Below, piece by piece: positions 1 through 64,000 of a stretch of 64,000 nt of DNA (its first letter is position 1; every line of letters starts with the position of its first letter). This stretch comes from an uncultured Acidimicrobiia bacterium. Lineage in GTDB: Bacteria; Actinomycetota; Acidimicrobiia; Spongiisociales; Spongiisociaceae. The stretch covers positions 2,454,548-2,518,547 of the forward strand of contig OY282370.1 in NCBI GenBank assembly GCA_958295745.1. Reading direction: 5' to 3'. Made by a program: the position numbers and the translations under genes. A model generated the notes under the pieces. The model made no database searches. It was not told the DNA's origin and saw nothing but the letters and a program-made list of their open reading frames with translations.

Positions 1-1
1 C

Positions 2-736
2 TCGCGGCCGCGGGCGATGGTGACCGGCGCCGCCAGCGGGATAGGGCAGGCCGCCGCCCTCCGCCTCCTCGACGAGGGTTGCTCCGTCATCGCTGTCGAT
101 ATCGACGAGGGCGGACTGGAACCGGTTGCCGCCGCCGGCGCCGAGCCTCTGGCGGCGGACCTGGCGGACCTCGAGGACCGCCGGCGGGTGATCGCCGCCG
201 GAGAGGGGATCGACTACCTGGTCAACTCGGCCGGGATCATCCGCCTCAAACCGTTGGCCGCCTTCACCGTCGACGACTGGCGCGATATATTCACGGTCAA
301 CGCCGAGGCCGTCTTCTTCCTCTGCCAGGGCATCGGGCCGACCATGCCTCCGGGCGGCGCCGTCGTCAACCTCTCCTCCAGCTCCGCCAAGCTGGCCAGC
401 ACGGTGGAGGCCGCCGTCTACGCCGCCTCCAAGACCGCCATCCTGTCCATCACCCGCTCCTTCGCCTACGGGCTGGCCGGCATACCCGTGCGGGTCAACG
501 CGGTCTGTCCGGCCATCATCGATACGCCCATGCAGGACAAGGTGCTCGAGCAGGTGGCGCCGATCCGGGGCATGACCCCGGAGGAGCTGACCGCCGCCCG
601 CAACGCCTCGGTTCCGCTGGGCCGCCCGGCCGCCCCGGAGGAGCTGGCCGGTTTGATATGGTTCCTCCTGGCAGAGAAACCCGGATACATGACCGGCCAG
701 GCGGTCAACTACGGAGGAGGGTACGTGACATGGTGA
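2..736 (+). CDS. Short-chain dehydrogenase/reductase, 5' partial
   Basis: This is a classical SDR, an NAD(P)-dependent oxidoreductase. The reading frame is open to the window edge. The first in-frame ATG, at 17, lies immediately before the cofactor motif TGAASGIG, where family members normally have 5-15 more residues, so the true start is probably upstream of the window. The NSAG motif, the catalytic serine in NLSSSS and the YAASK active site are all present. The C-terminal stretch (YMTGQAVNYGGGY) is typical for the family. It overlaps the next gene by 7 nt, so the two are probably co-translated. The substrate cannot be read from the sequence. The neighbouring enolase-superfamily gene suggests a hydroxy acid or sugar acid, which is inference. 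Confidence 0.88.
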   Translation, partial: SRPRAMVTGAASGIGQAAALRLLDEGCSVIAVDIDEGGLEPVAAAGAEPLAADLADLEDRRRVIAAGEGIDYLVNSAGIIRLKPLAAFTVDDWRDIFTVNAEAVFFLCQGIGPTMPPGGAVVNLSSSSAKLASTVEAAVYAASKTAILSITRSFAYGLAGIPVRVNAVCPAIIDTPMQDKVLEQVAPIRGMTPEELTAARNASVPLGRPAAPEELAGLIWFLLAEKPGYMTGQAVNYGGGYVTW

Positions 737-1188
737 CCGGCGGCCCGCGGCGGGTGCATCACATCGGCATCACGGTTCGGGACGTGGGCCGTTCGCTCGG
801 CTTCTGGCGGTCATTCCTCGGTGTCGAGCCGCGCTGGCGGCGGGTTCTGGACGCTCCTTACCTCGGTCTGGTGACCGGTTACCCGGGGGTCGAGGTGGAT
901 GCGGCGGTCATCGACCTGCCCGGCGGGCAGATACTCGAGATACTGAACTACCTGGTAGACGACAAGACCCCCAACCCGCCCGAGACCGCCAACCCCGGAA
1001 ACGTGCACATATGCGTGGAGACGGAGGACATCGATGCGTCGTGGGAACGGGCCGTGCGGTCCGGCGCCGCCCCGATCAGCCCCGGTCCGGTCGAGATCAC
1101 CCACGGCCCCAACAAAGGGGTCAAGGCCTGTTACCTCCGCGACCCCGACGGGATCACGGTGGAGCTGTTCCAGCCGGCCGCCGAATAG
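730..1188 (+). CDS. VOC (glyoxalase/bleomycin-resistance) superfamily protein
   Basis: A 152-residue single-domain vicinal-oxygen-chelate protein. It has the usual paired beta-alpha-beta-beta-beta layout, with an N-terminal HHIGITVRDV strand carrying a likely metal His. The C-terminal signature is YLRDPDGITVELFQ, in which the Glu is the usual last metal ligand. It resembles methylmalonyl-CoA epimerase and lactoylglutathione-lyase-like proteins, but the exact reaction is unknown. The ATG at 730 overlaps the end of the upstream SDR by 7 nt, which fixes the start by translational coupling. A catabolic operon with the SDR and the downstream enolase-family gene is likely. Confidence 0.85.
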   Translation: MVTGGPRRVHHIGITVRDVGRSLGFWRSFLGVEPRWRRVLDAPYLGLVTGYPGVEVDAAVIDLPGGQILEILNYLVDDKTPNPPETANPGNVHICVETEDIDASWERAVRSGAAPISPGPVEITHGPNKGVKACYLRDPDGITVELFQPAAE

Positions 1189-1208
1189 GTTCCACTAGGA
1201 TTTCTCCC

Positions 1209-2345
1209 ATGAAGATCGCCAGAGTCGAAGCCATCCCCGTGAGCTATCCGGAGCCGAACGATTTCGACGCCATCCGGCATCTGTGCCTGGTCAAGCTCAC
1301 CGCCGAAGATGGAACGGTCGGCTGGGGGGAGTCCGTAACCATGTGGCCGGAGTCGAGCTTCGCCACCAAGACCATCATCGAGGGCATGTCCGACCTGGTG
1401 GTGGGGCGGAACCCGGTGCACAACGACGCCGTATTCCGAGACCTGAAGGACCGGGCCTGGTGGTACGGATACGAGGGGGGTATGGCCGGCTTTGCGATCT
1501 CCGCCCTCGACATCGCCCTCTGGGATCTGAAAGGCAAGGCCCTCGGGGCCTCCGTGCTCGATCTGCTGGGCGGGCCGGTTCATGACCGTCTGCCGGGCAT
1601 CGCCTCCTCCCACGCCCATTTCGAGTCGATCCCGGAGATGGCGGAGGAAGCCCGGGAGTGGCTCTCGACCGGGCTACAGGGTATGAAGGTCGGGTTCGGC
1701 AAGCGGGGAAACGCCCGTCTGGGGTTCGAGCACGACCGGGATGTCGAATACGTGCGCCGGATGCGGGAGGCGATCGGGCCCGGCAGGGGTCTCATGATCG
1801 ACTTGGGCTGGGTCATCAGATGGGATGTCATGACCGCGATCAAGCGGACGCAGGCCTTCGACGAGTACGACGTGGACTGGATCGAGGAACCGCTCGGCGA
1901 CTGGGATCCGGAAGGGTACGCCAACCTGCGTTCCAAGACCAAGACCCTGATCGCCTACGGTGAGAAGGAGTGGACCCTGCGGGGGTACGAGCGGGTTCTG
2001 GCGACCGGGACCGTCGACGTGGTGGGCTGCGACCCGGGCCGGGCCGAGGGGATAACCGGTTTCAAGAAGGTGGCCGACCGGGTGGAGCAGCTCCGGCGCC
2101 AGGCCAACGCCCACGCCTGGTCGTCGGCGATCGTGACCGCGGCCAGCCTGGCGGTCAGCTTCAGCAGCGGCGCCTGCAAACTTTTCGAGTTCAAGCCCCT
2201 CGAGAACCCGATGCAGCACGAGCTGGTGGCGGAACCCTTCGACCACCGGGAGGGATGGGTGTACCCGCCGACCGGCCCCGGTCTGGGCATCGAGGTGGAC
2301 GAGTCGGTGGTCGACCGGTACCGCACCGAACGAGTGCTGGGCTGA
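1209..2345 (+). CDS. Mandelate racemase/muconate-lactonizing enzyme family protein (enolase superfamily)
   Basis: A 378-residue enolase-superfamily protein, probably an acid-sugar dehydratase or racemase. The N-terminal capping domain (MKIARVEAIPV...GWGES) is followed by a TIM barrel. Visible catalytic features are the Lys pair in MKVGFGK, Mg ligands Asp in LMIDLGW, Glu in WIEEPLG and Glu in AYGEKEW, and a C-terminal HAWSS with a candidate general-base His. All three metal carboxylates appear intact. It lies 20 nt after the VOC gene and 5 nt before another SDR, consistent with a pathway that dehydrates and then oxidises or reduces a hydroxy acid. Substrate specificity cannot be inferred from the motifs. 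Confidence 0.9.
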   Translation: MKIARVEAIPVSYPEPNDFDAIRHLCLVKLTAEDGTVGWGESVTMWPESSFATKTIIEGMSDLVVGRNPVHNDAVFRDLKDRAWWYGYEGGMAGFAISALDIALWDLKGKALGASVLDLLGGPVHDRLPGIASSHAHFESIPEMAEEAREWLSTGLQGMKVGFGKRGNARLGFEHDRDVEYVRRMREAIGPGRGLMIDLGWVIRWDVMTAIKRTQAFDEYDVDWIEEPLGDWDPEGYANLRSKTKTLIAYGEKEWTLRGYERVLATGTVDVVGCDPGRAEGITGFKKVADRVEQLRRQANAHAWSSAIVTAASLAVSFSSGACKLFEFKPLENPMQHELVAEPFDHREGWVYPPTGPGLGIEVDESVVDRYRTERVLG

Positions 2346-2350
2346 GACGC

Positions 2351-3118
2351 ATGGCTTGGAGCGTATCCGCAGGACTGGAAGGCCAAGGTGTGATCGTCAC
2401 CGGGGCGGCGGGGGGGATCGGAAGGGCGGCCGCCGAGGCATTCGCTCAGGCAGGCGCCCGGGTCATGGCCGTCGACCTCCATCAAGAGGCGGCGGAGGAG
2501 GTGGCCGCCGGGCTGGCGGGCGGCGGTCATGCGGCGGCCGGCCTCGACCTGAACGACCTGGACGCCCACGCGGCCCTGGTGGAGAGGGCCGTCGACGAGC
2601 TGGGCGGGGTTCGGGCGCTCGCCCATCTGGCGGCGGTACTGGCCCGGCGAGACTCTGTGGAGGAGGTAACCGAGCAGGATTGGGACTTCCAGCTGGACAC
2701 CAACCTCAAGGCCGGTTTCTTCCTGTGCCGGACGGCGGCCGACGCGATGATCGAGGCCGGCGGGGGCGGCAGCATAATCTTGTTCTCCTCCCAGGGATGG
2801 TGGACGGGCGGTTTCGGCGGCTCGGTCGTGTACTGCGCATCCAAAGGCGGGATCGTTTCCATGACCAGGGGTCTGGCCCGCACCTACGGACCCCACGGCA
2901 TCAGGGTCAACGTGGTCGCCCCCGGTATGGTCGACACGCCCATGCTCATGGATGATCTTTCCCCCGAGGTGTTCGAAGCCCTCAAGGCCCAGACTCCGCT
3001 GGGGAGGGTGGCCGCCCCGTCGGAGATCGGGGGGGTGGTGGTCTTCCTGGCCGGCGACCACGCTTCTTACGTGAGTGGCGCCACCATCAACGTGAGCGGC
3101 GGCTTCCTGATGTATTGA
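2351..3118 (+). CDS. Short-chain dehydrogenase/reductase
   Basis: A complete 255-residue SDR. The ATG at 2351 follows the upstream stop by 5 nt. It has the TGAAGGIG cofactor-binding loop near residue 18, a Leu/Ala-rich stretch in place of NNAG (AHLAAVLA), catalytic Ser in LFSSQGWW, the YCASK active site, and the C-terminal YVSGATINVSGG. It is a paralogue of the SDR at 14014-14790: both have GLEGxGVIVTGAA near the start and end in INVSGG plus a short hydrophobic tail. The missing NNAG Asn is a shared oddity of these two copies. Last gene of the enolase-family operon. Confidence 0.9.
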   Translation: MAWSVSAGLEGQGVIVTGAAGGIGRAAAEAFAQAGARVMAVDLHQEAAEEVAAGLAGGGHAAAGLDLNDLDAHAALVERAVDELGGVRALAHLAAVLARRDSVEEVTEQDWDFQLDTNLKAGFFLCRTAADAMIEAGGGGSIILFSSQGWWTGGFGGSVVYCASKGGIVSMTRGLARTYGPHGIRVNVVAPGMVDTPMLMDDLSPEVFEALKAQTPLGRVAAPSEIGGVVVFLAGDHASYVSGATINVSGGFLMY

Positions 3119-3239
3119 CCCTGCCTCCGACCCCCCGGCCATGAAATCGTGTCCGGAGGGCGGGTCGGTTCGGGAATGATAAAAAAAGGGGCGGAAGAGG
3201 GGTGGAAGGGTCTTCTCGACGGGGGGTGGTTGCGGTAAG

Positions 3240-3617
3240 ATGATGGGTATGGAGATGGTATCCGAGTGGATCACCCCGGCGGTGGTGATCGGGGCATTCA
3301 GTTTTCTCTGGCGTTACCTGGTGCGGATGGAGCAGCGGTTCGAGCGCCGGTTCGACCGTGCGGATGAGCGGCACGACGCCTTGGCCCGTGAGGTGGCCAA
3401 GAACGGTCGTCTTATTGCCGAGAACGGCCGCGGGATCGCTGAGAATCGTCGGCTCATCGAGGAGAACGGTCGTCGCATCGAGGAGAACGGTCGTCGCATC
3501 GAGGAGAACGGTCGTCGCATCGAGGAGAACGGTCGTCGCATCGAGGAGAACGGTCGTCGTATTGCCCGGCTCGAGGGCCAACATGAGGGCCATCACCCAT
3601 TGTCTGTCGTTGAGTGA
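3240..3617 (+). CDS. Membrane-anchored coiled-coil protein with tandem heptad repeats (copy 1)
   Basis: A 125-residue protein of unknown function. One N-terminal hydrophobic segment (WITPAVVIGAFSFLWRYLV, about residues 9-27) is followed by charged Arg/Glu-rich helix and then heptads of the form ENGRxIx, five of them near-identical EENGRRI units encoded by 21-bp repeats. This predicts a single membrane helix with a long cytoplasmic or extracytoplasmic coiled coil. The start is one of several clustered ATGs (3240, 3243, 3249), and no strong ribosome-binding site is visible. A second copy begins about 540 bp downstream with a nearly identical 5' flank and N-terminus, so this is a recent tandem gene duplication. 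A distant analogue lies at 37853-38509. Confidence 0.7.
   Translation: MMGMEMVSEWITPAVVIGAFSFLWRYLVRMEQRFERRFDRADERHDALAREVAKNGRLIAENGRGIAENRRLIEENGRRIEENGRRIEENGRRIEENGRRIEENGRRIARLEGQHEGHHPLSVVE
3459..3563 (+). repeat. 21-bp in-frame tandem repeat (5 units)
   Basis: Four exact copies of a 21-bp unit (gaggagaacggtcgtcgcat plus c) run from 3459 to 3542, and a fifth diverged unit ends at 3563. The period equals seven codons, so copy-number change would lengthen or shorten the coiled coil without shifting the frame. It encodes EENGRRI heptads. Confidence 0.9.
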
Positions 3618-3786
3618 CCACCACTGTTGAGGGGGTACCGCCGTCCGCATGCGGGACGTCCAGAGGCGGGTGTTGCTGTTTGACCGCCTTGTTGTGATGG
3701 CAGGGTCCGCGTCCCGGCTGGGAATGATAAAAAAAGGGGTGGATGAGGGGTGGAAGGGTCTTCTCGACGGGGGTGGTTGCGGTAAG

Positions 3787-4332
3787 ATGATGGGTATGGA
3801 GATGGTATCCGAGTGGATCACCCCGGCGGTGGTGATCGGGGCATTCAGTTTTCTCTGGCGTTATCTGGTGCGGATGGAGCAGCGGTTCGAGCGCCGGTTC
3901 GACCGTATGGATGAGCGGTTCGACCGTATGGATGAGCGGTTCGACCGTGCGGATGAGCGGCACGACGGCTTGGCCCGTGAGGTGGCCAAGAACGGTCGTC
4001 TTATTGCGGAGAACGGCCGCGGTATTGCTGAGAATCGTCGGCTCATTGAGGAGAACGGTCGTCTTATTGCGGAGAACGGCCGCGGTATTGCTGAGAATCG
4101 TCGGCTCATTGAGGAGAACGGTCGTCGTATCGAGGAGAACGCCCGCGGTATTGCTGAGAATAGTCGGGGTATTGCTGAGAATGGTCGACTCATTGCTGAG
4201 AACGCCCGCGGTATTGCTGAGAATAGTCGGGGTATTGCTGATAACGGCCGCGGTATCGCCGAGAATGGCCGTCGTATTGCCCGGCTCGAGGGCCGGCATG
4301 AGGGCCACCTCCCGTTGGTTGCCGCCGAGTGA
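3787..4332 (+). CDS. Membrane-anchored coiled-coil protein with tandem heptad repeats (copy 2)
   Basis: A 181-residue paralogue of the protein at 3240-3617. The first 35 or so residues, including the hydrophobic segment WITPAVVIGAFSFLW, are identical, as is about 60 bp of upstream sequence containing a run of A's after ggaatgat. This copy has extra FDRMDER heptads after the membrane segment and a longer, more diverged series of (I/A)ENGRGIAEN-type heptads. Both copies end in RIARLEGxHEGH followed by a short hydrophobic-acidic tail. Function is unknown. Repeat-length polymorphism is likely. I chose the first of the clustered ATGs by analogy with copy 1. Confidence 0.7.
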   Translation: MMGMEMVSEWITPAVVIGAFSFLWRYLVRMEQRFERRFDRMDERFDRMDERFDRADERHDGLAREVAKNGRLIAENGRGIAENRRLIEENGRLIAENGRGIAENRRLIEENGRRIEENARGIAENSRGIAENGRLIAENARGIAENSRGIADNGRGIAENGRRIARLEGRHEGHLPLVAAE

Positions 4333-4527
4333 CTCGGCTCTAGAAGGTACCGCCGCCCACATGCGGGCGTCCATAGGCGGGTGTTGCTGTTGGAGTGACC
4401 GAAGAGGGAGTGGGTTATGACAGGCCGAGGGGGAAGGGCGTATTACCGAACACATGTTCCATTGCCGTCCGAGGCCCTGGTATGATGCCTATTCCTGGGA
4501 CGAGACCTCCGTGGGCAGGGAGAGGTT

Positions 4528-5124
4528 GTGACGGCAGGCATGGACCTCAAAGAGATCGTGCAGTCGGTGGAGGAGGCTGTTGCGGTCATCGAGGACGAGG
4601 AGAGGAAGCGCATTGCCTTCGAGCGTCTACTCGATCATCTGCTCAAGAATATCGAAAAGGGACAAGCGGCGGCTGGTGAAGACCCAGGGTATTCGTCTTA
4701 TCCAGAGCACGCAACGGCTGACGGCGCCTTCGCCGAGGAGTATCAACGACTGGATGCCATCGCGCATTATTTTGGAATCGAACCCGAGCAGGTGGCAGAC
4801 ATTTTCGATGTATCGGAGGAGGAACCTCGTTTGATCCTCGATACTGGACAATTGAGCGGGCCGCAGGCAAACGGCACACGCGAGATCGCTTTGCTGATGA
4901 CAGGTGCACGAACCGCACTTGGGCGTGAAACAGATACTGGGATTATAAGAAATACAGCAGACGACTACGGGAAGCTGAATAGGCCCCGCTATATGGCAAC
5001 TTTGACCGGGATGTCAAAGCTGTCAGTGTTAGGTAAGCGCCGATCGTCAAACCGTATCGTTCGTATGAAGGTGCGAGGTGCTGAGGAAGCCGCGAGGCTG
5101 GCGCAACGGCTGGTAGGCGAATGA
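4528..5124 (+). CDS. Hypothetical protein
   Basis: A 198-residue protein I do not recognise. An acidic, helical N-terminus (MDLKEIVQSVEEAV...) is followed by a segment reading YFGIEPEQVADIFDVSEEEPRLIL, which looks like a small helical, possibly HTH-like unit. The C-terminal part is basic and contains LGKRRSSNRIVRMKV. The gene is less GC-rich than its neighbours and uses more A/T-ending codons, which suggests recent acquisition. The GTG at 4528 follows gggagagg and is preferred. An ATG at 4540 is the alternative. It stands alone between the coiled-coil pair and the dioxygenase. Confidence 0.6.
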   Translation: MTAGMDLKEIVQSVEEAVAVIEDEERKRIAFERLLDHLLKNIEKGQAAAGEDPGYSSYPEHATADGAFAEEYQRLDAIAHYFGIEPEQVADIFDVSEEEPRLILDTGQLSGPQANGTREIALLMTGARTALGRETDTGIIRNTADDYGKLNRPRYMATLTGMSKLSVLGKRRSSNRIVRMKVRGAEEAARLAQRLVGE

Positions 5125-5254
5125 CGCAGCCGCAAGGGTCGCGGTCCGATCCCGGGGCGCCGCGACTCGCGGGTCTTCGGCGGCCGTGCCCAACATTGAC
5201 GCGGGCGGAGGGTGCGGCCTACGATTCCGGACCGACTCGAACTAAGGAGGGCAG

Positions 5255-6211
5255 GTGGCGCTGATCGCGACGCCGGAACAGAAGGAGCGGCTCAACGAGC
5301 AGGGTTTCTTCGTTATCGAGAGCTTGTTGTCACCCGAGGAGGTGGCTGTTGTCTCGTCCGCCATGGATGAGGTGGAGGAGCGGGTGCGCCGGGAGCGGAA
5401 CATACCTCCCGAGCAGAACTTCGGCATGCGGAACGGGCTGGTGGAGCACCCTGCCATCCTCGACCTGCTCGACCGCCCCGACATACTGAGCTACATCGTG
5501 GATGTGTTCGGGTGGAACATCCAGAACCGGGACAGCGTGCTGTTGGCCACCGACGCCAATCCCGGCGGCGACCCTGCGAAGCTGTCCCTGGGGTGGCACT
5601 TCGACTACGAGGAGGAGTTCGCCGGGGCCGCGGGGGGCGGCCCGATGCCGTGGATCGACTTCAAGGTGGGCTGGTACCTGTCGGATCTCACCGAACCCGG
5701 CCACGCCACCATCCTGCTGGTGCCGGGCAGCCACCGCTGGGACGACGCCCGCCGGGCCAACTGGCAGAACGAGATCGACCTCGACCAGATATTCGAGCTG
5801 AGGGTGCCGCCCGGGAGCGCCATGCTGTGGCGGCCCACCCTGCTGCACGCCGTCACGCCCAACCTGTCGAGCACCAAGCGCAAGGCGATCTACGTCAGCT
5901 ACACGCCCCGCTGGGTCAGGCCGACCGGACACATCGACCACGATCCGGACCTGCTGGCCGAGAGCAGCCCGATCCGCCGGCAGCTGCTGGGGGCGATGGG
6001 GGATCTCTCCAACCCGATGGGTTCAGACCCCAGGAACAACCCCGAATGCCAGTACTGGTTCACCCAGAACTGGGACAGCGTGCCGCTCCGGCGGTGGGCG
6101 GAGGAGCAGCACGGGGGCCCTCCGTTCGACTGGGGAACCGGATACGGCGCCAGCACCTCCAAAGGGCCCGACTTCGTGTTCACCCAGGTGACCGATCCGA
6201 GGATGAACTGA
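5255..6211 (+). CDS. Phytanoyl-CoA dioxygenase (PhyH) family protein
   Basis: A 318-residue Fe(II)/2-oxoglutarate-dependent oxygenase-like protein. The family's facial triad is visible: HxD in WHFDYEE (about residues 114-116) and the distal His in LLHAVTPN, followed by a candidate 2-oxoglutarate-binding Arg/Lys in STKRKAIYVSY. The GTG start at 5255 is supported by aaggagg ending 6 nt upstream. Members hydroxylate small carboxylates or alkyl chains, and the substrate here is unknown. A cupin gene follows after about 65 nt, a common pairing in small-molecule catabolic loci. Confidence 0.88.
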   Translation: MALIATPEQKERLNEQGFFVIESLLSPEEVAVVSSAMDEVEERVRRERNIPPEQNFGMRNGLVEHPAILDLLDRPDILSYIVDVFGWNIQNRDSVLLATDANPGGDPAKLSLGWHFDYEEEFAGAAGGGPMPWIDFKVGWYLSDLTEPGHATILLVPGSHRWDDARRANWQNEIDLDQIFELRVPPGSAMLWRPTLLHAVTPNLSSTKRKAIYVSYTPRWVRPTGHIDHDPDLLAESSPIRRQLLGAMGDLSNPMGSDPRNNPECQYWFTQNWDSVPLRRWAEEQHGGPPFDWGTGYGASTSKGPDFVFTQVTDPRMN

Positions 6212-6278
6212 TGCCGCTCTTCCGGGCGCCCTTCTGCGGTGTCCGAGTCGGGTTGGCGCCCGGTGCGGCGGCTCGGTG

Positions 6279-6680
6279 ATGACCGCCTCCCCGTGCCCGC
6301 CGCTGGCCGTCACCGACGCCGACGGGGTGGGCTTGACCACTCCCGAGCCCTATGTCCGCCATGTCGAGGTGTTGCTGTCGCCCCTGCTCCAGGGGGAAGG
6401 GCTGGGCGACTTCGCGGTAGGGTCGTGCGAGGTGCCGCCCGGCCAACAGGGAAGCCTCCACAGCCATCCCGACACGGTGGAGGTGTGGATGTTCTACGAA
6501 GGCGAGGGGAGGGCGGTGGTCGGCGGCGAAGAGTTCGCCACCGGCCCCGGATCCGTGGTGTACACGCCGCCCGGCGCCGCCCACCAGTTCTTCAACACGG
6601 GCGCCGCCCCGGTGAAGCTGTTCTGGTTGTACAGCCCGGCGGGCGCCGAACGGGGCGTGATCGAAGCCGAGTTCATCTAG
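6279..6680 (+). CDS. Cupin-domain protein
   Basis: A single cupin barrel of about 133 residues. Motif 1 is visible as HSHPDTVEVWMFYEGEG (two His and a Glu as metal ligands) and motif 2 as PPGAAHQFFN with the third His. It may be a sugar isomerase-like, dioxygenase-like or simple metabolite-binding cupin. The ATG at 6279 overlaps a GTG at 6276. Either could be used, and no strong ribosome-binding site distinguishes them. It lies downstream of the phytanoyl dioxygenase and converges on the corrinoid operon. Confidence 0.82.
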   Translation: MTASPCPPLAVTDADGVGLTTPEPYVRHVEVLLSPLLQGEGLGDFAVGSCEVPPGQQGSLHSHPDTVEVWMFYEGEGRAVVGGEEFATGPGSVVYTPPGAAHQFFNTGAAPVKLFWLYSPAGAERGVIEAEFI

Positions 6681-6747
6681 CCGGCTAGGTCTGATCATCT
6701 GACATTCGGGGCGGACGGCCCGGAGTTCGGGGGGGGGGTGCCGCGGT

Positions 6748-7800
6748 CTATATCGGCGCGGTCTGTATCGGGTCCAGGGCTCCGGAGCGCCACGCCTTCA
6801 GGTAGTTGGCGCAGAACTCGTCCCGGCCCAACAGGGCGGCCTCGGCGATCCGGTGGGGCTCCGACTCGCGGTCGGCGGCGAACACGGCGCCCGGCGGGTT
6901 CATCACCGGGTCGATGATGCCGCTGTCGGCCCCCGCCTCCACCGCTAGGTTGATGAACGCGGTGTTCATCAGGCGGCGGGCGGGCAGGCCGAACGAGACG
7001 TTGCTCAAACCTCCGGTGATGTTGATGCCCGATCCGTAACGGCGCCGGAGCTCCCGGATGGCGTCCAGGGTATGCCGGACGAAGGCGCTGTCCACGGAGA
7101 TGGGGAACACCAGCGGATCGACGAATATGTCCCCCTCCCCGATGCCTTTGGAAAGGGCCGCTTCCACCATGCGGGAGGCGTTCTCGATCCGTTCCTCGGC
7201 GCCGGAGGGCATACCGTCCGCACCGGAGGCGGTGACGATCACCTTCGCTCCGTGTTCGACGGCTAGGTCGAGGGCTTCGACCCGCTCCAGGGAGGCCGAG
7301 TTGAGCATAGGCTGCACCTCCCCGTCCGAGCACGCCTCCATGCCGCTTTCGATGACGGTGATGTCGGAGGAATCCACCGATATCGGGAGGTCGGAAACCG
7401 ACCGGACGAAGCCGGCCAGCCACACCATCGCCGCCCGCTGCTCGTTCGTCCGCAGCGAGATCTCGTCCACGTTCACATCCAGGTAGTGGGCGCCGGCCTT
7501 CTCCTGTTCCAGCACCGCCCGCCGGAGGTACTCGCGCCCGATCTCGGCGCCGGGGCCGCCGCCCATCGCCGCCTCGACCGCCAAGGCGATGTGCTTGACC
7601 CGGCCCTCGTCGTAGGCCTTGCTCCTGCGCATCGTTTCGGACACCGCCAGCAGCCGGGGCGCCCCGTCCTCCGCCGTGAAGGGCACCCCCTCGACCCCGT
7701 TCTCGCTGGTGAAGCGCTTGCCCTTCTTGAGGACGATCCGGCTGGTGTGGACGTTCTCGCCGATCACGGTGAAGCGAGGCGCCGGCGCGGGCCGGTTCAT
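6748..7800 (-). CDS. Pterin-binding methyltransferase, corrinoid:tetrahydrofolate type (methyltransferase II)
   Basis: A 350-residue TIM-barrel protein of the pterin-binding family (AcsE/MtgA/MetH-like). Conserved stretches include IGENVHTS near the N-terminus, LDVNVDE, DLPISVDSSD, NSAS, and NITGGLSNVSFGLPxR with its pterin-binding Asn. In four-component demethylases this enzyme moves the methyl group from the methyl-Co(III) corrinoid protein to tetrahydrofolate. The ATG at 7800 overlaps the upstream activator gene by 4 nt (ATGA type). It is the last gene of the operon 11809-6748. The family and role are well supported by context. The methyl donor is not known. Confidence 0.88.
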   Translation of the reverse strand: MNRPAPAPRFTVIGENVHTSRIVLKKGKRFTSENGVEGVPFTAEDGAPRLLAVSETMRRSKAYDEGRVKHIALAVEAAMGGGPGAEIGREYLRRAVLEQEKAGAHYLDVNVDEISLRTNEQRAAMVWLAGFVRSVSDLPISVDSSDITVIESGMEACSDGEVQPMLNSASLERVEALDLAVEHGAKVIVTASGADGMPSGAEERIENASRMVEAALSKGIGEGDIFVDPLVFPISVDSAFVRHTLDAIRELRRRYGSGINITGGLSNVSFGLPARRLMNTAFINLAVEAGADSGIIDPVMNPPGAVFAADRESEPHRIAEAALLGRDEFCANYLKAWRSGALDPIQTAPI

Positions 7801-9494
7801 GAAGACCCCACCAGGACCGGCTGTGCGGCGGGTGCAGGCGGGAGGACGGAGGGCATCGGTTTGAGCTGGCAGCCCTCCACGAAGATATCGAAGAAGTCGG
7901 GGGTGGTTTCCAGCTCGATGTGGGTGATCCTCTTGGCTTCCTCCTCTGCCCGGCGCCGCCTCGATCTGTCCAGCAGCAGGGACCGGGCGCCGTCGATGGC
8001 GGCGTTGCCCACCTTCACCACCCTCTCCTCCGGCACCGGGGCGATCAGGCCGATGTCCACGGCGTTGCGCACGTTCAGGTAGGTGGCGAAGCCGCCCGCC
8101 AGGTAGAGCCGCTCGATGTCCGCCGGCGACACCCCGGCCGTCCGCATCACGATCAGCTGGCCGCAGTAGTTGGCCGCCTTGGCCTGGGCGAGGTTTCCGG
8201 CGTCTTCCTTCGAGAAGGTGATGCCCCGCTCCGGGACCACGTCGATGGCGGCCAGCCTGCGGTCGGCGGTGAATATGCCCCGTTCGGTCATGATGTCGCG
8301 CCGGCGGAGCTCGGCCAGTAGGTCGGTGAGGCCGGAGCCGCATATCCCGGCGGCGGGGGCGCCGCCGATGGCGGCGTAGTCGGCCGCCGAGCCGTCCGCG
8401 GCCAGCCGGATCGACTCGATCGCTCCGTCGTAGGCCCTCATGCCGTAGGTGACCAGCCCCCCCTCGAAGGCCGGACCCGCCGGGCAGGAGGCCGCGTACA
8501 TCCGGCCTCGATGGTGGAGCACCACCTCGGTGTTGGTGCCCATGTCGATCAGCATCTCGGTGCGTCCGGTCTTGCCGAGCCGCAGGGCGTCCAAGCAGGC
8601 CGCGGTGTCTGCGCCCACATGACCGGAGATGAGCGGGAGTCCGTACACCTTGGCGCGGCGGTTGGCCCGGATGCCGAGGGTGCGGGCGTCGGCCAGCAGG
8701 GCGGTGTGCCGCCGCCGTCCGGCCAGGTAGTCGTGTTCGATCAACGACTTGTAGGGCTTCTGGCCGATGCTCTGGACGCTCAACCCGAACAGGATGTCCC
8801 GCATGGTGGAGTTGGCCGCCACCACGATCTCGTACAGGCGGGAGGGGCGCTGTCCGAGGCCGGCGGTCATCTCGCGTATCCCCTGGTTGACGGCGGTCAC
8901 CGCCGCATTACGGAGCTCGCCCGCCACTCCCGGGCGGGCCTCGTAGGAGATGCGGTTCATCACGTCGCTGCCGCCGAACCCCTGAGGGTTCTCGAAGCTG
9001 CATACCGCCTCGCTGCGCCCTGTTTCGAGGTCTACCAGCTCCAGGACCACCGTGGTGGTGCCCAGGTCCACCGCCAGTCCGTAGACGGCGCCCCGGTAGC
9101 GGTCGACGACGAGGTTGCCGTACCGCACCTCGCCCCCCGCCCGGGTGACCATCGGGTCGAGATCGACGGGCCGCCCGCCGCCCCCGTCCGGCGAGTTCCG
9201 GTTCGGCGCCAGGATCCTCGGACGTCTGCGCAGAGGTGCGAAGCCGATGGGTTGGCCGCCGTTCACTATCCGGGCCTGACAGGCCAGCCGAAAGCCGCCG
9301 CGCAGGAACCCTTCGGCCTCGGTGCGGGGGGTGAGGGAATCCATCCCGCGGGTTATCTCCACCACGCACTCGTGGCACTGGCCGGTCCGTCGGCAGGAGG
9401 TGGGTACCTCGACCGCCAGATCGTCTGCGTAGTCGAAGATGGTCCGGTCGATGACCAGCGGACGGGTCCGGCCGTTGTGGGAAACGGTGCTCAC
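7797..9494 (-). CDS. Reductive activator of corrinoid protein (ASKHA/DUF4445) with N-terminal 2Fe-2S domain
   Basis: A 565-residue RACo-type protein that re-reduces accidentally oxidised Co(II) corrinoid to Co(I) using ATP. The N-terminal ferredoxin-like domain has the plant-type cluster pattern CRRTGQCHEC and a later Cys in RLACQARI. A linker precedes the ASKHA-type core, with AVDLGTTTVVLELVD as the phosphate-binding loop, LIDMGTNTE, AGICGSGLTDLLAEL and LAGGFATYLNVRNAVDIGL. These match the family order. It overlaps genes on both sides by 4 nt. Its presence beside a corrinoid protein and both methyltransferases argues for a self-contained demethylase system. Confidence 0.9.
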   Translation of the reverse strand: MSTVSHNGRTRPLVIDRTIFDYADDLAVEVPTSCRRTGQCHECVVEITRGMDSLTPRTEAEGFLRGGFRLACQARIVNGGQPIGFAPLRRRPRILAPNRNSPDGGGGRPVDLDPMVTRAGGEVRYGNLVVDRYRGAVYGLAVDLGTTTVVLELVDLETGRSEAVCSFENPQGFGGSDVMNRISYEARPGVAGELRNAAVTAVNQGIREMTAGLGQRPSRLYEIVVAANSTMRDILFGLSVQSIGQKPYKSLIEHDYLAGRRRHTALLADARTLGIRANRRAKVYGLPLISGHVGADTAACLDALRLGKTGRTEMLIDMGTNTEVVLHHRGRMYAASCPAGPAFEGGLVTYGMRAYDGAIESIRLAADGSAADYAAIGGAPAAGICGSGLTDLLAELRRRDIMTERGIFTADRRLAAIDVVPERGITFSKEDAGNLAQAKAANYCGQLIVMRTAGVSPADIERLYLAGGFATYLNVRNAVDIGLIAPVPEERVVKVGNAAIDGARSLLLDRSRRRRAEEEAKRITHIELETTPDFFDIFVEGCQLKPMPSVLPPAPAAQPVLVGSS

Positions 9495-9832
9495 CGTCCG
9501 GGCGCCTCCCCGTTGCCGCCCCGGCGGGTTTCCGCCTCGCGGCGGATGGCGGCGATCTTCTGTTGGACCCGGTCACGCGCCCTGGGATGGGTCTCCCAGG
9601 CGCTGCGGTAGTCGAAGGCGCCGTCGTGTCCGCAGGTGAGCCGGTCCTCCGTATCGTCCGGCGGCCTTATCTGGTTGCGGCACCGGAACAGGGCGGTGCA
9701 TTGATCGAGCCGGTCCCGGTAGGGGCACCTGGTGCGGGATATCGCCTCGGCGCGGGTTGCCATGTCGGTGAAGATCTCGGCGATCCGGTCGAGCCGCTCC
9801 CGGTAGGCCTGCCCGTCGGCGTTGGCGTCCAT
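9491..9832 (-). CDS. Small Cys-rich protein of the corrinoid operon, unknown function
   Basis: A 113-residue, highly charged, helix-rich protein with four clustered Cys: RCPYRDRLDQC, LFRC and LTCGHDG, spaced x8, x5 and x15. This could bind zinc or an iron-sulfur cluster. I do not recognise a family. It sits between the corrinoid protein (8 nt upstream) and the activator (4-nt overlap), so it is certainly co-expressed with the demethylase. It could be an electron donor adaptor or an assembly factor, which is inference from position only. Confidence 0.7.
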   Translation of the reverse strand: MDANADGQAYRERLDRIAEIFTDMATRAEAISRTRCPYRDRLDQCTALFRCRNQIRPPDDTEDRLTCGHDGAFDYRSAWETHPRARDRVQQKIAAIRREAETRRGGNGEAPGR

Positions 9833-9840
9833 GCCGGTTC

Positions 9841-10593
9841 TCAGGTGCGGAGCTCGGCGGCCAGTTTCTTGGCGAGCTCCACGCAGGCGAGGGCGTCCTT
9901 GCCGTAGCCGTCGGCGCCTACCTCCTCGCCGAACTCGGGGGTTACCGGCGCTCCTCCGACCATGAACCTCACCTGGTCCCGGAGGCCGGCGTCTTTGAAG
10001 TGCTCGACGGTCCTGGCCATGTTCGGCATGGTGGTGGTGAGCAGGGCCGACATGCCGATCAGGTGGGCGTCGTTCTCCCTCACCGCTTCGAGGAACTCGT
10101 CGGGGGAGGTGTTGACCCCGAGGTCGATCGCCGTGAAGCCCCCGCCCCGCAGCATCATGATGCAGAGGTTCTTGCCGATGTCGTGGAGGTCTCCCTGCAC
10201 GGTGCCCATGATCACGGTGCCGATCGGCTCGACCCCGGAGGCGGCCAGGATCGGTTCGATGTGGGCCATACCGGCTTTCATCGCCCGGGCGCTGACCAGC
10301 ACCTCAGGCACGAACACGAACCCCTCCCGGAACTTGATGCCCACGATTCCCATACCGGCGATGAGGCCGTCGTCCATGATCTCGATGGCTTCCACCCCGT
10401 CGGCGAGCGCCTGGACGGTGAGCCGGTCGACCGTGATGTTGTCTCCTTCGATGAGCGCGGCGGCGATGTCCTGCATGGCGGGGGAGGCGCGGCTGAACAG
10501 CTCGATGTTGCGTTCGATCTCTTCGGGCCGGTCGAGGAACTCCTCGATCTCGGCGCGGACGGTTTCGTTGACTATGTCAGATAGTTGGGCCAT
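9841..10593 (-). CDS. Corrinoid (B12-binding) protein of a methyltransferase system
   Basis: A 250-residue corrinoid carrier. An N-terminal helical cap (B12-binding domain 2) of about 120 residues is followed by the Rossmann-type cobalamin domain. The lower-ligand motif DxHxxG is present as GDLHDIGKN near residue 135, followed by SALLTTTMPNM and GGAPVTPEFGEEVGADGY. This is the methyl-carrying component shuttling between methyltransferase I and II. It resembles MtgC/MttC/MtaC-type proteins. Located directly after the UroD-type methyltransferase with a 109-nt gap. Confidence 0.92.
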   Translation of the reverse strand: MAQLSDIVNETVRAEIEEFLDRPEEIERNIELFSRASPAMQDIAAALIEGDNITVDRLTVQALADGVEAIEIMDDGLIAGMGIVGIKFREGFVFVPEVLVSARAMKAGMAHIEPILAASGVEPIGTVIMGTVQGDLHDIGKNLCIMMLRGGGFTAIDLGVNTSPDEFLEAVRENDAHLIGMSALLTTTMPNMARTVEHFKDAGLRDQVRFMVGGAPVTPEFGEEVGADGYGKDALACVELAKKLAAELRT

Positions 10594-10702
10594 CAGAAGG
10601 TCCTGTGTCGGGGTCTCTCTTGCTCTCCGAGCCGGGCTGGAAACCTTTCCAGCCGCTCAGCGTATACCGGACGGGCGCCGCGCCGCAAAGGTTCATTTCG
10701 GA

Positions 10703-11809
10703 TCAGGCTTCGCCGTTCTCGTCCGACGGGGAGGGCGGGGGGTCGTGGACGACCAGCCGTCCGTCGGGCCTGTGGGCGTTGGAGTAGTCGCGGGCCGAGT
10801 CGGCCAGCGCCTGCAGCACCTCCATCTTGGTGCCGAGCGGCACCGATCCTTCGGGGGCGACCCCGTCGACGCCTGCCTCGAGCACGTTCATGCATGCCTG
10901 ATAGCAGTCGTCGTAGGTGCCGCTGAACAGGGTGGTGGGGTTGTTTATGTTCCCCATCAGCGACATGCGGCCGCCCGTGATCTCCTTGGCGACGTGTGGG
11001 TCTACCTGCGACTCGAAATGGAAGCAGTCCCAGCCGGCCTCGGCGAAGTAGTCGATCCGGTCGGTGGTCTCGCCGCAGCAATGGAGGATGCTCGGCCCTC
11101 CCATCTCCTCGGTCACCTGCTGGTGCATCTCCAGGAGGAAGTCCCGGTAGGTCTGCGGGCTGACCAGCTCCCGGTTGGCGTGATCGGCCCACATCACCGC
11201 ATCGGCGCCGGCCTCGAACTGGGCGTGCGCCGACATCATCGAAGCGGGCAGCAGCACCTCCAGATAGCGGCGGATCGCGTCGGGCTCGGTGATGGTCCCC
11301 ATCAGGAAGTTCTCGATCCCCACCAGATGGAATCCGACCGACCATGGGCCGTATACCTTGCCGACGATGGCCACTTCCGGATAGCGTTTCCGCAGCAGCC
11401 TGATGGCGCCCAACACCGCCTCGAACGACGGACGTTTCAGATAATCGGACGGGATGCTGAAGTCCTCGGGATCGTGCAGAACATGGGCGCTGGTGGCCGG
11501 CCAGTTGTCGACCGTGCCCCACCACGTGGCGGCGTCGAGGGCGTCCGCCTCGAGCTGGGAATGGAACACCGGCATCACCGTATCCAGACCCAGATCTTCG
11601 TGGGCGGTGGCGGCCAGCCGGGCCATCTGCTCCGCATCGAGGTGCGCCTCCGGGAAGTACGCATCGGCGATCTCCATCGCCTCCAAGGTGATCACCGAGC
11701 TGAGGGTCATCGCCGGCACCTTGTCCACCCGCCCGCCGTAGAGGGCCGAGAGGAAACGGCGGCGGGGGGTCATCCACTCACCCGAGAGCCGTTTGAACTG
11801 TTCACCCAT
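10703..11809 (-). CDS. Uroporphyrinogen-decarboxylase-fold methyltransferase (corrinoid methyltransferase I, MtaA/VdmB-like)
   Basis: A 368-residue UroD-superfamily protein. In demethylases of this type the UroD-fold enzyme either demethylates the substrate (VdmB-like) or moves methyl to a thiol (MtaA-like). Here it is the only candidate for the substrate-demethylating component. The zinc-binding HxC motif is visible in ILHCCGETT. The usual third ligand, a Cys in a segment such as PECAVPL, is replaced: the equivalent reads APEGSVPLGTK. This may mean different metal chemistry. The start is supported by aggaga about 6 nt upstream. First gene of the operon. A candidate promoter lies about 175 nt upstream. 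Confidence 0.85.
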   Translation of the reverse strand: MGEQFKRLSGEWMTPRRRFLSALYGGRVDKVPAMTLSSVITLEAMEIADAYFPEAHLDAEQMARLAATAHEDLGLDTVMPVFHSQLEADALDAATWWGTVDNWPATSAHVLHDPEDFSIPSDYLKRPSFEAVLGAIRLLRKRYPEVAIVGKVYGPWSVGFHLVGIENFLMGTITEPDAIRRYLEVLLPASMMSAHAQFEAGADAVMWADHANRELVSPQTYRDFLLEMHQQVTEEMGGPSILHCCGETTDRIDYFAEAGWDCFHFESQVDPHVAKEITGGRMSLMGNINNPTTLFSGTYDDCYQACMNVLEAGVDGVAPEGSVPLGTKMEVLQALADSARDYSNAHRPDGRLVVHDPPPSPSDENGEA

Positions 11810-11982
11810 GTGTCTCTCCTCGCCCTGGATGGGAGATTCCTGGAAACGTTACCACCAAGGATAACACGAAGGGCGGCAAGGGCGGCACGCGGCCCGAACC
11901 GCCGGCAGAAGGAGAAAGAGAGGGGAGGGAACCGAGTCGGCAAATCTCTTGGAACAAGGGGGTTGTCATCCCACACCGATAC

Positions 11983-12011
11983 TATATAATTAGATAGTTG
12001 CTTTAGAACAA
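11983..12011 (-). promoter_or_regulatory. Candidate sigma-70-type promoter for the demethylase operon
   Basis: On the minus strand, TTGTTC (12011-12006) and TATATA (11988-11983) are separated by 17 bp in a markedly AT-rich island within GC-rich DNA. It would give a leader of roughly 165 nt before the methyltransferase start at 11809. I see no B12-box consensus in the leader, so a cobalamin riboswitch is not supported. Confidence 0.45.
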
Positions 12012-12713
12012 CGACAGATATCGTTGCCGATCCGGATGGCAGCGATCAACAGCCCGCTCACGGGGCTTCTGGAACTTTTCCGGCGGCAACCCACAGAGGC
12101 GGGCAAACTAGCCGAGCGGCCGAACGAGTCAGGTGCGCCCCGGGCCCACGCGCCCCGCACCGAGAAAGCGTGATTTGGCGGTGGTGGCGGGGGAGGGCTC
12201 CCGGCGAAGCCGGGGAGTGGGCGGCGGAAAGCGCGAAAAATGTTCGCGGTTTCATGGTCGAGCGGTTTCATGACTGGTCTTCCCCGAGGGGGTGTTCGTT
12301 GCCGGCCCGTACCGCAACATCGACTGCACATCCGACGGGTTGAGTTCATGACCGGTCCTCGGGAGTGTTCGTTGCCGGGGTTTCTTCGGGTGGGCGGTGC
12401 AAGTTGGCATGGGAACACAACCCCGATGACAGCGGGCGGGGACCGAAGGCAAGGGGAGATGCCGGGGCGGGTATGAACCTCCCTAACCCGAGCAGGCGCG
12501 AACTTTCTCGACCCTGATCGTTCATGAAGTTCCGGTTTGGGATGGGCCGGGGTGCCGGGTTGCGGGTGTGGGCGTGCCGGGTCCGTCGGGTCTCTGCCGG
12601 GTGTTGCTTCCGACCGGGGGGAGACGCGCCGTTGCGGCCGATGATCCCCGGGTCATGAGGGCTGCTCGACGCTTGCGCCGCCCGCCCGACGCCCCGGCCA
12701 TGAACGATCGTGG
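12012..12713. other. Non-coding spacer with imperfect direct and inverted repeats
   Basis: No convincing gene is seen here. Two related segments starting ttcatgac(t/c)ggtc and ending tgttcgttgccgg lie at 12267-12305 and 12345-12379, an imperfect direct repeat about 78 bp apart. An 11-bp perfect inverted pair, gatcgttcatg and catgaacgatc, lies near 12516 and 12700. Together they suggest decayed mobile-element ends or regulator binding sites, but nothing decisive. Confidence 0.4.
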
Positions 12714-14006
12714 TTATCGGTCGGCCACCTCGATGATCAACTGGGACACCGCGTCAGTCGGTGCCTCTGCGAACGCCGCTCGGGAGGCATCCTCCAATAT
12801 CCGGCGGTCCAGGAAGGTGCCCGCCCTCACCACCCGGCGCACTTCTGACAGGACGGTTATGTCCGAGGTGGGGTCGCCCTCGACCGCCAGCAAGTCGGCG
12901 GCCAGCCCCGCCCGGATCCGGCCGGTGACGCCGCCCAGCCCCAAGGCGTCCGCCGCCGAGGAGGTGGCCGTCGCCAGGGCTGCGCGGGGCGGCATCCCGG
13001 CGTCCACCAGCAGGGCGAGCTCGTCGTGGAGGGAGAACCCGGGCGCCAGGCCCGGCCAGGGTGTGTCCGAGCCGGCGATGATCCGGCAGCCCGACTCGAA
13101 CAACCCGCCCAACGTTTCTTTCATGGCCACCACGCGGGCCTGCCGCGCCAGCCTCTCGGCGGTGTCGGAGGTGCGGTGCGGGAACCGCCGCCATGCCGCC
13201 CGGATGTCCGGGTGGACCCAGCGGGACCGCCGGTCGTTGGCGAAGACCGCGTCGTTGACCCGGCTCAGCCGGTCCCACACCACCAGGGTGGGGCACAGGA
13301 CCACGCCGGACTCCAGGAACGCCGCCGCCCATCGGGAGGTGCGACCGGGATCCGGGGGCCCTGCTCCCTCCACGTGGTGGACGCAGCCGGAGAGGTGCTC
13401 GATCTCCCCGACCCCGGCCGCCGCCGCGGTCTCGGCGTCCACCGCCCCCAGATGGGCGATGACCGCCAGACCCAGCCCCCCGGCCCGCCGGACCGCCTCG
13501 GTGATCTGGTCTTCGGTCAGGTTCACGTACAGCTTGACGGCGTCCACCCCGGCCGCCGCCAGCTCCTCCACCGACCGGGCCACCTCGCGGGTGCCCAGGT
13601 GTCTCCGTCCGATGCTCGGCCAGTTGACCGCCTCCCCGTCCAGTACCGGTCCGCAGCACAGGATCCTCGGGCCAGAGGCCGGGTCGGCGGCGGTGCGGGC
13701 CCGGCGTTCCAGTATCCAGTCGAGCCGGTTGCCCGTGTCCCGCACGGTCGTCACCCCCGCCGCCAGGAAGCCGGGCAGCATCCAGTCGGCCAGATGCACG
13801 TGGCAGTCGATCAGGCCGGGCAGCAGCGTGCATCCGTCCAATCTCGTCACGGCAACCCCGGCCGGTATCCCCGCCGCCGGACACACGCCGACGATCCGCT
13901 CTCCCTCTACGAGGACGGCGCAGGACTCCAAGAGCCGCTCGCCGTCCCAGACCGCATCCGGGGCGAGCGCCCACACGGAGGGTTCCGATCCGGCGGCGTT
14001 TTCCAT
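12714..14006 (-). CDS. Amidohydrolase family protein (imidazolonepropionase/prolidase-like)
   Basis: A 430-residue metal-dependent amidohydrolase. Metal ligands are visible: DCHVHLAD (HxH after strand 1), the likely carboxylated Lys in VDAVKLYV, His in IAHLG, His in IEHLSG and the catalytic Asp in AGSDTPWPG. The short N-terminal beta-sandwich (VLVEGERIVGV...) and the C-terminal return to it (AADLLAVEGDP) are typical. The substrate is unknown, probably an amide, a cyclic amide or a peptide-like ester. It lies 7 nt after the SDR, in a minus-strand run with a phosphotriesterase-like enzyme and a dimethylformamidase-like amidase. Confidence 0.88.
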   Translation of the reverse strand: MENAAGSEPSVWALAPDAVWDGERLLESCAVLVEGERIVGVCPAAGIPAGVAVTRLDGCTLLPGLIDCHVHLADWMLPGFLAAGVTTVRDTGNRLDWILERRARTAADPASGPRILCCGPVLDGEAVNWPSIGRRHLGTREVARSVEELAAAGVDAVKLYVNLTEDQITEAVRRAGGLGLAVIAHLGAVDAETAAAAGVGEIEHLSGCVHHVEGAGPPDPGRTSRWAAAFLESGVVLCPTLVVWDRLSRVNDAVFANDRRSRWVHPDIRAAWRRFPHRTSDTAERLARQARVVAMKETLGGLFESGCRIIAGSDTPWPGLAPGFSLHDELALLVDAGMPPRAALATATSSAADALGLGGVTGRIRAGLAADLLAVEGDPTSDITVLSEVRRVVRAGTFLDRRILEDASRAAFAEAPTDAVSQLIIEVADR

Positions 14007-14013
14007 GGCCGCC

Positions 14014-14790
14014 TCAGTACATGATCGAGCCGCCGCTCACGTTGATCGTGGCGCCGTTGATGAAGCTCGAATGCCGGGAGGCCAGGAAGACGACCACCGC
14101 CGCCAGCTCCTCGGGTTGGCCCATCCGGCCCAGCGGACACATGTCGATCCCCTTCTGGACTATCTCGGGAGTGTTGTCGATGTGCTGCATGGGGGTGTCG
14201 ATCTGGCCGGGAGCGATGGTGTTGACTAGGACGCCGTGCGGGCCGAAGGCCTTGGCGAAGCCGTAGGTCATCGACACCACGCCCGCCTTGGCGGCCACGT
14301 AGGCGTCGCTGCCCAGGAGCGGGCCCACCAGCCAGGCCGTGGAGGAGAAGTTGATGATGCGGCCCCCCTTGCCGCCGGCCGCCATGATGTTTCCCGCCGC
14401 CCGGTTGAGGAAGAACCCCGCCTTCAGGTTGATGTCCAGCTGGTGGTCCCAGTCGTCTTCGGTCACCTCGTCGAGATGCCGGCGGCGCAGGACGGCCGCC
14501 GGATTGGCCAGGGCCCACAGACCGCCGAACCGGGCGGCCACCCCCGACACGAGGTCCGGTATGGCTGCGATGTCGGCTAGGTCGAACGGGGCGGCGAGGT
14601 GCCGGTCCCGGTCGTCGAGCGCCGCCATCGTCTCCGACAGGCCGGCCTCGTTCCGGTCCACCGCCGCCACGCGGGCCCCCGCCGCGGCCATGGCGAGGGC
14701 CGAGGCCCTGCCCACCCCGCGGGCGGCGCCGGTCACGATCACCCCCCGCCCCTCCAACCCGGCGCCCAGGTTCCAGGCCGCCCCGCCCAT
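14014..14790 (-). CDS. Short-chain dehydrogenase/reductase
   Basis: A 258-residue SDR with the TGAARGVG cofactor loop, catalytic Ser in NFSSTAW, the YVAAK active site and the C-terminal FINGATINVSGG. It lacks the usual NNAG motif, having ALANPAAVL instead. That substitution and its overall sequence ally it with the SDR at 2351-3118. The start ATG (14790) shares one base with the end of the phosphotriesterase gene, so the two are translationally coupled. Confidence 0.9.
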   Translation of the reverse strand: MGGAAWNLGAGLEGRGVIVTGAARGVGRASALAMAAAGARVAAVDRNEAGLSETMAALDDRDRHLAAPFDLADIAAIPDLVSGVAARFGGLWALANPAAVLRRRHLDEVTEDDWDHQLDINLKAGFFLNRAAGNIMAAGGKGGRIINFSSTAWLVGPLLGSDAYVAAKAGVVSMTYGFAKAFGPHGVLVNTIAPGQIDTPMQHIDNTPEIVQKGIDMCPLGRMGQPEELAAVVVFLASRHSSFINGATINVSGGSIMY

Positions 14791-15863
14791 CAGGCGCCTC
14801 CGGGCGGATCCCCGGGGATGCTGAGGATGCGGGCCGGGTTGCCGACCATCAGCTGCTCCACCTCGGCGCTTCCCCAGCCCGCGTCGCGGAACAGCGGAAC
14901 GACATGGGTGAGGGTGTGGGCGTATCCCCAGCCGCCGTAGGCGAGCAGGCGGGTCTTGACGCCGCCCATGTCCTGGGAGACCAGCAGCTGCTCTATGTAG
15001 CCCTGTTCGGCCAGCCCCGCCAGACCGGCCACGATGTCGAAGTCGCTGGGCGGGTACTTGCCCAGGCCGATCAGGGAATGGTCGAAGCCCATCAAGTCGT
15101 AGGCCAGGTTGGCCCCCCTCCCCAGCAGCTCCATCTGGTAGGGCTCGTCGAATATGGCCGTGTTCATGTGCCCCAGCACCACCCGGCCCGGATCGACCCC
15201 TTCCGCTTCGAGGGCGTCCAGCACCTTCACCCCCTCGAAACCCCACGGGTGGAGATGGATGCTGATGGGAACGCCGGTCTCCAGGTGGGCCCGCGCCGCG
15301 GCCCTGACCATCCGCATCTCCTCGGGATGCACCGGGTCATAGGTTCCGATCTCGCCGTATACGCCGGGCCGTATCCCGGTGCCGCCCACCCCGTTGCGCC
15401 ACTCGTCCACCAGCTCGCGGACGATATCTTCGGTGGGCCGCTCGGCGGTGCCCGGCGGGTGGCTCGAAGCCAGGTAGTAGCCCCCGCCCATGACGACATG
15501 GATCCCGCTCCGTTCCGAGATGTCTCGCAGGATCAGGGGATCCCGCGACATGTGGCTGGGGGTCACCTCGACGATGGTGCGGCCTCCGGCGGCGTGGAAG
15601 GGCGCCAGCTCCTCCAGCACCTGCTCCACGTCGGTCTGGTGGTAGTTGTCGGGGAACCCTCCCGGATTCCACCGGGCTTCGGCGGCGGTTTGGATGGTGA
15701 GGGGCGCATCGGAGACGACCGGGTAGCCGTGGATGCCGAGGATCGGGCGGCAGTCCACGTACAGGTGCTCGTGGATATGGGTGGGGCCCAGCTCCGACAC
15801 CGGAACCGGACCCCGCACGGTCATCGCCCAGGGGCCGCCGCCGCTTCCGCTTCCCGCCGTCAT
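14790..15863 (-). CDS. Phosphotriesterase-family metal hydrolase (aryldialkylphosphatase-like)
   Basis: A 357-residue TIM-barrel binuclear hydrolase. HxH metal ligands are visible in THIHEHLY, further His in ISIHLHPWG and VLGHMNT, and a C-terminal Asp in VSQDMGG. The bridging Lys seen in true phosphotriesterases is not obvious: the corresponding segment reads TIVEVTPSHMSRDP, with Glu as in the lactonase/PLL-type subset. A lactone or an ester is therefore the likelier substrate, which is inference. It sits 13 nt downstream of the dimethylformamidase-like large subunit gene. Confidence 0.85.
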   Translation of the reverse strand: MTAGSGSGGGPWAMTVRGPVPVSELGPTHIHEHLYVDCRPILGIHGYPVVSDAPLTIQTAAEARWNPGGFPDNYHQTDVEQVLEELAPFHAAGGRTIVEVTPSHMSRDPLILRDISERSGIHVVMGGGYYLASSHPPGTAERPTEDIVRELVDEWRNGVGGTGIRPGVYGEIGTYDPVHPEEMRMVRAAARAHLETGVPISIHLHPWGFEGVKVLDALEAEGVDPGRVVLGHMNTAIFDEPYQMELLGRGANLAYDLMGFDHSLIGLGKYPPSDFDIVAGLAGLAEQGYIEQLLVSQDMGGVKTRLLAYGGWGYAHTLTHVVPLFRDAGWGSAEVEQLMVGNPARILSIPGDPPGGA

Positions 15864-15876
15864 CGGCTCTTCCCCG

Positions 15877-18144
15877 TCATGCTCTGGCGCCCGGCATCTC
15901 GAAAGGCGCCGGGTCGAGGAACCGGCGCAGCACGTTGCGGCTGACCGCCGCCGTGTTGTTGTCGTAACCGTTGTAGCTCAGGCTGCCCGACCAGGCGATC
16001 GACCCCACCGAGAACACCGCCCCCCCGCCCGGAGTCTCGAAGAACAGCATGTCGGCCCGGATACGGTCGGGCGCCTCCGGGTCGGTCACCGGCAGGGTGT
16101 CCTCCAGCGCGCCCACCATCAGGTCGTAGAGGTTGGAATGGTTCTCGGACGAAGCCACCACCAGCGCATGGGCCGGGGTGCCGAGGCCGGCGTCGGTCCG
16201 GTCGATCTCGTATCCGGCCGCCCCGTTCTGCAGCAGCCCGAAGCCGCCGATGATCTCGTCGTCCACCCCCTCGAAGATGAACGAGGCCCGCTCATCCCGG
16301 CTCGCTTCGGTCCTCCGGTAGTAGGAGCACTCGTCGAATCCCTGGGTTACGAAGCCCACCCCGGTGATCATCTGCGGGGCGCGGCCCAGGCCGATCCAGG
16401 TCCCGCCCGCCTCGCCGGTGAAGCTGTGATGCCCCTGGCTGACATCGGATATCCAGAGCCGGGGCAGGTCGGTCCGGCGCACCTCGCCCACACCGGGGCG
16501 GCGGGGGTGGTAGGCGAAGCGGTGCCAGAACCCGTTCCCGCCTATGTACATGAGCCGCCCGCCCCCCCGCAGGTAGGACTCCACGGCGTCGAAGATGCCG
16601 GTGCTGATGTATTCCGGGTGGGAGGAGGTGATCACCGTCCGATAGGGGGCGACGGCCTCCGCCCCGAGCCGGTCCAGGTCATCGTCGGTGATGACGTCGA
16701 ACGGAACCCCTTCGGCTTCCAGCCAGGCAACGATCAGCAGGTCCTGGCAGAACTTGTAGATGCGGCCCTTGGGTCGGAAGTTGGTCACCGGCCGGTGCAT
16801 GGACGAGTAGACCACCGTGCTGCCGTCGGTGTGGCTGTCGTAGGTGGACCGTCCGATCTCGGGGAAGCGGAGCATCAGCAGGTCGGTGTCGTCCAGGACC
16901 GTCAGCCTCCCGTGGATCAGCTCGTTCCACTGGCTGGTGAGCCGGATCCGCAGGTTGGCGTAGGCGCAGTAGGTGGCGGTCGGAAGCAGGAACACCACCT
17001 CCGCGGTGGGGCCGTCGGCGGGGGGCAGCACCGCGAACGGGGTGTAGAACTCGGCCCCGCCGGCCCGGAACCGCCCGGCGTAGCAGCCGCTGGGCCAGTC
17101 GTCGGGCACTTCCAAGGTGAGGCTGGTGTCCCATCCGGCGTCCGACAGGTCGTCTTCGTGGAAGTGGATGGCGCCGTACTCCTCGGGTCGCTCCCGCCAG
17201 TCCTTGGCGCCGCCCGACCAGTTGGAACCCCCGACCCCACGGGTGGGCAGGTTCCTGGTCCGTCCGTCCCAGCCGTTGCCGGATGCGTCCGCCGCGTCCT
17301 CGCCGTCGATGCCGATTGAGAAGTCCCAGTCGGCCAGGGCCCCCTCCGCCGGGGCGGCCGGGCCCCGCCCGAAGAGGTCCGCCGCCTCGGTCCGGTCGAG
17401 AACCCGGTCGAACATCCGGACCCGCTCGATTCGTCCGTTGAAACATGAGGTCGGATGGGCGCGCCCTTCCCCGTCCGTTGCGATCCGGGCGCCCATCGAG
17501 ATCGGGCCCGGCCCGAGAACGGGGGCCCGCCCGGCCGCCAGCTCGTCGTGCTCCCGCCGCGGGGCCTCGAGCAGGTTGGAAGGAATCGAGGCGGCGTGGA
17601 AGCGCACCGCCCCGTCGGGGGCGCAGCTCACGGCGACCGAGGTCCAGCGGTTTTCCTCGAGAGCGATCCGGCTGTGGAAGGTTCCGGCGCCGCCGCCCTC
17701 GTCCGTTCCCGCCCCCAGTGTCACACCCAGCCGCCCGTTCCCATCTATGAACAGGGCGATCCCCGACTCCGTGCGGTCGTCGAAGGCGCTGAAGAGGGTC
17801 TGGCGCCCCGATTCCAGACGGGTGGGGTACACGTTGAGGCAGACGGTGAACCCTCGGGGCAGCTCTGTTCCGCCCCGGCCCGGTATCAGAACGTAGGAGC
17901 CGGGATAGATCGGTTGGTAGACGGCCGGGTGCTCGCCGCCGACCGGGGTGTCGAGCTCCACCTCGCGGAAGGAGGGAGTGTGAGGCCCCGGCCCCACCGC
18001 CGGGCTCAGCAGGCGCACGATGTCGGCCCGGTAGTCGTCGGCGCCTATGCAGGACACCTTGAAGTCGATGGTCCCGCCCGGCCGGACGCTCTGGCGGTCG
18101 GCATAAGCCATGACGGCGGCTTCCGAGTTTGCCAGGTTCCACAT
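15877..18144 (-). CDS. dmfA2: N,N-dimethylformamidase large (beta) subunit-like protein
   Basis: A 755-residue protein matching the large subunit of the mononuclear-iron amidohydrolase dimethylformamidase. An N-terminal beta domain is followed by a concanavalin/LamG-like region (about residues 100-260, FTVCLNV...NGRIERVRMFDRVLD), then the catalytic part with PTATYCAYAN and TSSHPEYIS. The HPE triplet matches the His-x-Glu at the iron site of the characterised enzyme, and nearby Tyr residues could supply the Tyr ligands. The small-subunit gene lies 1 nt upstream, as expected for this pair. The real substrate may be a different small or N-substituted amide. An internal ATG at 18111 is an alternative start. 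Confidence 0.8.
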   Translation of the reverse strand: MWNLANSEAAVMAYADRQSVRPGGTIDFKVSCIGADDYRADIVRLLSPAVGPGPHTPSFREVELDTPVGGEHPAVYQPIYPGSYVLIPGRGGTELPRGFTVCLNVYPTRLESGRQTLFSAFDDRTESGIALFIDGNGRLGVTLGAGTDEGGGAGTFHSRIALEENRWTSVAVSCAPDGAVRFHAASIPSNLLEAPRREHDELAAGRAPVLGPGPISMGARIATDGEGRAHPTSCFNGRIERVRMFDRVLDRTEAADLFGRGPAAPAEGALADWDFSIGIDGEDAADASGNGWDGRTRNLPTRGVGGSNWSGGAKDWRERPEEYGAIHFHEDDLSDAGWDTSLTLEVPDDWPSGCYAGRFRAGGAEFYTPFAVLPPADGPTAEVVFLLPTATYCAYANLRIRLTSQWNELIHGRLTVLDDTDLLMLRFPEIGRSTYDSHTDGSTVVYSSMHRPVTNFRPKGRIYKFCQDLLIVAWLEAEGVPFDVITDDDLDRLGAEAVAPYRTVITSSHPEYISTGIFDAVESYLRGGGRLMYIGGNGFWHRFAYHPRRPGVGEVRRTDLPRLWISDVSQGHHSFTGEAGGTWIGLGRAPQMITGVGFVTQGFDECSYYRRTEASRDERASFIFEGVDDEIIGGFGLLQNGAAGYEIDRTDAGLGTPAHALVVASSENHSNLYDLMVGALEDTLPVTDPEAPDRIRADMLFFETPGGGAVFSVGSIAWSGSLSYNGYDNNTAAVSRNVLRRFLDPAPFEMPGARA

Positions 18145-18145
18145 T

Positions 18146-18496
18146 TCAGGAAGCCTCGGGCTCGGCGCCGAACAGATCGGCCCACCGCCGGTCGAAGACG
18201 TACCGTTCCGCCTCCTCTATATCGTCGAACACCGGCGCATCCGGGATGGCCTGCGGGGTCAAAGGAGGCGAGTCCGAGAACCGGGCCAGCACCCATCTGG
18301 AATGATCGTCGGCCAGCCAGAGGAAGTACTTGCCGTGGATCGGCCCTCCCCGCATGTGATCGAGCAGGGCCTGCAGGTCGGGGGAGTGCCGTCCGAAGGG
18401 TCTCTCCCGGAACTCGGCCGCGAGATCGGTCCGGTGGGCGCCGATGCCGGGGGGCAGCCTCCCGGCGGCGTCGGAGGCGGTGCGTATCTTCGTCAT
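18146..18496 (-). CDS. dmfA1: N,N-dimethylformamidase small (alpha) subunit-like protein
   Basis: A 116-residue protein whose length, composition and position fit the small subunit of dimethylformamidase. It contains HGKYFLWLADDHSRWVLARF, a beta-hairpin-rich segment, and a C-terminal helical stretch, EEAERYVFDRRW. It is encoded 1 nt upstream of the large subunit. The two together form the heteromeric amidase that hydrolyses formamides to formate and an amine. Assignment relies on the pairing as much as on the sequence. Confidence 0.72.
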   Translation of the reverse strand: MTKIRTASDAAGRLPPGIGAHRTDLAAEFRERPFGRHSPDLQALLDHMRGGPIHGKYFLWLADDHSRWVLARFSDSPPLTPQAIPDAPVFDDIEEAERYVFDRRWADLFGAEPEAS

Positions 18497-18721
18497 GGCG
18501 CGAAGTCTATACAGGGGCGAATCCGTCTGGCTGTTGCGGGCATCCGGGTTGCTCTCCTACAAGGTCGATAGAAGTCGTTTTAGACAGGGCCGATTCCTTC
18601 GGCTATTGCGAGGGCTTGCGCAGGTCGGTAGTATTGGCGGTCACGGCGCTATGGGAACCCTTGGTCTGCGGTCCAGCGGATCGCCGCCGTGGACGTTTTG
18701 CAACAAAGAGGAGGACCTCGA

Positions 18722-19876
18722 ATGAAGACGAGTACCCGTTGGCTGCGCCGGACGTGCCTGATGGCGTTGGCGGCGCTGGTGTTCGCCGCCTGCGGCGGTG
18801 ATTCGGGCGACGACACCACCACTATGGCGCCGGCCACCACCATGGCGCCGACCACCCTGCCCCCCACCACCCAGGCCGCCACGACCATGGCCCCCGATGA
18901 GGACATGGAAATGGAAGAGGAAATGGACATGGACTACCCCACGGCCGTGTCGCTCGAAGGTTACGAAGCGGTGGCCCGCCCCGCAACGCAGCGGTGGAAG
19001 ATCGGTTACGGCGACGGCCTGTCGGGCATCCCCTTCACCGACTCGGTTACCGACAGCATCAACGAAGTGGCCGACGCGATGGGCGTCGATATCGTCTACT
19101 GCGACAACGCGTACGATCAGGAGAAGACGGTCCAGTGCGCCGAGCTGATCGTGTCCCAGGGTTCCGACGGGGTGATCTTCGCCAACTGGATCGCCGGCAC
19201 AGAGGATCTGATCACAAGCATCTTCCTCGACGCGGGCCTGTCTTGCGTGGCCTACGACGGCCCCCATCCGGGTTGTGTGGCGTTCGGCCCCGACAACTAC
19301 GAGGCTTCCCGCGAGGCGGGCCGCTTCCTGGGCCGGTTCGCCGTGGAGCAGGGTTGGGATCCGGCCGAGACCGAGCTGATCGTCATCTGGACGCCGGGCG
19401 TGCAGGTGATGGCGGACCGCAGGGAAGGTTCCATCGCCGGAGTGAAGGAGGTATTCGACATTCCGGATGACAACATCCACATCGACATACCGCACGAGGC
19501 GGCGGATGACGTATTGCCCAACGTAACCTCTTGGATCACGGCCAATCCGGGCGCCAAGAACGTGCTCTGCTTCGGCCACAGCGACCAGCCGGGCGTGGAT
19601 TGCGCGGTGGCGTTGGAAAGCGGGGGGTTCCTGGGCCGGGCGGCGGCGGCCAGCCTGGGCGCTTCCGACGAGGCGCTGGTCGATCTTCGGACCCGCACCG
19701 ACGAGGAGTCCGTCTTCAAGGCCACCATCTCGTACTTCCCCGAGCGCTACGGCGAGTACCTGGTTCCGATAGTGGTCGACATGCTGGAAGGCCGCGCGGA
19801 TGAGATGCCCGAGAGGATCATTCCGGCCGTGGAGCCGGTTACCCGCGCCAACGTCATGGAGCTCTACCCCGGCTGA
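18722..19876 (+). CDS. Sugar-type ABC transporter substrate-binding lipoprotein
   Basis: A 384-residue periplasmic-binding-protein family 1 (RbsB-like) lipoprotein. A signal peptide (RRTCLMALAALVFAAC) ends in the lipobox FAAC, with Cys as the acylated residue. It is followed by a Thr/Ala/Pro-rich linker and a Met/Glu-rich patch (DEDMEMEEEMDMDY), then the bilobed binding domain. The ATG at 18722 follows aaagaggagg with good spacing; a longer upstream reading is rejected. The Met/Glu/Asp patch is unusual and might bind metal. It heads an operon with an ATPase and a permease. The ligand is unknown but probably a sugar or polyol. Confidence 0.88.
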   Translation: MKTSTRWLRRTCLMALAALVFAACGGDSGDDTTTMAPATTMAPTTLPPTTQAATTMAPDEDMEMEEEMDMDYPTAVSLEGYEAVARPATQRWKIGYGDGLSGIPFTDSVTDSINEVADAMGVDIVYCDNAYDQEKTVQCAELIVSQGSDGVIFANWIAGTEDLITSIFLDAGLSCVAYDGPHPGCVAFGPDNYEASREAGRFLGRFAVEQGWDPAETELIVIWTPGVQVMADRREGSIAGVKEVFDIPDDNIHIDIPHEAADDVLPNVTSWITANPGAKNVLCFGHSDQPGVDCAVALESGGFLGRAAAASLGASDEALVDLRTRTDEESVFKATISYFPERYGEYLVPIVVDMLEGRADEMPERIIPAVEPVTRANVMELYPG

Positions 19877-19954
19877 TCGGCCGGCTCAGGTTCGCACCTT
19901 CGGGGTTCGGAATCGTCCACCGGTTCCGGGCCCCGAAGGAACACTCGGGGTAAT

Positions 19955-20749
19955 ATGCCGAATCCCGTTCGGAGGGTGATGACCGAAACCAAGCAGCCGT
20001 TGCTCACCATGAGGAATGTGTCGAAGGCCTTCGGCCATGTCCAGGCGCTGATCGACGTCGACCTCGACGTGGCGCCCGGCGAGGTCATGGGCCTGCTGGG
20101 CGACAACGGGGCCGGCAAGTCCACCCTCATCAAGATACTCTCCGGCGTCTACCACGCCGACGAGGGGGAGTTCACCCGCGACGGCGCCCCCGCCGCGATC
20201 GCCGGCCCGGGTGACGCCCAAGCCTTGGGCATCGCCACCGTGTATCAGGATCTGGCGCTCGTGGAGACGCGGGCGGTGGCCCACAACATATACCTGGGGC
20301 GCGAGCCGCGCCGGTGGGGGATGCTCAGCCGCCGCAAGATGGAGAAGGACGCCGAGACCCTGCTGAAGAACCTGAACATAAACCTGCCGTCCGTCAAGGT
20401 GGATGTCGAGGTCCTCTCCGGAGGGCAGCGGCAGGCGGTGGCCATCTCGCGCGCCTTGGCCCAGGGCGGGGATATCCTGCTGCTCGACGAACCCACCGCC
20501 GCGCTGGGCGTCGAGCAGACCGAGCAGGTACATCATCTGGTGGGCAGCATGAGGGACCAGGGCAAGTCGATCATCCTGATAACCCACGACCTCAGCGACG
20601 TGCTCAAGGTGGCCGACCGGATCGTGGTGCTGCGCCAGGGCCGCCTGTGGGCCGACGCCCGGGCCGCGGACATCGACATCAACCAGATCATCGGCTGGAT
20701 AACCGGCGCCCTGCCCTCCCGGTTCGGGGCGAAGGAGGCGCAGGCATGA
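19955..20749 (+). CDS. Sugar-type ABC transporter ATP-binding protein, single-domain
   Basis: A 264-residue ABC ATPase of the FrcA type, with one nucleotide-binding domain rather than the fused pair of RbsA. Walker A is GDNGAGKST, the signature is LSGGQRQ, Walker B is ILLLDEPT and the switch His is in LITHDL. An in-frame ATG at 19979 (MTETKQ) is an alternative start and is closer to the usual family length. It lies 78 nt after the binding-protein gene and overlaps the permease gene by 4 nt. Confidence 0.9.
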   Translation: MPNPVRRVMTETKQPLLTMRNVSKAFGHVQALIDVDLDVAPGEVMGLLGDNGAGKSTLIKILSGVYHADEGEFTRDGAPAAIAGPGDAQALGIATVYQDLALVETRAVAHNIYLGREPRRWGMLSRRKMEKDAETLLKNLNINLPSVKVDVEVLSGGQRQAVAISRALAQGGDILLLDEPTAALGVEQTEQVHHLVGSMRDQGKSIILITHDLSDVLKVADRIVVLRQGRLWADARAADIDINQIIGWITGALPSRFGAKEAQA

Positions 20750-21735
20750 CCACCAGGCCCGCCTTGTTCAGGGACCCAGCAGCCTTCTTGACGGGCTTTT
20801 TCAAGAACCGGGATTGGACCATCCCCGGCCTGATACTGACGCTGATCCTGCTGATGGTCTTCTTCGGCGCCCAGTCCGAGTTCTTCTGGTCGGTCAGCAA
20901 CTTCCTGAACATCGGACGGTCGATATCTATCAGGGGCGTCATCGCCATCGGGTTGACGATCGTGCTCATAAGCGGCGGGCTCGACCTGTCGATCGCGGCG
21001 GTGGCGGCCGTGGCGGGCATGGTGGCCGCCATGCTCATCGACGCAGGCATGAACGGTATCCCGGCGGGGCTGATCGGCTTGGCCGCCGCCATGGTTCTGG
21101 GCGCCGTCAACGGTTCGGTCGTCGTCAGGCTCCGCATCAACCCCATCATCGCCACCCTGGCCACCCTGCTGCTCTTCCGGGGGATGGCCTACGTGGTGAG
21201 CGGCGGCGACAACATCGTCATCGGCGTCAACACCTGGGCGTTTCTCGGGCGGGGGAACCTGTTCGGGGTGCCCGTAGCCCTGCTGGTCATGCTGGGCATC
21301 ATGGCCGCCGGCATCCTCTTCATGCGCTACTCGGTCCTCGGCAACTACCTCTATGCCATCGGCGGCAACTCCGAGGCCTGCCGCAACGTGGGGGTGAAGG
21401 TCGACCGCATCCGCTTCGGCACCTACATGGGGACGGCCCTCCTGTCGGGAATCGCCGGCGTCATCCTCATGTCCCAGGGAGGCACCGCGCAGCCCAGCGC
21501 CCTGAACGGCGCCGAGCTGGACATCTTCACCTCCGTGCTGCTGGGCGGGGTGGCCCTGACCGGCGGGCGGGGCAGCCTGTTCGGCACCCTGCTGGGGCTG
21601 TTCATCGTCGGCGTCATCACCAACGGGTTCATCCTCATCGGCCTCCAGATCTACTGGCAGGACGTCGCCCGGGGCGTGATCCTGATCGTTGCCGTGGCGC
21701 TGGACAGTCTCCGCCGCGGCGGCGGCTATCGCTGA
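20746..21735 (+). CDS. Sugar-type ABC transporter permease (RbsC/FrcC family)
   Basis: A 329-residue integral membrane protein with about ten hydrophobic segments. It carries the family signature around GLDLSIAAVAAVAGM and a C-terminal ALTGGRGSLFGTLLG, which is the cytoplasmic coupling region. The start is fixed by the ATGA overlap with the ATPase gene. It completes the importer with the upstream lipoprotein and ATPase. The P450 gene follows with a short spacer on the same strand. Confidence 0.92.
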   Translation: MTTRPALFRDPAAFLTGFFKNRDWTIPGLILTLILLMVFFGAQSEFFWSVSNFLNIGRSISIRGVIAIGLTIVLISGGLDLSIAAVAAVAGMVAAMLIDAGMNGIPAGLIGLAAAMVLGAVNGSVVVRLRINPIIATLATLLLFRGMAYVVSGGDNIVIGVNTWAFLGRGNLFGVPVALLVMLGIMAAGILFMRYSVLGNYLYAIGGNSEACRNVGVKVDRIRFGTYMGTALLSGIAGVILMSQGGTAQPSALNGAELDIFTSVLLGGVALTGGRGSLFGTLLGLFIVGVITNGFILIGLQIYWQDVARGVILIVAVALDSLRRGGGYR

Positions 21736-21779
21736 CTTCGCGGGCGCCGGTCGGCGTCCTCGCGCTCGGTGAACGACCC

Positions 21780-23042
21780 TTGCCGGTTGCGGCTGACCGG
21801 GCGGGCATCCCGGAGATCGAGGAGGCCCTCGGAGCGGCGGACTTCCAGGACCGCATGCACGAGATATACGCCGAGCTGCGGGGGCGGGCGCCGGTCTACT
21901 GGAGCCCTTCGCTCGGGTACTGGCTGGTCACCTCCTATACGCTGATCGAGGAGGTGCTGCATAACCCGGGCGGCTTCTCCAGCCACGGGGCCACCGGCGC
22001 CTATATCGAACGGCTTCCCCGGGAGGTGCTCGACTCCCTGCGGGTCATGCGGCATCACTTTCGACAGCCCGGCCTGATCCACTCCGACGGTGCCCGCCAC
22101 ACCGCCCTGCGCCGGGCGGTGAACCCCGCTTTCACGCCCGGGGCCTTGGCCCCCCTGGCGGACGACATCCGCCGCCAAGCCGCCCGCCTGCTGGAACCCG
22201 CGCAGCGGGCGGGGGAGAGGTTCGATGTCGTTGCGGTGCTGGCGGAACCCTTGCCCGTCCTGGTGATCGCCGATGTGCTCGGGGTACCTTCGAATGCCCT
22301 CGACCGCTTCCCCCGCTGGTCGATGCAGCTGGCCCGGTTCTTCACCGGCCCCCGCCCCGATCCCGCCGTTGCCCGCGACCTCGACGACGCCCTGGTCGAG
22401 TGGCGCGGGTTCGTCGCCGACCTGATCGATCAGCGCACCTCGGAACCCCGGGACGACTTCGTCAGCCTGGCTGCGGACGCCGTAACCGACGGGAGGATGA
22501 CCCGCGAGGATGCTATAGCGATCATCGTGCACGCCCTCCAGGCGGGGCACGAGACCACTACCAACCTGATCGGCGCCGCCATATATTTGCTGCTCCGCCA
22601 TCCCGACCAGCTGGCGTTGGCCAGGTCGTCGCCCGAGATGCTGGCCTGCGCCGTGGAGGAGGCGCTGCGCTGCGAGCCGGTGGCGCTGAACGCCCGCCGC
22701 ACCGCTATGCGCGACCTGGTGCTCGGCGGGCAGTCCATCTCGGCCGGCGACACGGTGGTGGTGAACTTCGCCGCCGCCCACCGTGATCCGGCCCGATACT
22801 CCGATCCCGAGCGCTTCGACATCACCCGCGGCGCGGCGCGAGGCGGCCACCTGGGTTTCGGGCGGGGCGTACATTTCTGCCTGGGCGCTCCGCTGGCCCG
22901 CCTCGAGGCGCCGATCGCGCTGGACGAGTTCTTCCGGCGGTTCCCTCATGCCTCCCTCTGCGATCCGGCCCCGCAGTGGAAGGCCCCCCGCGACCAGCGA
23001 GGCTTGAAGGAGCTGTGGATCATCCCGGACGGGCGGCCCTGA
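21780..23042 (+). CDS. Cytochrome P450
   Basis: About 420 residues, a soluble bacterial P450. Key parts are visible: the I-helix oxygen-activation motif AGHETTT, the K-helix ExxR in EEALRCEP, and the heme-binding loop GFGRGVHFCLGAP with the axial Cys. The start is uncertain. The only plausible in-frame initiation codon near the expected N-terminus is TTG at 21780, and the reading frame is open upstream through the permease. It may therefore be translationally coupled. The next gene is its probable ferredoxin. Being co-directional with the ABC importer suggests that the imported compound is the hydroxylation substrate or is derived from it. Confidence 0.92.
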   Translation: MPVAADRAGIPEIEEALGAADFQDRMHEIYAELRGRAPVYWSPSLGYWLVTSYTLIEEVLHNPGGFSSHGATGAYIERLPREVLDSLRVMRHHFRQPGLIHSDGARHTALRRAVNPAFTPGALAPLADDIRRQAARLLEPAQRAGERFDVVAVLAEPLPVLVIADVLGVPSNALDRFPRWSMQLARFFTGPRPDPAVARDLDDALVEWRGFVADLIDQRTSEPRDDFVSLAADAVTDGRMTREDAIAIIVHALQAGHETTTNLIGAAIYLLLRHPDQLALARSSPEMLACAVEEALRCEPVALNARRTAMRDLVLGGQSISAGDTVVVNFAAAHRDPARYSDPERFDITRGAARGGHLGFGRGVHFCLGAPLARLEAPIALDEFFRRFPHASLCDPAPQWKAPRDQRGLKELWIIPDGRP

Positions 23043-23043
23043 C

Positions 23044-23277
23044 ATGCCCGCCGAAACCGTCAGCGGCCCCGGCCCGGCGCGTTACAGGCTGTGGATAGAC
23101 GAGGAGTGCATAGGAGTCGCCCAGTGCGTGCTGACCGACCCCGACCTGTTCGCCCTAGACAACGCCGGATACGGCAAAGTCCTAGTGGCCGAGATCGGCC
23201 CGGAGAAGCTCCCGGCGGCCCGAACCGCGGTAGGCAACTGCCCGCTCGGCGCCGTCCACCTAGACGAAGTGGAGTGA
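23044..23277 (+). CDS. P450-associated [3Fe-4S] ferredoxin
   Basis: A 77-residue ferredoxin of the small actinobacterial type that donates electrons to P450s. Three cluster Cys are visible: DEECIGVAQC, then NCPLGAV near the C-terminus. The position where a fourth Cys would sit in a 4Fe-4S protein is Ala in GVAQC, as is usual for the [3Fe-4S] class. It starts 1 nt after the P450 stop, so the pair is certainly co-expressed. No ferredoxin reductase is present nearby. Confidence 0.93.
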   Translation: MPAETVSGPGPARYRLWIDEECIGVAQCVLTDPDLFALDNAGYGKVLVAEIGPEKLPAARTAVGNCPLGAVHLDEVE

Positions 23278-23416
23278 CTCGGAACCGTTCGTCCTACGCG
23301 TGTCCCGCGCAGACGGTACAGTAGAAAGGCCCCCGGAGCCTCACAGCCGGATTCATGAGCCGACAAGTACCCTCGGATACCCGGTACACTGATGGCGATC
23401 CGGACGAAAGGGGAGA

Positions 23417-23494
23417 ATGACGATACTGATTGCGTTGATGATATTTGGTTTCTCGTTGTATCTGTTAGGAACCGTCTTCGGAGAAGATGATTGA
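23417..23494 (+). CDS. Candidate 25-residue membrane micro-protein
   Basis: A tiny reading frame, ATG at 23417 to TGA at 23494. It encodes one strongly hydrophobic helix (ILIALMIFGFSLYLLGTVF) ending in GEDD. A purine-rich ribosome-binding site, aaaggggag, lies just upstream. It occupies the spacer between the ferredoxin and the convergent defence operon. The local sequence is AT-richer than the metabolic genes. It could be a small transmembrane protein or a toxin-like peptide. Coding status is supported only by the ribosome-binding site and the sharp hydrophobic profile. Confidence 0.4.
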   Translation: MTILIALMIFGFSLYLLGTVFGEDD

Positions 23495-23530
23495 ACCCCA
23501 TCGCATCCAGACCTTGACATAGAGAAGAAC

Positions 23531-23567
23531 CGCTTGGGTTCGCTCGGTCTGAGGGTGTACCCAAGCG
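23531..23567 (-). terminator. Candidate hairpin terminator at the end of the defence operon
   Basis: Perfect 9-bp arms, cgcttgggt (23531-23539) and acccaagcg (23559-23567), flank a 19-nt loop. On the minus strand the hairpin is followed by a pyrimidine-rich stretch, gttcttctct. It lies 27 nt past the PIN gene stop, so it would terminate the operon 38509-23594. Confidence 0.5.
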
Positions 23568-23593
23568 ACTGCCGATTGATGGCTATCCTAAAG

Positions 23594-24052
23594 TTATCTA
23601 CTACATAAATCAGTTCTGTTCAAGAGCCTTTTATGAGCATTACTGTAGCCATCGTGTTTCAGGGTAGAGTAAATATATCCAACAGGGTTTATTAATTCTT
23701 TGTCCTTAAAGTCTTCGCGTAAATCTTCATCGTTGGAGTAGAGTAAACGTGCACCGCTGAGTTGAGCTAGGGCAATAACATGTGGATCGTTTGATCTACA
23801 TATCCCTCGTTGTTTGAGAGAATCAGAAAGCTCATTAACTATGCCGTCATTGATAGATATTACCCTTCCGAATGATAGAGCTCTTCGTAACCATATTCGT
23901 GCTCTAGTCTTATAAAGTTCGTCACTAAGCTCACCCCCGATTACTATCTTCAATTTTCCAGTGTTGATCCGGTCAAAGAATTTCTCGCCAGCTTTTGGTC
24001 GTCTATCCCCAAATATCTCAGGGACGACGTTGGTATCTATTATCGCACACAT
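23594..24052 (-). CDS. PIN-domain nuclease of the defence operon
   Basis: A 152-residue PIN-like RNase. The N-terminal catalytic Asp lies in CAIIDTNVV, a candidate acidic residue is in GGELSDELYK, and the C-terminal cluster reads SNDPHVIALAQL and LLYSNDEDLREDF, giving the usual three to four acidic residues. It starts 1 nt after the ATPase stop, so it is co-translated. The gene is much AT-richer than the metabolic neighbours, like the ATPase before it. No antitoxin-sized gene is adjacent, so a classic VapBC pair is unlikely. It more probably acts as the effector of the ABC ATPase or of the whole operon, which is inference. Confidence 0.82.
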   Translation of the reverse strand: MCAIIDTNVVPEIFGDRRPKAGEKFFDRINTGKLKIVIGGELSDELYKTRARIWLRRALSFGRVISINDGIVNELSDSLKQRGICRSNDPHVIALAQLSGARLLYSNDEDLREDFKDKELINPVGYIYSTLKHDGYSNAHKRLLNRTDLCSR

Positions 24053-24053
24053 T

Positions 24054-25403
24054 TTAGAGACCTAGAGCCCTTCGAGTTTCTTCCATAAAAAACTCTCCAT
24101 AGCTAACTGGTGCCCCTATGATGTTACCTTCGTGGTCGTATCTCAGCGAGTGAATGCGGACATCTAGGTCACCGCGTTCAAAGAACAGAATTGATACATC
24201 TTCGGGCTTCAAAGGAGAAGATTTATCACGTATATCCATACGCACACGGTCCAGTATGTAGTCACTGTGCGTCTCTATGATCAGCTGTTTGTTGTCGCCA
24301 GCAACCTGACAGAACAAACTGCCGAGAGCAGCTTGGGCACTGGGGTGTAGATGAACTTCTGGTTGCTGTAACAGAAACATGTCAGGTGCGTCTGTTCTAA
24401 GCAGTTCAGTTATCAGCGGTAGTACCTGGCTGACTCCATAACCAACATCTATCAAATTACGTCGCGGGCCCTTTCGATTATCACTGAACTTCCTAATTTG
24501 GATTTGGAAAGGCCCACCGTACCCTCTTCCTAGTTGCTCTAGCGATAATTCATCGAATAGGCCGGAATTGTGTCCAAAGTCCTCTAGCTTTTCCTGAAGT
24601 TCCTTCCATTCCTCTCTATTTTGAGAGTATAGGTCGGCAAGATACATAGGAACATAATCTCCTTCAGGATCCCGTATTGGACGGGATGGATCATAGGTTC
24701 GCTTAGGCTTGGAGCGAACTGGAGCGCTAGCATAATAGTATGGTCTTTGTTGACTTATATAGAGGTAAGGATATATAAAATTTCTTGACATCTTTATTAT
24801 TTCTTTACAATCTTTATCAGTAAGCTTTGGAGAGTTGGGAGAACTTATAAAGTTTTTCTTTCTGTCTAAAGACCAAGGTCGATCCACATGAAAGTGTAGA
24901 GGAAATAAGCGATCTTCCATACTTAAAATGTCAAGATATCTGTCTGCTGTTTGCTTATATTGCCAATTACCTCGTTCGGTTTTGAGCATGACATCTGTCT
25001 GTGTTTTTCTCAAGGTTTCCCTTATAGAGATATTCCCTTGCGAGAGAGATCGTTCTACAGGGATCGGTATATTACTCTGGTTTTTAAACATAGCCTCAAA
25101 ATAATAAGGGGGAGAATTATCTGATCTAGATATTGGAGTAGTCTCGAATCCTGCTCTAAAACTCTCAGTGGTAGGGCTGTTGCTTCCATGATAGGATATT
25201 TCATCAAAGCTACCTAGGTCATAGGGTTGTTCTTTGAAGTCAGGAACTCGTTGACCGTAGGCAACGTCCCACAGTGCTCGGATCATGGCCATGAAAGAGG
25301 TCTTGCCGGTGCTGTTCTCACCCACTAGAAGAGTGAGCGGTGCCAATCGGACGGTCTGCCTTTCTCTAAAGCAACGGAAGTTTTCAAGCGTGATGCTATC
25401 CAT
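24054..25403 (-). CDS. OLD-like/AAA_15-type ABC ATPase of the defence operon
   Basis: A 449-residue SMC/RecF-like ATPase. The N-terminus (ITLENFRCFRE) and the Walker A motif GENSTGKT (residues 28-35) are typical of AAA_15/AAA_21 proteins. The Walker B region reads MFLLQQPEVHLHPSAQ, with Gln-Gln-Pro-Glu in place of the usual DEPE-type sequence, and is followed by the D-loop/H-loop stretch IIETHSDYIL. A C-terminal TOPRIM domain as in true OLD nucleases is not visible; the downstream PIN gene may supply nuclease activity. The start overlaps the helicase stop (ATGGATAG). Base composition is visibly AT-rich, unlike the first half of the operon. Confidence 0.85.
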   Translation of the reverse strand: MDSITLENFRCFRERQTVRLAPLTLLVGENSTGKTSFMAMIRALWDVAYGQRVPDFKEQPYDLGSFDEISYHGSNSPTTESFRAGFETTPISRSDNSPPYYFEAMFKNQSNIPIPVERSLSQGNISIRETLRKTQTDVMLKTERGNWQYKQTADRYLDILSMEDRLFPLHFHVDRPWSLDRKKNFISSPNSPKLTDKDCKEIIKMSRNFIYPYLYISQQRPYYYASAPVRSKPKRTYDPSRPIRDPEGDYVPMYLADLYSQNREEWKELQEKLEDFGHNSGLFDELSLEQLGRGYGGPFQIQIRKFSDNRKGPRRNLIDVGYGVSQVLPLITELLRTDAPDMFLLQQPEVHLHPSAQAALGSLFCQVAGDNKQLIIETHSDYILDRVRMDIRDKSSPLKPEDVSILFFERGDLDVRIHSLRYDHEGNIIGAPVSYGEFFMEETRRALGL

Positions 25404-28400
25404 TGTTCCTTCTCTCGTTCTCTCGGGATGGAGTTGGCACTCCGAACAGGTCGGGATATTTCTCTACCTGCTCGGTGAACGGTCGGTCGTGTCTTATGGC
25501 CACCACTCGGTAGCCGTAGTCCTGCAACCGGGCGCGGCGTTGCTCGTCGGTTTCTCGTTGGCGGGGTTCGTCGTGGTGGGGGCCGTCTACGAACACGCAT
25601 ACGCCGGGCCGCTTTTCGCGATCGTAGTAGAAGTCGGGTTGTACGGGTAGATCCGCAACCGGGCGGTTCTGGGCTTTGTCCGGGAGGCGTAGGCCGTTGT
25701 CGTAGAGGAAGCGCAGGAAGTTCCGCTCCAGCGCCGAGTGGGGATCTACCAAGCCCAGTAGGTGCTGGTAGTGCCGGTCGTTGTCCCTTTCTCCTTCCTG
25801 GACGGTTTCCGCGTGCGCGAGGCGGCGCAGGAAGTCCGGGAGGAGCCGCCGGTCGATGTAGCGGTGGTACGGCTGGTTCGAGTAGGAGAGCAGGCATTCG
25901 TAGCAGGCCACGGCGCACTTCGCAGGGCCGCCTCCCACCTTGCCGCCGTCTGAGGGGTCGTAATGGCAGAGCCGCAGGGCCCGCTCCGCCACCCGCCCGA
26001 GGGCTTCCCGTTCAACGGCCAGGCGTTCCCACACGCCGATTCCGCCTTCGGCCGCCTCCCAGAACAGCAGTCGACGGTGATCGCCCCGTCCGATCAGCTC
26101 TGCTCCGATCTCCTGTTCCTCCACCTGGTATTCGACCTGGATGGCCCGCTTGAAGGCGTAGAGGAGGGTATGGAGAAACTCCTCCGACGGCTGATCGGCC
26201 AGGGGCCTGATCATGAGTATGTTCCGCGTGTCCTGCACGTAGGGCATGATTCCCGTGATCGGCCGGGGTGCGTCCGGCTGTTGGCCGGCCTCTCCGCCTT
26301 GGTCGGCGGCGCGGCCCTGCCATCGCCCGGTACGGGGGTCGATGGCGAATCCGGTTTGTTCGCTCCGCCGCCAGCCCTGATTGATCCGCCATAGCTTCGC
26401 GGCGGGCGCGTGTACGACCTCCAGCAGGCAGTCACCCTCCGAGAACACCTCGGCCTGCAGGGGATGGACGCCGAAGCGGAAGTGCGTTGTGGTGAGGTAT
26501 CCGCTCCGAACCCGTTCCTCCTCTTCGGAGGAGATCCGCTCGAAGGGCCTCGCCCTCATCATGGGTTGTTTCAGCAGGCGTTGCGGGAACTGTGCGTTCT
26601 CGGCGTCCAGGCGGGTGCCGCAGTGCTCGCACATGTCCACCCCCAAAGAGGCCCCGGTGTGCGCACGTCCACACACGTTGCAGAGGCGCGCCTGCTCCAG
26701 ATGCTCCTCGACGCCTTCCGTAGGCAGCACCGCGTACTGCACCCGATGCTTCCGACCCTCGTGGTAGATCTGGTTGCTCGGCCCGAACTCCGTGAGCCCC
26801 AGAAAGCGGGGGCGGTCGATGAGCTGCCTGCCGCCCCGCACCGGCACCGAGACCCGCACCGGCAGCCGCGGGAAGTTGTATCCGGGCAGGAACCCCTCCC
26901 CGGCCAGGTAGCGGTAGGGGTAGAAGTCCGACTCGGAATGGTGTTTGGTCCGGTTGAGCAGAAGCCGGATCTCACGGCGGGCTTCCTTTTCCCGGCGCTC
27001 CGCTTCCTCATGATCCTTCGAGCCGGCGTTGGGGTCGTCGATCAGGTGCCGCGCCTCGTCCCGCAGCCTGCACGTCGAACGGTAGAGATCGCGCCAGTGG
27101 TCGAAAGCCCGGTCGAATTGATCGGGCGCGGTACGCAGCGTTTCTTCGAGCCATCCTTGCGAGAACCACTGCGCCTTGTGGATGTCCTGCGTCCGCTTCG
27201 CGATCCGCCGCCCCCGATGCAAGGCTTCCTCGATGACCCGTTTACCCGCCGCCCCCGTGATGGCGGCCTGCTTGTCCGCCGCTATCGGCAGGCCGGGAGC
27301 TCCGAGGTCGAGTATCTCGGTCATGCTGTTGCCCAGGGACATACCGCTCGTTGCCAGCCAGGTGGAGTGCAGGTGGGCTCGCACCAGATCCTCGTTCTCG
27401 AGGTCGATCCGGGCCGGGGCGACCGCTCCGGCGATCATCTCACCGCGCCTCCCGAAGAAGTATTGATCGTGGGCGTTCCCCTGCGCGGCGAAGGCCACGA
27501 TCAACGCCGGTTGACCGCCCCGCCCCGCCCGTCCGCTCCGCTGCGCGTAGTTGGCCGGAGTGGGCGGCACGTTGCGCAGATGGACCGTATGGAGGTCCCG
27601 TATGTCAACCCCCAGCTCCATGGTGGGCGAGCAGAACAGCGCCGGCAGCTCGCCGTTCCTGAACCGGTCTTCCCGTTCGCTCCGGATGTCGGCGGCGATC
27701 TGCCCGGTGTGCTCCGCCGCCGCCATCCCCCGCAGATGCCGCCCCTGGTTCTGGTAGAGGTTGGTGAAGTAGGAGTTGGCCTCCTGTATCCCGGGCAGTT
27801 CCCTCCGCAGGTGGAGCGACCTGCTCCTCACCGGATCGGGCGGGGCCGGGCCGCCGCCGCCCGCCGCCCAGCGCATCGCCCCGGCCAGCACGCGGACGCC
27901 CCCGTCCTGGTTCCTCTGGTCGGCCGCCGCCGCCGCCAGGAGATGGCCCCGCAGCCTTTCGACGACGCCCTCCACCAGGAATTCTGACTCGTCGGCGGCC
28001 ATGGTCCGGTCGGTGTTCCATGTGGTGGGGGAGCGCAGATAGCGGGCGACGGCGGAGCGCCGCCCCAGGCTCATCGTCCTGCGCCTCGAATATCGGTTCG
28101 CCTGCACCCCCGGCAGCAGGGCCATGCTCTGCGTCCGCGGGCGGTCCAGGTCCTCCAGACGCCAGGGATCCCGCAGCCACTGATCGGTGTTGCGGATCAG
28201 TCGGCGGGCGGCGGCTTCGGTCAACGGCGGGGCATCGACGGCCAGCCCCATGCGCAGATGGTCGAGAAAGGCGTGCAGCACCCTTCGGCGGGTTGCCGCA
28301 GAGGCATCGGAGATAGCCGGCAGGGCGTCCCATAAACTGTGATCGGCGGCGAGGTCGTCCAGCCCCGCATACTCGATTCGGAGCAGCCCGGTTTGTTCCA

Positions 28401-30543
28401 GGTTGGGTTGGGTGATCCTCCAATCGCGGCTCAGATCCTCCAAGGCGCGGTATTCGAGCAGGTCCACCATGGCCCGCCTGCCCTGCTCGTATCCGGGTCC
28501 CCCGGCCACCGACTCCCGCAGGAAGTCGCCCGGTTCGAGGTCGAGCGCCTCGAACACCGCCGGCCCGAGCCGGTCGAAAGTCAGGGTCCCGTTGCGCCGG
28601 ACGGCTTCGACCAGCCCGGCGCGCAGCTGGGCGACCTGCACAAAGTCGTTCAGATGCCCGGATTGGAGCGAGGCGTCCTGCCGGTTGTCGGTGAAGCTGA
28701 GGGACTTCGCCTCGGTGCGGTCCAGGTCCTGGTTCGCCATGCCCGCCACGGCCGCATTCATGGATATGGTCGTCGCGGTCGATCTTCCCGTCTGGCTGAG
28801 GGAGGAGAGCTTGCGGTAGTCGCCCACCCGAGTGTCGTACACGGCCCGGCAGCGCAGGCAGATCAGGAACTTGTGCGGCAGGAACCAGCCTTCCACTCCC
28901 GAACCGTCCGGCGGGTCGAGGCTTCCGTCGGGGGCGGCGCAGTACTCTTGAGGCCGGTACTGCCCGTAGTTCGGTTTGATGACCCTTCCGGCTTTCCGCT
29001 CGTTGAACCAGAACTCCGGCAGGTCGTTGTCGTCGCCCGCCCAGAGTTCGTCGTGCTCGACGGCGAAGTAGCCCTTTATGTCATCGAGGTCTTCCTCCGA
29101 GACGCCCGCCAGAGGAGAACGGGGTATCAGCCGTTCTGCCCCGTCTTCCTCGGTAAGCGACGCCAGGTAGTACTCCTGGCCGCATTCCCGGCAGAAGGCC
29201 AGCGGGTAGAGCACCCGTTCGCCGTCCGCCTTGTACTGGCCAGACATGCTGAACTCGCGGGCGTCCGGCGCCTCAAGAGTGGCGTAAACGCTGCTCCCCG
29301 ACGAGAGCCACTGGTGGAGGCGAAAGGCGAACAGGGGCCGCCCGGCGCTCCGCCCGGCCTCGTTGCCGGCTTCGAGCACGCTCCGAAGCGGTGTCCGGCA
29401 CTGCTTGACCGCCAGGCCGCTCTCCTCAGCCAGCCGCTGGGCCACGTCCTCGAAGGTTTCGGGCCGCCGCCGGACCCACCGACCGTCTTTCTGTTCCAGG
29501 CCGAAGGCTTCCTCGGCCCAGGCCGCCAGGGGATGCCCGCGCACCGCTTCGGCCTCCGGCGCGGGTGCGGGCGCCTCCACCGCCGCCCGGATATCTTCCT
29601 TTTCTGTGGGCGCCGCCGGTATCGAGGTGACCCGTTCGAGGGTTTCGTCCACCACGTTGGCGGCGGGGATGTCCAGCCCGAAGAACTTCGACACGAGCTC
29701 GGACACGGCCTCGTTGCGCTCCGCTCTGGACCCGCCGGTGACCATGGTTGCGCTGGTGGCCACCGCTTGGAGATCGCGCCCGGCTGTCTCCTGGAGCCGG
29801 CGGGTGAGCATCGCCGTGTCCGCCCCCTGCCGCCCTCGATAGAAGTGCAGCTCGTCCATCACCAAGGTTCGCAGGTCCCGGGTGGCGGTCTCGAGGAGCG
29901 GCCTTTCGCCGGGGCGCAGGAGCATGTACTCGGCCATCACGTAGTTGGTGAGCAGGATGTGCGGCGGGTCGGCGAGGATGCGCTCGCGGTCCTCCTGGCG
30001 ATCCTGGCCGGTGAAACGGGCGAAGCGCACGGGCGAACCGGGGAAGTTGTCCCGCTGGTAGTTCTCGAGAGCTTCGATCTGGCTGTTGATGAGGGCGTTC
30101 ATCGGATAGATCAAGAGCGCCCGCACTGTGTGCCGCTCCGGTTCGTTCCTGAGGATGTTGTCGTAGATCGGCGCCAGGTAGGTGAGGCTCTTGCCCGACC
30201 CGGTGCCGGTCGTGACGACGTACGGTTCGCCGCGCAGGGCGAGGTCGATGGCCTGGCGCTGATGCCGGAAGAGCCGCAGACCCTCGCCGAAGAAACGGGC
30301 GGTGTTGTGCATCAACACTCCGTCGCCGGCCATCTCCCCGAGGGTGCGGTCCATCTCAAAGGCGGGGTTGAGCTGGAGTACGGCCTCCGGCCAGAGGGCG
30401 CCCTCTTTCAGCCGGCGGTCGATGTAGCCGTGGATACGCTCGTCGAACACCCGCACGAAGCTGCGGACGTAGCTTTGATACTCATCGACCACCTGCTTGC
30501 GAAGCTCGAAGACATCCAACGGCATTGGTTGCGGCTCACTCAT
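25396..30543 (-). CDS. DEAD/DEAH helicase-DUF1998-(Vsr/DUF559-like nuclease) fusion, DrmA/DrmB- or DruE-like
   Basis: A 1715-residue defence helicase. Domains in order: DEAD/DEAH core with Walker A TGTGSGKS (112-119) and DELH (230-233); helicase C-terminal domain with motif VI QRSGRAGRG (about 999-1007); a zinc cluster, CNVCG...CEHCG (about 1284-1306); a DUF1998/MZB motif, CAVACYECLLSYSNQ (about 1541-1555); then a C-terminal PD-(D/E)XK-like domain with QPDFYY, VFVDGPHH and YGYRVVAIRHD (about 1635-1685), resembling Vsr/DUF559. In DISARM the helicase (DrmA) and DUF1998 (DrmB) proteins are separate. Here they are joined, with an added nuclease-like end. It overlaps the genes on both sides by 8 nt. 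YprA-like or Druantia DruE-like affinity is the alternative reading. Confidence 0.85.
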   Translation of the reverse strand: MSEPQPMPLDVFELRKQVVDEYQSYVRSFVRVFDERIHGYIDRRLKEGALWPEAVLQLNPAFEMDRTLGEMAGDGVLMHNTARFFGEGLRLFRHQRQAIDLALRGEPYVVTTGTGSGKSLTYLAPIYDNILRNEPERHTVRALLIYPMNALINSQIEALENYQRDNFPGSPVRFARFTGQDRQEDRERILADPPHILLTNYVMAEYMLLRPGERPLLETATRDLRTLVMDELHFYRGRQGADTAMLTRRLQETAGRDLQAVATSATMVTGGSRAERNEAVSELVSKFFGLDIPAANVVDETLERVTSIPAAPTEKEDIRAAVEAPAPAPEAEAVRGHPLAAWAEEAFGLEQKDGRWVRRRPETFEDVAQRLAEESGLAVKQCRTPLRSVLEAGNEAGRSAGRPLFAFRLHQWLSSGSSVYATLEAPDAREFSMSGQYKADGERVLYPLAFCRECGQEYYLASLTEEDGAERLIPRSPLAGVSEEDLDDIKGYFAVEHDELWAGDDNDLPEFWFNERKAGRVIKPNYGQYRPQEYCAAPDGSLDPPDGSGVEGWFLPHKFLICLRCRAVYDTRVGDYRKLSSLSQTGRSTATTISMNAAVAGMANQDLDRTEAKSLSFTDNRQDASLQSGHLNDFVQVAQLRAGLVEAVRRNGTLTFDRLGPAVFEALDLEPGDFLRESVAGGPGYEQGRRAMVDLLEYRALEDLSRDWRITQPNLEQTGLLRIEYAGLDDLAADHSLWDALPAISDASAATRRRVLHAFLDHLRMGLAVDAPPLTEAAARRLIRNTDQWLRDPWRLEDLDRPRTQSMALLPGVQANRYSRRRTMSLGRRSAVARYLRSPTTWNTDRTMAADESEFLVEGVVERLRGHLLAAAAADQRNQDGGVRVLAGAMRWAAGGGGPAPPDPVRSRSLHLRRELPGIQEANSYFTNLYQNQGRHLRGMAAAEHTGQIAADIRSEREDRFRNGELPALFCSPTMELGVDIRDLHTVHLRNVPPTPANYAQRSGRAGRGGQPALIVAFAAQGNAHDQYFFGRRGEMIAGAVAPARIDLENEDLVRAHLHSTWLATSGMSLGNSMTEILDLGAPGLPIAADKQAAITGAAGKRVIEEALHRGRRIAKRTQDIHKAQWFSQGWLEETLRTAPDQFDRAFDHWRDLYRSTCRLRDEARHLIDDPNAGSKDHEEAERREKEARREIRLLLNRTKHHSESDFYPYRYLAGEGFLPGYNFPRLPVRVSVPVRGGRQLIDRPRFLGLTEFGPSNQIYHEGRKHRVQYAVLPTEGVEEHLEQARLCNVCGRAHTGASLGVDMCEHCGTRLDAENAQFPQRLLKQPMMRARPFERISSEEEERVRSGYLTTTHFRFGVHPLQAEVFSEGDCLLEVVHAPAAKLWRINQGWRRSEQTGFAIDPRTGRWQGRAADQGGEAGQQPDAPRPITGIMPYVQDTRNILMIRPLADQPSEEFLHTLLYAFKRAIQVEYQVEEQEIGAELIGRGDHRRLLFWEAAEGGIGVWERLAVEREALGRVAERALRLCHYDPSDGGKVGGGPAKCAVACYECLLSYSNQPYHRYIDRRLLPDFLRRLAHAETVQEGERDNDRHYQHLLGLVDPHSALERNFLRFLYDNGLRLPDKAQNRPVADLPVQPDFYYDREKRPGVCVFVDGPHHDEPRQRETDEQRRARLQDYGYRVVAIRHDRPFTEQVEKYPDLFGVPTPSRENERRNNG

Positions 30544-31201
30544 TGCTCAGGTCCGGCAGTTCCCCGCGCGCCATCTGGTCATACGCCGCAAGCACATAGC
30601 GCTGGGTCCGGTACTCGCCGAACTCTTTCATCTCTTTGCGCTTGAGGGTAGGGAAGGACGCACTCGGAGGCGGAGCATCAAGGATCCATTCGAGATCCTC
30701 GCGCTCCAGACGGTACATATGGGCGTAGATGGCGTCCAATTCACTCTTGAGTTTATGACGCCGTTCATCGTCCCAAATGAAGGGAGGTCCTTCGTAACCC
30801 AGATCCCTGGCGAACGGTTCCAGGTCATGGGCTGTATACGTCAGCTCCAAGACGCGAGGTACGATCAGCTCTACATACTTCAGTCCCAGGCAAGCTTCTT
30901 CCAAGTATGTCTCCGGAGGGAGGATGGGGAGCTGTTTTATGATAAAGAAGTTGAGGTTTGTCCCACCCACCGAGAGGCGAGCTGCCCAGTCCAGGGGAAG
31001 GCTGTTCATATTGGCTAAAACAAGGGTGGAAGCTACTACTTTAGCTTGTTTATAGTATATCAATGAAGAACTGTGTCCAACGGCACTCAGAGGAATATTT
31101 TCAACTAGGGTAGTACGCTCATTAGTAGCATTTGTGATATTCCTGTAAGCTTGAAGCCAGCGTTCGGAGTCAATATGGAGTAAGGGTGCCTTGTTGCTCA
31201 C
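30536..31201 (-). CDS. C-terminal (target-recognition) part of the DrmMI-like methyltransferase, separated by frameshift
   Basis: A 221-residue reading frame that is not a free-standing gene by origin. It contains ITNATNERTTLVENIP, LVLANMNSLPLDWAARL and FFIIKQLPILPP, which are C-terminal landmarks of Eco57I-class methyltransferases. Its frame runs open upstream without a stop through the GATCC tract, reading NWLIAFRDITNATNQRTT just before this start. It is displaced from the catalytic part by the present repeat number. The GTG at 31201 has aggagg 7 nt upstream, and the N-terminal part stops at 31213, so it can be restarted as a separate subunit. It overlaps the helicase start (ATGAGTGA). Confidence 0.82.
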   Translation of the reverse strand: MSNKAPLLHIDSERWLQAYRNITNATNERTTLVENIPLSAVGHSSSLIYYKQAKVVASTLVLANMNSLPLDWAARLSVGGTNLNFFIIKQLPILPPETYLEEACLGLKYVELIVPRVLELTYTAHDLEPFARDLGYEGPPFIWDDERRHKLKSELDAIYAHMYRLEREDLEWILDAPPPSASFPTLKRKEMKEFGEYRTQRYVLAAYDQMARGELPDLSNE

Positions 31202-31212
31202 AGCAGTTCCTC

Positions 31213-34200
31213 CTAAGGTCGCGACGATAGTGGTTCGTTGATTGGTTGCATTTGTGATATCTCGGAAGGCAATGAGCCAATTATAATGGTTATTCCCGAT
31301 TCGCCTATGCCTAAGAGAGGGATCATTGCTGCTATTCCGGTTCGGAGATTCGTTGAACTGGCGATACGCCTGATATTGAGATGAGCGCCAGTCGGGTGAG
31401 GACTTGTAGCGTCTGTCCCCTGTCCCCGATCCGATCCGATCCGATCCGATCCGATCCGATCCGATCCGATCCGATCCGATCCGATCCGATCCGATCCGAT
31501 CCGATCCGATCCGATCCGATCCGATCCGATCCGATCCGATCCGATGGTGGTAGTATGACCCGTTACGGCTTTGTTTAGTTTGGTCATCACCTCATTCTCA
31601 GGTACCCAGTAGCGTGGAAGTGGTAAGGTATGAGGGTTGGCCTTTTCATTGGAGGGAATAGTTTGAGCATTACCTTTCAATAAATCCTTGGGAGATGATT
31701 CAGCAAAGGTAGCAAATCTGTGGTCATACTGGTGGAATAGCTTGGCCTCATACAAAGGTAGATATAGTTCTTCACCACGTATAAATATATTGCCTCTTAG
31801 TTCCCAACCGTCTTCAGTTAACTGCTGGTGAGTACGGAATAGATAGGAGGCGGTGTTCATCATGAACATAAGCTGAAATTTAACACCCCAAGGATTTGAC
31901 TCGGGCTGATCATCTGAAAGTTCTCTCCAGAATACTCCAGCATATTGGTACATCTTGCGGGCGATTTCCATGTCCTTTTGGGTTCGGAAGAGGGGACAGG
32001 TACGAGTGTTAGGGTTGAAAAGGGCAAAGTCCTCAGAGGATAGAAAAAATCGTCGCTCGGAGTCCTGTAATTGTTCGGTGTGGTGTAGGAAAAAGGCAAA
32101 CTCACCTTGTGCGCTTGGTCTATCAATCCCGCTCAATGTAAGAAGGCAAAACTTCAGTCGGCCATCTATACCAGGAAAAACCTTCCTTTTGTTCTCAAAG
32201 TCGTACAGGCTGACCAAGGCCCTATGATCTATAAGATCAGCAAAAAAATACTGGTTGAATGAATCGGTAGCTATACCTGTAGGTACTATAATCCCAGCTT
32301 TGCCTCTTGGGTGCTGTAGATCTTTGGAGTGTTCGGCAAAGAGAGGTGCATAGTTCAATCGGCCATAGCTGGTCTTTGGGAATCGGCCGGATGAATGGAT
32401 GAACTTCTGAGTGGCTTTCATTTCTCTTACTGCAACTTGATACTCGAGATAGAGGCCAGGATTGGTCGAAGCTAAGCGTTGGATTGCACGGTTCCGGGCT
32501 GCCATGTTGGGTTGGTTTGCTACATCGGGGTCGCTGGTCGCGAAGAACTCTCGCGGGTCCAGTTGGACTTGGTCCCACGGCGGGTTGCCCAGTACTACGT
32601 CGAACCCGCCGTCCTTGAAACACACGTCAGGGAACTCAAGAGGCCAATGGAAGTAGGGGTAGTCTCTAGATGCTTGGTGGGCCCTGTCCTCGAGTTGTGA
32701 TCCTGTATTCTGCCCATTGCGGGCGCGACGGATATCGTCAGTGGTGGGTACACGATCATGTTCCTCTGTTTCAAAGGATTCACGCGGAGCAAAGAATGCA
32801 TAGGTCCATAGATCACAGGCTACCTTAAACCTGCGTAGGACTTCCGAATTTTGTAGCTCCCTGTATTCTTTCTCCATCTTTTTGACATCGGCAGCGCTAC
32901 GTTCTGCTCTCCTTCCAAAGTTGGCAAAATCATCTGCCATTTTTTGGGTGTCTAACGGAGGCGGTTCCGAAGTCAGACGCTGTTGGCCGGTGCGCTCCTT
33001 CTTGTTGCGCTTGCGATACCATTTGGCCGCTTCCTTGTCGTCTCCGGTTACCGGCTTGTAGGCGGCGTCGGGAATGCCCTCTTTGAGGACATCGAGGTCC
33101 ATCACCCCCACCAGGCTGTCACCGCACTTGACATGGTGGTCGAGAAAGCCGAGCGGCAGGCCCACCGTGTGACACTCGATCCACAGGGCCACCTTGCACA
33201 GGTCCACGGCCAGTGGGTTCTTGTCCACCGCATAGATGCAGTGCCGTACCACGGTGCGGAGGGCGCGGCGGTAGTCAAGGGGGGAGGGCTCTTCGCCCCC
33301 CGCCCGGATCTTGGCCAGCTCGCGGGCGATGCGGCGGGCGGCGGCCAGCAGGAAGTGGCCGGAGCCGGAGGCGGGGTCGCACACCCGGAGGTCCAAGAGC
33401 GCCTGCACTTTCTTGATCCTTGTATCGGCTGCGGCCAACCGTTCTTCCATGACCGGGACCAGGGCGCTGTCCACCAGCTCGCGCACCAGCTCCGGCGGCG
33501 TGTAGTAGGAGCCGGTCTCCTTGCGCTGGGTGCCGGCGGCTAGGTCGAAGCTGGGCGGGCTGCCGGATACCTCGCCCACATCCAGAACCGGCCGATAGTC
33601 CAGCAGGCTCTCGTAGACCGAGCCGAACTCCTCCACATCCAGCGCGGCGTAGTTCACCCTCCGCCTGACTCCGCCGTCGTGGAACGTCGACAGTGACCGC
33701 ATTACCGTGAGCAGCGTCTCGTTGGAGCAGTGCGCGGTTTCGATGCGGCTGCAGGCCTGCTCGCCGAACAGCTCGCCGTTCAGGGGGGACAGGTTCAGGT
33801 GTCGGGCGGCGGCCTCGTCCCGGCAGAGGCGGAAGGTCTCGGCGAGGCCCGCCCAGAGGTCTCCATGATTGTCGCCCGCGAAGTAGTGCTCGGCGCGTTC
33901 CCGCAGCCGCGTGACGCTGTAGTAGCGGTCGTAGATGGTCTGCCCGGTGCTCGGTTCAATGAAGAGGAGCTTGCGTTCCTCCGCCACCATCAGGAACAGC
34001 ATCCGGTAGACGAAGTTGAGCAGCTGCCGGTAGTAGCCGGTCTCGTCGAGGGTTCCGCCGCGGAGGGCGCGGCGCAGGGTCCCGTTGCCGGGATGCGAGA
34101 CGAGGGCCCTGCCCAGCACTTCGAGCGCGCTCTTGACGCCGTGGCGGAGCTTCTCCCTGACCCGGCCGCCCTCCTCTATCCCCTGGTTGTAGTAGTTCTC

Positions 34201-34866
34201 CAGCAGGCATTCGTGCGGCTCGATCTCCCCGAGTGGGAACCTGGTCGAGTGCATGAGGCGGTAGAGAACGACGAACTCGCGGTAGTCGTTGCCATCGATC
34301 ATGGCCCGCAGGTCGAACTCCAGGTAGGTGGGCTTGGAAAGCCGGGCGCTGTCCCGCAGCAGGCGTAGATGGGTGCCGTTGGTTGTCACCCCCCACAGGG
34401 CCTCGGACCGGTTGAGGAAGTCCTGAACCTGGGTGTGAGGGCTGCGCCGGTTCCGGGTGCCTCGGTCGTCGAGACCCTGGTCCAGCGTCACGATATGGAT
34501 AGGGACGGCGTTCTCGCCGCCGCCGACGCGGTGCGAAATGATGAACTGAGACCCTCCTGCCTCGACGGCCGCCCGCTGGTATTTGAGGGGCGGGAACCCG
34601 AGCAGCTCGAAGAACTTGGCGGCCCAGTCCTGCCGGGTGAGGGTGGTGCGGCTCTCCTGTGATCGGTTTAGCCGCCTGTTGAAAGCGTCCCAGTAGACCC
34701 GCGAGTCGGAGAAGGCTCTTTGGATCTCCTCGGTCAGGCTCCTGTTGCGGGGCAGTCTGAAATCGGCGGCGCGCTGTCCTTCGATATCGGTGTCGCCCTC
34801 GCCGATCCGTTCGATCAGATCGGATGGGAAGAAGCCGCCCTCGATGTCGATGGTCGCGTAGGCCAT
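31213..34866 (-). CDS. Eco57I-class DNA adenine methyltransferase (DrmMI-like), catalytic part, interrupted by a phase-variation tract
   Basis: A 1217-residue product in the present frame. Motif I is DPASGSGHF (about 497-505) and motif IV is NPPW (about 761-764), as in N6-adenine methyltransferases. The N-terminal 450 residues form the helical region common to DISARM/BREX-type enzymes. The conserved PRYWVPE stands at about 1085, then residues 1108-1147 are eight IGSDR pentapeptides encoded by (GATCC)24. The last 70 residues are a frame-shifted tail. With 23 or 26 copies it would continue into the 30536-31201 frame, giving about 1441-1446 residues. It starts 3 nt after the SNF2 gene. Expected role: marking self DNA for the operon. 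Confidence 0.88.
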   Translation of the reverse strand: MAYATIDIEGGFFPSDLIERIGEGDTDIEGQRAADFRLPRNRSLTEEIQRAFSDSRVYWDAFNRRLNRSQESRTTLTRQDWAAKFFELLGFPPLKYQRAAVEAGGSQFIISHRVGGGENAVPIHIVTLDQGLDDRGTRNRRSPHTQVQDFLNRSEALWGVTTNGTHLRLLRDSARLSKPTYLEFDLRAMIDGNDYREFVVLYRLMHSTRFPLGEIEPHECLLENYYNQGIEEGGRVREKLRHGVKSALEVLGRALVSHPGNGTLRRALRGGTLDETGYYRQLLNFVYRMLFLMVAEERKLLFIEPSTGQTIYDRYYSVTRLRERAEHYFAGDNHGDLWAGLAETFRLCRDEAAARHLNLSPLNGELFGEQACSRIETAHCSNETLLTVMRSLSTFHDGGVRRRVNYAALDVEEFGSVYESLLDYRPVLDVGEVSGSPPSFDLAAGTQRKETGSYYTPPELVRELVDSALVPVMEERLAAADTRIKKVQALLDLRVCDPASGSGHFLLAAARRIARELAKIRAGGEEPSPLDYRRALRTVVRHCIYAVDKNPLAVDLCKVALWIECHTVGLPLGFLDHHVKCGDSLVGVMDLDVLKEGIPDAAYKPVTGDDKEAAKWYRKRNKKERTGQQRLTSEPPPLDTQKMADDFANFGRRAERSAADVKKMEKEYRELQNSEVLRRFKVACDLWTYAFFAPRESFETEEHDRVPTTDDIRRARNGQNTGSQLEDRAHQASRDYPYFHWPLEFPDVCFKDGGFDVVLGNPPWDQVQLDPREFFATSDPDVANQPNMAARNRAIQRLASTNPGLYLEYQVAVREMKATQKFIHSSGRFPKTSYGRLNYAPLFAEHSKDLQHPRGKAGIIVPTGIATDSFNQYFFADLIDHRALVSLYDFENKRKVFPGIDGRLKFCLLTLSGIDRPSAQGEFAFFLHHTEQLQDSERRFFLSSEDFALFNPNTRTCPLFRTQKDMEIARKMYQYAGVFWRELSDDQPESNPWGVKFQLMFMMNTASYLFRTHQQLTEDGWELRGNIFIRGEELYLPLYEAKLFHQYDHRFATFAESSPKDLLKGNAQTIPSNEKANPHTLPLPRYWVPENEVMTKLNKAVTGHTTTIGSDRIGSDRIGSDRIGSDRIGSDRIGSDRIGSDRIGSDRGQGTDATSPHPTGAHLNIRRIASSTNLRTGIAAMIPLLGIGESGITIIIGSLPSEISQMQPINEPLSSRP
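31426..31545. repeat. Pentanucleotide simple-sequence repeat, (GATCC)24
   Basis: Twenty-four uninterrupted copies of CCGAT/GATCC (120 bp), inside the methyltransferase gene between its catalytic and recognition parts. The unit length is not a multiple of 3, and neither strand has a stop in any frame of the repeat. On the coding strand all three frames give the same IGSDR-type pentapeptide. Slipped-strand changes would therefore switch the downstream frame. The tract is rich in GATC. Confidence 0.97.
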
Positions 34867-34869
34867 GGT

Positions 34870-37737
34870 TCAGTTTCCCGCCGGAACTAGGACGTAACAG
34901 CCGATGATGTCGGGCGGTCGGTGCGGTTTCACGGCCGCCTCCGCCCCGTCGACGACGCTACGGAGCCGTTCGTGGGCGCCCTGCAAGGCGGCCGCCCGCT
35001 CGTTGACGATGCCGTCGCACCAGCCGTCTCCCTCGAGCATACCCAGCGCCCACCTGACCTGTTCCTCCCGCTCTCCGGGTGCCATGTTGACAGCCGGTTC
35101 GGCCTCCGCCAGCAGACGCAGGCCGTCTTTTTCGAGCCGGACCAGCCGCCCGATGTCGTAGGGGTGGCGCCGGAACGCCCCGACCACCACTTCCTCGGCG
35201 AACTGCCGGCCGCTCCGATCTTCTATGAGGTAGCGGAGCCGGAGCACTAGGACGATCGTCCGGTAGCCGACCGCATCGGTGACGATCGCGCCCGCCCTGG
35301 CGAACCGGTTGTCGTCGCCTTCCAAGGCCTTGGCGAGCACGGCTTCGGACAGCGCGGCCACCGCCGGATGGTTGCGCCCCAGCGTGGTCGCGCCCCGGCG
35401 CGGGATATCGTCGAAGGCCGCGCTCATGGGGAAGCTGATTTCGGGGGCGCGGGCGGCGATGCGGTCCCGCAGGTCGCCGGCATGCAGCCGGTATACGCCC
35501 TCGGTGTTCGTTCCGCGGAGCTCACCGTTGAAGCGCTGGACGGCGTTGGCGACGAACCGTTTCACGTCCTTGGCGCTCCCCAGCACCGGTTCCATCTCTT
35601 CCAGCTCGCGGGCCACGTCGTCGGGCTCGATCCCGCGCTGGGCGAAGTAGGCCCGCGTCTTGGTCTCCCTTTCCGCCATCTGCTCCCAGGCCTCGTGCAG
35701 CCTGCTCACCGATTCGTCCTCCAAAGCGAGCCGGAACTGCTGGGCTTGGCCGTCCCCCCGCAGCAGGACGCTGTTGATCAAGGTGTTGATTACCTGTTCG
35801 GACTCGACCGGCACCGGCACCGAGATGCCGAGGCTCCGGCGGATGGTCTGCGCCTTCTTGAGGAGCACCTTCAGCACCACGAGGTCCATCTCGTTGTCGG
35901 ACCCGTAGAGCAGCACCGTCTTGATCACGTCCCTGTCCTGTCCGAAGCGGTCCACCCGGCCTTCCCGCTGTTCCAACCGGTTGGGGTTCCAGGGGAGGTC
36001 GTAATGCAGCACCGCGTCGTAGTGTTCCTGGAGGTTCACCCCTTCACTCAGGCAGTCCGTGGCGACCAGCACCCGCACCGGTTCTTGCGCTAGGCCCAGC
36101 ACGATCTCTCTGCGCTGCTCGCTGTCGCCTTCATTCCCGGTAACCGCCTTCACCGACAGGCCTGGATGGGTCTTTGCCAGCGTCTTCTGGAGATGCTTGG
36201 CTGCGTAGTAGGCGGTTTGGATGTAGCGGCAGTAGACGATGGGGCGGTAGCCCCCGGTTAGCAGGTCGGAGACTGCGGCGGCGGCCGCGGATATCTTCGC
36301 GTCCTGCTCCGGGCCGTCCAGTTCCTTTGCCCGTTCCAGGAAGTTGTTCAGCTCGCGTATGTCGGTTGCGTCGAGGCCGGCTTCGGGATCGTCCAGGGCC
36401 GCGGTGGACACGTAGTCGGTGGGATGCTCTTCGTCTGCGGAGTCCAGTATCTGCCGCCCGAAGTCCTCGTCGCTGGCCCCGTCCCCGTTCTGCGCCGCAG
36501 TCGAGGTCTCGGACTGCTTGCGGTTCTCGAGCACCGCCCTCGCCGCGCCGGGGCTGGAGAGCACGCACCGCAGGATCGACAACGCCGCCCAGTAACGAAC
36601 CCGCCTCCGTTGGCTGGCCTCCTCCGGGGTGGACACGTATTCCTGGCAGTATTCCAGGATGTTCCTGTAGAGCAGGTGGTATCCCGTGGACATCTGGTAG
36701 GTGCGTTCGATGGATTCCCGTTCGGGGAAGGGGGTGTCCACTTCCAGCCAGCGCTGTAGGTCGGACCGCTTGCGTTGCACGAAGTGCGGGACCAGCCGGG
36801 AGCGGGGCAGCCTCGACTCACCGGGCGCGTCGAAGGAGGGGTCCAGAAGGCCCAGCAGCGATCTGAAGTTCTCTTCTACGCCGCTGTGAGGGGTGGCAGT
36901 CACCAGGAGGATGTGCCGGTCGGTTTTCTGGGCGAGCTCCTTCACTAGGGCGTAGCGCTGCTGTTGCCTGCCCTGTTTACCGCCGCGGGGCCGCGAAGAG
37001 GTGTGGGCTTCGTCCACGATGATGAGGTCGGGGGCGTAGTTCAGGAACGGCCCGCGGTTGCGTTCCAGCTTTACGAAGTCGATGCTGACCACGAGATGGC
37101 TGTAGTGCTGGTAGAGGGAGATGTTCTGGAGCGGCAGTCCCCGTTCCAGCCGCCCGATCCGGGACGACTGGACGACCGCCGCTTTTATGTTGAACTTGGT
37201 CCGCAGTTCCTCCTGCCATTGCTCGCACAGGTGGGGGGCGCATAGGACGCCGATGCGGCGCACCACCCCCCGGTCGAGCAGCTCGCGGGCGATCATGGCG
37301 GCTTCGATGGTCTTGCCCACGCCCACGTCGTCGGCGATCAGCAGGCGCACCGGATTCTGCCGCAGGGCCATGATCAGAGGCACGAACTGGTAGGGCCGCG
37401 GGGTGACCGACAGCCGCCCCATCGAGCGGAACGGGCCCGCGCCGCTCCGAAGCCCGAGCCGCACAGCGTCGCGCAACAACAGCGCCCCGGTGAAGTCGCC
37501 GGCCCGCTCCGGGTCGGGCGGGGAGTACTCGGAGGGTTTGATGGCGTCCGGTTCCAACGGAAGGTATATCCCGATCGCCTCGGCGTCCGGGCCGTCGACA
37601 GGACGCAGCCGGACGGCGGCCTGCTCATCAGGGTCGGGAGGCAGTACCACCCAGTTCCGACCCCGGGCGCTCACCAACGCCCCGGGAGGGAAGTCGATCG
37701 TAGAGCCTTGAGGGTGTCTGAGCCCGATGTATGCCAT
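34870..37737 (-). CDS. SNF2-family helicase of the defence operon (DrmD-like)
   Basis: A 955-residue SNF2-like DNA translocase. Walker A region DDVGVGKT (about 136-143), DEAH box IIVDEAHTS (about 240-248), and helicase C domain with VLVATDCLSEGVNLQ and REGRVDRFGQ. The long C-terminal helical region fits the DrmD/RapA-type family found upstream of the methyltransferase in class 1 DISARM. It is separated from the methyltransferase gene by 3 nt. GC-rich like the surrounding chromosome, unlike the distal ATPase-PIN genes. Probably DNA translocation or remodelling during recognition of unmodified invader DNA, by analogy with DISARM. Confidence 0.88.
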   Translation of the reverse strand: MAYIGLRHPQGSTIDFPPGALVSARGRNWVVLPPDPDEQAAVRLRPVDGPDAEAIGIYLPLEPDAIKPSEYSPPDPERAGDFTGALLLRDAVRLGLRSGAGPFRSMGRLSVTPRPYQFVPLIMALRQNPVRLLIADDVGVGKTIEAAMIARELLDRGVVRRIGVLCAPHLCEQWQEELRTKFNIKAAVVQSSRIGRLERGLPLQNISLYQHYSHLVVSIDFVKLERNRGPFLNYAPDLIIVDEAHTSSRPRGGKQGRQQQRYALVKELAQKTDRHILLVTATPHSGVEENFRSLLGLLDPSFDAPGESRLPRSRLVPHFVQRKRSDLQRWLEVDTPFPERESIERTYQMSTGYHLLYRNILEYCQEYVSTPEEASQRRRVRYWAALSILRCVLSSPGAARAVLENRKQSETSTAAQNGDGASDEDFGRQILDSADEEHPTDYVSTAALDDPEAGLDATDIRELNNFLERAKELDGPEQDAKISAAAAAVSDLLTGGYRPIVYCRYIQTAYYAAKHLQKTLAKTHPGLSVKAVTGNEGDSEQRREIVLGLAQEPVRVLVATDCLSEGVNLQEHYDAVLHYDLPWNPNRLEQREGRVDRFGQDRDVIKTVLLYGSDNEMDLVVLKVLLKKAQTIRRSLGISVPVPVESEQVINTLINSVLLRGDGQAQQFRLALEDESVSRLHEAWEQMAERETKTRAYFAQRGIEPDDVARELEEMEPVLGSAKDVKRFVANAVQRFNGELRGTNTEGVYRLHAGDLRDRIAARAPEISFPMSAAFDDIPRRGATTLGRNHPAVAALSEAVLAKALEGDDNRFARAGAIVTDAVGYRTIVLVLRLRYLIEDRSGRQFAEEVVVGAFRRHPYDIGRLVRLEKDGLRLLAEAEPAVNMAPGEREEQVRWALGMLEGDGWCDGIVNERAAALQGAHERLRSVVDGAEAAVKPHRPPDIIGCYVLVPAGN

Positions 37738-37852
37738 CGCCCCCGAAGGTTACCGAACGGAATGCCGATGCCCGCCGCAGGTCTGCCTTCGAGGACGGGT
37801 GGATCGCGCCAGGCGGCGGAGATCGGTCTTCGTTGGGTTCGGAAACGGGGGG

Positions 37853-38509
37853 TTATACCTCGACCGCGGCTATTTCTTGTGGGGCGGACCCGGTTCCGGC
37901 GGGCACCGGCTCGGCGGGTCGGAAAGAGGCAGGTCGGTCATCGGCCAGGATGTTCAGGCGGTCCTTGACTACAGCCATATCGATCTGCAGGTATCGCACC
38001 CGATCATCCACCACACTGAGACCGTTCTCGATCTTGGTCGTGCGATCTTTGACGGTGGCCATATCCAATTGCAGATTCTGTATTCCATTTTCCCCCACAC
38101 CGAGGCGGCCTTCGGCGCTGGTGAGGCGGTTCTCGACTTTGGTGAGGCGGTTCTCGACTTTGGTGAGGCGGTCTTCGACTTTGGTGAGGCGGTCTTCGAC
38201 TTTGGTGAGGCGGTCTTCGACTTTGGTGAGGCGGTCTTCGACTTTGGTGAGGCGGTCTTCGACTTTGGTGAGGCGGTTCTCGACTTTGGTGAGGCGGTCC
38301 TTGACGATGGCAAGCTCCGCCTGCAGGTTGCTTACGCCTTCTTCGACTTTGGTGAGGCGGTCCGCCAGCCCCTGTATCTGTAGCTGCAGGAGAGCGATCG
38401 ACTGCTGTACCGCCTTCTGGTTGGCCGCGTTGAGCCGCCACATGACCACGGACAGGGCTGCGAACAGCCCGGCGGTGAGGTAGAGGTTGTTCAGGAAGTC
38501 GGGGTTCAC
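37853..38509 (-). CDS. Membrane-anchored coiled-coil protein with tandem heptads
   Basis: A 218-residue protein of unknown function. An N-terminal hydrophobic segment (LYLTAGLFAALSVVMW, about residues 8-23) is followed by a continuous coiled coil whose middle is nearly perfect RLTKVE(D/N) heptads. It starts with GTG at 38509, supported by aaggag 8-9 nt upstream. It lies 115 nt upstream of the SNF2 gene on the same strand and could be the first gene of the defence operon. It has the same design as the pair at 3240-4332 (one membrane helix plus 21-bp-repeat coiled coil) but a different sequence. Confidence 0.7.
   Translation of the reverse strand: MNPDFLNNLYLTAGLFAALSVVMWRLNAANQKAVQQSIALLQLQIQGLADRLTKVEEGVSNLQAELAIVKDRLTKVENRLTKVEDRLTKVEDRLTKVEDRLTKVEDRLTKVEDRLTKVENRLTKVENRLTSAEGRLGVGENGIQNLQLDMATVKDRTTKIENGLSVVDDRVRYLQIDMAVVKDRLNILADDRPASFRPAEPVPAGTGSAPQEIAAVEV
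38130..38297 (-). repeat. 21-bp in-frame tandem repeat (8 units)
   Basis: Eight consecutive 21-bp units (t(t/c)ttcgactttggtgaggcgg-type on the + strand) differing at one or two positions. The period is seven codons, so copy-number changes would keep the frame and alter coiled-coil length. It encodes RLTKVED/N heptads. Confidence 0.92.
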
Positions 38510-38725
38510 GCGGCCTGCTCCTTCATTGCGGGAGTATACACGGCTCTCGGCTGTGTTTGTCTATAATAGTTAATATATGGCAAATATGGATTGTGGTCAA
38601 CCCCCTTGTTCGACATGCCGAGGCTGAACGCGGCCTCCGCCCCATGCCGGAGGGCCCGGTGAGGCATCTGCGGGCCGGGGGGGGCGGACGGGAGGAGGTG
38701 GACGATCAGCCGAGCGGCGGGACTT
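38510..38725. promoter_or_regulatory. AT-rich spacer with probable promoter(s)
   Basis: This 216-bp spacer lies between two minus-strand genes. It contains the AT-rich stretch tctataatagttaatatat near 38560, and on the minus strand a TATACT at about 38533-38538 with weak upstream -35-like sequence. It is the best place for a promoter driving the coiled-coil gene and the defence operon. Exact elements are uncertain. Confidence 0.35.
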
Positions 38726-39751
38726 TCACCAACCCTTCCCGAAGGTTATGACCGAACGGGTTACAGCCCCTTCCCGCAGGTCGTCCAAGGCCTCGTTCAC
38801 CTGGTCGAGGGGTCTGGGGTGCTGCACCAGGTGCTCGGTGGTTATGGCGCCCTTCCGGTGCAGGGCGACCACCTCCCGGATGTCCTCGGGGGTGTAGCCT
38901 CTCGATCCGGCCAGGGTTGCTTCCCGCCAGATCAGGCCCATGGGGTTCACCGGGAAGGTGTCGAGGGCGGCCCCCACCGCCGCCACCCGGCAGCCGATCC
39001 CGGCCGCCTCGAAAGCCTGCCGGTACACGGCGGCCGACCCTACGGTCTGGATGATCACGTCCGGCCCCCCGGGTCCGGCCGCCTCGGTGATTCCGGCAAC
39101 AGCGTCGTCCCCGCCCCTGACGACCGCATCGGCGCCCATCCGCACCGCCAGTTCCAGGTTGGCGTCCGAGCGGCTCACCGCGATCACCCGGCAACCCAGG
39201 TAGGCGGCCAGCTGGACGGCGTTGGACCCGGTGCCCCCGACGCCCATCACCACCACCGTCTCGCCCGCCCGGGCCCGGGCGATGCGCACCAGAGCGTGGT
39301 AGGGGGTGGCCACCGCGTCGGTCAGCACCGCCACCGCGGCCGGGTCGTCGTCCTCGTGGACGGGTATGACGCAGCGGGCGGGGAGCACCACCCTCTCCGC
39401 GAACCCGCCGTCGAACTCGACCCCCATCCGGCGAACCCGCAGACAGATGTTGACCCGACCCGCCCGGCACGGCCCGCACTCCCCGCAGTGGTCTATGTAG
39501 TAGAGCGCCGCCGGGCATCCGACCTCGACCGATTCCACCCCCGGCCCGACCTCCGACACCACTCCCGCCGCCTCGTGGCCGGGCACGATCGGCAGGGTCG
39601 ATCCGAAACCGCCCTCCTGGAGGAAAAGATCGCTCCCGCACACCCCGCAGGCCCTGATATCGACCGCCACTTGGCCGGGGCCCGGAGCCGGTTCGGGCAG
39701 ATCCGCCGGCTCCAAGGGCCGTCCGTACCCCGTCAGTACGGCTGCGCGCAC
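38726..39751 (-). CDS. Zinc-dependent medium-chain alcohol dehydrogenase (MDR)
   Basis: A 341-residue MDR. Catalytic zinc ligands are visible in RACGVCGSD and PGHEAAG, and the four structural-zinc Cys in CGECGPCRAGRVNIC. The nucleotide-binding motif is VMGVGGTGSNA, followed by a C-terminal substrate domain. Members oxidise alcohols, polyols or hydroxyacyl-CoA; the exact substrate is not evident. Its stop is followed by the defence-operon spacer, and the unknown gene at 39786 lies 34 nt upstream on the same strand. Confidence 0.9.
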   Translation of the reverse strand: MRAAVLTGYGRPLEPADLPEPAPGPGQVAVDIRACGVCGSDLFLQEGGFGSTLPIVPGHEAAGVVSEVGPGVESVEVGCPAALYYIDHCGECGPCRAGRVNICLRVRRMGVEFDGGFAERVVLPARCVIPVHEDDDPAAVAVLTDAVATPYHALVRIARARAGETVVVMGVGGTGSNAVQLAAYLGCRVIAVSRSDANLELAVRMGADAVVRGGDDAVAGITEAAGPGGPDVIIQTVGSAAVYRQAFEAAGIGCRVAAVGAALDTFPVNPMGLIWREATLAGSRGYTPEDIREVVALHRKGAITTEHLVQHPRPLDQVNEALDDLREGAVTRSVITFGKGW

Positions 39752-39785
39752 CTTCTCGATCCGTGCCGGCTCGGCCCGGGCCTGC

Positions 39786-40874
39786 TCAACCCGTGCCGGG
39801 CAGCCCGAGCGCCCCCGCTTCGGGCAGCGGCGGCGCCTCGAAGTTGGAGGATCCGAACACCTCCGGCTTCTTCCGCCCCACCCGGGTGTAGTACTCCTCC
39901 GGCACCTGGGTCGGGTCCTTGAACATCTGCCACTGGCACCGCTGGCGTATCTCGGGATCCCGGTTGGTGTCCGGATACACCGGAGGATCGACCACCCGGA
40001 CGGGATATCCGAAACGATCCATCGGCATCTCCTCCATGAGGATTATGCAGTGGACGCAGTAGAGGCAGATGCCCTTCTGGAAATGGTTCCAGGAGGCCTC
40101 CTCCTGCGTGACACCCCAGTTGTAGGGGGGTTCCATCCGGGCCGGGGTCCCCTCTATCCAGTCGCCCCGGAGGGTGCGCTGCCCCGACCCGCACGGATCG
40201 AAACGCACGATGAACCGGTCGTCGGTCTCGATCAGATCGAAGTCCCCGGTGCGCTCGGGGCCCACCAGGTGGCCGCGCATCGACTCGCACGCCACCAGCA
40301 TCAGGGTCTCCAAGCCTTCGTCCCAAGGATGCTGGTCGATGTCGAACTTCTGGTAACGCCAAGCGAACAGGGGCACCAGCACCCCCTCATACATCTCCAC
40401 TATCCCCTGGCCGCCGTGGCGTTCCTGGATCTCCGACATGAGGCCGTAGGTGTGGTCGACGTCTCGGTCGTGGGTCTGGCGCCAGGTCTCCTTCATGACG
40501 TCCAGCGACTCCAGAGCGGCCTCGGGTTCCTCGCGGTAGAGGTGGGACAGGAGCTTCCTTTGCTGCTGCTTGAAGAGGTCCCAGTGCTTGTGCGGTATCC
40601 AGGGCGATCCGTCCGGCAGGGCGATCTTGTCGACGATGCCGGCGTTGACGGCGGCCACATCCTCGCCCGACGCGCCCTTTCGCCGCAGGAAGTTGCTGAG
40701 GTCGCTGATCCATTGCCGGTACAGGATGAAGCACACGCTGGCCTCGTCCACGAAGTAGTCGGCTAGGCCGGCGGCGTCGTCCCACCGGTTGTCGGAGACG
40801 GCCTCCCGGATCTTTCGATAGGTCGAGATCTTCTGGTCCTGCCAGTCGCCGAGCCGCACCCTCCGGCCCAGCAC
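39786..40874 (-). CDS. Unknown protein with two Cys-containing motifs
   Basis: A 362-residue soluble protein I cannot place confidently. The N-terminal half is helical and acidic (EASVCFILYRQWISDL...). The C-terminal half contains RFDPCGSGQRTL and GICLYCVHC, with clustered Cys and His that could bind metal or form a catalytic site. The called GTG at 40874 has no ribosome-binding site. A strong aaggagg lies upstream, positioned 5 nt before an in-frame ATC (40907-40905), so a non-canonical start 11 codons earlier is possible. It is co-directional with the MDR gene and divergent from the isomerase-like gene at 41069. Confidence 0.65.
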   Translation of the reverse strand: MLGRRVRLGDWQDQKISTYRKIREAVSDNRWDDAAGLADYFVDEASVCFILYRQWISDLSNFLRRKGASGEDVAAVNAGIVDKIALPDGSPWIPHKHWDLFKQQQRKLLSHLYREEPEAALESLDVMKETWRQTHDRDVDHTYGLMSEIQERHGGQGIVEMYEGVLVPLFAWRYQKFDIDQHPWDEGLETLMLVACESMRGHLVGPERTGDFDLIETDDRFIVRFDPCGSGQRTLRGDWIEGTPARMEPPYNWGVTQEEASWNHFQKGICLYCVHCIILMEEMPMDRFGYPVRVVDPPVYPDTNRDPEIRQRCQWQMFKDPTQVPEEYYTRVGRKKPEVFGSSNFEAPPLPEAGALGLPGTG

Positions 40875-41068
40875 CTCGGAGAACTCGATTCTGGTTTCGG
40901 TTTTGATTTCAGCCTCCTTGTTCGATCGGACCGGGATCGCCGCGGGCGCACGCCCGGAGGTTCGGTTCCCCGGTTGCCATACCCTAACCTGATGAGCCGA
41001 CCCTGCCCCGGATTGCCCCGGAGGTTCAGGGAAACGGTCCGGCGGCGATTCGGGAGGTCAGAGAAGGC

Positions 41069-42505
41069 ATGGAGGGCGCCCTGGACAGCCGGCCCGCCGC
41101 GGCGGTGATGCTGCCTTACTGGGGGTTCTGGGAGTCCGCCGCCGGCGGTCCCGGTTTCCGGCGAGAGCGGCAGGGGATGCTCGACGAGGCGGCGGTCCTT
41201 CTCTCCGAGGCGGGGGTCGATGTGGTGTGGAACGGCTTGCTGGACTCTCCGGAGGCGGGGGAGGAGGCGGCCGCCGGGATCGAGGCCGCCGGGGCGGAGG
41301 CCGTGGTGGTGATCCAGTCGATGGCGGTTCCGCCCGCCTTCGCCATGGCTGCGCTGGACGCTTTGGAGGGGTTGCCGGCGGTGGTGTGGGCGGCCCAGCG
41401 GCCCCGCTCCCTCCGGGCCGGGTTCGACCAGTCCGACATCACCATGCTGGGCGCCACGGTCGGCGCCCCGATGCTCACCAACGTGCTGAGCCGCACCGGG
41501 CGTCCCTTCGAGCTGCTGGTCGGGCGCCCCGGAGACCCTGCGTTCATGGAGGGCCTGGCGGGGGCGGTCAGGGCGGCGGCGGCGGCCCGCCTGCTCGCCC
41601 GGGCCCGCATCGCCCGTGTGGGCCGGCCCATCCCCGGCTACGACTGCGTGGACGTAGACGGGGGGTTGTTGCGGGCGGCCACCGGGATCGAGCTGGTCCC
41701 GGTGGACCCCGGCGAGATACTCGACCTCTACCAGGCCGCCGACGGCCTCTCCGACGTCTCCGACTTGGAGGCTGAAGCGGATTCCGATTTCGAGAACGCG
41801 GCGGCGGACGACGAGGGCCGGGTGCGTTCCCTGCGTATGGCGGCGGCGTTGGAGCGCCTGGACCGGGAGCACGGGTTCGACGCCGGGGCCATGAACTGCC
41901 ATGTCGGCCAGATCAGGTTCGGAGAGCATCCGGGGGTGGCCCCCTGCTACGGGCTGGGGCGCGAGACCACCCGGGGCGTCCCGTGGACCTGCGCCGGGGA
42001 TGTGTTGACCGCCGTCGCCATGCTGGTCGCCAAGCGGCTGGGCGGAGCGGCGCTGTATCACGAGATCGAGGCCATCGACTTCGACACCGACGAGGTGGTG
42101 ATCGCCAACTCGGGGGAGCACGATCTGCGATGGTGTCCGGCCGGTGTCCGGCCCCGCCTCCAGTCGAATCCCTGGTACCGGCAGGACCCTTTGTGCGGGC
42201 TCAGCGTCTGGTTCGAGCTGCCGCCGGGCCCGGCCACCCTGGTGGGGTTCACACCCCATCACGAGGAGGCGAGCGGGTTCCGCTTCGTCGCCGCCGAGGG
42301 CGAGATCACCGGACGGTCCTTTCCCGACAGCCCCACGGTGGGCGGTGCGTTTCGTTTCTCCGGGGGCGAGCCGGTGGAGGCGGCCTGGCGGCGCTGGGCC
42401 GAATCCGGGGTGAACCACCACAGCGCCGCCGCCCCCGGACGACTGGCCGGCCAGACGGCGGCGGTAGCCCGCTTCCTGGGGGTCGGTTTCGTCCGCGTCT
42501 CCTGA
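41069..42505 (+). CDS. L-fucose/L-arabinose isomerase-like family protein
   Basis: A 478-residue member of the FucI/AraA-like fold. An N-terminal Rossmann-like domain (AAVMLPYWGFW...VVWNGLLDSPE...AVVVIQSMAVPP) is followed by a middle domain with MNCHVGQIRFGEHPGVAPCYGLG and a C-terminal AGDVLTAVAMLVAKRLGG...YHEIEAIDFDTDEVVIANSGEHDL. Glu, Asp and His residues there are candidate metal ligands. It has a second homologue in the window, at 44472-45914. True sugar isomerase activity is not proven by these motifs, since many family members have unknown substrates. Confidence 0.82.
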   Translation: MEGALDSRPAAAVMLPYWGFWESAAGGPGFRRERQGMLDEAAVLLSEAGVDVVWNGLLDSPEAGEEAAAGIEAAGAEAVVVIQSMAVPPAFAMAALDALEGLPAVVWAAQRPRSLRAGFDQSDITMLGATVGAPMLTNVLSRTGRPFELLVGRPGDPAFMEGLAGAVRAAAAARLLARARIARVGRPIPGYDCVDVDGGLLRAATGIELVPVDPGEILDLYQAADGLSDVSDLEAEADSDFENAAADDEGRVRSLRMAAALERLDREHGFDAGAMNCHVGQIRFGEHPGVAPCYGLGRETTRGVPWTCAGDVLTAVAMLVAKRLGGAALYHEIEAIDFDTDEVVIANSGEHDLRWCPAGVRPRLQSNPWYRQDPLCGLSVWFELPPGPATLVGFTPHHEEASGFRFVAAEGEITGRSFPDSPTVGGAFRFSGGEPVEAAWRRWAESGVNHHSAAAPGRLAGQTAAVARFLGVGFVRVS

Positions 42506-42616
42506 TGAGGAGCGGATAGTATGGCGGTGGGTTCCTATTGCCCGGCAAAATGTGATCCGCCCCGCCTGGAGTGAAAAGGAGAATGAGGATGCGTTCCCGA
42601 TGGTAGAGCCTTTGCC

Positions 42617-44395
42617 ATGACCATAGAGGCAATCATGGTGCTGGCGATTCTCGTCGGAACGGTGGTTCTCTTCGTCTCCGAGAAATACCCGATCGATATC
42701 GTGGCGATCCTCAGCCTCGGGGCGTTGCTCGCCTTCGGTCTGGTCACTCCCCAGGAAGGTTTCTCCGGCTTCAGCAATCCGGCGACCATAACCGTAGCGG
42801 CGATGTTCGTCCTCAGTGCAGGCCTCCAAAAGACCGGCGCCACAGCCGAAGTGGGGCGGTTGATGATACGTTTCAGCCAGAACCATTTCATGGCCTTGGT
42901 GGTGGTCATGGTGACGATCACCGTCCTGTCGGCGTTCATCAACAACACCGCGGCGGTCGCCGTATTCATCCCCCTGGTGACAATCCTCGCCAAGCGGCGC
43001 AAGATCTCCGCTTCCAAGCTGCTGATCCCGCTTTCGTATGCCTCGCAGTTCGGCGGCGTATGCACCCTTATAGGTACGTCGACGAACCTGCTGGTCAGCT
43101 CGATCTCCGAACAGGCGGGCTACGGCGGGTTCAGTATGTTCGAGTTCAGCCGGATGGGTCTGATCCTCTTCGCGGCCGGCGCCGGCTTCTTCCTGCTGAT
43201 AGGAAGGTGGCTGCTTCCCGACCGCCGGGTGAGGACGCTCACGAGCACCTACCAGCTGGGCGAATACGTAACCGAGATGCGGGTCCGCAACAACTCTCCG
43301 TTGGTCGGGAGAACGGTGCTCGAAAGCAAGCTCGGAGAGGATTACGACATAACGGTGCTCCGTATCCTGCACATTGGAGAACCGGGCTGGGCACCCCTCC
43401 GACAGGTTCTCGAAAAGGATCATGTACTGCTCGTCCGCGGCGAGATCGGCGAGCTGATGCGCCTGCGGGACTCGATGCGGCTCGATCTCAACGTCAACTT
43501 CGAGCTGCGTGACGAGACGCTTCAGACCGAGGATCTGCGGCTGGTCCAGGCCCTGGTGGCGCCGGGGTCGGAACTGATCGGACACACCCTCAAGCAGTTG
43601 GACTTCCGCAACCGCTACAAGGCGCTGGTCTTGGCGATGCAGCGGCGGGGAGAAACGATCAACGAAAAACTCAGCTCGGTCGTTCTCGGGCTGGGGGATA
43701 CGATGCTGATCCAGGCTCACGAGTCGCAGATCGGGGCGCTTCACAGCAACAAGGACTTCATCGTGCTCGACGAGCTGCCGGGGCCTAAACTTCGGCACAG
43801 GACCCCCCTCGTCCTCGGCATCCTGGTGGCTGTTGTAGGGCTGGCGGCCTTCGATATCCTCCCAATCGTGGTCACCGCATTGCTCGGTTGTCTGGCGATG
43901 ATCTTTACCCGTTGTCTGCGATTGGAGGAAGCCTATGCCGCCATCAATTGGCAGGTCATCTTCCTCCTTGCCGGCATCCTTCCTCTCGGCATCGCTATGC
44001 AGAAGACCGGCACGGCCGAGGTGCTGGCGGAAAGAGCGGTAGGCTTGGTCGGCGGGCTGGGACCCGTAGCGGTGCTTGCTGTAATCTATCTGATGACAGC
44101 GTTGATAACCGAGACCATGAGCAATGCTGCTGCGGCGGTGTTGCTGGCGCCGATCGCCATCTCGACGGCGGAACAGATAGGCGTAGACCCTCGGCCGTTT
44201 CTGATGGCTATCACCTTTGCCGCCTCGACCGGATTCTCGACGCCGGTCGGCTACCAGACGAACACTATGATCTACAACCCGGGCGGCTACAAGTATACGG
44301 ATTTTCTGCGCACCGGTGTGCCGCTCAATATCCTGTTCTGGATACTTTCCGTGATCTTCATCCCGCTTCTCTGGAGCTTCGATCTGGGCGGGTAG
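42617..44395 (+). CDS. SLC13/DASS-type permease with two RCK_C (TrkA_C) domains
   Basis: A 592-residue membrane transporter. Two sets of hydrophobic segments surround a soluble middle region (about residues 205-395) with two TrkA_C-like units (NNSPLVGRTVLESKLGEDYDITVLRI and APGSELIGHTLKQLDFRNRYKALVLAM). The SNT-type motifs of the family are recognisable as SAFINNTAAVAVFIPL with GTSTNLLVSS in the first half, and ETMSNAAAAVLLAP with GFSTPVGYQTNTMIY in the second. It is probably Na+- or H+-coupled uptake of a dicarboxylate, sulfate or related anion. It lies between the two isomerase-like genes. Confidence 0.9.
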   Translation: MTIEAIMVLAILVGTVVLFVSEKYPIDIVAILSLGALLAFGLVTPQEGFSGFSNPATITVAAMFVLSAGLQKTGATAEVGRLMIRFSQNHFMALVVVMVTITVLSAFINNTAAVAVFIPLVTILAKRRKISASKLLIPLSYASQFGGVCTLIGTSTNLLVSSISEQAGYGGFSMFEFSRMGLILFAAGAGFFLLIGRWLLPDRRVRTLTSTYQLGEYVTEMRVRNNSPLVGRTVLESKLGEDYDITVLRILHIGEPGWAPLRQVLEKDHVLLVRGEIGELMRLRDSMRLDLNVNFELRDETLQTEDLRLVQALVAPGSELIGHTLKQLDFRNRYKALVLAMQRRGETINEKLSSVVLGLGDTMLIQAHESQIGALHSNKDFIVLDELPGPKLRHRTPLVLGILVAVVGLAAFDILPIVVTALLGCLAMIFTRCLRLEEAYAAINWQVIFLLAGILPLGIAMQKTGTAEVLAERAVGLVGGLGPVAVLAVIYLMTALITETMSNAAAAVLLAPIAISTAEQIGVDPRPFLMAITFAASTGFSTPVGYQTNTMIYNPGGYKYTDFLRTGVPLNILFWILSVIFIPLLWSFDLGG

Positions 44396-44471
44396 ATATA
44401 CATTCCAAGTATTGAAGTTCCGGTTGGGATCGATGGAGTCGGGTGAGCCGGTCTCCTGACCTCCGGAAGGG

Positions 44472-45914
44472 TCAGACGGGCGCGTAGCCGATGCCGAGGA
44501 TCTCGGCGGTGCGGCGCAGGACGTCCCCATGGCGGCCCGGCAGCACCCCGGCGTGGTGGGTGGCCCCCGCCTCGCACCATCGGGCGAAGGCGTCGGCCAC
44601 CTGGCCGGAGTCGAACCTGAACATGCCGTTCGGCCCTTCCATGGCATGGTGCTTCGAACCGATGATGCGGCCCTCGGCGCCCACCAGCACCCATCCTCCG
44701 GTGTGGTGGAGCGGGGTGAGGCTGATCAGGGTGGCCGGCCCTTCGGGGAGCTCGAAGGCGGTGGCCACGCCCGGACCGCGGTCCCCCATGTAGTGATCCT
44801 CGGGGAGGAGGCGCACCGTGGAGGATGGTGGGCGGATGGAAACATCGCCTTCCCCCCCGTTGGCAACCAGCAGCCAGTTGCCGGGGAAGTCCAGCTGGTA
44901 GAGCTCGCAGTACAGGGCGGATCCGGCCAGCTTCTTTCCCAGCGCCAAGGCGATGGCGGTGGGGATGTCCCCCGTACAGGCGAACGGGCGGCCCGCCTCG
45001 GCGCACAGGGCCGTACCCAGGCAGGCTGTTATACCCACCGCCGGGTTCCAGCGCAGCGCTTCGCCGTGGCAGTTCACCGCCCCGGCGGCGGCGTCGTGCT
45101 CTCGGCAGAGACTTTCCATGGCGAGCGCCAATCGGGCCGAACGATCGAGGGTCTCGTCATCGACCGCGGCGGCGTCGCACCGGGCGCGCAGGCCGTCGAT
45201 CAAGGCCCGGACGCCGGCGTCGTCTACCGAGGCGAAGGCCGCGCCGATCTCCTCGGCGCCCACGTCCACCACCTCGACGCCCAGCTCCTCCAGCGCCTCG
45301 GGGGCCGCTTCCACGTCTATGTAGCCGGAGATCGGTTTGCCGATAGCCAGCAGCCGGGAGGACCTCACCAGGGCGGCCGCCGCCGCGGCCCGCAGGGACT
45401 CGCCGAGGGCATCGTCCAGCTCCGGCGACCCGAACCGGTCGATCAGCGTCGTGAACCGCCGACCTTCCCGCACCAGCACGTTGGTGAACATGACCAAGCC
45501 CACCGGCAGGCTGCGGCGGGTGGCCTCCTCGGTGGCGTAGTCGTCAGGGATGTCCTCGTATTCCTGGGCGCCCACCGCCAACACCGGCGCCTCCGGGAGG
45601 CTGCGGACCGCCTCCCACCCGTAGCTGGGCGGCGCCGCCATCGTGGGGGCGAAGACGATCACCTCCACACCGGCGTCAGCGAACGCCCTGCCGGCCTCCC
45701 GGCCTGCCTCGTCGGAGTCCACCACCCCCGGGTAGACCACCGACCCGAACCGCTCCAACCGGTCTCGCACAGCCTCGGCGAAGGAGGTCCGGTCGCGGCG
45801 GAATTCGGGAGGCATGGCCGCGTCGAACAGCCCGAAGTACACCGACAGCAACCCGATCCTGAGCGGACGGTCCCGGTTGTTTTCCCAGGTCATGCCGGTA
45901 TCCTCTCGATTCAC
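44472..45914 (-). CDS. L-fucose/L-arabinose isomerase-like family protein
   Basis: A 480-residue homologue of the protein at 41069-42505. Shared landmarks are the Rossmann-like start (LRIGLLSVYFGLFDAAMPPEF), VNCHGEALRWNPAVGITACLGTALC and CTGDIPTAIALALGKKLAGSALYCELYQLDFPGNWLLVANGGEGD. Divergence from the other copy is large, so they are probably functionally distinct. It is convergent with the SLC13 gene. The preceding gene on the minus strand is a Gfo/Idh/MocA oxidoreductase, suggesting sugar or polyol metabolism. Confidence 0.82.
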   Translation of the reverse strand: MNREDTGMTWENNRDRPLRIGLLSVYFGLFDAAMPPEFRRDRTSFAEAVRDRLERFGSVVYPGVVDSDEAGREAGRAFADAGVEVIVFAPTMAAPPSYGWEAVRSLPEAPVLAVGAQEYEDIPDDYATEEATRRSLPVGLVMFTNVLVREGRRFTTLIDRFGSPELDDALGESLRAAAAAALVRSSRLLAIGKPISGYIDVEAAPEALEELGVEVVDVGAEEIGAAFASVDDAGVRALIDGLRARCDAAAVDDETLDRSARLALAMESLCREHDAAAGAVNCHGEALRWNPAVGITACLGTALCAEAGRPFACTGDIPTAIALALGKKLAGSALYCELYQLDFPGNWLLVANGGEGDVSIRPPSSTVRLLPEDHYMGDRGPGVATAFELPEGPATLISLTPLHHTGGWVLVGAEGRIIGSKHHAMEGPNGMFRFDSGQVADAFARWCEAGATHHAGVLPGRHGDVLRRTAEILGIGYAPV

Positions 45915-45986
45915 CGCGCCGGCCCGGGTCGTCGAGGTTCCATGGGCCGGGGGTGCGCTCCGGCCGTCATGTCTGCTGAACCCAAT

Positions 45987-47081
45987 CTAGATGCCGGGGA
46001 CGGTTGCCAGGCCTCCGGTGCGGATGCTCTCGTAGGCGGTGTACACCACCTCGACCGAGCGGGCGCCGACGTCGCCCGGCGAGCGGTTGGGCGCGTCTCC
46101 GCCCTTGGTGAGCTCTATGAGGGTGTTGGGGGGGCCGTCGCACTGGTAGAGCCCGGCGTGCGGCGGCAGGTCGGCCTTGACATCCACCCCGTCCTCGCGG
46201 TAGTGCCAGAGGAAGTCTCGTTCGAGGTCGACGATCAGCTGGCCTTCGGAACCGTAGAGACGCACCTGCAGCTGGTGGCGGGGCCAGGGTTCGTCGGCTA
46301 TGTCGCCCGCGCCGGCCTGGCCGGGGCAGCTGGCGCCGCTCACCGCCCCGGTGGCGCCCGACAGGTAGCGGATGGCGATGGCGTCATGCAGGTCGACGCG
46401 GGCCCCGGCGTTGTTCATCAAGGCGAACACGTCCTTGGCGCGCTCCCCGCTCAACCAGAGGGCGAGGCCCATGGCGTGGCTCAGCTGGGCCGGGGCGTAG
46501 CCTCCTCCGGAGACGGCCGGGTCGGTCCATGTGTCCCAGTCGGGCATGAAGTCGGCGGCGGAGCCCTCGTAGGCGCCGGTGGCCTTCAGCAGCTCTCTCG
46601 TCCCCGACGCCATGGTCACCAGGATGTGCTCGATCTCGCCCACGCCGCCGCCTTCGGTCATCATCCGTTTGGCCTCGATGACCGTGGGCCGGTAGTGCCA
46701 GCCGAAAGAGAGGACCAGATGACGGCCCAGGGCCTTAGCGGTGGCGTCGAGATCCCAGGCGTCGGCGGGGTCGATGGTGACCGGTTTCTCGCAGAGCACG
46801 TCGGCCCCGGCTTCAAGGGCGGCCTTGGCGTGTTCGTGGTGGAAAACCACCGGACTCGCCACCACCACCGCGTCCAGGTCCAGCTCCAGGGCTTCCCGGT
46901 AGTCCTCGGTGATGTGCTCGAACCCGAACTGGCTCTGCAGGAGCTCCAGGGCTTCCCGGCCTTTGCGTACCGCCGCCACCAGCTCCACGTCGTCCCGCTG
47001 CTTCAAGACGGGGATGTGGTTGCCGGCCGCCCATGAACCGGCGCCGATGACGCCGACCCTCACCCGATCGTTGGAACCCAT
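45987..47081 (-). CDS. Gfo/Idh/MocA family oxidoreductase
   Basis: A 364-residue NAD(P)-dependent oxidoreductase of sugars or polyols. The Rossmann motif is GVIGAGSWA, the conserved EKP is in VLCEKPVTID, and the C-terminal alpha/beta domain contains SGGGYAPAQLSHAMGLALWL, with the His that often aids catalysis. The ATG at 47081 is preceded by ggaggg and is preferred over longer upstream readings. It lies 72 nt upstream of the isomerase-like gene on the same strand and is probably co-transcribed. Confidence 0.92.
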   Translation of the reverse strand: MGSNDRVRVGVIGAGSWAAGNHIPVLKQRDDVELVAAVRKGREALELLQSQFGFEHITEDYREALELDLDAVVVASPVVFHHEHAKAALEAGADVLCEKPVTIDPADAWDLDATAKALGRHLVLSFGWHYRPTVIEAKRMMTEGGGVGEIEHILVTMASGTRELLKATGAYEGSAADFMPDWDTWTDPAVSGGGYAPAQLSHAMGLALWLSGERAKDVFALMNNAGARVDLHDAIAIRYLSGATGAVSGASCPGQAGAGDIADEPWPRHQLQVRLYGSEGQLIVDLERDFLWHYREDGVDVKADLPPHAGLYQCDGPPNTLIELTKGGDAPNRSPGDVGARSVEVVYTAYESIRTGGLATVPGI

Positions 47082-47319
47082 GAACCCTCCAAATCGATAT
47101 CGAAAGACTTGGGCCTGACAATACGGGGAGGCTCGGCACCATGCAACCGCCGCGCCCCCATGGGCGGCCCGCCCCGGGCGGTGGAACGGGGCCGGCGCCG
47201 GATGCACCTCGCCATGGCACGGCCATGATCGTTGGCCGGGGGTTCGGAGGGCAATGGCGGTTGGATCGGCCCGTTCTCGCTGTTCGTAGGCTGCGGCGGA
47301 CCGCCCCCCGCTCCCTTTT

Positions 47320-49245
47320 CTACTCCTGGGAGTCGGGATCCGGCGCTGCGGTGGTTGTGGTGTCCGGATCGTCGGTGTCGTCCGGTGCGGGGTCCGGAGT
47401 GTCGTCCGCGGTGTCGTCCGGTGCGGGGTCCGAGGTGTCGTCCGGGGCGGGTTCGTCCGGTGGTTCGGGGCATTCCTCGCCCGTGTAGTCCTCCGAGTCT
47501 TCGGGTAGCAGGCAGGGGTGAACCTCGACGTGGCGCGGCCAGGGCCGGTAGCGCACCGTCCAGTCCTGGCCGGTTGTGGACCCGTCCGTGAAGGTCAGGG
47601 TTCGGGTCACCTTGACCGACCATCCGTTTGCGCCTCCCTGGGTTTCCACCTCCCCGTCCCACGGCATCACCTCGGGGTTCGGGAAATAGACGGTGGGGAA
47701 CTCGGTGGGGGCGAACCGCCCGGACACCTGGGAGGATATCAGCCGGTCCGAGTTGTTCCCGTACAGCTGCACGGTGATGGAGTCTCGTGTGTAGGAGGTT
47801 TTTATCACCACCACCGACTCGGTGTCGTTGCGGAACACCAGGTCCGGCATGGGCCAGCTGATGGTGGCTTCGATTCCCTCCGGGTATCGGGAGAAGTAGT
47901 AGCTGTGGGGCCGGTGTTCGATGATCTCCAGCCCAGCCCAGTAGACCGCGTTGTAGAAGGTGGTGGCGAACTGGCTGACCCCGCCCCCCACCGTGTCGAC
48001 GATCTCGCCCTTGATGATGGTGGGGGCCGGCGCGTAACCCGCCTCCAGGGTACGCATGCCCACCGTCTCGTTCAGCGACATGGTCTCGCCCGGCATCAGC
48101 ATCCGGCCGTCCATATGATCGGCGAACAGCTGGATGTTGTTCACCCGCGGCTGGCCGGCGGGATGCATGGTGGTGAACTCGCTGATCTTGCTTATTCCTC
48201 CCAACCCGACCAGTTCTTCGGCGGTGATTTCGGGTTCCACCCCCTCCTGGAGAGGGAGGACGGTGGTCCGGTTGGGCCGCCGGGCGGCCTGGATGGCGGC
48301 CTGGATGGCCAGGTCGGTGTCGATGACCGCCCCGGGGAACCCCGGAATGACGGTGACCTTTTCGTTGTCGTCGATGAACAGCCGGGCGCTCTCGGGCGCC
48401 GACACGAGCTCGGTTCTGGCCCGCTCGAGGTATCCATCGAACACGGCGGGGTCGAGGGTGACCGCCAGATGCGGACTAGGCGACCGTTCCACCCTGGTCA
48501 CCAGGGCCCGGGCCATCTGATCCTCGTTCAAGACCAGGGTTACGTCGGGATCGGCCCTGGTCAGGGTGATGGGACCGTCGAGCAGGAGGAGTATCTCGTC
48601 GAAGGCCCGATCGACGGCTGCGACGGACAGCACCGGTTGCTTCTCGATGACATCCAGCGTCACCGTTTCGGGCCTGGGCCGCTCGAACAGGGCCGCAGCG
48701 ATGCGAGGTCCGGCGGTGGACCGGTCTATTGCTTGTCCGGAGCGCGGGTACTGGGGTATGGGGAGGGTTCCTTCGAGGGTTATCTTTCCTTCGACGGCGG
48801 CGCCGAGCGCCTGCTCGTAGCCGTCCAGCACCCGGGACAGGGCTTGCTCGTCTACGGTGCCCGAGACCGTGAGTGCAATGGTCGGCCCCGCCGCCGCGAA
48901 CCAACCCCTGACCGCCTCGACGACCGAGGGGGGCGAGCTTCCTGCCAGCGCCGCGTCCAGGAGGGCGTTCTCGTCGAGGTCGAAGCCGACTTCCGAGGGG
49001 AGCAGGTCGAATCGGGCCCCTCCCGCCTCGATCCCTATCGGGGCGGAGGCCATCCGGCCTTCCAGGTCCTTCAGGGCGGCCAAGGCGTCGTCGCGGTTGA
49101 GGCCGGACAGATCGAGGCCGTTCACCGAGTAGCCGTCGATGACCTGTTCCTGTCCGGTTCTCACAGCCAACAGCCCGACCGCGATCAGGCCCAGAACGAC
49201 GATGGACCCGAGGGTGTAGAGGATTATGCGGAACGCTTTGGACAT
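47320..49245 (-). CDS. VanW-family, membrane-anchored wall-associated protein (YoaR-like)
   Basis: A 641-residue protein. One N-terminal membrane helix (IILYTLGSIVVLGLIAVGLLA) is followed by two repeats of a putative peptidoglycan-binding domain, PG_binding_4-like (about residues 50-270), and the VanW domain (about 370-500, with NETVGMRTLEAGYAPAP, GGGVSQFATTFYNAVYWAGLE and HSYYFSRYPEGIEATI). The C-terminal 60 residues are a low-complexity Asp/Pro/Thr tail. Function in cell-wall biology is presumed from the family. The ATG at 49245 is preferred to a TTG at 49269, though neither has a strong ribosome-binding site. Confidence 0.85.
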   Translation of the reverse strand: MSKAFRIILYTLGSIVVLGLIAVGLLAVRTGQEQVIDGYSVNGLDLSGLNRDDALAALKDLEGRMASAPIGIEAGGARFDLLPSEVGFDLDENALLDAALAGSSPPSVVEAVRGWFAAAGPTIALTVSGTVDEQALSRVLDGYEQALGAAVEGKITLEGTLPIPQYPRSGQAIDRSTAGPRIAAALFERPRPETVTLDVIEKQPVLSVAAVDRAFDEILLLLDGPITLTRADPDVTLVLNEDQMARALVTRVERSPSPHLAVTLDPAVFDGYLERARTELVSAPESARLFIDDNEKVTVIPGFPGAVIDTDLAIQAAIQAARRPNRTTVLPLQEGVEPEITAEELVGLGGISKISEFTTMHPAGQPRVNNIQLFADHMDGRMLMPGETMSLNETVGMRTLEAGYAPAPTIIKGEIVDTVGGGVSQFATTFYNAVYWAGLEIIEHRPHSYYFSRYPEGIEATISWPMPDLVFRNDTESVVVIKTSYTRDSITVQLYGNNSDRLISSQVSGRFAPTEFPTVYFPNPEVMPWDGEVETQGGANGWSVKVTRTLTFTDGSTTGQDWTVRYRPWPRHVEVHPCLLPEDSEDYTGEECPEPPDEPAPDDTSDPAPDDTADDTPDPAPDDTDDPDTTTTAAPDPDSQE

Positions 49246-49690
49246 GGGGCTTCGCGGGATGGCCGACAACTGGATCGATCATACCCCCGAGGTAGGACAA
49301 TTCACCGGTAATGGGGCCTCGCGGATCATCCTGATATCGCTCATGAGCCGCCGTCCGCCCCCATGAGAAGCACGCCGCGATCCCTCGGCGCAACGGCCTG
49401 TCGGCGCACTCGGGAACGCCAAAATCCGCCGCCGGGTCTGCTGTAGATGCGGGCGGCCGCTCGCGAAAAACCGGCCGAGCCGCGCCGAGTCACATGCCCG
49501 CCCCCGCACACGGGGTACACCCCCTTTCGTGAGGCAGGCCGCCGTGATCGGCGCAGAGGCGCTCCGGTTCCTCACACCGGCAAGCCCCGCAAGAACGCGA
49601 AGATACGCTGCTCCTCCCGCCTCTTCATAGGCGGGTAGATCGCGAAAAACGGCCCACCCCCCGCCTCCCCGCGGGCCCACCCCCACCGCC
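49246..49690. other. Non-coding spacer upstream of the IS110 element
   Basis: About 445 bp with no reading frame that looks coding. It contains a purine/pyrimidine-balanced promoter region for the VanW gene and a GC-rich block approaching the insertion element. No clear inverted repeats mark the element end. Confidence 0.4.
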
Positions 49691-49937
49691 ATGCGTGTTT
49701 AACTGCTGGTGGATAGGCCCCCGGCGGGGAATGGCTCAACGCCGCCTGCCCAGCCATCCCTAGGGATGGCTGTGGCTTTTGAGGTGATCGCCTCCCCGCC
49801 GGGCCTTGCTGGGGTTCGGTAGTTGTCGCTTGATAGGAGCCTGAACGGCCCACACGTGTCGTGTTCCCTACGCATGGTTGCGCAATACCGGACCGGCCTA
49901 CCGCCGGTAAGACCAGCAACCGAAAGGATACACCGAG
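49691..49937 (+). ncRNA. Candidate IS110 left-end non-coding RNA (bridge-RNA position)
   Basis: The 247 bp directly upstream of the IS110-family transposase have no gene but show strong secondary-structure potential. There is a perfect inverted pair, cagccatccctagggatggctg, near 49759-49780, and complementary GC-rich blocks (ccccggcgggga and tccccgccgggg) about 60 bp apart. IS110-family elements encode their bridge RNA in the non-coding end beside the transposase, so this is where it would be. The exact RNA limits and loop sequences cannot be fixed by eye. Confidence 0.4.
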
Positions 49938-51054
49938 ATGCCAACAGCAGGGATAGACTCCCACAAGGACACCCTGGCAGGCAATCCCCCTCCGGGGAAT
50001 GGCACATCCAAGTCCACCGCAGGGATAGATTCTCACAAGGACACCCTGGCGGGATGTGTCATCGATTCGGCGGGACGGAGCATCGAGCGCCGGACCTTCT
50101 CGAACACTCCCGCCGGTTACCGCAGAGCAGCAGCCTGGTTACAGGCTCATGACGTCGGCCGGGTGGGGATCGAGGGGTCGGGCAGCTACGGGCGGCCTCT
50201 GGCGTTGTTCCTGATCAGCGTAGGCTGCGAGGTGGTGGAAGTGCCTCCCCAGATGACCGCCCAGGCCAGAAAACAACAGCGGAACCGCCCCAAGTCCGAC
50301 CGCATCGATGCTTTGGCCATAGCCCGGGTAGCAGCCCGAGAGGACGACCTTCCGGTTCCTCGACCCCAAGACGCTCTGGAAGACCTGCGTGCGCTGGTGT
50401 TCTACCGGCGTGAGTTGGTCGAATCCCGCACCGCTGAGATCCGACCGCCTCCACGCCGACCTCACCCTGCTCTGTCCGGGCTACCACAACCTGTTGCGCT
50501 CGGGGTTGTTGTCTCCCAAAGCCTTGGCACGGGCCGCCAAGCTGATCACCCGAGACAGAACCACCAGAGCGGACATCGCCCGCCAGCGCATCCGCCGCGT
50601 TCGTCGGCTCCTCCGCCAGGTTCGGGAACTAGACACCCAGATCACCCGCCTAGTCGCCGCCTTGGGCACTTCCCTCACCGACATCTACGGAATCGGGAAC
50701 CTGACAGCAGCCGAGATCATCGCCGAAGTCGGCGACGCCGCCCGGTATCCGACCAAAGCCCGCTTCGCTATGGCCAACGGCACAGCCCCCATCGAGGCGT
50801 CCTCAGGACGGGTCACCCGCCACCGGCTCAACCGAGGAGGCAACCGCCAACTCAACCGGGCCCTCCACAACGCGGCCATCACCCAGATCGCCCGCCCCGG
50901 CACCGAGGGACGCTGCTACTACGAACGGCTCCTCCAACGAGGAAAAACCAAAAAAGAAGCCATCCGCATCCTCAAACGACGCATCTCCGACCGGGTCTGG
51001 ACCCACCTCCAACCCACCACCAACACCCCCCAAACCCACCAAGTCTTGACATAG
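49938..51054 (+). pseudogene. IS110-family transposase, frameshifted
   Basis: The N-terminal DEDD (RuvC-like) half reads GIDSHKDTLAG...VGIEGSGSYG...KSDRIDALAIARVAA in one frame up to about 50440. The C-terminal transposase half (LTLLCPGYHNLL...YGIGNLTAAEIIAEVGD...MANGTAPIEASSG...RGGNRQLNRALH) is in the next frame and ends at 51054. A single-base change near 50440 would rejoin them, so the gene is inactivated or, less likely, uses programmed frameshifting. The first 35 codons contain a local duplication (GIDSHKDTLAG twice). The catalytic Asp/Glu residues and the C-terminal Ser-containing motif are still present. Confidence 0.85.
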
Positions 51055-51066
51055 GAGCTCACCTCT

Positions 51067-51466
51067 CCCTGGGTCCGGGCGCGTACCGCTATGACCTTCG
51101 GCGGTCGATCTCCCGGAGAATATGATCCCTGCTCGTCCGAACGGCGCCGGATCGGACGGGAGGTGATTACGGCATCTGTCAGTATCCGGTATTGGAGTGA
51201 CTTCTTCAACCCCTTTGCCAGAATTTTTTTTATCACTTTGCGAATTTCTAGGCGGAGGGCTACGGGGTTGTGTCGTACGGTGGGGGGGAGGGGTTGCCTC
51301 CGGAGTACCCGGAGGGGGACAGGTGTCGATGGGGGTGAGACTGCGGGCGGCAAGCGCCAGCAGTCTCCGACGATCCCCGCACAGCCCGGTTCTATCGGGC
51401 TATCCTCCACCCTGCAGGCACCACTGCCTAGAAACCAGCGCAAACGACGTCTAGGAGCTGCTCCCC
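51067..51466. other. Non-coding spacer before the molybdenum hydroxylase operon
   Basis: Four hundred bases without a credible gene. There is a run of T's (aatttttttt near 51221), a G-rich purine stretch (51280-51293) and a small hairpin, cctccgg-agtac-ccggagg, near 51297. The promoter of the hydroxylase operon should be here, but I cannot identify it. Confidence 0.35.
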
Positions 51467-52273
51467 GTGGAGGTAATACGCCCGGCCGACATCCAAGAAG
51501 CGGCAGCGGCCCTGGCGGAGAATCCGGGCGCCGTACCGCTGGCCGGAGGAACCGATCTCATGGTGGAGGTCAACTTCGGCCACATACGCCCGTCCGCCGT
51601 TATCACCCTGCGCCGGGTCGAGGAGATCCAAGAACTCTCCCGAAGGAGGATCGGGGCGGGGGTTACCTTCCGGGATCTGGAAACAGGCGATCACAGAGCG
51701 TTGGCCCAGCTGGCCCGCACCATCGGCTCCCCCCAGATCAGGGCGGCCGGCACCATCGGCGGGAACATCGGCACCGCCAGCCCCGCCGGTGACTCGCTCC
51801 CGTTCCTGGCCGGCCTCGACGCCCGGATCGAGCTCCGGTCCGCAGCCCGCGGCGCCCGCTTGGTTCCCTGGGACGAGTTCTTCATCGGCGTCAAGCAGAC
51901 CTCCAAGCGCCCCGACGAGCTGATCACCGCCGTCCTGCTGCCCGAGGACCTGCCCGACCGCCAGGAATTCGCCAAGATCGGCCAGCGGAGCGCCATGGTC
52001 ATCTCCATCGTGGCCGCCTGTGTCTTCCGGTGGCGCGGCGGCCGCACCAGGGTCGCTCTCGGTTCGGTAGGGCCCACTCCCATACGGTGCCGGCGGGCGG
52101 AGGATATGATCTCGAACGAACGGAACCCGGGTGAGTCGGCGCTCGACGAGTTCGCCCGGATCGTATCCGAGGAGGTGCGCCCCATAACCGACCATCGAGG
52201 AACCGAAGACTACCGCCGCCACTCGTCCGGAGTGCTGGCCCGGCGGCTGCTGGAAAGGTGTCTGGCGTCATGA
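51467..52273 (+). CDS. Molybdenum hydroxylase FAD-binding (medium) subunit
   Basis: A 268-residue FAD subunit of the xanthine-dehydrogenase/CO-dehydrogenase-type family. FAD-contacting stretches are AGGTDLMVEV near residue 27 and TIGGNIGTASPAGDS near residue 100. It starts with GTG at 51467. The 2Fe-2S subunit gene follows with an ATGA overlap, and the molybdopterin subunit follows that. The gene order medium-small-large is the CoxM-CoxS-CoxL type. Confidence 0.9.
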   Translation: MEVIRPADIQEAAAALAENPGAVPLAGGTDLMVEVNFGHIRPSAVITLRRVEEIQELSRRRIGAGVTFRDLETGDHRALAQLARTIGSPQIRAAGTIGGNIGTASPAGDSLPFLAGLDARIELRSAARGARLVPWDEFFIGVKQTSKRPDELITAVLLPEDLPDRQEFAKIGQRSAMVISIVAACVFRWRGGRTRVALGSVGPTPIRCRRAEDMISNERNPGESALDEFARIVSEEVRPITDHRGTEDYRRHSSGVLARRLLERCLAS

Positions 52274-52725
52274 GAATCCACGCCGAGGTCAACGGGGAGG
52301 CCCGTGAGTTCGAAACGAAAGGTTCCGAGAGCCTGCTGTTCGTGCTGGCGGACCAGCTCGGCCTGCCCGGGGCGAAAGGCGCCTGCGAGCAGGGAGAGTG
52401 CGGCTCCTGTTCGGTTATGCTCGACGGTCGGCTGGTCTGCTCGTGTCTGGTGATGGCCGTGGACGTGGACGGCTCGGAGATCGTGACCGTGGAGGGTCTG
52501 GGCCGCTCCGGCCTCCACCCCGTACAGAAGGCGCTGGTCGACTCCGGAGCGGTGCAGTGCGGTTTCTGCACTCCCGGGTTCGTGGTGGCCGCCGCCGCGC
52601 TCCTGGACGAGAACCCGGTGCCCTCCTCGGACGAGATCAGGGAGGCACTGTCCGGCAACATCTGCCGATGCACCGGTTACGGGGCCATCCTGAGAGGCCT
52701 CGACTCGCTGGCGGGCAACCGATGA
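52270..52725 (+). CDS. Molybdenum hydroxylase 2Fe-2S (small) subunit
   Basis: A 151-residue subunit with both clusters visible. The plant-type N-terminal cluster uses CEQGECGSC and a following Cys in LVCSC. The C-terminal helical-domain cluster uses CGFCTPGF and NICRCTGYG. The ATG at 52270 overlaps the FAD-subunit stop; an upstream in-frame GTG at 52258 is less likely. It shares 4 nt with the start of the large subunit. Confidence 0.93.
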   Translation: MRIHAEVNGEAREFETKGSESLLFVLADQLGLPGAKGACEQGECGSCSVMLDGRLVCSCLVMAVDVDGSEIVTVEGLGRSGLHPVQKALVDSGAVQCGFCTPGFVVAAAALLDENPVPSSDEIREALSGNICRCTGYGAILRGLDSLAGNR

Positions 52726-54965
52726 CCGCCAGAACCGGCGCCCGGATCAAGGGCGGCGTGGGGGAGTCGACCTACCGGTCCGACGGCATCCCCAAGGTGG
52801 ACGGGACCTTCATCTATTCCTCGGACATGTACATGGACCGGATGCTGTGGGGCGCCACCCTGCGCAGCCCCCACCCCAGGGCCCGGATCACCAAACTCGA
52901 TATCGGTCCGGCCCTGGCGATGACCGGCGTCCATGCGGTCCTCACCGACGACGACGTTCCCGGCCGCAAGACCTACGGGCTGGAACACCCCGACCAGCCG
53001 GTGCTGGGTTCCGAATCGGTGGAGTATTGGGGCCAGCCCATCGCGGTGGTGGCGGCCGACGACCCCGAGATCGCCCGCCGGGCCGTCGATGCCATCGACG
53101 TCGAATACGAGGTGTTGACGCCGCTCACCGACCCCATTGAGGCCGAACGGCTCGATTCGGTGTTCAAGAGGCAGCGGTGCCGCCGCGGCGCCGAGAAGCG
53201 GCGGGGGATGGTGGCGGTCGAGGGCTATTACGAGGTGGGTATGCAGGACCAGGCCCCCCTCGGCCCCGAGTCCGGCCTGGCGGTTCCCGACGGCGGGGGC
53301 GGGGTCGATCTGCACATCGCCACCCAGTGGACCCACATCGACCACGAACAGATCGTTGCCTGCCTGGGGCTGGCGGACGACCAGGTGCGGATACACCATT
53401 CGGGGGTGGGCGGGGCCTTCGGGGCCCGGGAGGACGTGAGCCTCCAGATACACCTCTGCCTTCTCGCCCTCCACACCGGGCGTCCGGTCAAGATGGTGTA
53501 CAGCCGGTCGGAGAGCTTCGTGGGCCACGTCCACCGGCATCCGGCCCTCCTCTGGTACCGCCACGAAGCCGACGCGGACGGCGTCCTCCGGCGGGTCGAA
53601 GCCCGGATCGTCCTCGACGGGGGCGCCTTCCATTCGACCAGCTCCTCGGTGCTGTCCAACGCGGTCTACCACGCGGCGGGCCCCTACCGGTGTGATTCCG
53701 TGTCGGTGGAGGGCGTCGCCGTCAAGACCAACAACCCCCCCTGCGGGGCGATGCGCGGGTTCGGGGCGGTGCAGTCCTGCTTCGGTTACGAGGCGCAGAT
53801 GGACAAGCTGGCCGACGCCATCGGTATGGATCGGATCGAGTTCAGGATCAGGAACGCCCTGCAGAGGGGCGATCCGCTGGCCACCACCGGGCAGGTGATC
53901 GAAACCTCGATGCCCGCGGTGGAGCTGTTGGAACGGGTGCGGGGGATGCCCCTGCCCGAGGAGGGCGCGAGCGAAGACCCCCGGCTGCTGCCCGGCGGGA
54001 CCGGCCTCACCACCCCCGGCGCCTCGGTGCGGCGCGGGGTGGGCTACGCGCTGGGGCTGAAGAACCTGTGCTTCTCCGAAGGGTTCGACGACTACTCGGA
54101 GGCCCGGGTATGCATCACCCCGTTCGGGGTCGAGGTTCATACGGCGGCTGTCGAGGTCGGACAGGGCCTCGGGATGATCCTGACCCAGATCGCCCGCACC
54201 GTGCTCGGCATCGAAGACGTGGTCGTGTACTACGACGACACCTCCAAGATCGGATCCGCCGGCGGGACCTCGGCTTCCCGCCAGACCCAGATGACCGGCG
54301 GGGCCGTGCTGGAAGCGGCCAAGATGGCCAGGGAGATCGCCCTCACCAGGGGCAACGGCGACGAGCTGGACGACGCCGGGGTGTGGAGGGGCGGGGAGCT
54401 GGTCACTCCTATGAGCGAGCTGGTGGGCGGCAAACCCATCGAATACCACATCAGGTTCCATCACCCCCCCACCGAGCAGCCCGACGAGAACGGTCAGGGG
54501 AACCTCCATGTCGACTTCGCGGTGGCCGTCCACAGGGCGGTGGTGGACGTGGACCAGGAGCTGGGGCTTTTCCGGGTGGTGCAGATCGACACCGTCCAGG
54601 ACGTGGGCTTCATGATCAACCCCCGCTCGGTGGTAGGCCAGATCGAGGGCGGCGTCATGCAAGGGGTGGGCCTCGCCACCCTCGAGGAGATAGTCATCGA
54701 AAAGGGGGTCATCAAGAACCCCACCTTCACCGACTACCTGCTGCCAACTTTCCTCGACGCCCCCCGCATCGAGGTGCAGGTGGTGGAGGAACGCGGTGCC
54801 TTCGGCCCGTTCGGCGCCAAGGGGGTGGGGGAGCCGCCCACCGTGTCATCGACCGCGGCGGTGGTGGCCGCCATACGGGACGCCACCGGCCTGGAGCTGA
54901 ACCGAACCCCCGTCCGCCCCGAACACGTAGCCCTCGCCCCGGTTCAGGCCGGGCGCCATCCGTAG
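52722..54965 (+). CDS. Molybdenum hydroxylase molybdopterin-binding (large) subunit
   Basis: A 747-residue large subunit. Conserved features are GVGGAFGARED (cofactor-binding Gln/Gly-rich loop region), AMRGFGAVQSCFGYEAQMD, GQGLGMILTQIAR and the catalytic Glu in GAKGVGEPPTVSS. The CO-dehydrogenase active-site loop with its selenated/sulfurated Cys (AYRCSFR-type) is not seen, so this is not a form I CODH. An aldehyde or N-heterocycle hydroxylase is more likely. The ATG at 52722 is fixed by overlap with the small subunit. No maturation genes (XdhC-like) are nearby. Confidence 0.92.
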   Translation: MTARTGARIKGGVGESTYRSDGIPKVDGTFIYSSDMYMDRMLWGATLRSPHPRARITKLDIGPALAMTGVHAVLTDDDVPGRKTYGLEHPDQPVLGSESVEYWGQPIAVVAADDPEIARRAVDAIDVEYEVLTPLTDPIEAERLDSVFKRQRCRRGAEKRRGMVAVEGYYEVGMQDQAPLGPESGLAVPDGGGGVDLHIATQWTHIDHEQIVACLGLADDQVRIHHSGVGGAFGAREDVSLQIHLCLLALHTGRPVKMVYSRSESFVGHVHRHPALLWYRHEADADGVLRRVEARIVLDGGAFHSTSSSVLSNAVYHAAGPYRCDSVSVEGVAVKTNNPPCGAMRGFGAVQSCFGYEAQMDKLADAIGMDRIEFRIRNALQRGDPLATTGQVIETSMPAVELLERVRGMPLPEEGASEDPRLLPGGTGLTTPGASVRRGVGYALGLKNLCFSEGFDDYSEARVCITPFGVEVHTAAVEVGQGLGMILTQIARTVLGIEDVVVYYDDTSKIGSAGGTSASRQTQMTGGAVLEAAKMAREIALTRGNGDELDDAGVWRGGELVTPMSELVGGKPIEYHIRFHHPPTEQPDENGQGNLHVDFAVAVHRAVVDVDQELGLFRVVQIDTVQDVGFMINPRSVVGQIEGGVMQGVGLATLEEIVIEKGVIKNPTFTDYLLPTFLDAPRIEVQVVEERGAFGPFGAKGVGEPPTVSSTAAVVAAIRDATGLELNRTPVRPEHVALAPVQAGRHP

Positions 54966-55031
54966 GACGGCCGCCCTATTTTCGTATTGCCGGCCTATCG
55001 AATCTGAAGACCCCCGATTTCAGAAGCGAAC

Positions 55032-55967
55032 CTACTCGGCGCCGGGCGGATTGCGCAGTTCGGCCAGGCGGCGGGCGGCTTGTTCCATGCGGGGGCCGTA
55101 TTCGATCGTTTCTCGCCAGCGGGCGGGGATGGCGTCTGCTCCTGTGAGGACGCCGAGCAGGCCTCCGGCTATCGCGCCGGTGGTGTCGGCGTCGTCGCCC
55201 TGGTTGACCAGGGACACTATGAGGGTTTCGAAGTCGGCGGGTTGTTGGATGGCCCACACCGCGCAGATCAGGCTGTGGATCACGTAGCCGCTGGTGCGGA
55301 GTTCTTCGACCGGCTTCTCGGGCGGGACGGCGAGAGCGTCATGTACATCGGGGTGGAGGTCCAGGGAGGCGGCTTGGGCGATGGCGCCGTCCGGCGTCCG
55401 GCCGTCGAGGAGGGCGGCGGCCATCTCGGTGTAGGCGATGCAGCTGTCGATGCAGCGGGGGTGGGCGTGGGTGACGGCCGAGATCTCGGCGGCTTCCCGG
55501 CGGCGCTGCTCGGCGTCGGTGCGCACCAAGCCGGTGGGCAGCGCCCTCATCAGCGACCCGTTGCCGCAGGAATACTCGTGGGTGCCGCCGCTGCTGGTCG
55601 GGTCTCCGGATTCGGCCAGCCGGTGGAGCGCCTGGCGGGTGGCGTTGCCGATGTCGGGCGGGTCGGAGTCCAGCCAGTCCAGGAACCCGTCCGCCGCCTT
55701 CTGCAAGCTGTATTCACCGTCCAGGTAGGCGGTGGTCACCGCCCAGGTCAGGTCGGTGTCGTCGGTGCCTTGGCCGGGGCGCCAGCCGAACGGCCCGCCG
55801 CCCGCGATCTCCCTGTGAACACCGTAACGGAGGCGGATCTGCTCCGGGCTGAGGAACTCGACGGTGGCGCCCAATGCATCCCCCGCTGCCAGCCCGATCA
55901 GCCCCCCGGCGATGGCTTCGCCCGCCGAAGGCCGTTCGACCGCCCCCGCGCCCCCGCCTTCGTTCAT
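55032..55967 (-). CDS. ADP-ribosylglycohydrolase family protein
   Basis: A 311-residue all-helical ADP-ribosylglycohydrolase (DraG/ARH-like). The dinuclear Mg-binding motifs are visible: GQGTDDTDLTW (about residues 66-76) and QGDDADTTGAIAGGLLG (about 256-272). The N-terminal GLIGLAAGDALG is also typical. It hydrolyses ADP-ribose from proteins, nucleic acids or small molecules. The ATG at 55967 overlaps the upstream AAA_14/DUF4143 gene by 4 nt, so the two are coupled, which is an unusual partner pair. No ADP-ribosyltransferase is visible in the window. Confidence 0.92.
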   Translation of the reverse strand: MNEGGGAGAVERPSAGEAIAGGLIGLAAGDALGATVEFLSPEQIRLRYGVHREIAGGGPFGWRPGQGTDDTDLTWAVTTAYLDGEYSLQKAADGFLDWLDSDPPDIGNATRQALHRLAESGDPTSSGGTHEYSCGNGSLMRALPTGLVRTDAEQRRREAAEISAVTHAHPRCIDSCIAYTEMAAALLDGRTPDGAIAQAASLDLHPDVHDALAVPPEKPVEELRTSGYVIHSLICAVWAIQQPADFETLIVSLVNQGDDADTTGAIAGGLLGVLTGADAIPARWRETIEYGPRMEQAARRLAELRNPPGAE

Positions 55968-57175
55968 GACAGCCAATCCCCGACCGGGGCGGTCAAGAAC
56001 GCCTCGATCTCGATTCCTCCGCCCCCCACCAGCAGCTTGCGCGCCGGGGAAAATGCGGCCGAGAAAGCCTCCATGCCTCTCGTCGTAGACGGGGCGCGTC
56101 CGCTCTTGACCTCTATCGCAACCAGGCGGTTGCCGGAGCACACCACGAAGTCCACCTCCCGGTTTCGGTCCCGCCAGTAGTAGAGATCGCAGTCGCCGCC
56201 GGCGGCCGCATTGGCCAGGTGAGCCCCCACCGCCGACTCCACGAGCCGCCCCCAGCGTGCGGGATCCCCCCGGAATTCGTCCAGGCCGAGGCCCGATTGG
56301 GCAGTGACCAGAGCGTTGTTGAGCACCTGGAGCTTGGGGCTGGAAGCGCGGCGCCGGATTGCCCCGCCGTTGTACTTCTGCAGGCCGGCAACCAACCCGG
56401 CGCCGTCCAACAGGTCGAGGTAGTGGGCCACGGTGGTGGTGTTGCCCGCGTCCTGGATCTGTCCGATCATCTTCGTGTAGGAGAGTACCTGGCCCGAATA
56501 GGCGCAGGCCAGTTCCAGGACCCGGCGCAGGAGAGCCGGTTTGTCGATCCTGGAAAGCAGCAGCACGTCGCGGGCGATAACGGGCTCGATGAGGGAATCC
56601 CGTATGTAACGAGCCCAGCGGTCGGGTTGGCCGATCAGCGGCGCCGCCCCCGGATAGGCGCCGTAGAAGACGTACTGTTCCAGGGACCAGCCGAAGGCGG
56701 CGCGCATCTCGCCGAAGCTCCAATGGGGAAGGTGGAGCGTCTCGAACCGTCCGGCCAGGCTTTCCCCCAAGCCTTTCTGGACTGTCAGGGGGGCTGAACC
56801 CAGGACGATCACCTTCAAGGGGAGGCCGGATCGGGTGTCCCCGTCCCACAGGTGCTTTACCATCTCCGACCAGTCCGGCACCTTCTGCACCTCGTCGATG
56901 ACCAGCACAGCCCCCTCCCTGTCGGCTTGCCTGGCCAGCAGGCGGGCCGCCTCCCACTGCTGCTCGATCCAATGGACGCTGCGCAGACCCGGATGGTCGG
57001 CGTCGGCGTATTGGGTGGGCAGCCCGGATTCCCTCGTGACCCGGGAGACCAGGGTGGTCTTTCCCACCTGGCGGGGCCCGGCGACCACCTGGATGAAGCG
57101 GCGCGGTTCCGATAGCCGCACGGCCAGGTGCTCGGCTTGGGGCCTCGTGTGATTTCCCGTAGCTTCACTCGACAT
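55964..57175 (-). CDS. AAA_14/DUF4143 family ATPase
   Basis: A 403-residue protein with an N-terminal AAA_14 domain and C-terminal DUF4143. Walker A is AGPRQVGKTTL, Walker B is VLVIDEVQK, and sensor-type Ser is in VLGSAPLT. The C-terminal half contains YYWRDRNREVDFVV and VAIEVKSG, a PD-(D/E)XK-like fold (E/D-x-D then E-x-K) typical of DUF4143. Function of the family is poorly known. The ATG at 57175 is supported by ggaggt 6 nt upstream. The upstream spacer carries an AT-rich repeat array. Confidence 0.88.
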   Translation of the reverse strand: MSSEATGNHTRPQAEHLAVRLSEPRRFIQVVAGPRQVGKTTLVSRVTRESGLPTQYADADHPGLRSVHWIEQQWEAARLLARQADREGAVLVIDEVQKVPDWSEMVKHLWDGDTRSGLPLKVIVLGSAPLTVQKGLGESLAGRFETLHLPHWSFGEMRAAFGWSLEQYVFYGAYPGAAPLIGQPDRWARYIRDSLIEPVIARDVLLLSRIDKPALLRRVLELACAYSGQVLSYTKMIGQIQDAGNTTTVAHYLDLLDGAGLVAGLQKYNGGAIRRRASSPKLQVLNNALVTAQSGLGLDEFRGDPARWGRLVESAVGAHLANAAAGGDCDLYYWRDRNREVDFVVCSGNRLVAIEVKSGRAPSTTRGMEAFSAAFSPARKLLVGGGGIEIEAFLTAPVGDWLS

Positions 57176-57220
57176 CGAGCGACCTCCGGCGCAGCCGATC
57201 ATCTTTCCCCGATTCTACAA

Positions 57221-57331
57221 TTTACTCAATACCCTAAGTAATTTTACTCAAGAGCACAAACAATTTTGCTCAGGCCTATAGGTGATGTTTGCTCACAGTC
57301 CTTCGGATTTTCAATCGACGCTCTGAGTAAA
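57221..57331. promoter_or_regulatory. Array of four TTT(A/G)CTCA direct repeats at 22-23 bp spacing
   Basis: TTTACTCA at 57221 and 57243, then TTTGCTCA at 57265 and 57288, are spaced 22, 22 and 23 bp, that is about two helical turns. An inverted copy, TGAGTAAA, lies at 57324-57331. The block is strikingly AT-rich within GC-rich DNA and sits directly upstream of the AAA_14 gene. It looks like a multi-site operator or an iteron-like array. Confidence 0.6.
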
Positions 57332-57478
57332 TCGTGAACCTTCGTCATCGAAGGCCGAATCGAAACACCGCCGTCGTGCGCCGACCCGGCTATCGCATCC
57401 TTCCGAAGCGTCGAGACTCGGCCGGCCGGTCGAGGACACAGCAGAACCCGGACGTCCGTGATCGGCGATCCGGATCTG

Positions 57479-58201
57479 TCAGGAAAGGCGGGATGCCCGG
57501 ACTTGCGCCTCGGCCATGTGCAGGGAGGCGATCACCGGATCGATGCAGAACGCGTCGATCAGGTGCGAGACCTCCCCGATCATGCCTCCCCAGATCGTGC
57601 AGCCGAAGAGGATCGCCTCCACCGGATGCCGCTCGATCATCGCCTTGGCCGCCGGCACGCCTTGCTCGTGCAGCTGTTGCCGGAACCGCTCCTCGACCGC
57701 CTCCGCGCTCACGGCGGTGTTGCCGACGAGCGCCGCCTCGCCCTCCACGTGCATGGGCACGAAGGCGGTGGGGCCGACGGCCTCCGCAATCCCGTAGGAC
57801 CTCAGGTTGCGGCGGACCCAGTTGGCGGTCGTCCGCCAGTCGTGTTCGTCGGGGAACAACATGCCGAGGTTGGCGCCCCGCCCCACCGCCAACGCGGCTG
57901 CCGCCTGCAGGGGCCCGACCACCGGGATACCGGCGCTTCTCTGCGCTTCCATCAACGCCGGGTCCGAGCAGCAGCCGATGACGGCGGCGTCGGCGCCGTC
58001 GCTCTCCGCTTGGAGCACCGCGGCGATCAGCTCGTTCATGTAGAGGGGCACCGGGGAGAGCATGGGCCCGGAGAGGTCGGGGGGCAGCTCCAGATGGCGC
58101 ATCTCTACCGACACTCCGCCGGAGGCGTGTTTCTCGAGTACCGACAGGGTGCGCGGGGCGTGCAGGCTGCTCCCGATGGGCTCTATGTACCGTATCTTCA
58201 C
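57479..58201 (-). CDS. Asp/Glu/hydantoin racemase superfamily protein
   Basis: A 240-residue protein with two half-domains, each carrying the active-site Cys of the family: IGCCSDPAL near residue 76 and FGCTIWGGM near residue 201. The segment GANLGMLFPDE is also in place. Such enzymes racemise amino acids, hydantoins or isomerise maleate without a cofactor. It stands alone on the minus strand, divergent from the SDR at 58309. Confidence 0.85.
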   Translation of the reverse strand: MKIRYIEPIGSSLHAPRTLSVLEKHASGGVSVEMRHLELPPDLSGPMLSPVPLYMNELIAAVLQAESDGADAAVIGCCSDPALMEAQRSAGIPVVGPLQAAAALAVGRGANLGMLFPDEHDWRTTANWVRRNLRSYGIAEAVGPTAFVPMHVEGEAALVGNTAVSAEAVEERFRQQLHEQGVPAAKAMIERHPVEAILFGCTIWGGMIGEVSHLIDAFCIDPVIASLHMAEAQVRASRLS

Positions 58202-58308
58202 TTTCGTCCTTCTCGTGCTCGGCGGTCCACGATATACGATGGAGTGTGCGCCGAGTGTATCCTCGGCGCCGCCGGTTTACTGCTGACTGTGATATTCGGG
58301 GAGGAAGA

Positions 58309-59073
58309 ATGGGAGAATCTCTCGAGGGCAAGGTAGTCCTCGTGACCGGCGCCTCGAGGGGTATCGGCCACGAGACGGCGCGTGAGCTGGGCCGGGCCGG
58401 AGCGTCCATCGCGGCCCACTACGCCCGGTCGAGATCCGGGGCCGAACAGGCGACGGCTTCGATACCGCCGGATCGGAAGTTGCTGATCCAGGGCGATTTC
58501 AGGACGCCGGGCGCCGGACGGGAGGTGTGGGGCCGGGCGGTGGATTGGCTCGGAAGGGTCGATGTGGTGGTCAACAACGCGGCCGTCCTCCTCCAAGTGG
58601 ATTGGGACGGCCCGGACGACGACTGGGACCGGGCGTGGGATATCACCCACCGGGTCAACGTTCTCGAGCCGGCGGCCATCATCCGGGAGGCGGTGCGCCA
58701 TTTCGCCGCAAACGGCGGCGGGACGCTCATAACCATTTCGAGCTGGCTGGCCTACCGGGCGGGTCGGGCGGCCACCGCCGCCTACAGTGCGTCCAAGGGC
58801 GCCGTCACCGCCCTCACGAAGGCGGTGGCCGCCGACTACGCCCGCCGGGGTGTGCTCGCCTACAACATCGCCCCCGGAATGGTGCGCACCGACATGTCGA
58901 TCGAGGCGGCCAGATCGCAGGGCGGTGAGCAGGCCACGGCCGCCGGGTTGGCGATGGGTGAGTGGGTGCCTCCGGTAGAGATCGCCAGGTTGGCCGTCTT
59001 TCTGGCGAGAGGGGACTGCCGCCATCTTTCGGGCGCGACCATCGATATAAACGGCGCCAGCTACATGCGGTGA
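58309..59073 (+). CDS. Short-chain dehydrogenase/reductase
   Basis: A 254-residue SDR with TGASRGIG, NNAAVL, catalytic Ser in TISSWLAY, the YSASK active site, and C-terminal HLSGATIDINGA. The ATG at 58309 follows ggggaggaa and is preferred to an upstream in-frame ATG at 58246. It lies 115 nt ahead of the oligopeptide-type ABC importer on the same strand and may process its cargo. Confidence 0.9.
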   Translation: MGESLEGKVVLVTGASRGIGHETARELGRAGASIAAHYARSRSGAEQATASIPPDRKLLIQGDFRTPGAGREVWGRAVDWLGRVDVVVNNAAVLLQVDWDGPDDDWDRAWDITHRVNVLEPAAIIREAVRHFAANGGGTLITISSWLAYRAGRAATAAYSASKGAVTALTKAVAADYARRGVLAYNIAPGMVRTDMSIEAARSQGGEQATAAGLAMGEWVPPVEIARLAVFLARGDCRHLSGATIDINGASYMR

Positions 59074-59188
59074 GCGCCGAGAGGCGTGTTCTGCTTCCGC
59101 CGCCGAGTCGGCGCTCTCCGGTTGCGGGCTCCGCAGTTCGATAGATATGATTGACGGCTAGTCGACCAGCCTATAGGAGGAGGGAAAT

Positions 59189-60958
59189 ATGAAAATGCTC
59201 TGGAAGCGGACGCCGCCGTTCATGGCAGCCATGCTTGGTTTGGCCTTGGTTGTGAGCGCCTGCGGCACCACCGAGACGGTCACCGAGACCGTGGAAGTGG
59301 TGGTCACGTCGATAGTCACCGAGACCGAGACGGTCACCGAGACCGTGGAAGTGGAAGTGGTGGTCACGTCGATAGTAACCGAGGTCGTCACCGAGACCGA
59401 GACGGTCACCGAGACCGTGGAAGTCATGGTGGAGGAGGACCGGACTCTTCGCGTTGCCATCCCCGACGACGTGGAGCATCTCGATCCCAACTTCGGGTCG
59501 GCGAACCTGACCAACCTGGTACTGAAGAACACCTACATGCAGCCGGTGCAGTACCTGCCGGGGCTGTCGCAGGGCCGCTATTCCTACGCGGACACCACCT
59601 CTTTCGAGGGCCAGTGGGTGGAGACCTGGGACTTCAGCGACGACAGCACGACCCTCACCCTCAAACTCCGGCAAGGTCTGGTGTTCCCGACCAGCGGCCG
59701 CAGCGTGACATCCGACGATGTCATCTACACGATCGAGAGGGCTTTCGGGGTTCCTTCGGGACCGGCCTGGGTATTGGGCAACATCGGTGTTACGTCGATC
59801 GACCAGGTCGAGCGGGTGGACGATCGGACGCTCATCCTGAATGACATCCGGCCCTCCACCATCGTGCTGCCTCTGATGAGGGACCAGAGCATGGGGCTTC
59901 TCGACTCCGAGGCCATCAAGGCGAATGCCACCGATGACGATCCGTGGGCGACCACATGGCTGTCGCAGAACTATGCCGGGAACGGCCGCTATGTGATCGA
60001 TAGCTGGGACCGTGGTTCCAAGATGGTTCTGAAGGCCAATCCGACCTGGCCCGGCCGTCAACCCTTCTTCGACACCGTAGATCTGATCGTCGTGCCCGAG
60101 TCCGCCAACCGCCTGGCTCTTCTCCAGAACGGTGAGGTGGATATCGCAATGAACCTGTCCGCCCAGGAGGAGGAGCTGGCGGCGGCGTCCGATGGTGTGA
60201 GTGTCCTGTCCATACCGGACCGGAACTCCATGAACGTGTTGCTCAACACCCGCCAGCCTCCGTTCGACAACGTGGATCTTCGCAAGGCGCTTGCCTACGC
60301 CGTCGACTACGACGCGATGGTCAACGGCGTGTTCAAAGGCCAGGCCGTTCCGTCCGAAGGCCCGATTTCGGTCAACTCGAGGTTCTTCCCCCTGTTCGGC
60401 CTCGGCGACAGCTGGGCCTACGAGTACGACCCCGACAAGGCGCGAGAGCATCTGGCCGCGGCCGGATTCCCCGACGGCTTCGAGTTCGAGCTGATCGCCT
60501 CCCAGGGTCTGCCGATAGCCGACGCCGTCGCCGCCAACCTGAAGGCGAACTTCTCCGATATCGGAGTTGACATGACGATCCGTCCGGTCAGCGGAGCGGA
60601 GATGTTCGAGTCTCTGGCGGGCCTCAGTCACCAGGCCGCCTTCCGCGGCGGGCTGCTCGACTACATCGACGACCCCTACTACCACTTCTACCTGTGGTGG
60701 TTGACCGATACGGTCATCAACTGGACGGGCTTTACGAACGATCGCGTGGACGAGATCGTCGTGGAGACGGCCGGGCTGCTCGATGACGGCGCCCGCCGCG
60801 GGCCCTATCGGGAGGCGATCAGCCTGGTCGTCGACGCCGCGCCGATGCTGTGGCTCGCCAACGCCAACTTCACGTTGGCCATCAGCGAGGACATCAGTGG
60901 ATACACCCACCATCCCGACGGGCTGATGTGGTTCGCAAACCTGGAGCGGACCTCGTAG
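59189..60958 (+). CDS. Oligopeptide/dipeptide-type ABC transporter substrate-binding lipoprotein
   Basis: A 589-residue family 5 binding protein (OppA/DppA-like). The signal peptide (FMAAMLGLALVVSAC) ends in a lipobox with Cys. It is followed by a repetitive Thr/Val/Glu linker of about 55 residues (TVTETVEV units) before the mature domain begins at TLRVAIPDDVEHLDPN. The fold is continued by WVETWDFSDDSTTLTLKLRQGLVF and DDVIYTIERAF. A tag-perfect taggaggaggg lies before the ATG. The ligand could be a peptide, a nickel complex or another compound. A hairpin follows the stop. Confidence 0.92.
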   Translation: MKMLWKRTPPFMAAMLGLALVVSACGTTETVTETVEVVVTSIVTETETVTETVEVEVVVTSIVTEVVTETETVTETVEVMVEEDRTLRVAIPDDVEHLDPNFGSANLTNLVLKNTYMQPVQYLPGLSQGRYSYADTTSFEGQWVETWDFSDDSTTLTLKLRQGLVFPTSGRSVTSDDVIYTIERAFGVPSGPAWVLGNIGVTSIDQVERVDDRTLILNDIRPSTIVLPLMRDQSMGLLDSEAIKANATDDDPWATTWLSQNYAGNGRYVIDSWDRGSKMVLKANPTWPGRQPFFDTVDLIVVPESANRLALLQNGEVDIAMNLSAQEEELAAASDGVSVLSIPDRNSMNVLLNTRQPPFDNVDLRKALAYAVDYDAMVNGVFKGQAVPSEGPISVNSRFFPLFGLGDSWAYEYDPDKAREHLAAAGFPDGFEFELIASQGLPIADAVAANLKANFSDIGVDMTIRPVSGAEMFESLAGLSHQAAFRGGLLDYIDDPYYHFYLWWLTDTVINWTGFTNDRVDEIVVETAGLLDDGARRGPYREAISLVVDAAPMLWLANANFTLAISEDISGYTHHPDGLMWFANLERTS

Positions 60959-60970
60959 TACCAAAACCCT

Positions 60971-61010
60971 GACCGGGAGGGCGCCGGAGCAGCGCCGGCC
61001 CCTCCCGGTC
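60971..61010 (+). terminator. Strong GC-rich hairpin between binding-protein and permease genes
   Basis: Near-perfect arms, gaccgggag-ggcgccgg type (60971-60987) and its complement (60993-61010), surround a small loop. There is no U-tract, so this may be an mRNA-stabilising or attenuating stem that raises binding-protein expression relative to the permeases, a common arrangement. Confidence 0.6.
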
Positions 61011-61127
61011 CCGATCCACCGGGAGCCTCACATAGAAGCACCTACACAGCAGGAAGAGGCACGGTCGCGGTATTCCGGCCTGCGCAGATGGGCCCTGTTC
61101 CTCGCCAACCGCGCGGCCGTTCTGGCA

Positions 61128-62093
61128 GTGGTGCTCTTCTCGGTGGTGGTGCTCTCGTTCGCGGTTACCCGATCGACGGGCACGCCGCTCTACGCCGCCC
61201 TCGGCATCCAGGTGAGCGAGGAGATGATCGAGGCGAGGGCGGAGATGATGGGTCTGAACGATCCGATCCACGTGCAGTTCACGACCTATGCCGCCGCCCT
61301 CCTGCGGGGCGACCTCGGCGCATCTCGGCGCACCTTCGTTCCGGTGGCCGAAGATATAGCCCGGAAGCTCCCGGCCACCGCGGAGCTGGTCTTCTTCAGC
61401 ATGGTGGTGGGCAGCATCTGGACGATCCCCTTGGGCGTGCGCGCCGCGATGCGGCCCAACGGACCGATTGGCAAGCTCGGGGAGGGGATATCTCAGTTCG
61501 GGGTGACCGTTCCGGCGTTTTGGCTCGGGTTGCTGCTCATCTTCCTGCTCTACTTCCTGTGGCCCGTATTCCCCGCCCCACTCGGGCGCCTCGGCCGGGG
61601 TTTCGATCCTCCTGCGATGGTCACCGGCTTCTACACGGTCGACGCGCTGCTCGCCGGCAATCCGGCATTGGCGTGGGAGGCCCTGCGGCATCTCATACTT
61701 CCGGCGGTGACCCTGGGGGTGACGAGCAGCCCCCCCATGTTCCGAGTAACCCGTGCGGCGGTCAGCGAGGTGTTGGCGAGTCCGTACGTGGAGGCCGCCC
61801 ACAGCTACGGCCTGAGCCGCCGCAAGGTCATGATCCGCGATGTGTTCCGCAACGCCTCGCCGCCCGTGCTCAACCTCGCCGCCATGACATTCGGCTACCT
61901 CATCGGCGGCGCCGTGCTGGTGGAGGTGGTGTTCTCCTGGCCGGGGATAGGTTCCTACGCCGTCTGGGGGATGGAATTCTCGGACTACGACGTAGTGCTC
62001 GGCGTGGTGATCGTCTCGGCCGCCATCTACGTGCTTCTCTACTTCATCGTGGACCTGCTGCAGTACGCGATGGATCCGCGTGTGCGGAACTGA
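61128..62093 (+). CDS. Oligopeptide-type ABC transporter permease (DppB/OppB family)
   Basis: A 321-residue permease as called from the GTG at 61128, with about six membrane segments. The cytoplasmic coupling motif is YVEAAHSYGLSRRKVMIRDVFRNA. The called start truncates the first membrane helix. Upstream in-frame sequence reads RRWALFLANRAAVLAVVLF, so the true protein begins earlier, but no ATG, GTG or TTG is available there. CTG at 61080 is possible. It is followed 6 nt later by the second permease. Confidence 0.85.
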   Translation: MVLFSVVVLSFAVTRSTGTPLYAALGIQVSEEMIEARAEMMGLNDPIHVQFTTYAAALLRGDLGASRRTFVPVAEDIARKLPATAELVFFSMVVGSIWTIPLGVRAAMRPNGPIGKLGEGISQFGVTVPAFWLGLLLIFLLYFLWPVFPAPLGRLGRGFDPPAMVTGFYTVDALLAGNPALAWEALRHLILPAVTLGVTSSPPMFRVTRAAVSEVLASPYVEAAHSYGLSRRKVMIRDVFRNASPPVLNLAAMTFGYLIGGAVLVEVVFSWPGIGSYAVWGMEFSDYDVVLGVVIVSAAIYVLLYFIVDLLQYAMDPRVRN

Positions 62094-62099
62094 CAGGCG

Positions 62100-63008
62100 A
62101 TGGTCACCCGTTCACAGACGGACCGGAGTCTGCTCTCCCGGATTTTCGTCGGCCCTACGAAGGGCAGGACGGTGCGGCGTTCGATCTTTTTCCTGTTGCT
62201 TTTGGTCGCCGTCATCGGTCCGTGGATCGTCACCCATGACCCGATCCGCCCTGATCCGTTCAACACCCTTGCCCCTCCGTCGGCGGAGCACTGGTTCGGC
62301 ACCGACCGCCTCGGGCTCGACATCTTCTCGCGGGTGGTGGCCGGTACGCGGACAGACTTCACGTTGGCCCTCATCGGAGTCCTGCTGGGAGGCGGTCTGG
62401 GATCCTTGATGGGGGCGTGGGCCGCCTACCGCCGGGGCTGGGTGGACACCGTGCTGCTCCGGGTGGTGGAGGTTCTTCAATCCTTCCCGGTGCTGCTCCT
62501 GGGGCTGGCGTTGTTCGCGGCCCTCGGTTCTCTCGATATCTTCGAACCGTTCCTCTTCGGACCGTTCGATGATACGGGCAAGGTGGTTCTCACGATAGCG
62601 ATAGCGTCGGTGAATTTTCCCTCGTACCTGCGCCAGGTGCGCAGCGTGCTCCTGCCCCTCACCGACGCCGAGTTCGTCCAGGCGGCCAAGTGCAGCGGGC
62701 TCGGCGGTTGGGGAATCGTGTGGAAACACTTCATTCCCAACGCCCGGGGCCAGATACTGGCGCTCTTCGCGCTCACGTGCGCCTACGCCATCCAGATCAT
62801 CGCCGGGCTGAGCTTCATAGGTCTCGGCATCGAACCCCCCCACCCTGAGTGGGGTGCGATGATCAGGGAGGGTGCCACGGTCATCATCCAGGGCAAGTGG
62901 TGGGCCTCGCTCTTCCCCGGGGCCGCGATCGCGCTCTCGGTGTATTCCCTCACCGGCTTCTCGGTCGGATCCGACACCCCCATCGACCCGGCGAGCCCGT
63001 CGTCATGA
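62100..63008 (+). CDS. Oligopeptide-type ABC transporter permease (DppC/OppC family)
   Basis: A 302-residue permease. It has a charged N-terminus, an N-terminal membrane helix (RRSIFFLLLLVAVIGPWIV), the TM-domain entry GTDRLGLDIFSRVVAG and the coupling motif EFVQAAKCSGLGGWGIVWKHFIPNA. The C-terminal SIGP/GIEPPHPEWGAMIREG stretch is typical of OppC. It overlaps the following ATPase gene by 4 nt, so the two are translationally coupled. Confidence 0.93.
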   Translation: MVTRSQTDRSLLSRIFVGPTKGRTVRRSIFFLLLLVAVIGPWIVTHDPIRPDPFNTLAPPSAEHWFGTDRLGLDIFSRVVAGTRTDFTLALIGVLLGGGLGSLMGAWAAYRRGWVDTVLLRVVEVLQSFPVLLLGLALFAALGSLDIFEPFLFGPFDDTGKVVLTIAIASVNFPSYLRQVRSVLLPLTDAEFVQAAKCSGLGGWGIVWKHFIPNARGQILALFALTCAYAIQIIAGLSFIGLGIEPPHPEWGAMIREGATVIIQGKWWASLFPGAAIALSVYSLTGFSVGSDTPIDPASPSS

Positions 63009-63988
63009 CGGCGGCACCCGCCAACGGCGCCCTCCTCACCCTCTCGGAGATCGAGGTCACCATCCATACCGCAACGGGGCCGGTCCACCCGCTCCAAGGG
63101 GTGGACCTGGAGGTGTATCCCGGCGAGACGGTGGGGCTGGTCGGTGAGAGCGGGTCGGGGAAGACGATGACCCTGCGGTCGATCCTGCGCCTGATGCCGC
63201 CGGGCGGGGCGGTAACCGGCGGCGCCATCGAGTGGGAGGGGCGGCCGGTGCTGGATATGGATCCCGACGAGCTGCAGTCCTACCGCGGCGCGGACGTGGC
63301 GATGATCTACCAGAACCCCGTGTCGGCGCTCGATCCGATGCTCAAGGTGAAGCGCCAGATCGTCGACGCGTTCGAAGCGAACCGCAACGAAGCGGACGGA
63401 GATCCGGAGGAGTTCGCCCGATCCACCCTGCGCGATCTCGAATTCGGCGATCCCGAGGCCGTGCTCAGGCGTTACCCGCACCAGCTGAGCGGCGGGATGG
63501 CGCAGCGGGTCAACATCGCGCTGGCCCTGGCCTGCGGCCCGGCGCTGATCCTGGCCGACGAGCCGACCACCGGCCTCGACATGACTACCCAGATACGGGT
63601 TCTCGACCTGCTGGAGAGACAGGTCAGCGCCCGCAACGCCGCTCTGCTGTTCATCTCCCACGATCTGCGGGCCGTGGCCCGGGTCTCGCGCCGCATCGGC
63701 ATCATGTACGCGGGCCGGGTGGTGGAGTTCGGCACCCGGGAGCGGATACTGAACGAGCCGTCCCATCCGTACACCAGAGCGTTGCTCGAATGCGTGGACC
63801 TGAGAACCGGCGAGCGGCCCCGCTCCATACCGGGCCTGGTGCCGAAGATGACCGAAGTGTACGAGCTGTGCGCTTTCCGCGACCGGTGCGTGTCCCGGAT
63901 GGAGGTGTGCGACCGCGAACCCTTGCCGCGGTGCGAACCCGACGAACGGAATATGTTGCTCTGCCACCTGGGTTACGGAAATGGCTGA
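63005..63988 (+). CDS. Oligopeptide-type ABC transporter ATP-binding protein (DppD/OppD family)
   Basis: A 327-residue ABC ATPase. Walker A is GESGSGKTMT, the Q-loop is IYQNPVSAL, the signature is LSGGMAQR, Walker B is LILADEPT and the switch His is in ISHDL. The C-terminal oligopeptide-transporter extension has Cys-containing CAFRDRCVSRMEVC, which in OppD-type proteins can hold an iron-sulfur cluster. The ATG at 63005 overlaps the permease stop. The next gene begins before this one ends. Confidence 0.95.
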   Translation: MTAAPANGALLTLSEIEVTIHTATGPVHPLQGVDLEVYPGETVGLVGESGSGKTMTLRSILRLMPPGGAVTGGAIEWEGRPVLDMDPDELQSYRGADVAMIYQNPVSALDPMLKVKRQIVDAFEANRNEADGDPEEFARSTLRDLEFGDPEAVLRRYPHQLSGGMAQRVNIALALACGPALILADEPTTGLDMTTQIRVLDLLERQVSARNAALLFISHDLRAVARVSRRIGIMYAGRVVEFGTRERILNEPSHPYTRALLECVDLRTGERPRSIPGLVPKMTEVYELCAFRDRCVSRMEVCDREPLPRCEPDERNMLLCHLGYGNG

Positions 63989-64000
63989 CAGCCCGATCCT
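63981..64000 (+). CDS. Start of the next ABC-transporter gene (3' partial), probably the second ATP-binding protein
   Basis: An ATG at 63981 opens a frame that overlaps the end of the OppD-like gene by 8 nt and runs off the window. By operon order it should encode the OppF/DppF ATPase. Only six codons are visible, so this is inferred from context. Confidence 0.4.

Follow-up and report, generated by a model that had tools for sequence, protein, structure and literature searches.

A five-gene corrinoid methyltransferase operon with a conserved four-cysteine protein in an uncultured Acidimicrobiia bacterium

The genome of an uncultured Acidimicrobiia bacterium carries a corrinoid methyltransferase operon of five genes, one of which encodes a small four-cysteine protein. 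We consider it fairly probable that this operon is a dedicated corrinoid demethylase standing beside, and not replacing, the Mtg-type methionine/betaine system of the same genome. The operon lies at positions 6748–11809, on the minus strand, of the stretch of 64,000 nucleotides that was analysed (the window). Its first gene encodes a UroD-fold methyltransferase of the MtaA/CmuA type (P0001, 368 aa, 10703..11809; PF01208, 192 bits). This is followed by a corrinoid (B12) carrier protein (P0002, 250 aa, 9841..10593; PF02310 and PF02607, DxHxxG at residue 135), an unnamed short protein in which four cysteines are invariant (P0005, 113 aa, 9491..9832; C36-x8-C45-x5-C51-x15-C67), a RACo/RamA-type ATP-dependent corrinoid activator with an N-terminal 2Fe-2S domain (P0003, 565 aa, 7797..9494; PF00111, PF17651, and PF14574), and a pterin-binding methyltransferase of the corrinoid-to-tetrahydrofolate kind (P0004, 350 aa, 6748..7800, ATG at 7800; PF00809), all on the minus strand. 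The junctions are tight in the sequence: the activator starts with a GTG that overlaps the small gene's stop codon, and the ATG of the pterin methyltransferase overlaps the activator stop (ATGA). The first-pass annotation had listed four adjacent demethylase parts, all of which are present as named by profile matches; its view that the operon is complete at four overlooked the fifth gene at 9491–9832. The gene order is common to 19 genomes of the window's order, the window genome counted (at one locus, L039, the contig stops ahead of the pterin methyltransferase gene), and the arrangement is therefore not due to chance. The oxygenase and P450 neighbors pointed out in the annotation do exist (PhyH at 5255–6211 and a P450 within 20814–23042). 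Flanking genes differ by genus among related genomes, however, and include rhodanese, M24 peptidase, Na+/H+ antiporter, amidohydrolases, and others, so that the oxygenase and P450 context tells little. Deducing the substrate from the neighbors was rejected because no flanking gene is conserved among related genomes. Scans for regulatory RNA around the operon, in the window and at 7 of 21 kin loci, gave no hit.

The UroD-fold protein is of the MtaA/CmuA type, and HemE is ruled out. The protein scores 236.5 bits on the MtaA/CmuA family TIGR01463, barely above the curated cut-off of 235.4, 236.4 bits on the MtaA equivalog NF040654, below the cut-off of 400, and 44.3 bits on HemE TIGR01464, below the cut-off of 302.95. 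The nearest solved fold to its predicted model is MtaA (Z 48.9–49.1, 31–32% identity, rmsd 1.4–1.6), against Z 36 for UROD. Score and fold both bear out the annotated corrinoid-dependent methyltransferase system rather than heme synthesis, and the grouping with true HemE that had been named as grounds for abandoning it is seen in neither. A role in heme synthesis could draw on the fact that the genome holds no other URO-D match above the Pfam cut-off, but it has practically no chance of being correct. The HemE-like genes of relatives reach 347–364 bits on PF01208 versus 183–203 for the operon protein, and the gene sits in a corrinoid operon; the identity was rejected by score, fold, and context. 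The surveys of HemE-like and MetE/MetH genes drew on 13 operon-free genomes and on 17 of the 19 that have the operon, all but G012 and G062.

Related loci were studied in a sample of 80 out of 309 confirmed, 16 of them from the near clade and 64 from the wider family. The corrinoid carrier has the B12 cap and Rossmann domains (PF02607, PF02310) and the motif DLHDIG at 135, as expected of carrier proteins, and DxHxxG is found in 20/21 Acidimicrobiia and 49/49 wider loci. The corrinoid gene was not seen at 15 of the 64 wider loci, all 8 Poribacteria among them. The activator has the make-up of RACo/RamA proteins (PF17651, 130 bits; PF14574, 226 bits; C-x5-C-x2-C-xn-C), and its 2Fe-2S cysteines are present in 19/19 Acidimicrobiia and 43/43 wider loci. 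The corrinoid protein and the pterin methyltransferase match the solved chains 1y80 and 4o0q, respectively, which we take to be parts of O-demethylase-type systems. In a quick UroD tree of 81 rows the Acidimicrobiia clade falls outside the 66 wider rows, and in the activator tree it is nested within the wider family. A shared UroD clade was not rejected by the AU test (p 0.666), the constrained tree was 7.96 log units better, and long branches are present; a swap of the UroD module on a conserved chassis is therefore not claimed. The wider-family operon also occurs on the complete chromosome of Lucifugimonas marina.

The zinc site of the UroD-fold protein is altered in the Acidimicrobiia clade. 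Its positions are H243, C244, and C245, with G321 at the place of the third zinc cysteine of MtaA, and the H-x-C...C triad of MtaA and CmuA is not found. Replacement of the third cysteine by glycine and the change from HIC to HCC occur in 19/19 members of the clade, while HIC...C is retained in 68/68 copies from the wider family (zinc-site change 0/68); the search patterns for related loci exclude the zinc-site residues. Because the site has been remade, the methyl donor is probably not of the thiol/thioether class of MtaA but of the O-methyl, N-methyl, or halomethane type. Demethylation of S- or Se-methyl compounds, as proposed for the Mlps of type 1 mlp gene clusters, is rather unlikely. It would rely on HCC still offering zinc a His-Cys-Cys set, and a cysteine is indeed gained where the third is lost in 19/19, so that C244 could substitute for the lost ligand with thiol chemistry retained; the protein also belongs to the MtaA/CmuA family and is nearest to thiol methyltransferases. 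It would be unusual for one zinc to be bound by two adjacent cysteines such as C244 and C245, which counts against such chemistry. The accessible part of PMC10418091, which proposes a sulfur/selenium role of Mlps, defines type 1 mlp clusters by a minimum of two Mlps and the absence of any H4folate methylase within 20 kb. The present operon has one Mlp-like protein, the only URO-D gene above cut-off in the genome, together with a pterin methyltransferase. It resembles these clusters in combining an MtaA-like UroD protein, a corrinoid protein, and a Ram/RACE activator, but differs in having one UroD gene instead of two or three, the pterin methyltransferase, the four-cysteine protein, apparently aerobic hosts, and the changed zinc site of the Acidimicrobiia clade.

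The small protein P0005 is the most novel part of the operon. It has no relative in Pfam, NCBIfam, or PDB, and neither Foldseek (best E 6.7) nor a profile search (best E 0.29) gave a match in PDB. With no such match and a model of pTM 0.50 (mean pLDDT 84), no fold is claimed. The small gene lies between those of the corrinoid protein and the activator in 19/19 operons of the window's order, and it occupies the same slot in 43/43 activator-bearing loci elsewhere, including SAR202, Acidobacteria, Planctomycetes, Alphaproteobacteria, and others. Its four cysteines are invariant across 44 aligned rows, drawn from 68 small-gene loci listed, some of them duplicates of each other. In a sample of 396 genomes from the phylum it was detected in 1, that of the window itself, and none was found on plasmids. 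A literature search, mostly of openly readable papers, found no paper on the operon or the four-cysteine protein. As P0005 has no characterized relative, its proposed role is drawn from its position and its cysteines, which suggest that it most likely binds a metal or an Fe-S cluster and aids reductive recharging. More tentatively, and with somewhat less than even confidence, we propose that P0005 represents a new corrinoid accessory family, whose members would carry an Fe-S cluster or a metal and either supply the RACo activator or shield Co(I) from oxygen, that it marks an undescribed operon type in at least eight phyla, with many marine members, and that the zinc site in Acidimicrobiia has been rebuilt for a new methyl donor.

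The same genome holds other methyltransferase systems. A second corrinoid and pterin methyltransferase set, of the Mtg type, shares parts with the operon at 32–54% identity. Two MTTB-family proteins are encoded at C1:901128 and C1:1998583, one of them in the Mtg-type set; the annotated lack of an MttB-type enzyme thus holds for the operon but not for the genome. DUF1638 is present in the separate L189 set and not in the UroD operon. A stand-alone homocysteine methyltransferase lies behind a SAM riboswitch (14 of 27 homocysteine methyltransferase loci were covered by a separate scan), and no MetE or full-length MetH was found in the genome. Given the Mtg-type set and the riboswitch-linked enzyme in a genome lacking full-length MetH and MetE, the operon appears to be an additional, dedicated demethylase that supplies tetrahydrofolate with methyl groups. 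The operon might instead act as a methionine synthase in which methyl groups run from methyl-folate through the corrinoid to homocysteine, the latter bound by the UroD-fold protein as thiols are by MetE and MtaA. The missing MetE and full-length MetH would fit this, as would the finding that 22/52 wider-family loci have a homocysteine methyltransferase gene upstream of the UroD gene, at a distance of no more than 2.5 kb; among 24 wider-family genomes, full-length MetH was not seen in 12 but is present in the other 12. We regard this role as quite improbable, and as the main role it is disfavored because the Mtg-type set and the SAM-riboswitch-linked enzyme are at hand; the UroD operon also has no riboswitch, and the thiol-binding triad of the clade is broken. 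The de novo B12 marker CbiC/CobH is absent from the genome, so that of the lack of cobalamin uptake or synthesis, which the annotation had held would speak against the system, the synthesis half is borne out.

In a demethylase, the UroD-fold enzyme (methyltransferase I) would bind a methylated substrate and use it to methylate the Co(I) center of the corrinoid protein, from which the pterin methyltransferase would move the methyl group to tetrahydrofolate and C1 metabolism. The only MTHFR found (35.7 bits) is located in the Mtg set, and the fate of the operon's methyl-folate is therefore assumed. Corrinoid oxidized by accident to Co(II), a loss that an aerobe must suffer often, would be re-reduced by the RACo-type activator with its 2Fe-2S domain and ATP; the four-cysteine protein would assist this recharging from the slot that DUF1638 occupies in Mtg sets. 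Methyl flow could also be reversed, from methyl-folate to an acceptor. The host is probably an aerobe, judging from its oxygenase and P450 genes.

Aerobic corrinoid demethylases are already known. The accessible parts of PMC13222342 and PMC12478193 describe Cmu for chloromethane and Mtg for glycine betaine, respectively. The annotation had noted that such systems are best known from anaerobes; the view that one in an aerobe is unusual is weakened by these published cases and by the Mtg-type set of the genome itself. As far as the accessible parts of PMC12478193 and PMC5764234 describe them, the Mtg system of marine aerobic bacteria (MtgB/C/D, RamA, and DUF1638) and Phaeobacter's split methionine synthase likewise have a separate corrinoid protein, pterin methyltransferase, and RACo/RamA activator in an aerobe, transfer methyl groups to tetrahydrofolate, and have an accessory gene adjoining the corrinoid gene. 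Unlike Mtg, methyltransferase I of the operon is UroD-fold and not MttB (PF06253), and the accessory protein is P0005, with no Pfam match, and not DUF1638. The operon shares with CmuA/CmuB of aerobic chloromethane utilizers a UroD-type methyltransferase in an aerobe and the corrinoid and pterin methyltransferase logic (accessible part of PMC13222342 and general knowledge), but its corrinoid domain is a separate gene and not fused as in CmuA, with which the UroD-fold protein shares 22% identity (tblastn). MtaA, the methylcobalamin:CoM methyltransferase (4ay7), is alike in fold and differs in the zinc site and the equivalog score given above. The O-demethylases (OdmB, VdmB, MtvB, and MtoB) and CdmB have the same layout of methyltransferase I, corrinoid protein, activator, and methyltransferase II, but the UroD component here is of the MtaA/CmuA type, a distinction made by profile score. 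Corrinoid methyl transfer requires Co(I), which oxygen destroys. P0005, tied in position to the corrinoid protein and the activator across many phyla, is a candidate for a missing recharging or protection factor by which aerobes may sustain corrinoid systems. Overall, the operon suggests an unrecognized route for methylated compounds that uncultured bacteria, including SAR202, and also Lucifugimonas marina may use.

Gene calls and domain matches confirmed a corrinoid operon on the minus strand at window positions 6748-11809. The four parts listed in the first-pass annotation were found, namely the UroD-fold methyltransferase (11809-10703), the corrinoid protein (10593-9841), a RACo-type activator (9494-7797) and a pterin methyltransferase (7800-6748), together with a gene that it had missed, encoding a 113-aa protein (9832-9491). 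This small gene is third in transcription order, between the corrinoid protein and activator genes, and overlaps of a few bases join the last three genes. A cupin gene (6276-6680, plus strand) is convergent with the operon end, and a similar gene lies near the operon in the related genomes G001 and G004. Another window gene (15877-18144) encodes a product whose C-terminal domain resembles N,N-dimethylformamidase beta, and a phosphotriesterase-family gene adjoins it. The host genome comprises 3.31 Mb in 9 contigs with a given completeness of 96.87%. The operon was present in 19 of the 149 genomes searched in the window's order, the window genome included. Records of near relatives carrying it are mostly titled Acidimicrobiia MAGs or plain "bacterium", and several presumably originate from sponges, judging by isolate names.

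The UroD protein of the operon is a METHYLTRANSFERASE, and a heme enzyme is excluded. It scored 236.5 bits on the TIGR01463 MtaA/CmuA model (cut-off 235.4) and 44.3 bits on the hemE model (cut-off 302.95). Structure comparison of its AlphaFold model (mean pLDDT 88) gave Z scores of 48.9-49.1 with MtaA of Methanosarcina mazei (31-32% identity) and about 36 with uroporphyrinogen decarboxylases. No other protein of the window genome exceeded the PF01208 cut-off. Among 30 genomes scanned, a HemE-like gene (347-364 bits) was found in five operon-less genomes and in none of the 17 operon genomes. The window genome has a P450 gene (window 20814-23042), yet no HemE-like gene; heme may come from another synthesis route or uptake. 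As for the cobalamin uptake or synthesis that the first-pass annotation called for, the synthesis marker precorrin-8X mutase was not found in the window genome, which makes import of B12 probable.

Alignment of 93 UroD-family sequences revealed HCC...G at the zinc site in 19/19 members of the window's clade (H243, C244, C245 and G321 in the window protein), HIC...C in 68/68 of the wider family and HTC...C in CmuA; the other five rows were MtaA, three Acetoanaerobium and one Thiodictyon. The HIC...C of MtaA sits at what we take to be its zinc ligands. PMC10418091 describes His-Cys-Cys as the zinc sphere of S-methyltransferases in this superfamily, with carboxylates or non-coordinating residues replacing one or both Cys in O-methyltransferases; the haloalkane enzyme CdmB, of the same superfamily, lacks zinc (PMC13222342). 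The altered site thus more probably marks a shift of the window clade's protein away from thiol-type donors, although C244 could instead substitute for the lost ligand. G001 and G004 carry a second UroD and corrinoid gene pair with the triad intact and a PhyH gene beside it.

The small gene lies between the corrinoid and activator genes in 19/19 operons of the window's order. Among 64 wider-family loci (from 80 of 309 related loci), 49 have a corrinoid gene, 48 of these the small gene, and all 43 with an activator have it, with the corrinoid gene ahead of it and the activator gene after it. Titles of these loci include SAR202/Dehalococcoidia, Acidobacteria, Planctomycetes, Latescibacterota, Alphaproteobacteria, Gemmatimonadaceae, SAR324, Verrucomicrobia, Entotheonella and others. 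Cysteines 36, 45, 51 and 67 are invariant in 44 aligned members, as are P37, Y38, F49, Y75 and W79. These members had no convincing match in Pfam or NCBIfam (best E 0.014 and 0.05), and the PDB gave neither a sequence nor a fold match. Of the wider loci, 52 had enough flank, and 49 of these carry a 224-aa gene directly upstream of UroD, 22 a homocysteine methyltransferase and 18 a Virulence_fact gene. The 224-aa gene (L064:7304-7978 and relatives) was absent from 21 Acidimicrobiia loci and matched nothing in Pfam or NCBIfam. In two loci of SAR202 type (L098:6904-9050, L111:6855-9017), UroD copies stand in tandem ahead of the pterin methyltransferase gene.

The operon is not simply a MetH stand-in, because a MetH-length frame coexists with it in 12 of 24 wider-family genomes (missing in the other 12). 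The window genome had no match to MetE, and no full-length MetH since its sole PF02574 match lies in a 358-aa open frame. A second corrinoid set at about 900-907 kb of its contig C1 comprises an MTTB protein (701 bits), an MTHFR-like gene, a RACo activator, a pterin methyltransferase, a putative Virulence_fact-family stretch read by eye, DUF1638 and a corrinoid protein. A stand-alone betaine--homocysteine S-methyltransferase-type gene (C1:1522886; 383 bits, cut-off 338) follows a SAM_alpha riboswitch (C1:1522647-1522726; L183:8648-8727 in the extracted locus), which occurs at 8 of 14 such loci scanned, this one included. SAM_alpha is an alpha-proteobacterial type, while the window genome is Acidimicrobiia-like. 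The second set and this gene resemble the glycine betaine (Mtg) system and split methionine synthase of marine roseobacters (PMC12478193, PMC5764234), and this likeness indicates that methionine synthesis is already covered outside the UroD operon.

Corrinoid methyltransferase systems of this type are already known, aerobic cases included; in the portions of the literature searched, no description was found of this combination of parts, the altered zinc site or the small protein family. The best reading of the operon is a dedicated demethylase. The analysis establishes which parts are present and how they are ordered; our interpretation covers the direction of methyl flow, the substrate and what the small protein does: the methyl group would pass from the UroD protein to the corrinoid protein and on to tetrahydrofolate, while RACo, probably helped by the small protein, would hold the cobalt reduced.

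Follow-up and report, generated by a model that had tools for sequence, protein, structure and literature searches.

The methyltransferase locus and its repeat tract

The window (the whole stretch of 64,000 nucleotides analysed here, from an uncultured Acidimicrobiia bacterium) carries on its minus strand a methyltransferase gene placed between two helicase genes, with an ATPase gene directly downstream (Table 1). Profile matches identify the N-terminal part of the methyltransferase as ArmB/DrmMI/PglX-like, with an Eco57I fold. On the coding strand, its last conserved segment ahead of the repeat is followed after 42 nt by a (GATCC)24 tract.

Table 1. Features of the methyltransferase locus. 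Positions refer to the window unless another locus is named.
Feature	Position	Strand	Remarks
AAA_15 ATPase, directly downstream	24054..25403	-	profile match; candidate member of the system
YprA/DruE-like DEAD helicase, ArmC position	25396..30543	-	DruE 1.6e-88; MrfA Zn-binding DUF1998 (PF09369)
Methyltransferase C-terminal part, 221 aa, with module 3 (31046-31159)	30536..31201	-	continuous with the N-terminal part at 23 or 26 copies
Module 2, frame B, WLIAFRDITNATNQRTTIVATLGGTAVSNKAPLLHID	31169..31279	-	overlaps end of frame A
GTG, putative internal start of C-terminal part	31199..31201	-	start codon in 14/14 repeat-bearing homologues
AGGAGG	31209..31214	-	strong anti-SD pairing, -9.9, top 2% of background ATG/GTG positions
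Methyltransferase N-terminal part, 24-copy reading, 1217 aa, including module 1 (frame A)	31213..34866	-	DrmMI 5.6e-85, Eco57I 2.1e-17
Module 1, frame A, HLNIRRIASSTNLRTGIAAMIPLLGIGESG...	31270..31383	-	42% identity to G006, residues 1158-1216
(GATCC)24 simple sequence repeat	31426..31545	-	coding strand (IGSDR)8; unique in genome
PRYWVPENEV, last conserved segment ahead of the repeat	31588..31617	-	conserved in homologue alignments
SNF2/RapA-like helicase, ArmA position	34870..37737	-	PADLOC DpdE 1.5e-190, DrmD 2.5e-91, BrxHI/HII 7.6e-63
Methyltransferase with 4-base-unit tract, L160 (G000:C1:2270001-2290000)	13683-14171
Methyltransferase with 4-base-unit tract, L163 (G000:C1:2680001-2700000)	8596-8702

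Tandem Repeats Finder returns 24.0 perfect copies of the 5-base unit, the number that the initial annotation had counted between the PRYWVPE segment and the C-terminal part. As also claimed there, the tract is free of stops in all three frames, which read IGSDR, SDRIG or RIGSD. With 24 copies the N-terminal ORF is closed by a TAG at 31213, which overlaps the AGGAGG sequence and lies 14 nt upstream of the GTG at 31201; all of the numbers given in the initial annotation hold.

Computed first stops depend on the copy number. With 20, 23, 26 or 29 copies the protein has 1436-1451 aa and ends in GELPDLSNE. The 23- and 26-copy products, both fused, reach 1441 and 1446 aa, in agreement with the fused enzyme of about 1441 aa expected initially. 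With 21, 24 or 27 copies the product (1212, 1217 or 1222 aa) ends in INEPLSSRP, and with 22, 25 or 28 copies an earlier stop leaves 1174, 1179 or 1184 aa. Long, perfect, non-triplet, stop-free and frame-changing downstream, the tract has the sequence characteristics of an SSR-mediated phase-variable gene.

It is the only SSR of at least 18 bp within the window, and the 20-base pattern (GATCC)4 is confined to it in the genome. In 800 kb of stretches from the same genome, taken as the SSR background, the other tracts of at least 28 bp lie in two other methyltransferase genes (described below), apart from one (CT)14 and one 9-base repeat. The (CT)14 tract (L156 15495-15522, near G000:C1:1915495) lies within or next to a short ORF that has no Pfam match. 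The window also contains 21-bp in-frame tandem repeats unrelated to the switch (38102-38299 and 3400-4280), the former encoding LTKVEDR heptads in a coiled-coil-like gene.

Classification of the system

ARMADA associates a Druantia-related YprA-like helicase, a BrxHII/RapA-like helicase and a PglX-like methyltransferase (Bell et al. 2025, PMC12458937). That paper reports experimental phage protection. The window holds the same three components as type I ARMADA, in the reversed gene order described for some type I systems, without ArmD (PMC12458937). Its YprA-like helicase is nearer to Druantia DruE than to DISARM (DruE models 1.6e-88 to 6.5e-59 versus DrmA 3.9e-11), includes DEAD, Helicase_C and MZB/DUF1998 domains, and starts 8 nt inside the end of the methyltransferase gene. 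The operon also includes the BrxHII/RapA-like SNF2 helicase gene and the PglX-like methyltransferase (DrmMI match in Table 1; the predicted fold of the homologue L067 is nearest to BrxX/PglX). The GajB-like helicase and RelE-like fusion that follow the YprA gene in type II ARMADA are absent; the next genes encode the AAA_15 ATPase and a PIN protein, and the system is therefore considered as type I-like. Regarding DISARM class 1, neither a PLD gene (DrmC) nor DrmB was found in the eight neighbouring proteins scanned, and the helicase is DruE-like. The initial annotation had called the enzyme DISARM-like: the relationship to DISARM stands, but judged by its helicase and by DrmA, DrmB and PLD content the system is classified as ARMADA rather than DISARM proper. 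In two plasmid loci of Thermus and Allomeiothermus (L050 and L052), brxL lies directly upstream of ARMADA-like helicase-methyltransferase-helicase genes.

Repeat tracts at the same site across phyla

Using the region just before the tract as query, about 85,000 species genomes were scanned and yielded 80 homologous loci (L054-L133). A simple repeat is found at the same point, right after PRYWVPExEVxxRLDK, in 22 of the 80. The units are pentamers (AGCCG, GCACA, TCGGG), tetramers (ACCG, AGGC, CAGA, AGCC, CGAC, GACC, ACAG, CAGG), 7-mers, 8-mers, poly-G and poly-C, and a relative of the same family, G006, carries (GA)17. Unit lengths are therefore 1, 2 (G006), 4, 5, 7 or 8, never 3 or 6, and none of them preserves the frame. 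According to record titles and the tree, the carriers belong to Acidobacteriota, Chloroflexota, Pseudomonadota, Gemmatimonadota, Rhodothermota, Verrucomicrobiota and Bacteroidota, together with a Thorarchaeota MAG. Tracts of at least 24 bp are about 118-fold enriched at the site (21 in 17.0 kb, versus 12 in the remaining 1,149.7 kb of these loci). A tract is lacking in the homologues outside the repeat set, such as those of Thermus, Meiothermus and Streptomyces. No relative was found in the viral contigs and phage collection scanned.

Four loci with 91-94% identical N-side DNA (L061, L062, L063 and L069) carry units ACCG, ACCG, AGGC and AGCC respectively, which indicates that the tract is quickly replaced while its place is kept. 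In two MAGs labelled Pseudomonadales and Gemmatimonadetes (L064 and L068), the DNA of the ArmB genes is 91% identical over 796 bases, up to the tract and into it. This fits a recent transfer between phyla, or mis-binning.

Frame-staggered modules and a conserved internal start codon

As a correction to the initial annotation, the recognition part is not simply cut in two by the tract. Instead, a short module of 35 aa (the "ITNATNERT" type) is duplicated behind it in different reading frames. Between RYWV and LANLNSLxxDY, repeat-less enzymes have a single WLLGFRDITNATNERTVIASLLPRVGVGHTLPLL-type segment, while repeat-bearing genes contain two or three divergent copies that are not all in one frame. 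Frame A includes module 1; its end follows about 70 codons further on, at or near the internal start codon. Frame B includes modules 2 and 3 followed by the C-terminal part. Frame C is open for about 28-30 codons behind the tract; in the two-module-frame versions its stop falls at -124 to -136. In the window, a degenerate ITNATN module occupies the present 24-copy frame and two further modules lie in frame B (Table 1), an arrangement that the initial annotation had missed. All three frames carry a module in L076, L082 and L093. In a Bryobacterales copy (L058, ~11560-12070), about 0.5 kb of unrelated DNA lies between modules 2 and 3 and breaks frame B.

The distance between the end of the tract and the internal start is 209-224 nt in most genes, 234 in L074 and 306-309 in the three-module versions; the larger distance in L071 is due to an N gap within the repeat. 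The internal-start column holds a start codon in 14 of 14 repeat-bearing genes (8 GTG, 5 ATG and 1 TTG), versus 15 of 46 repeat-less homologues (Fisher p 4.5e-6; as the homologues are related, this and the other statistics given here overstate independence). Adjoining columns hold one in at most 1 of 14, and GTG represents just 27% of the valine codons in the C-terminal parts. The first stop of the adjoining frame is at +1, as a TGA overlapping the GTG or ATG, in 10 of 13. The claim of a restart is based on the start codon itself, since this overlap is partly automatic (S or N after GTG or ATG makes TGA). A good Shine-Dalgarno sequence is present in the window and in L058, and a weak one in several other genes.

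Selection, phases and phylogeny

In the module-1 stretch of eight genes, variability at codon positions 3, 1 and 2 of frame A is 0.50, 0.37 and 0.19. In the C-terminal part of the same number of genes, the frame B values are 0.60, 0.37 and 0.28. Amino-acid sequence therefore matters in frame A first and then in frame B. Frame B is open over module 1 in 9 of 9 genes, with a joint chance of about 1e-5 if the genes were independent and near 0.003 (our estimate) after thinning of relatives; for single genes this openness is only moderately unlikely by chance (mostly 0.15-0.64). That frame A is open over module 2 could well be due to chance.

The phases differ among the genes. The split phase (A) is found in the window, G006, L069, L079 and L082, the fused phase in L067, whose tract is (CAGA)30, phase C in L058, L062 and L074, and a middle-module phase in L076 and L093. 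L063 and L071, whose tracts contain N gaps, and L068, which has an additional indel, were left out. Each species is represented by one assembly, and the differences in length, unit and phase are thus differences between species. It had been stated at the outset that a break shared by tractless homologues, with no continuous ones, would speak against a switch; the opposite is observed, as L067 is fused through its tract and tractless homologues are continuous, with a single module where readable.

In the N-side tree, the window and L054 stand apart from a clade of 20 repeat-bearing members. In the C-side tree, the window falls inside the repeat clade. The AU test rejects neither a single N-side clade (p 0.257) nor an L082+L093 clade (p 0.12), and weakly rejects the grouping of all 24 (p 0.03). 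These topologies suggest transfer of a C-terminal cassette between methyltransferase backbones, or multiple origins.

Predicted structures

The AlphaFold2 model of the fused form in L067 is a confident fold (pLDDT 86, pTM 0.82). The tract is helical, residues 702-785, including module 2, are disordered, and module 3 is well folded. Among solved structures, this model is closest to BrxX/PglX-DNA, CamA-DNA, M.BseCI and MmeI. The alignments span almost the full length, which leads us to infer a position of the switch within the DNA-recognition half. In a model of state A in L069, module 1 shows a similar three-strand pattern (strands 689-693, 706-709 and 718-723) with low confidence (pLDDT ~45-58), so that any role of it in the split form is putative.

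A second methyltransferase family with the same design

The genome of the window encodes two more methyltransferases of the same design. They belong to a different family and have PLD-SNF2 helicase partners (L160 and L163, Table 1). Their tracts are made of 4-base units, uninterrupted up to 177 bp. Another module (RPYAELHSTxDRHRFILD) is duplicated in different frames, and the TGA stop of frame A overlaps the ATG opening the C-terminal part (ATGA). Genes of this family with tracts are also found in the relatives G012, G006, G004, G115 and G014. Variability at codon positions 3, 1 and 2 is 0.62, 0.27 and 0.17 in frame A, then 0.66, 0.32 and 0.25 in frame B. In one G006 copy (L195, G006:C68:21500-29000), a (GA)15 tract at 4002-4031 is followed by three modules, one per frame. 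The tract lies before, not after, the PVYxGxSF motif, and we therefore consider that this family acquired the design independently.

A probable reading-frame selector in ArmB

The tract probably corresponds to a slippage-prone reading-frame selector in the ArmB of ARMADA, giving fused, split and short forms. Gain or loss of 5-bp units would pick one of the three frames behind it. In frame B (23 or 26 copies) the catalytic part would be continued by a long flexible linker, followed by modules 2 and 3 with the remainder of the recognition domain, in a one-piece enzyme. In frame A (the present 24 copies) the protein would end after its own module copy and, as a ribosome-binding site and a GTG accompany the stop, the C-terminal part would be produced by coupled restart as a separate subunit of a two-piece enzyme. 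Frame C would stop early and leave an N-terminal piece only, an OFF or reduced state. Changes of frame may thereby alter DNA recognition or the defence state. Such a toggle between fused, split and truncated enzymes had been proposed from the window alone. It is now strongly supported by the site, layout, start codon and phases of the homologues, with slippage in living cells as the presumed driving step. A more specific reading, in which the repeat length selects among frame-specific divergent recognition modules and is not merely an ON/OFF device, and in which the cassette had at least two origins (ArmB and the PLD-SNF2-paired methyltransferase), is put forward tentatively.

A plain ON/OFF switch, in which the fused frame (23 or 26 copies) alone would be active, both other frames would be OFF and no use would be made of the internal start, appears unlikely. 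It is the way in which the type IIG enzyme Cj0031 of Campylobacter works, with a poly-G between conserved domains (PMC4889913), and it would agree with a frame B open in all homologues examined and with a fused model that folds confidently. However, frame A is under amino-acid selection, also in the second family, and keeps its module copy, and the start codon is kept at one column. Pure OFF frames would conserve neither, which disfavours this explanation.

Comparative data largely refute the idea that the repeat expanded in a dying gene and that the split form is a functionless pseudogene state. The same site, the staggered layout and selection are retained in many phyla, the neighbouring helicase genes are intact, and N-side identity with homologues from other phyla reaches 63%. 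Decay is thus very improbable here, although the phase of the window is frameshifted relative to the C-terminal part and damaged copies exist: that of D. radiodurans R1 plasmid MP1 (L051 6781-11306) combines an in-frame stop with truncation by an IS630 (ISDra3) insertion, and the ArmB copy of G112 is interrupted. It is also hardly credible that the tract or its length is an error of assembly. Homologous contigs do break at the tract (nine end inside or just after it), and L063 and L071 have N gaps, but the perfect 120-bp tract of the window lies within a 3.0-Mb contig, and long tracts of other units occupy the same site in independent chromosome-level records (L058, L067, L076 and L082).

The frame selector proposed here for ArmB resembles several described systems. 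In the type I system NgoAV of Neisseria gonorrhoeae, a repeat in the specificity gene toggles between a truncated or split and a fused protein that differ in recognition (PMC9577141). That repeat is a poly-G in hsdS, without staggered duplicated module, and the second part is reportedly inactive alone, whereas the tract of the window lies in an ARMADA methyltransferase, with many repeat units across phyla. Cj0031 of Campylobacter jejuni is described as an ON/OFF case, with no conserved restart or frame-staggered modules, and its poly-G is absent from the other homologues compared (PMC4889913). Late tracts in Helicobacter canadensis alter the C-terminus, and one such tract could join two adjacent coding sequences or keep them apart (PMC2823697). 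They are homopolymers of one species which mostly change a few terminal residues, and no comparative evidence points to selection on their alternative frames. Tract-split type IIG enzymes, split or fused specificity proteins and C-terminal phase variation are thus already known (PMC4889913, PMC9577141, PMC2823697). The ARMADA paper (PMC12458937) mentions neither phase variation nor a frameshifted methyltransferase ("phase vari" and "frameshift" have 0 occurrences in its text). Our literature search found no report of such a switch in ARMADA. As far as the literature was searched, this switch, its conservation across phyla with changing units, the staggered modules and the conserved putative restart are new.

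Most known cases of phase variation concern surface genes and restriction enzymes in host-adapted pathogens. If the proposed selector operates, a hypermutable switch resides within a broad antiphage system of environmental bacteria from many phyla, often sponge-associated according to sample names, and of an archaeal MAG. This switch would be kept at one site while its repeat unit keeps being replaced, with overlapping reading frames serving as alternative protein endings. It would provide a testable answer to how a population keeps its defence diversity without losing the system. Under the tentative module-selection reading, the three such genes in the genome of the window would allow up to 27 combinations of defence and methylation states.

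The tract would also explain why assemblies of these genes break off at one and the same codon, and the design has therefore probably been overlooked. In G006, the end of contig C89 (L020/L046) carries a second frame-shifted duplication (NPWGV...F.MANDA.LF.T) upstream of PLYEAKLFHQYDHR, and the contig break at this duplication is possibly another switch point.
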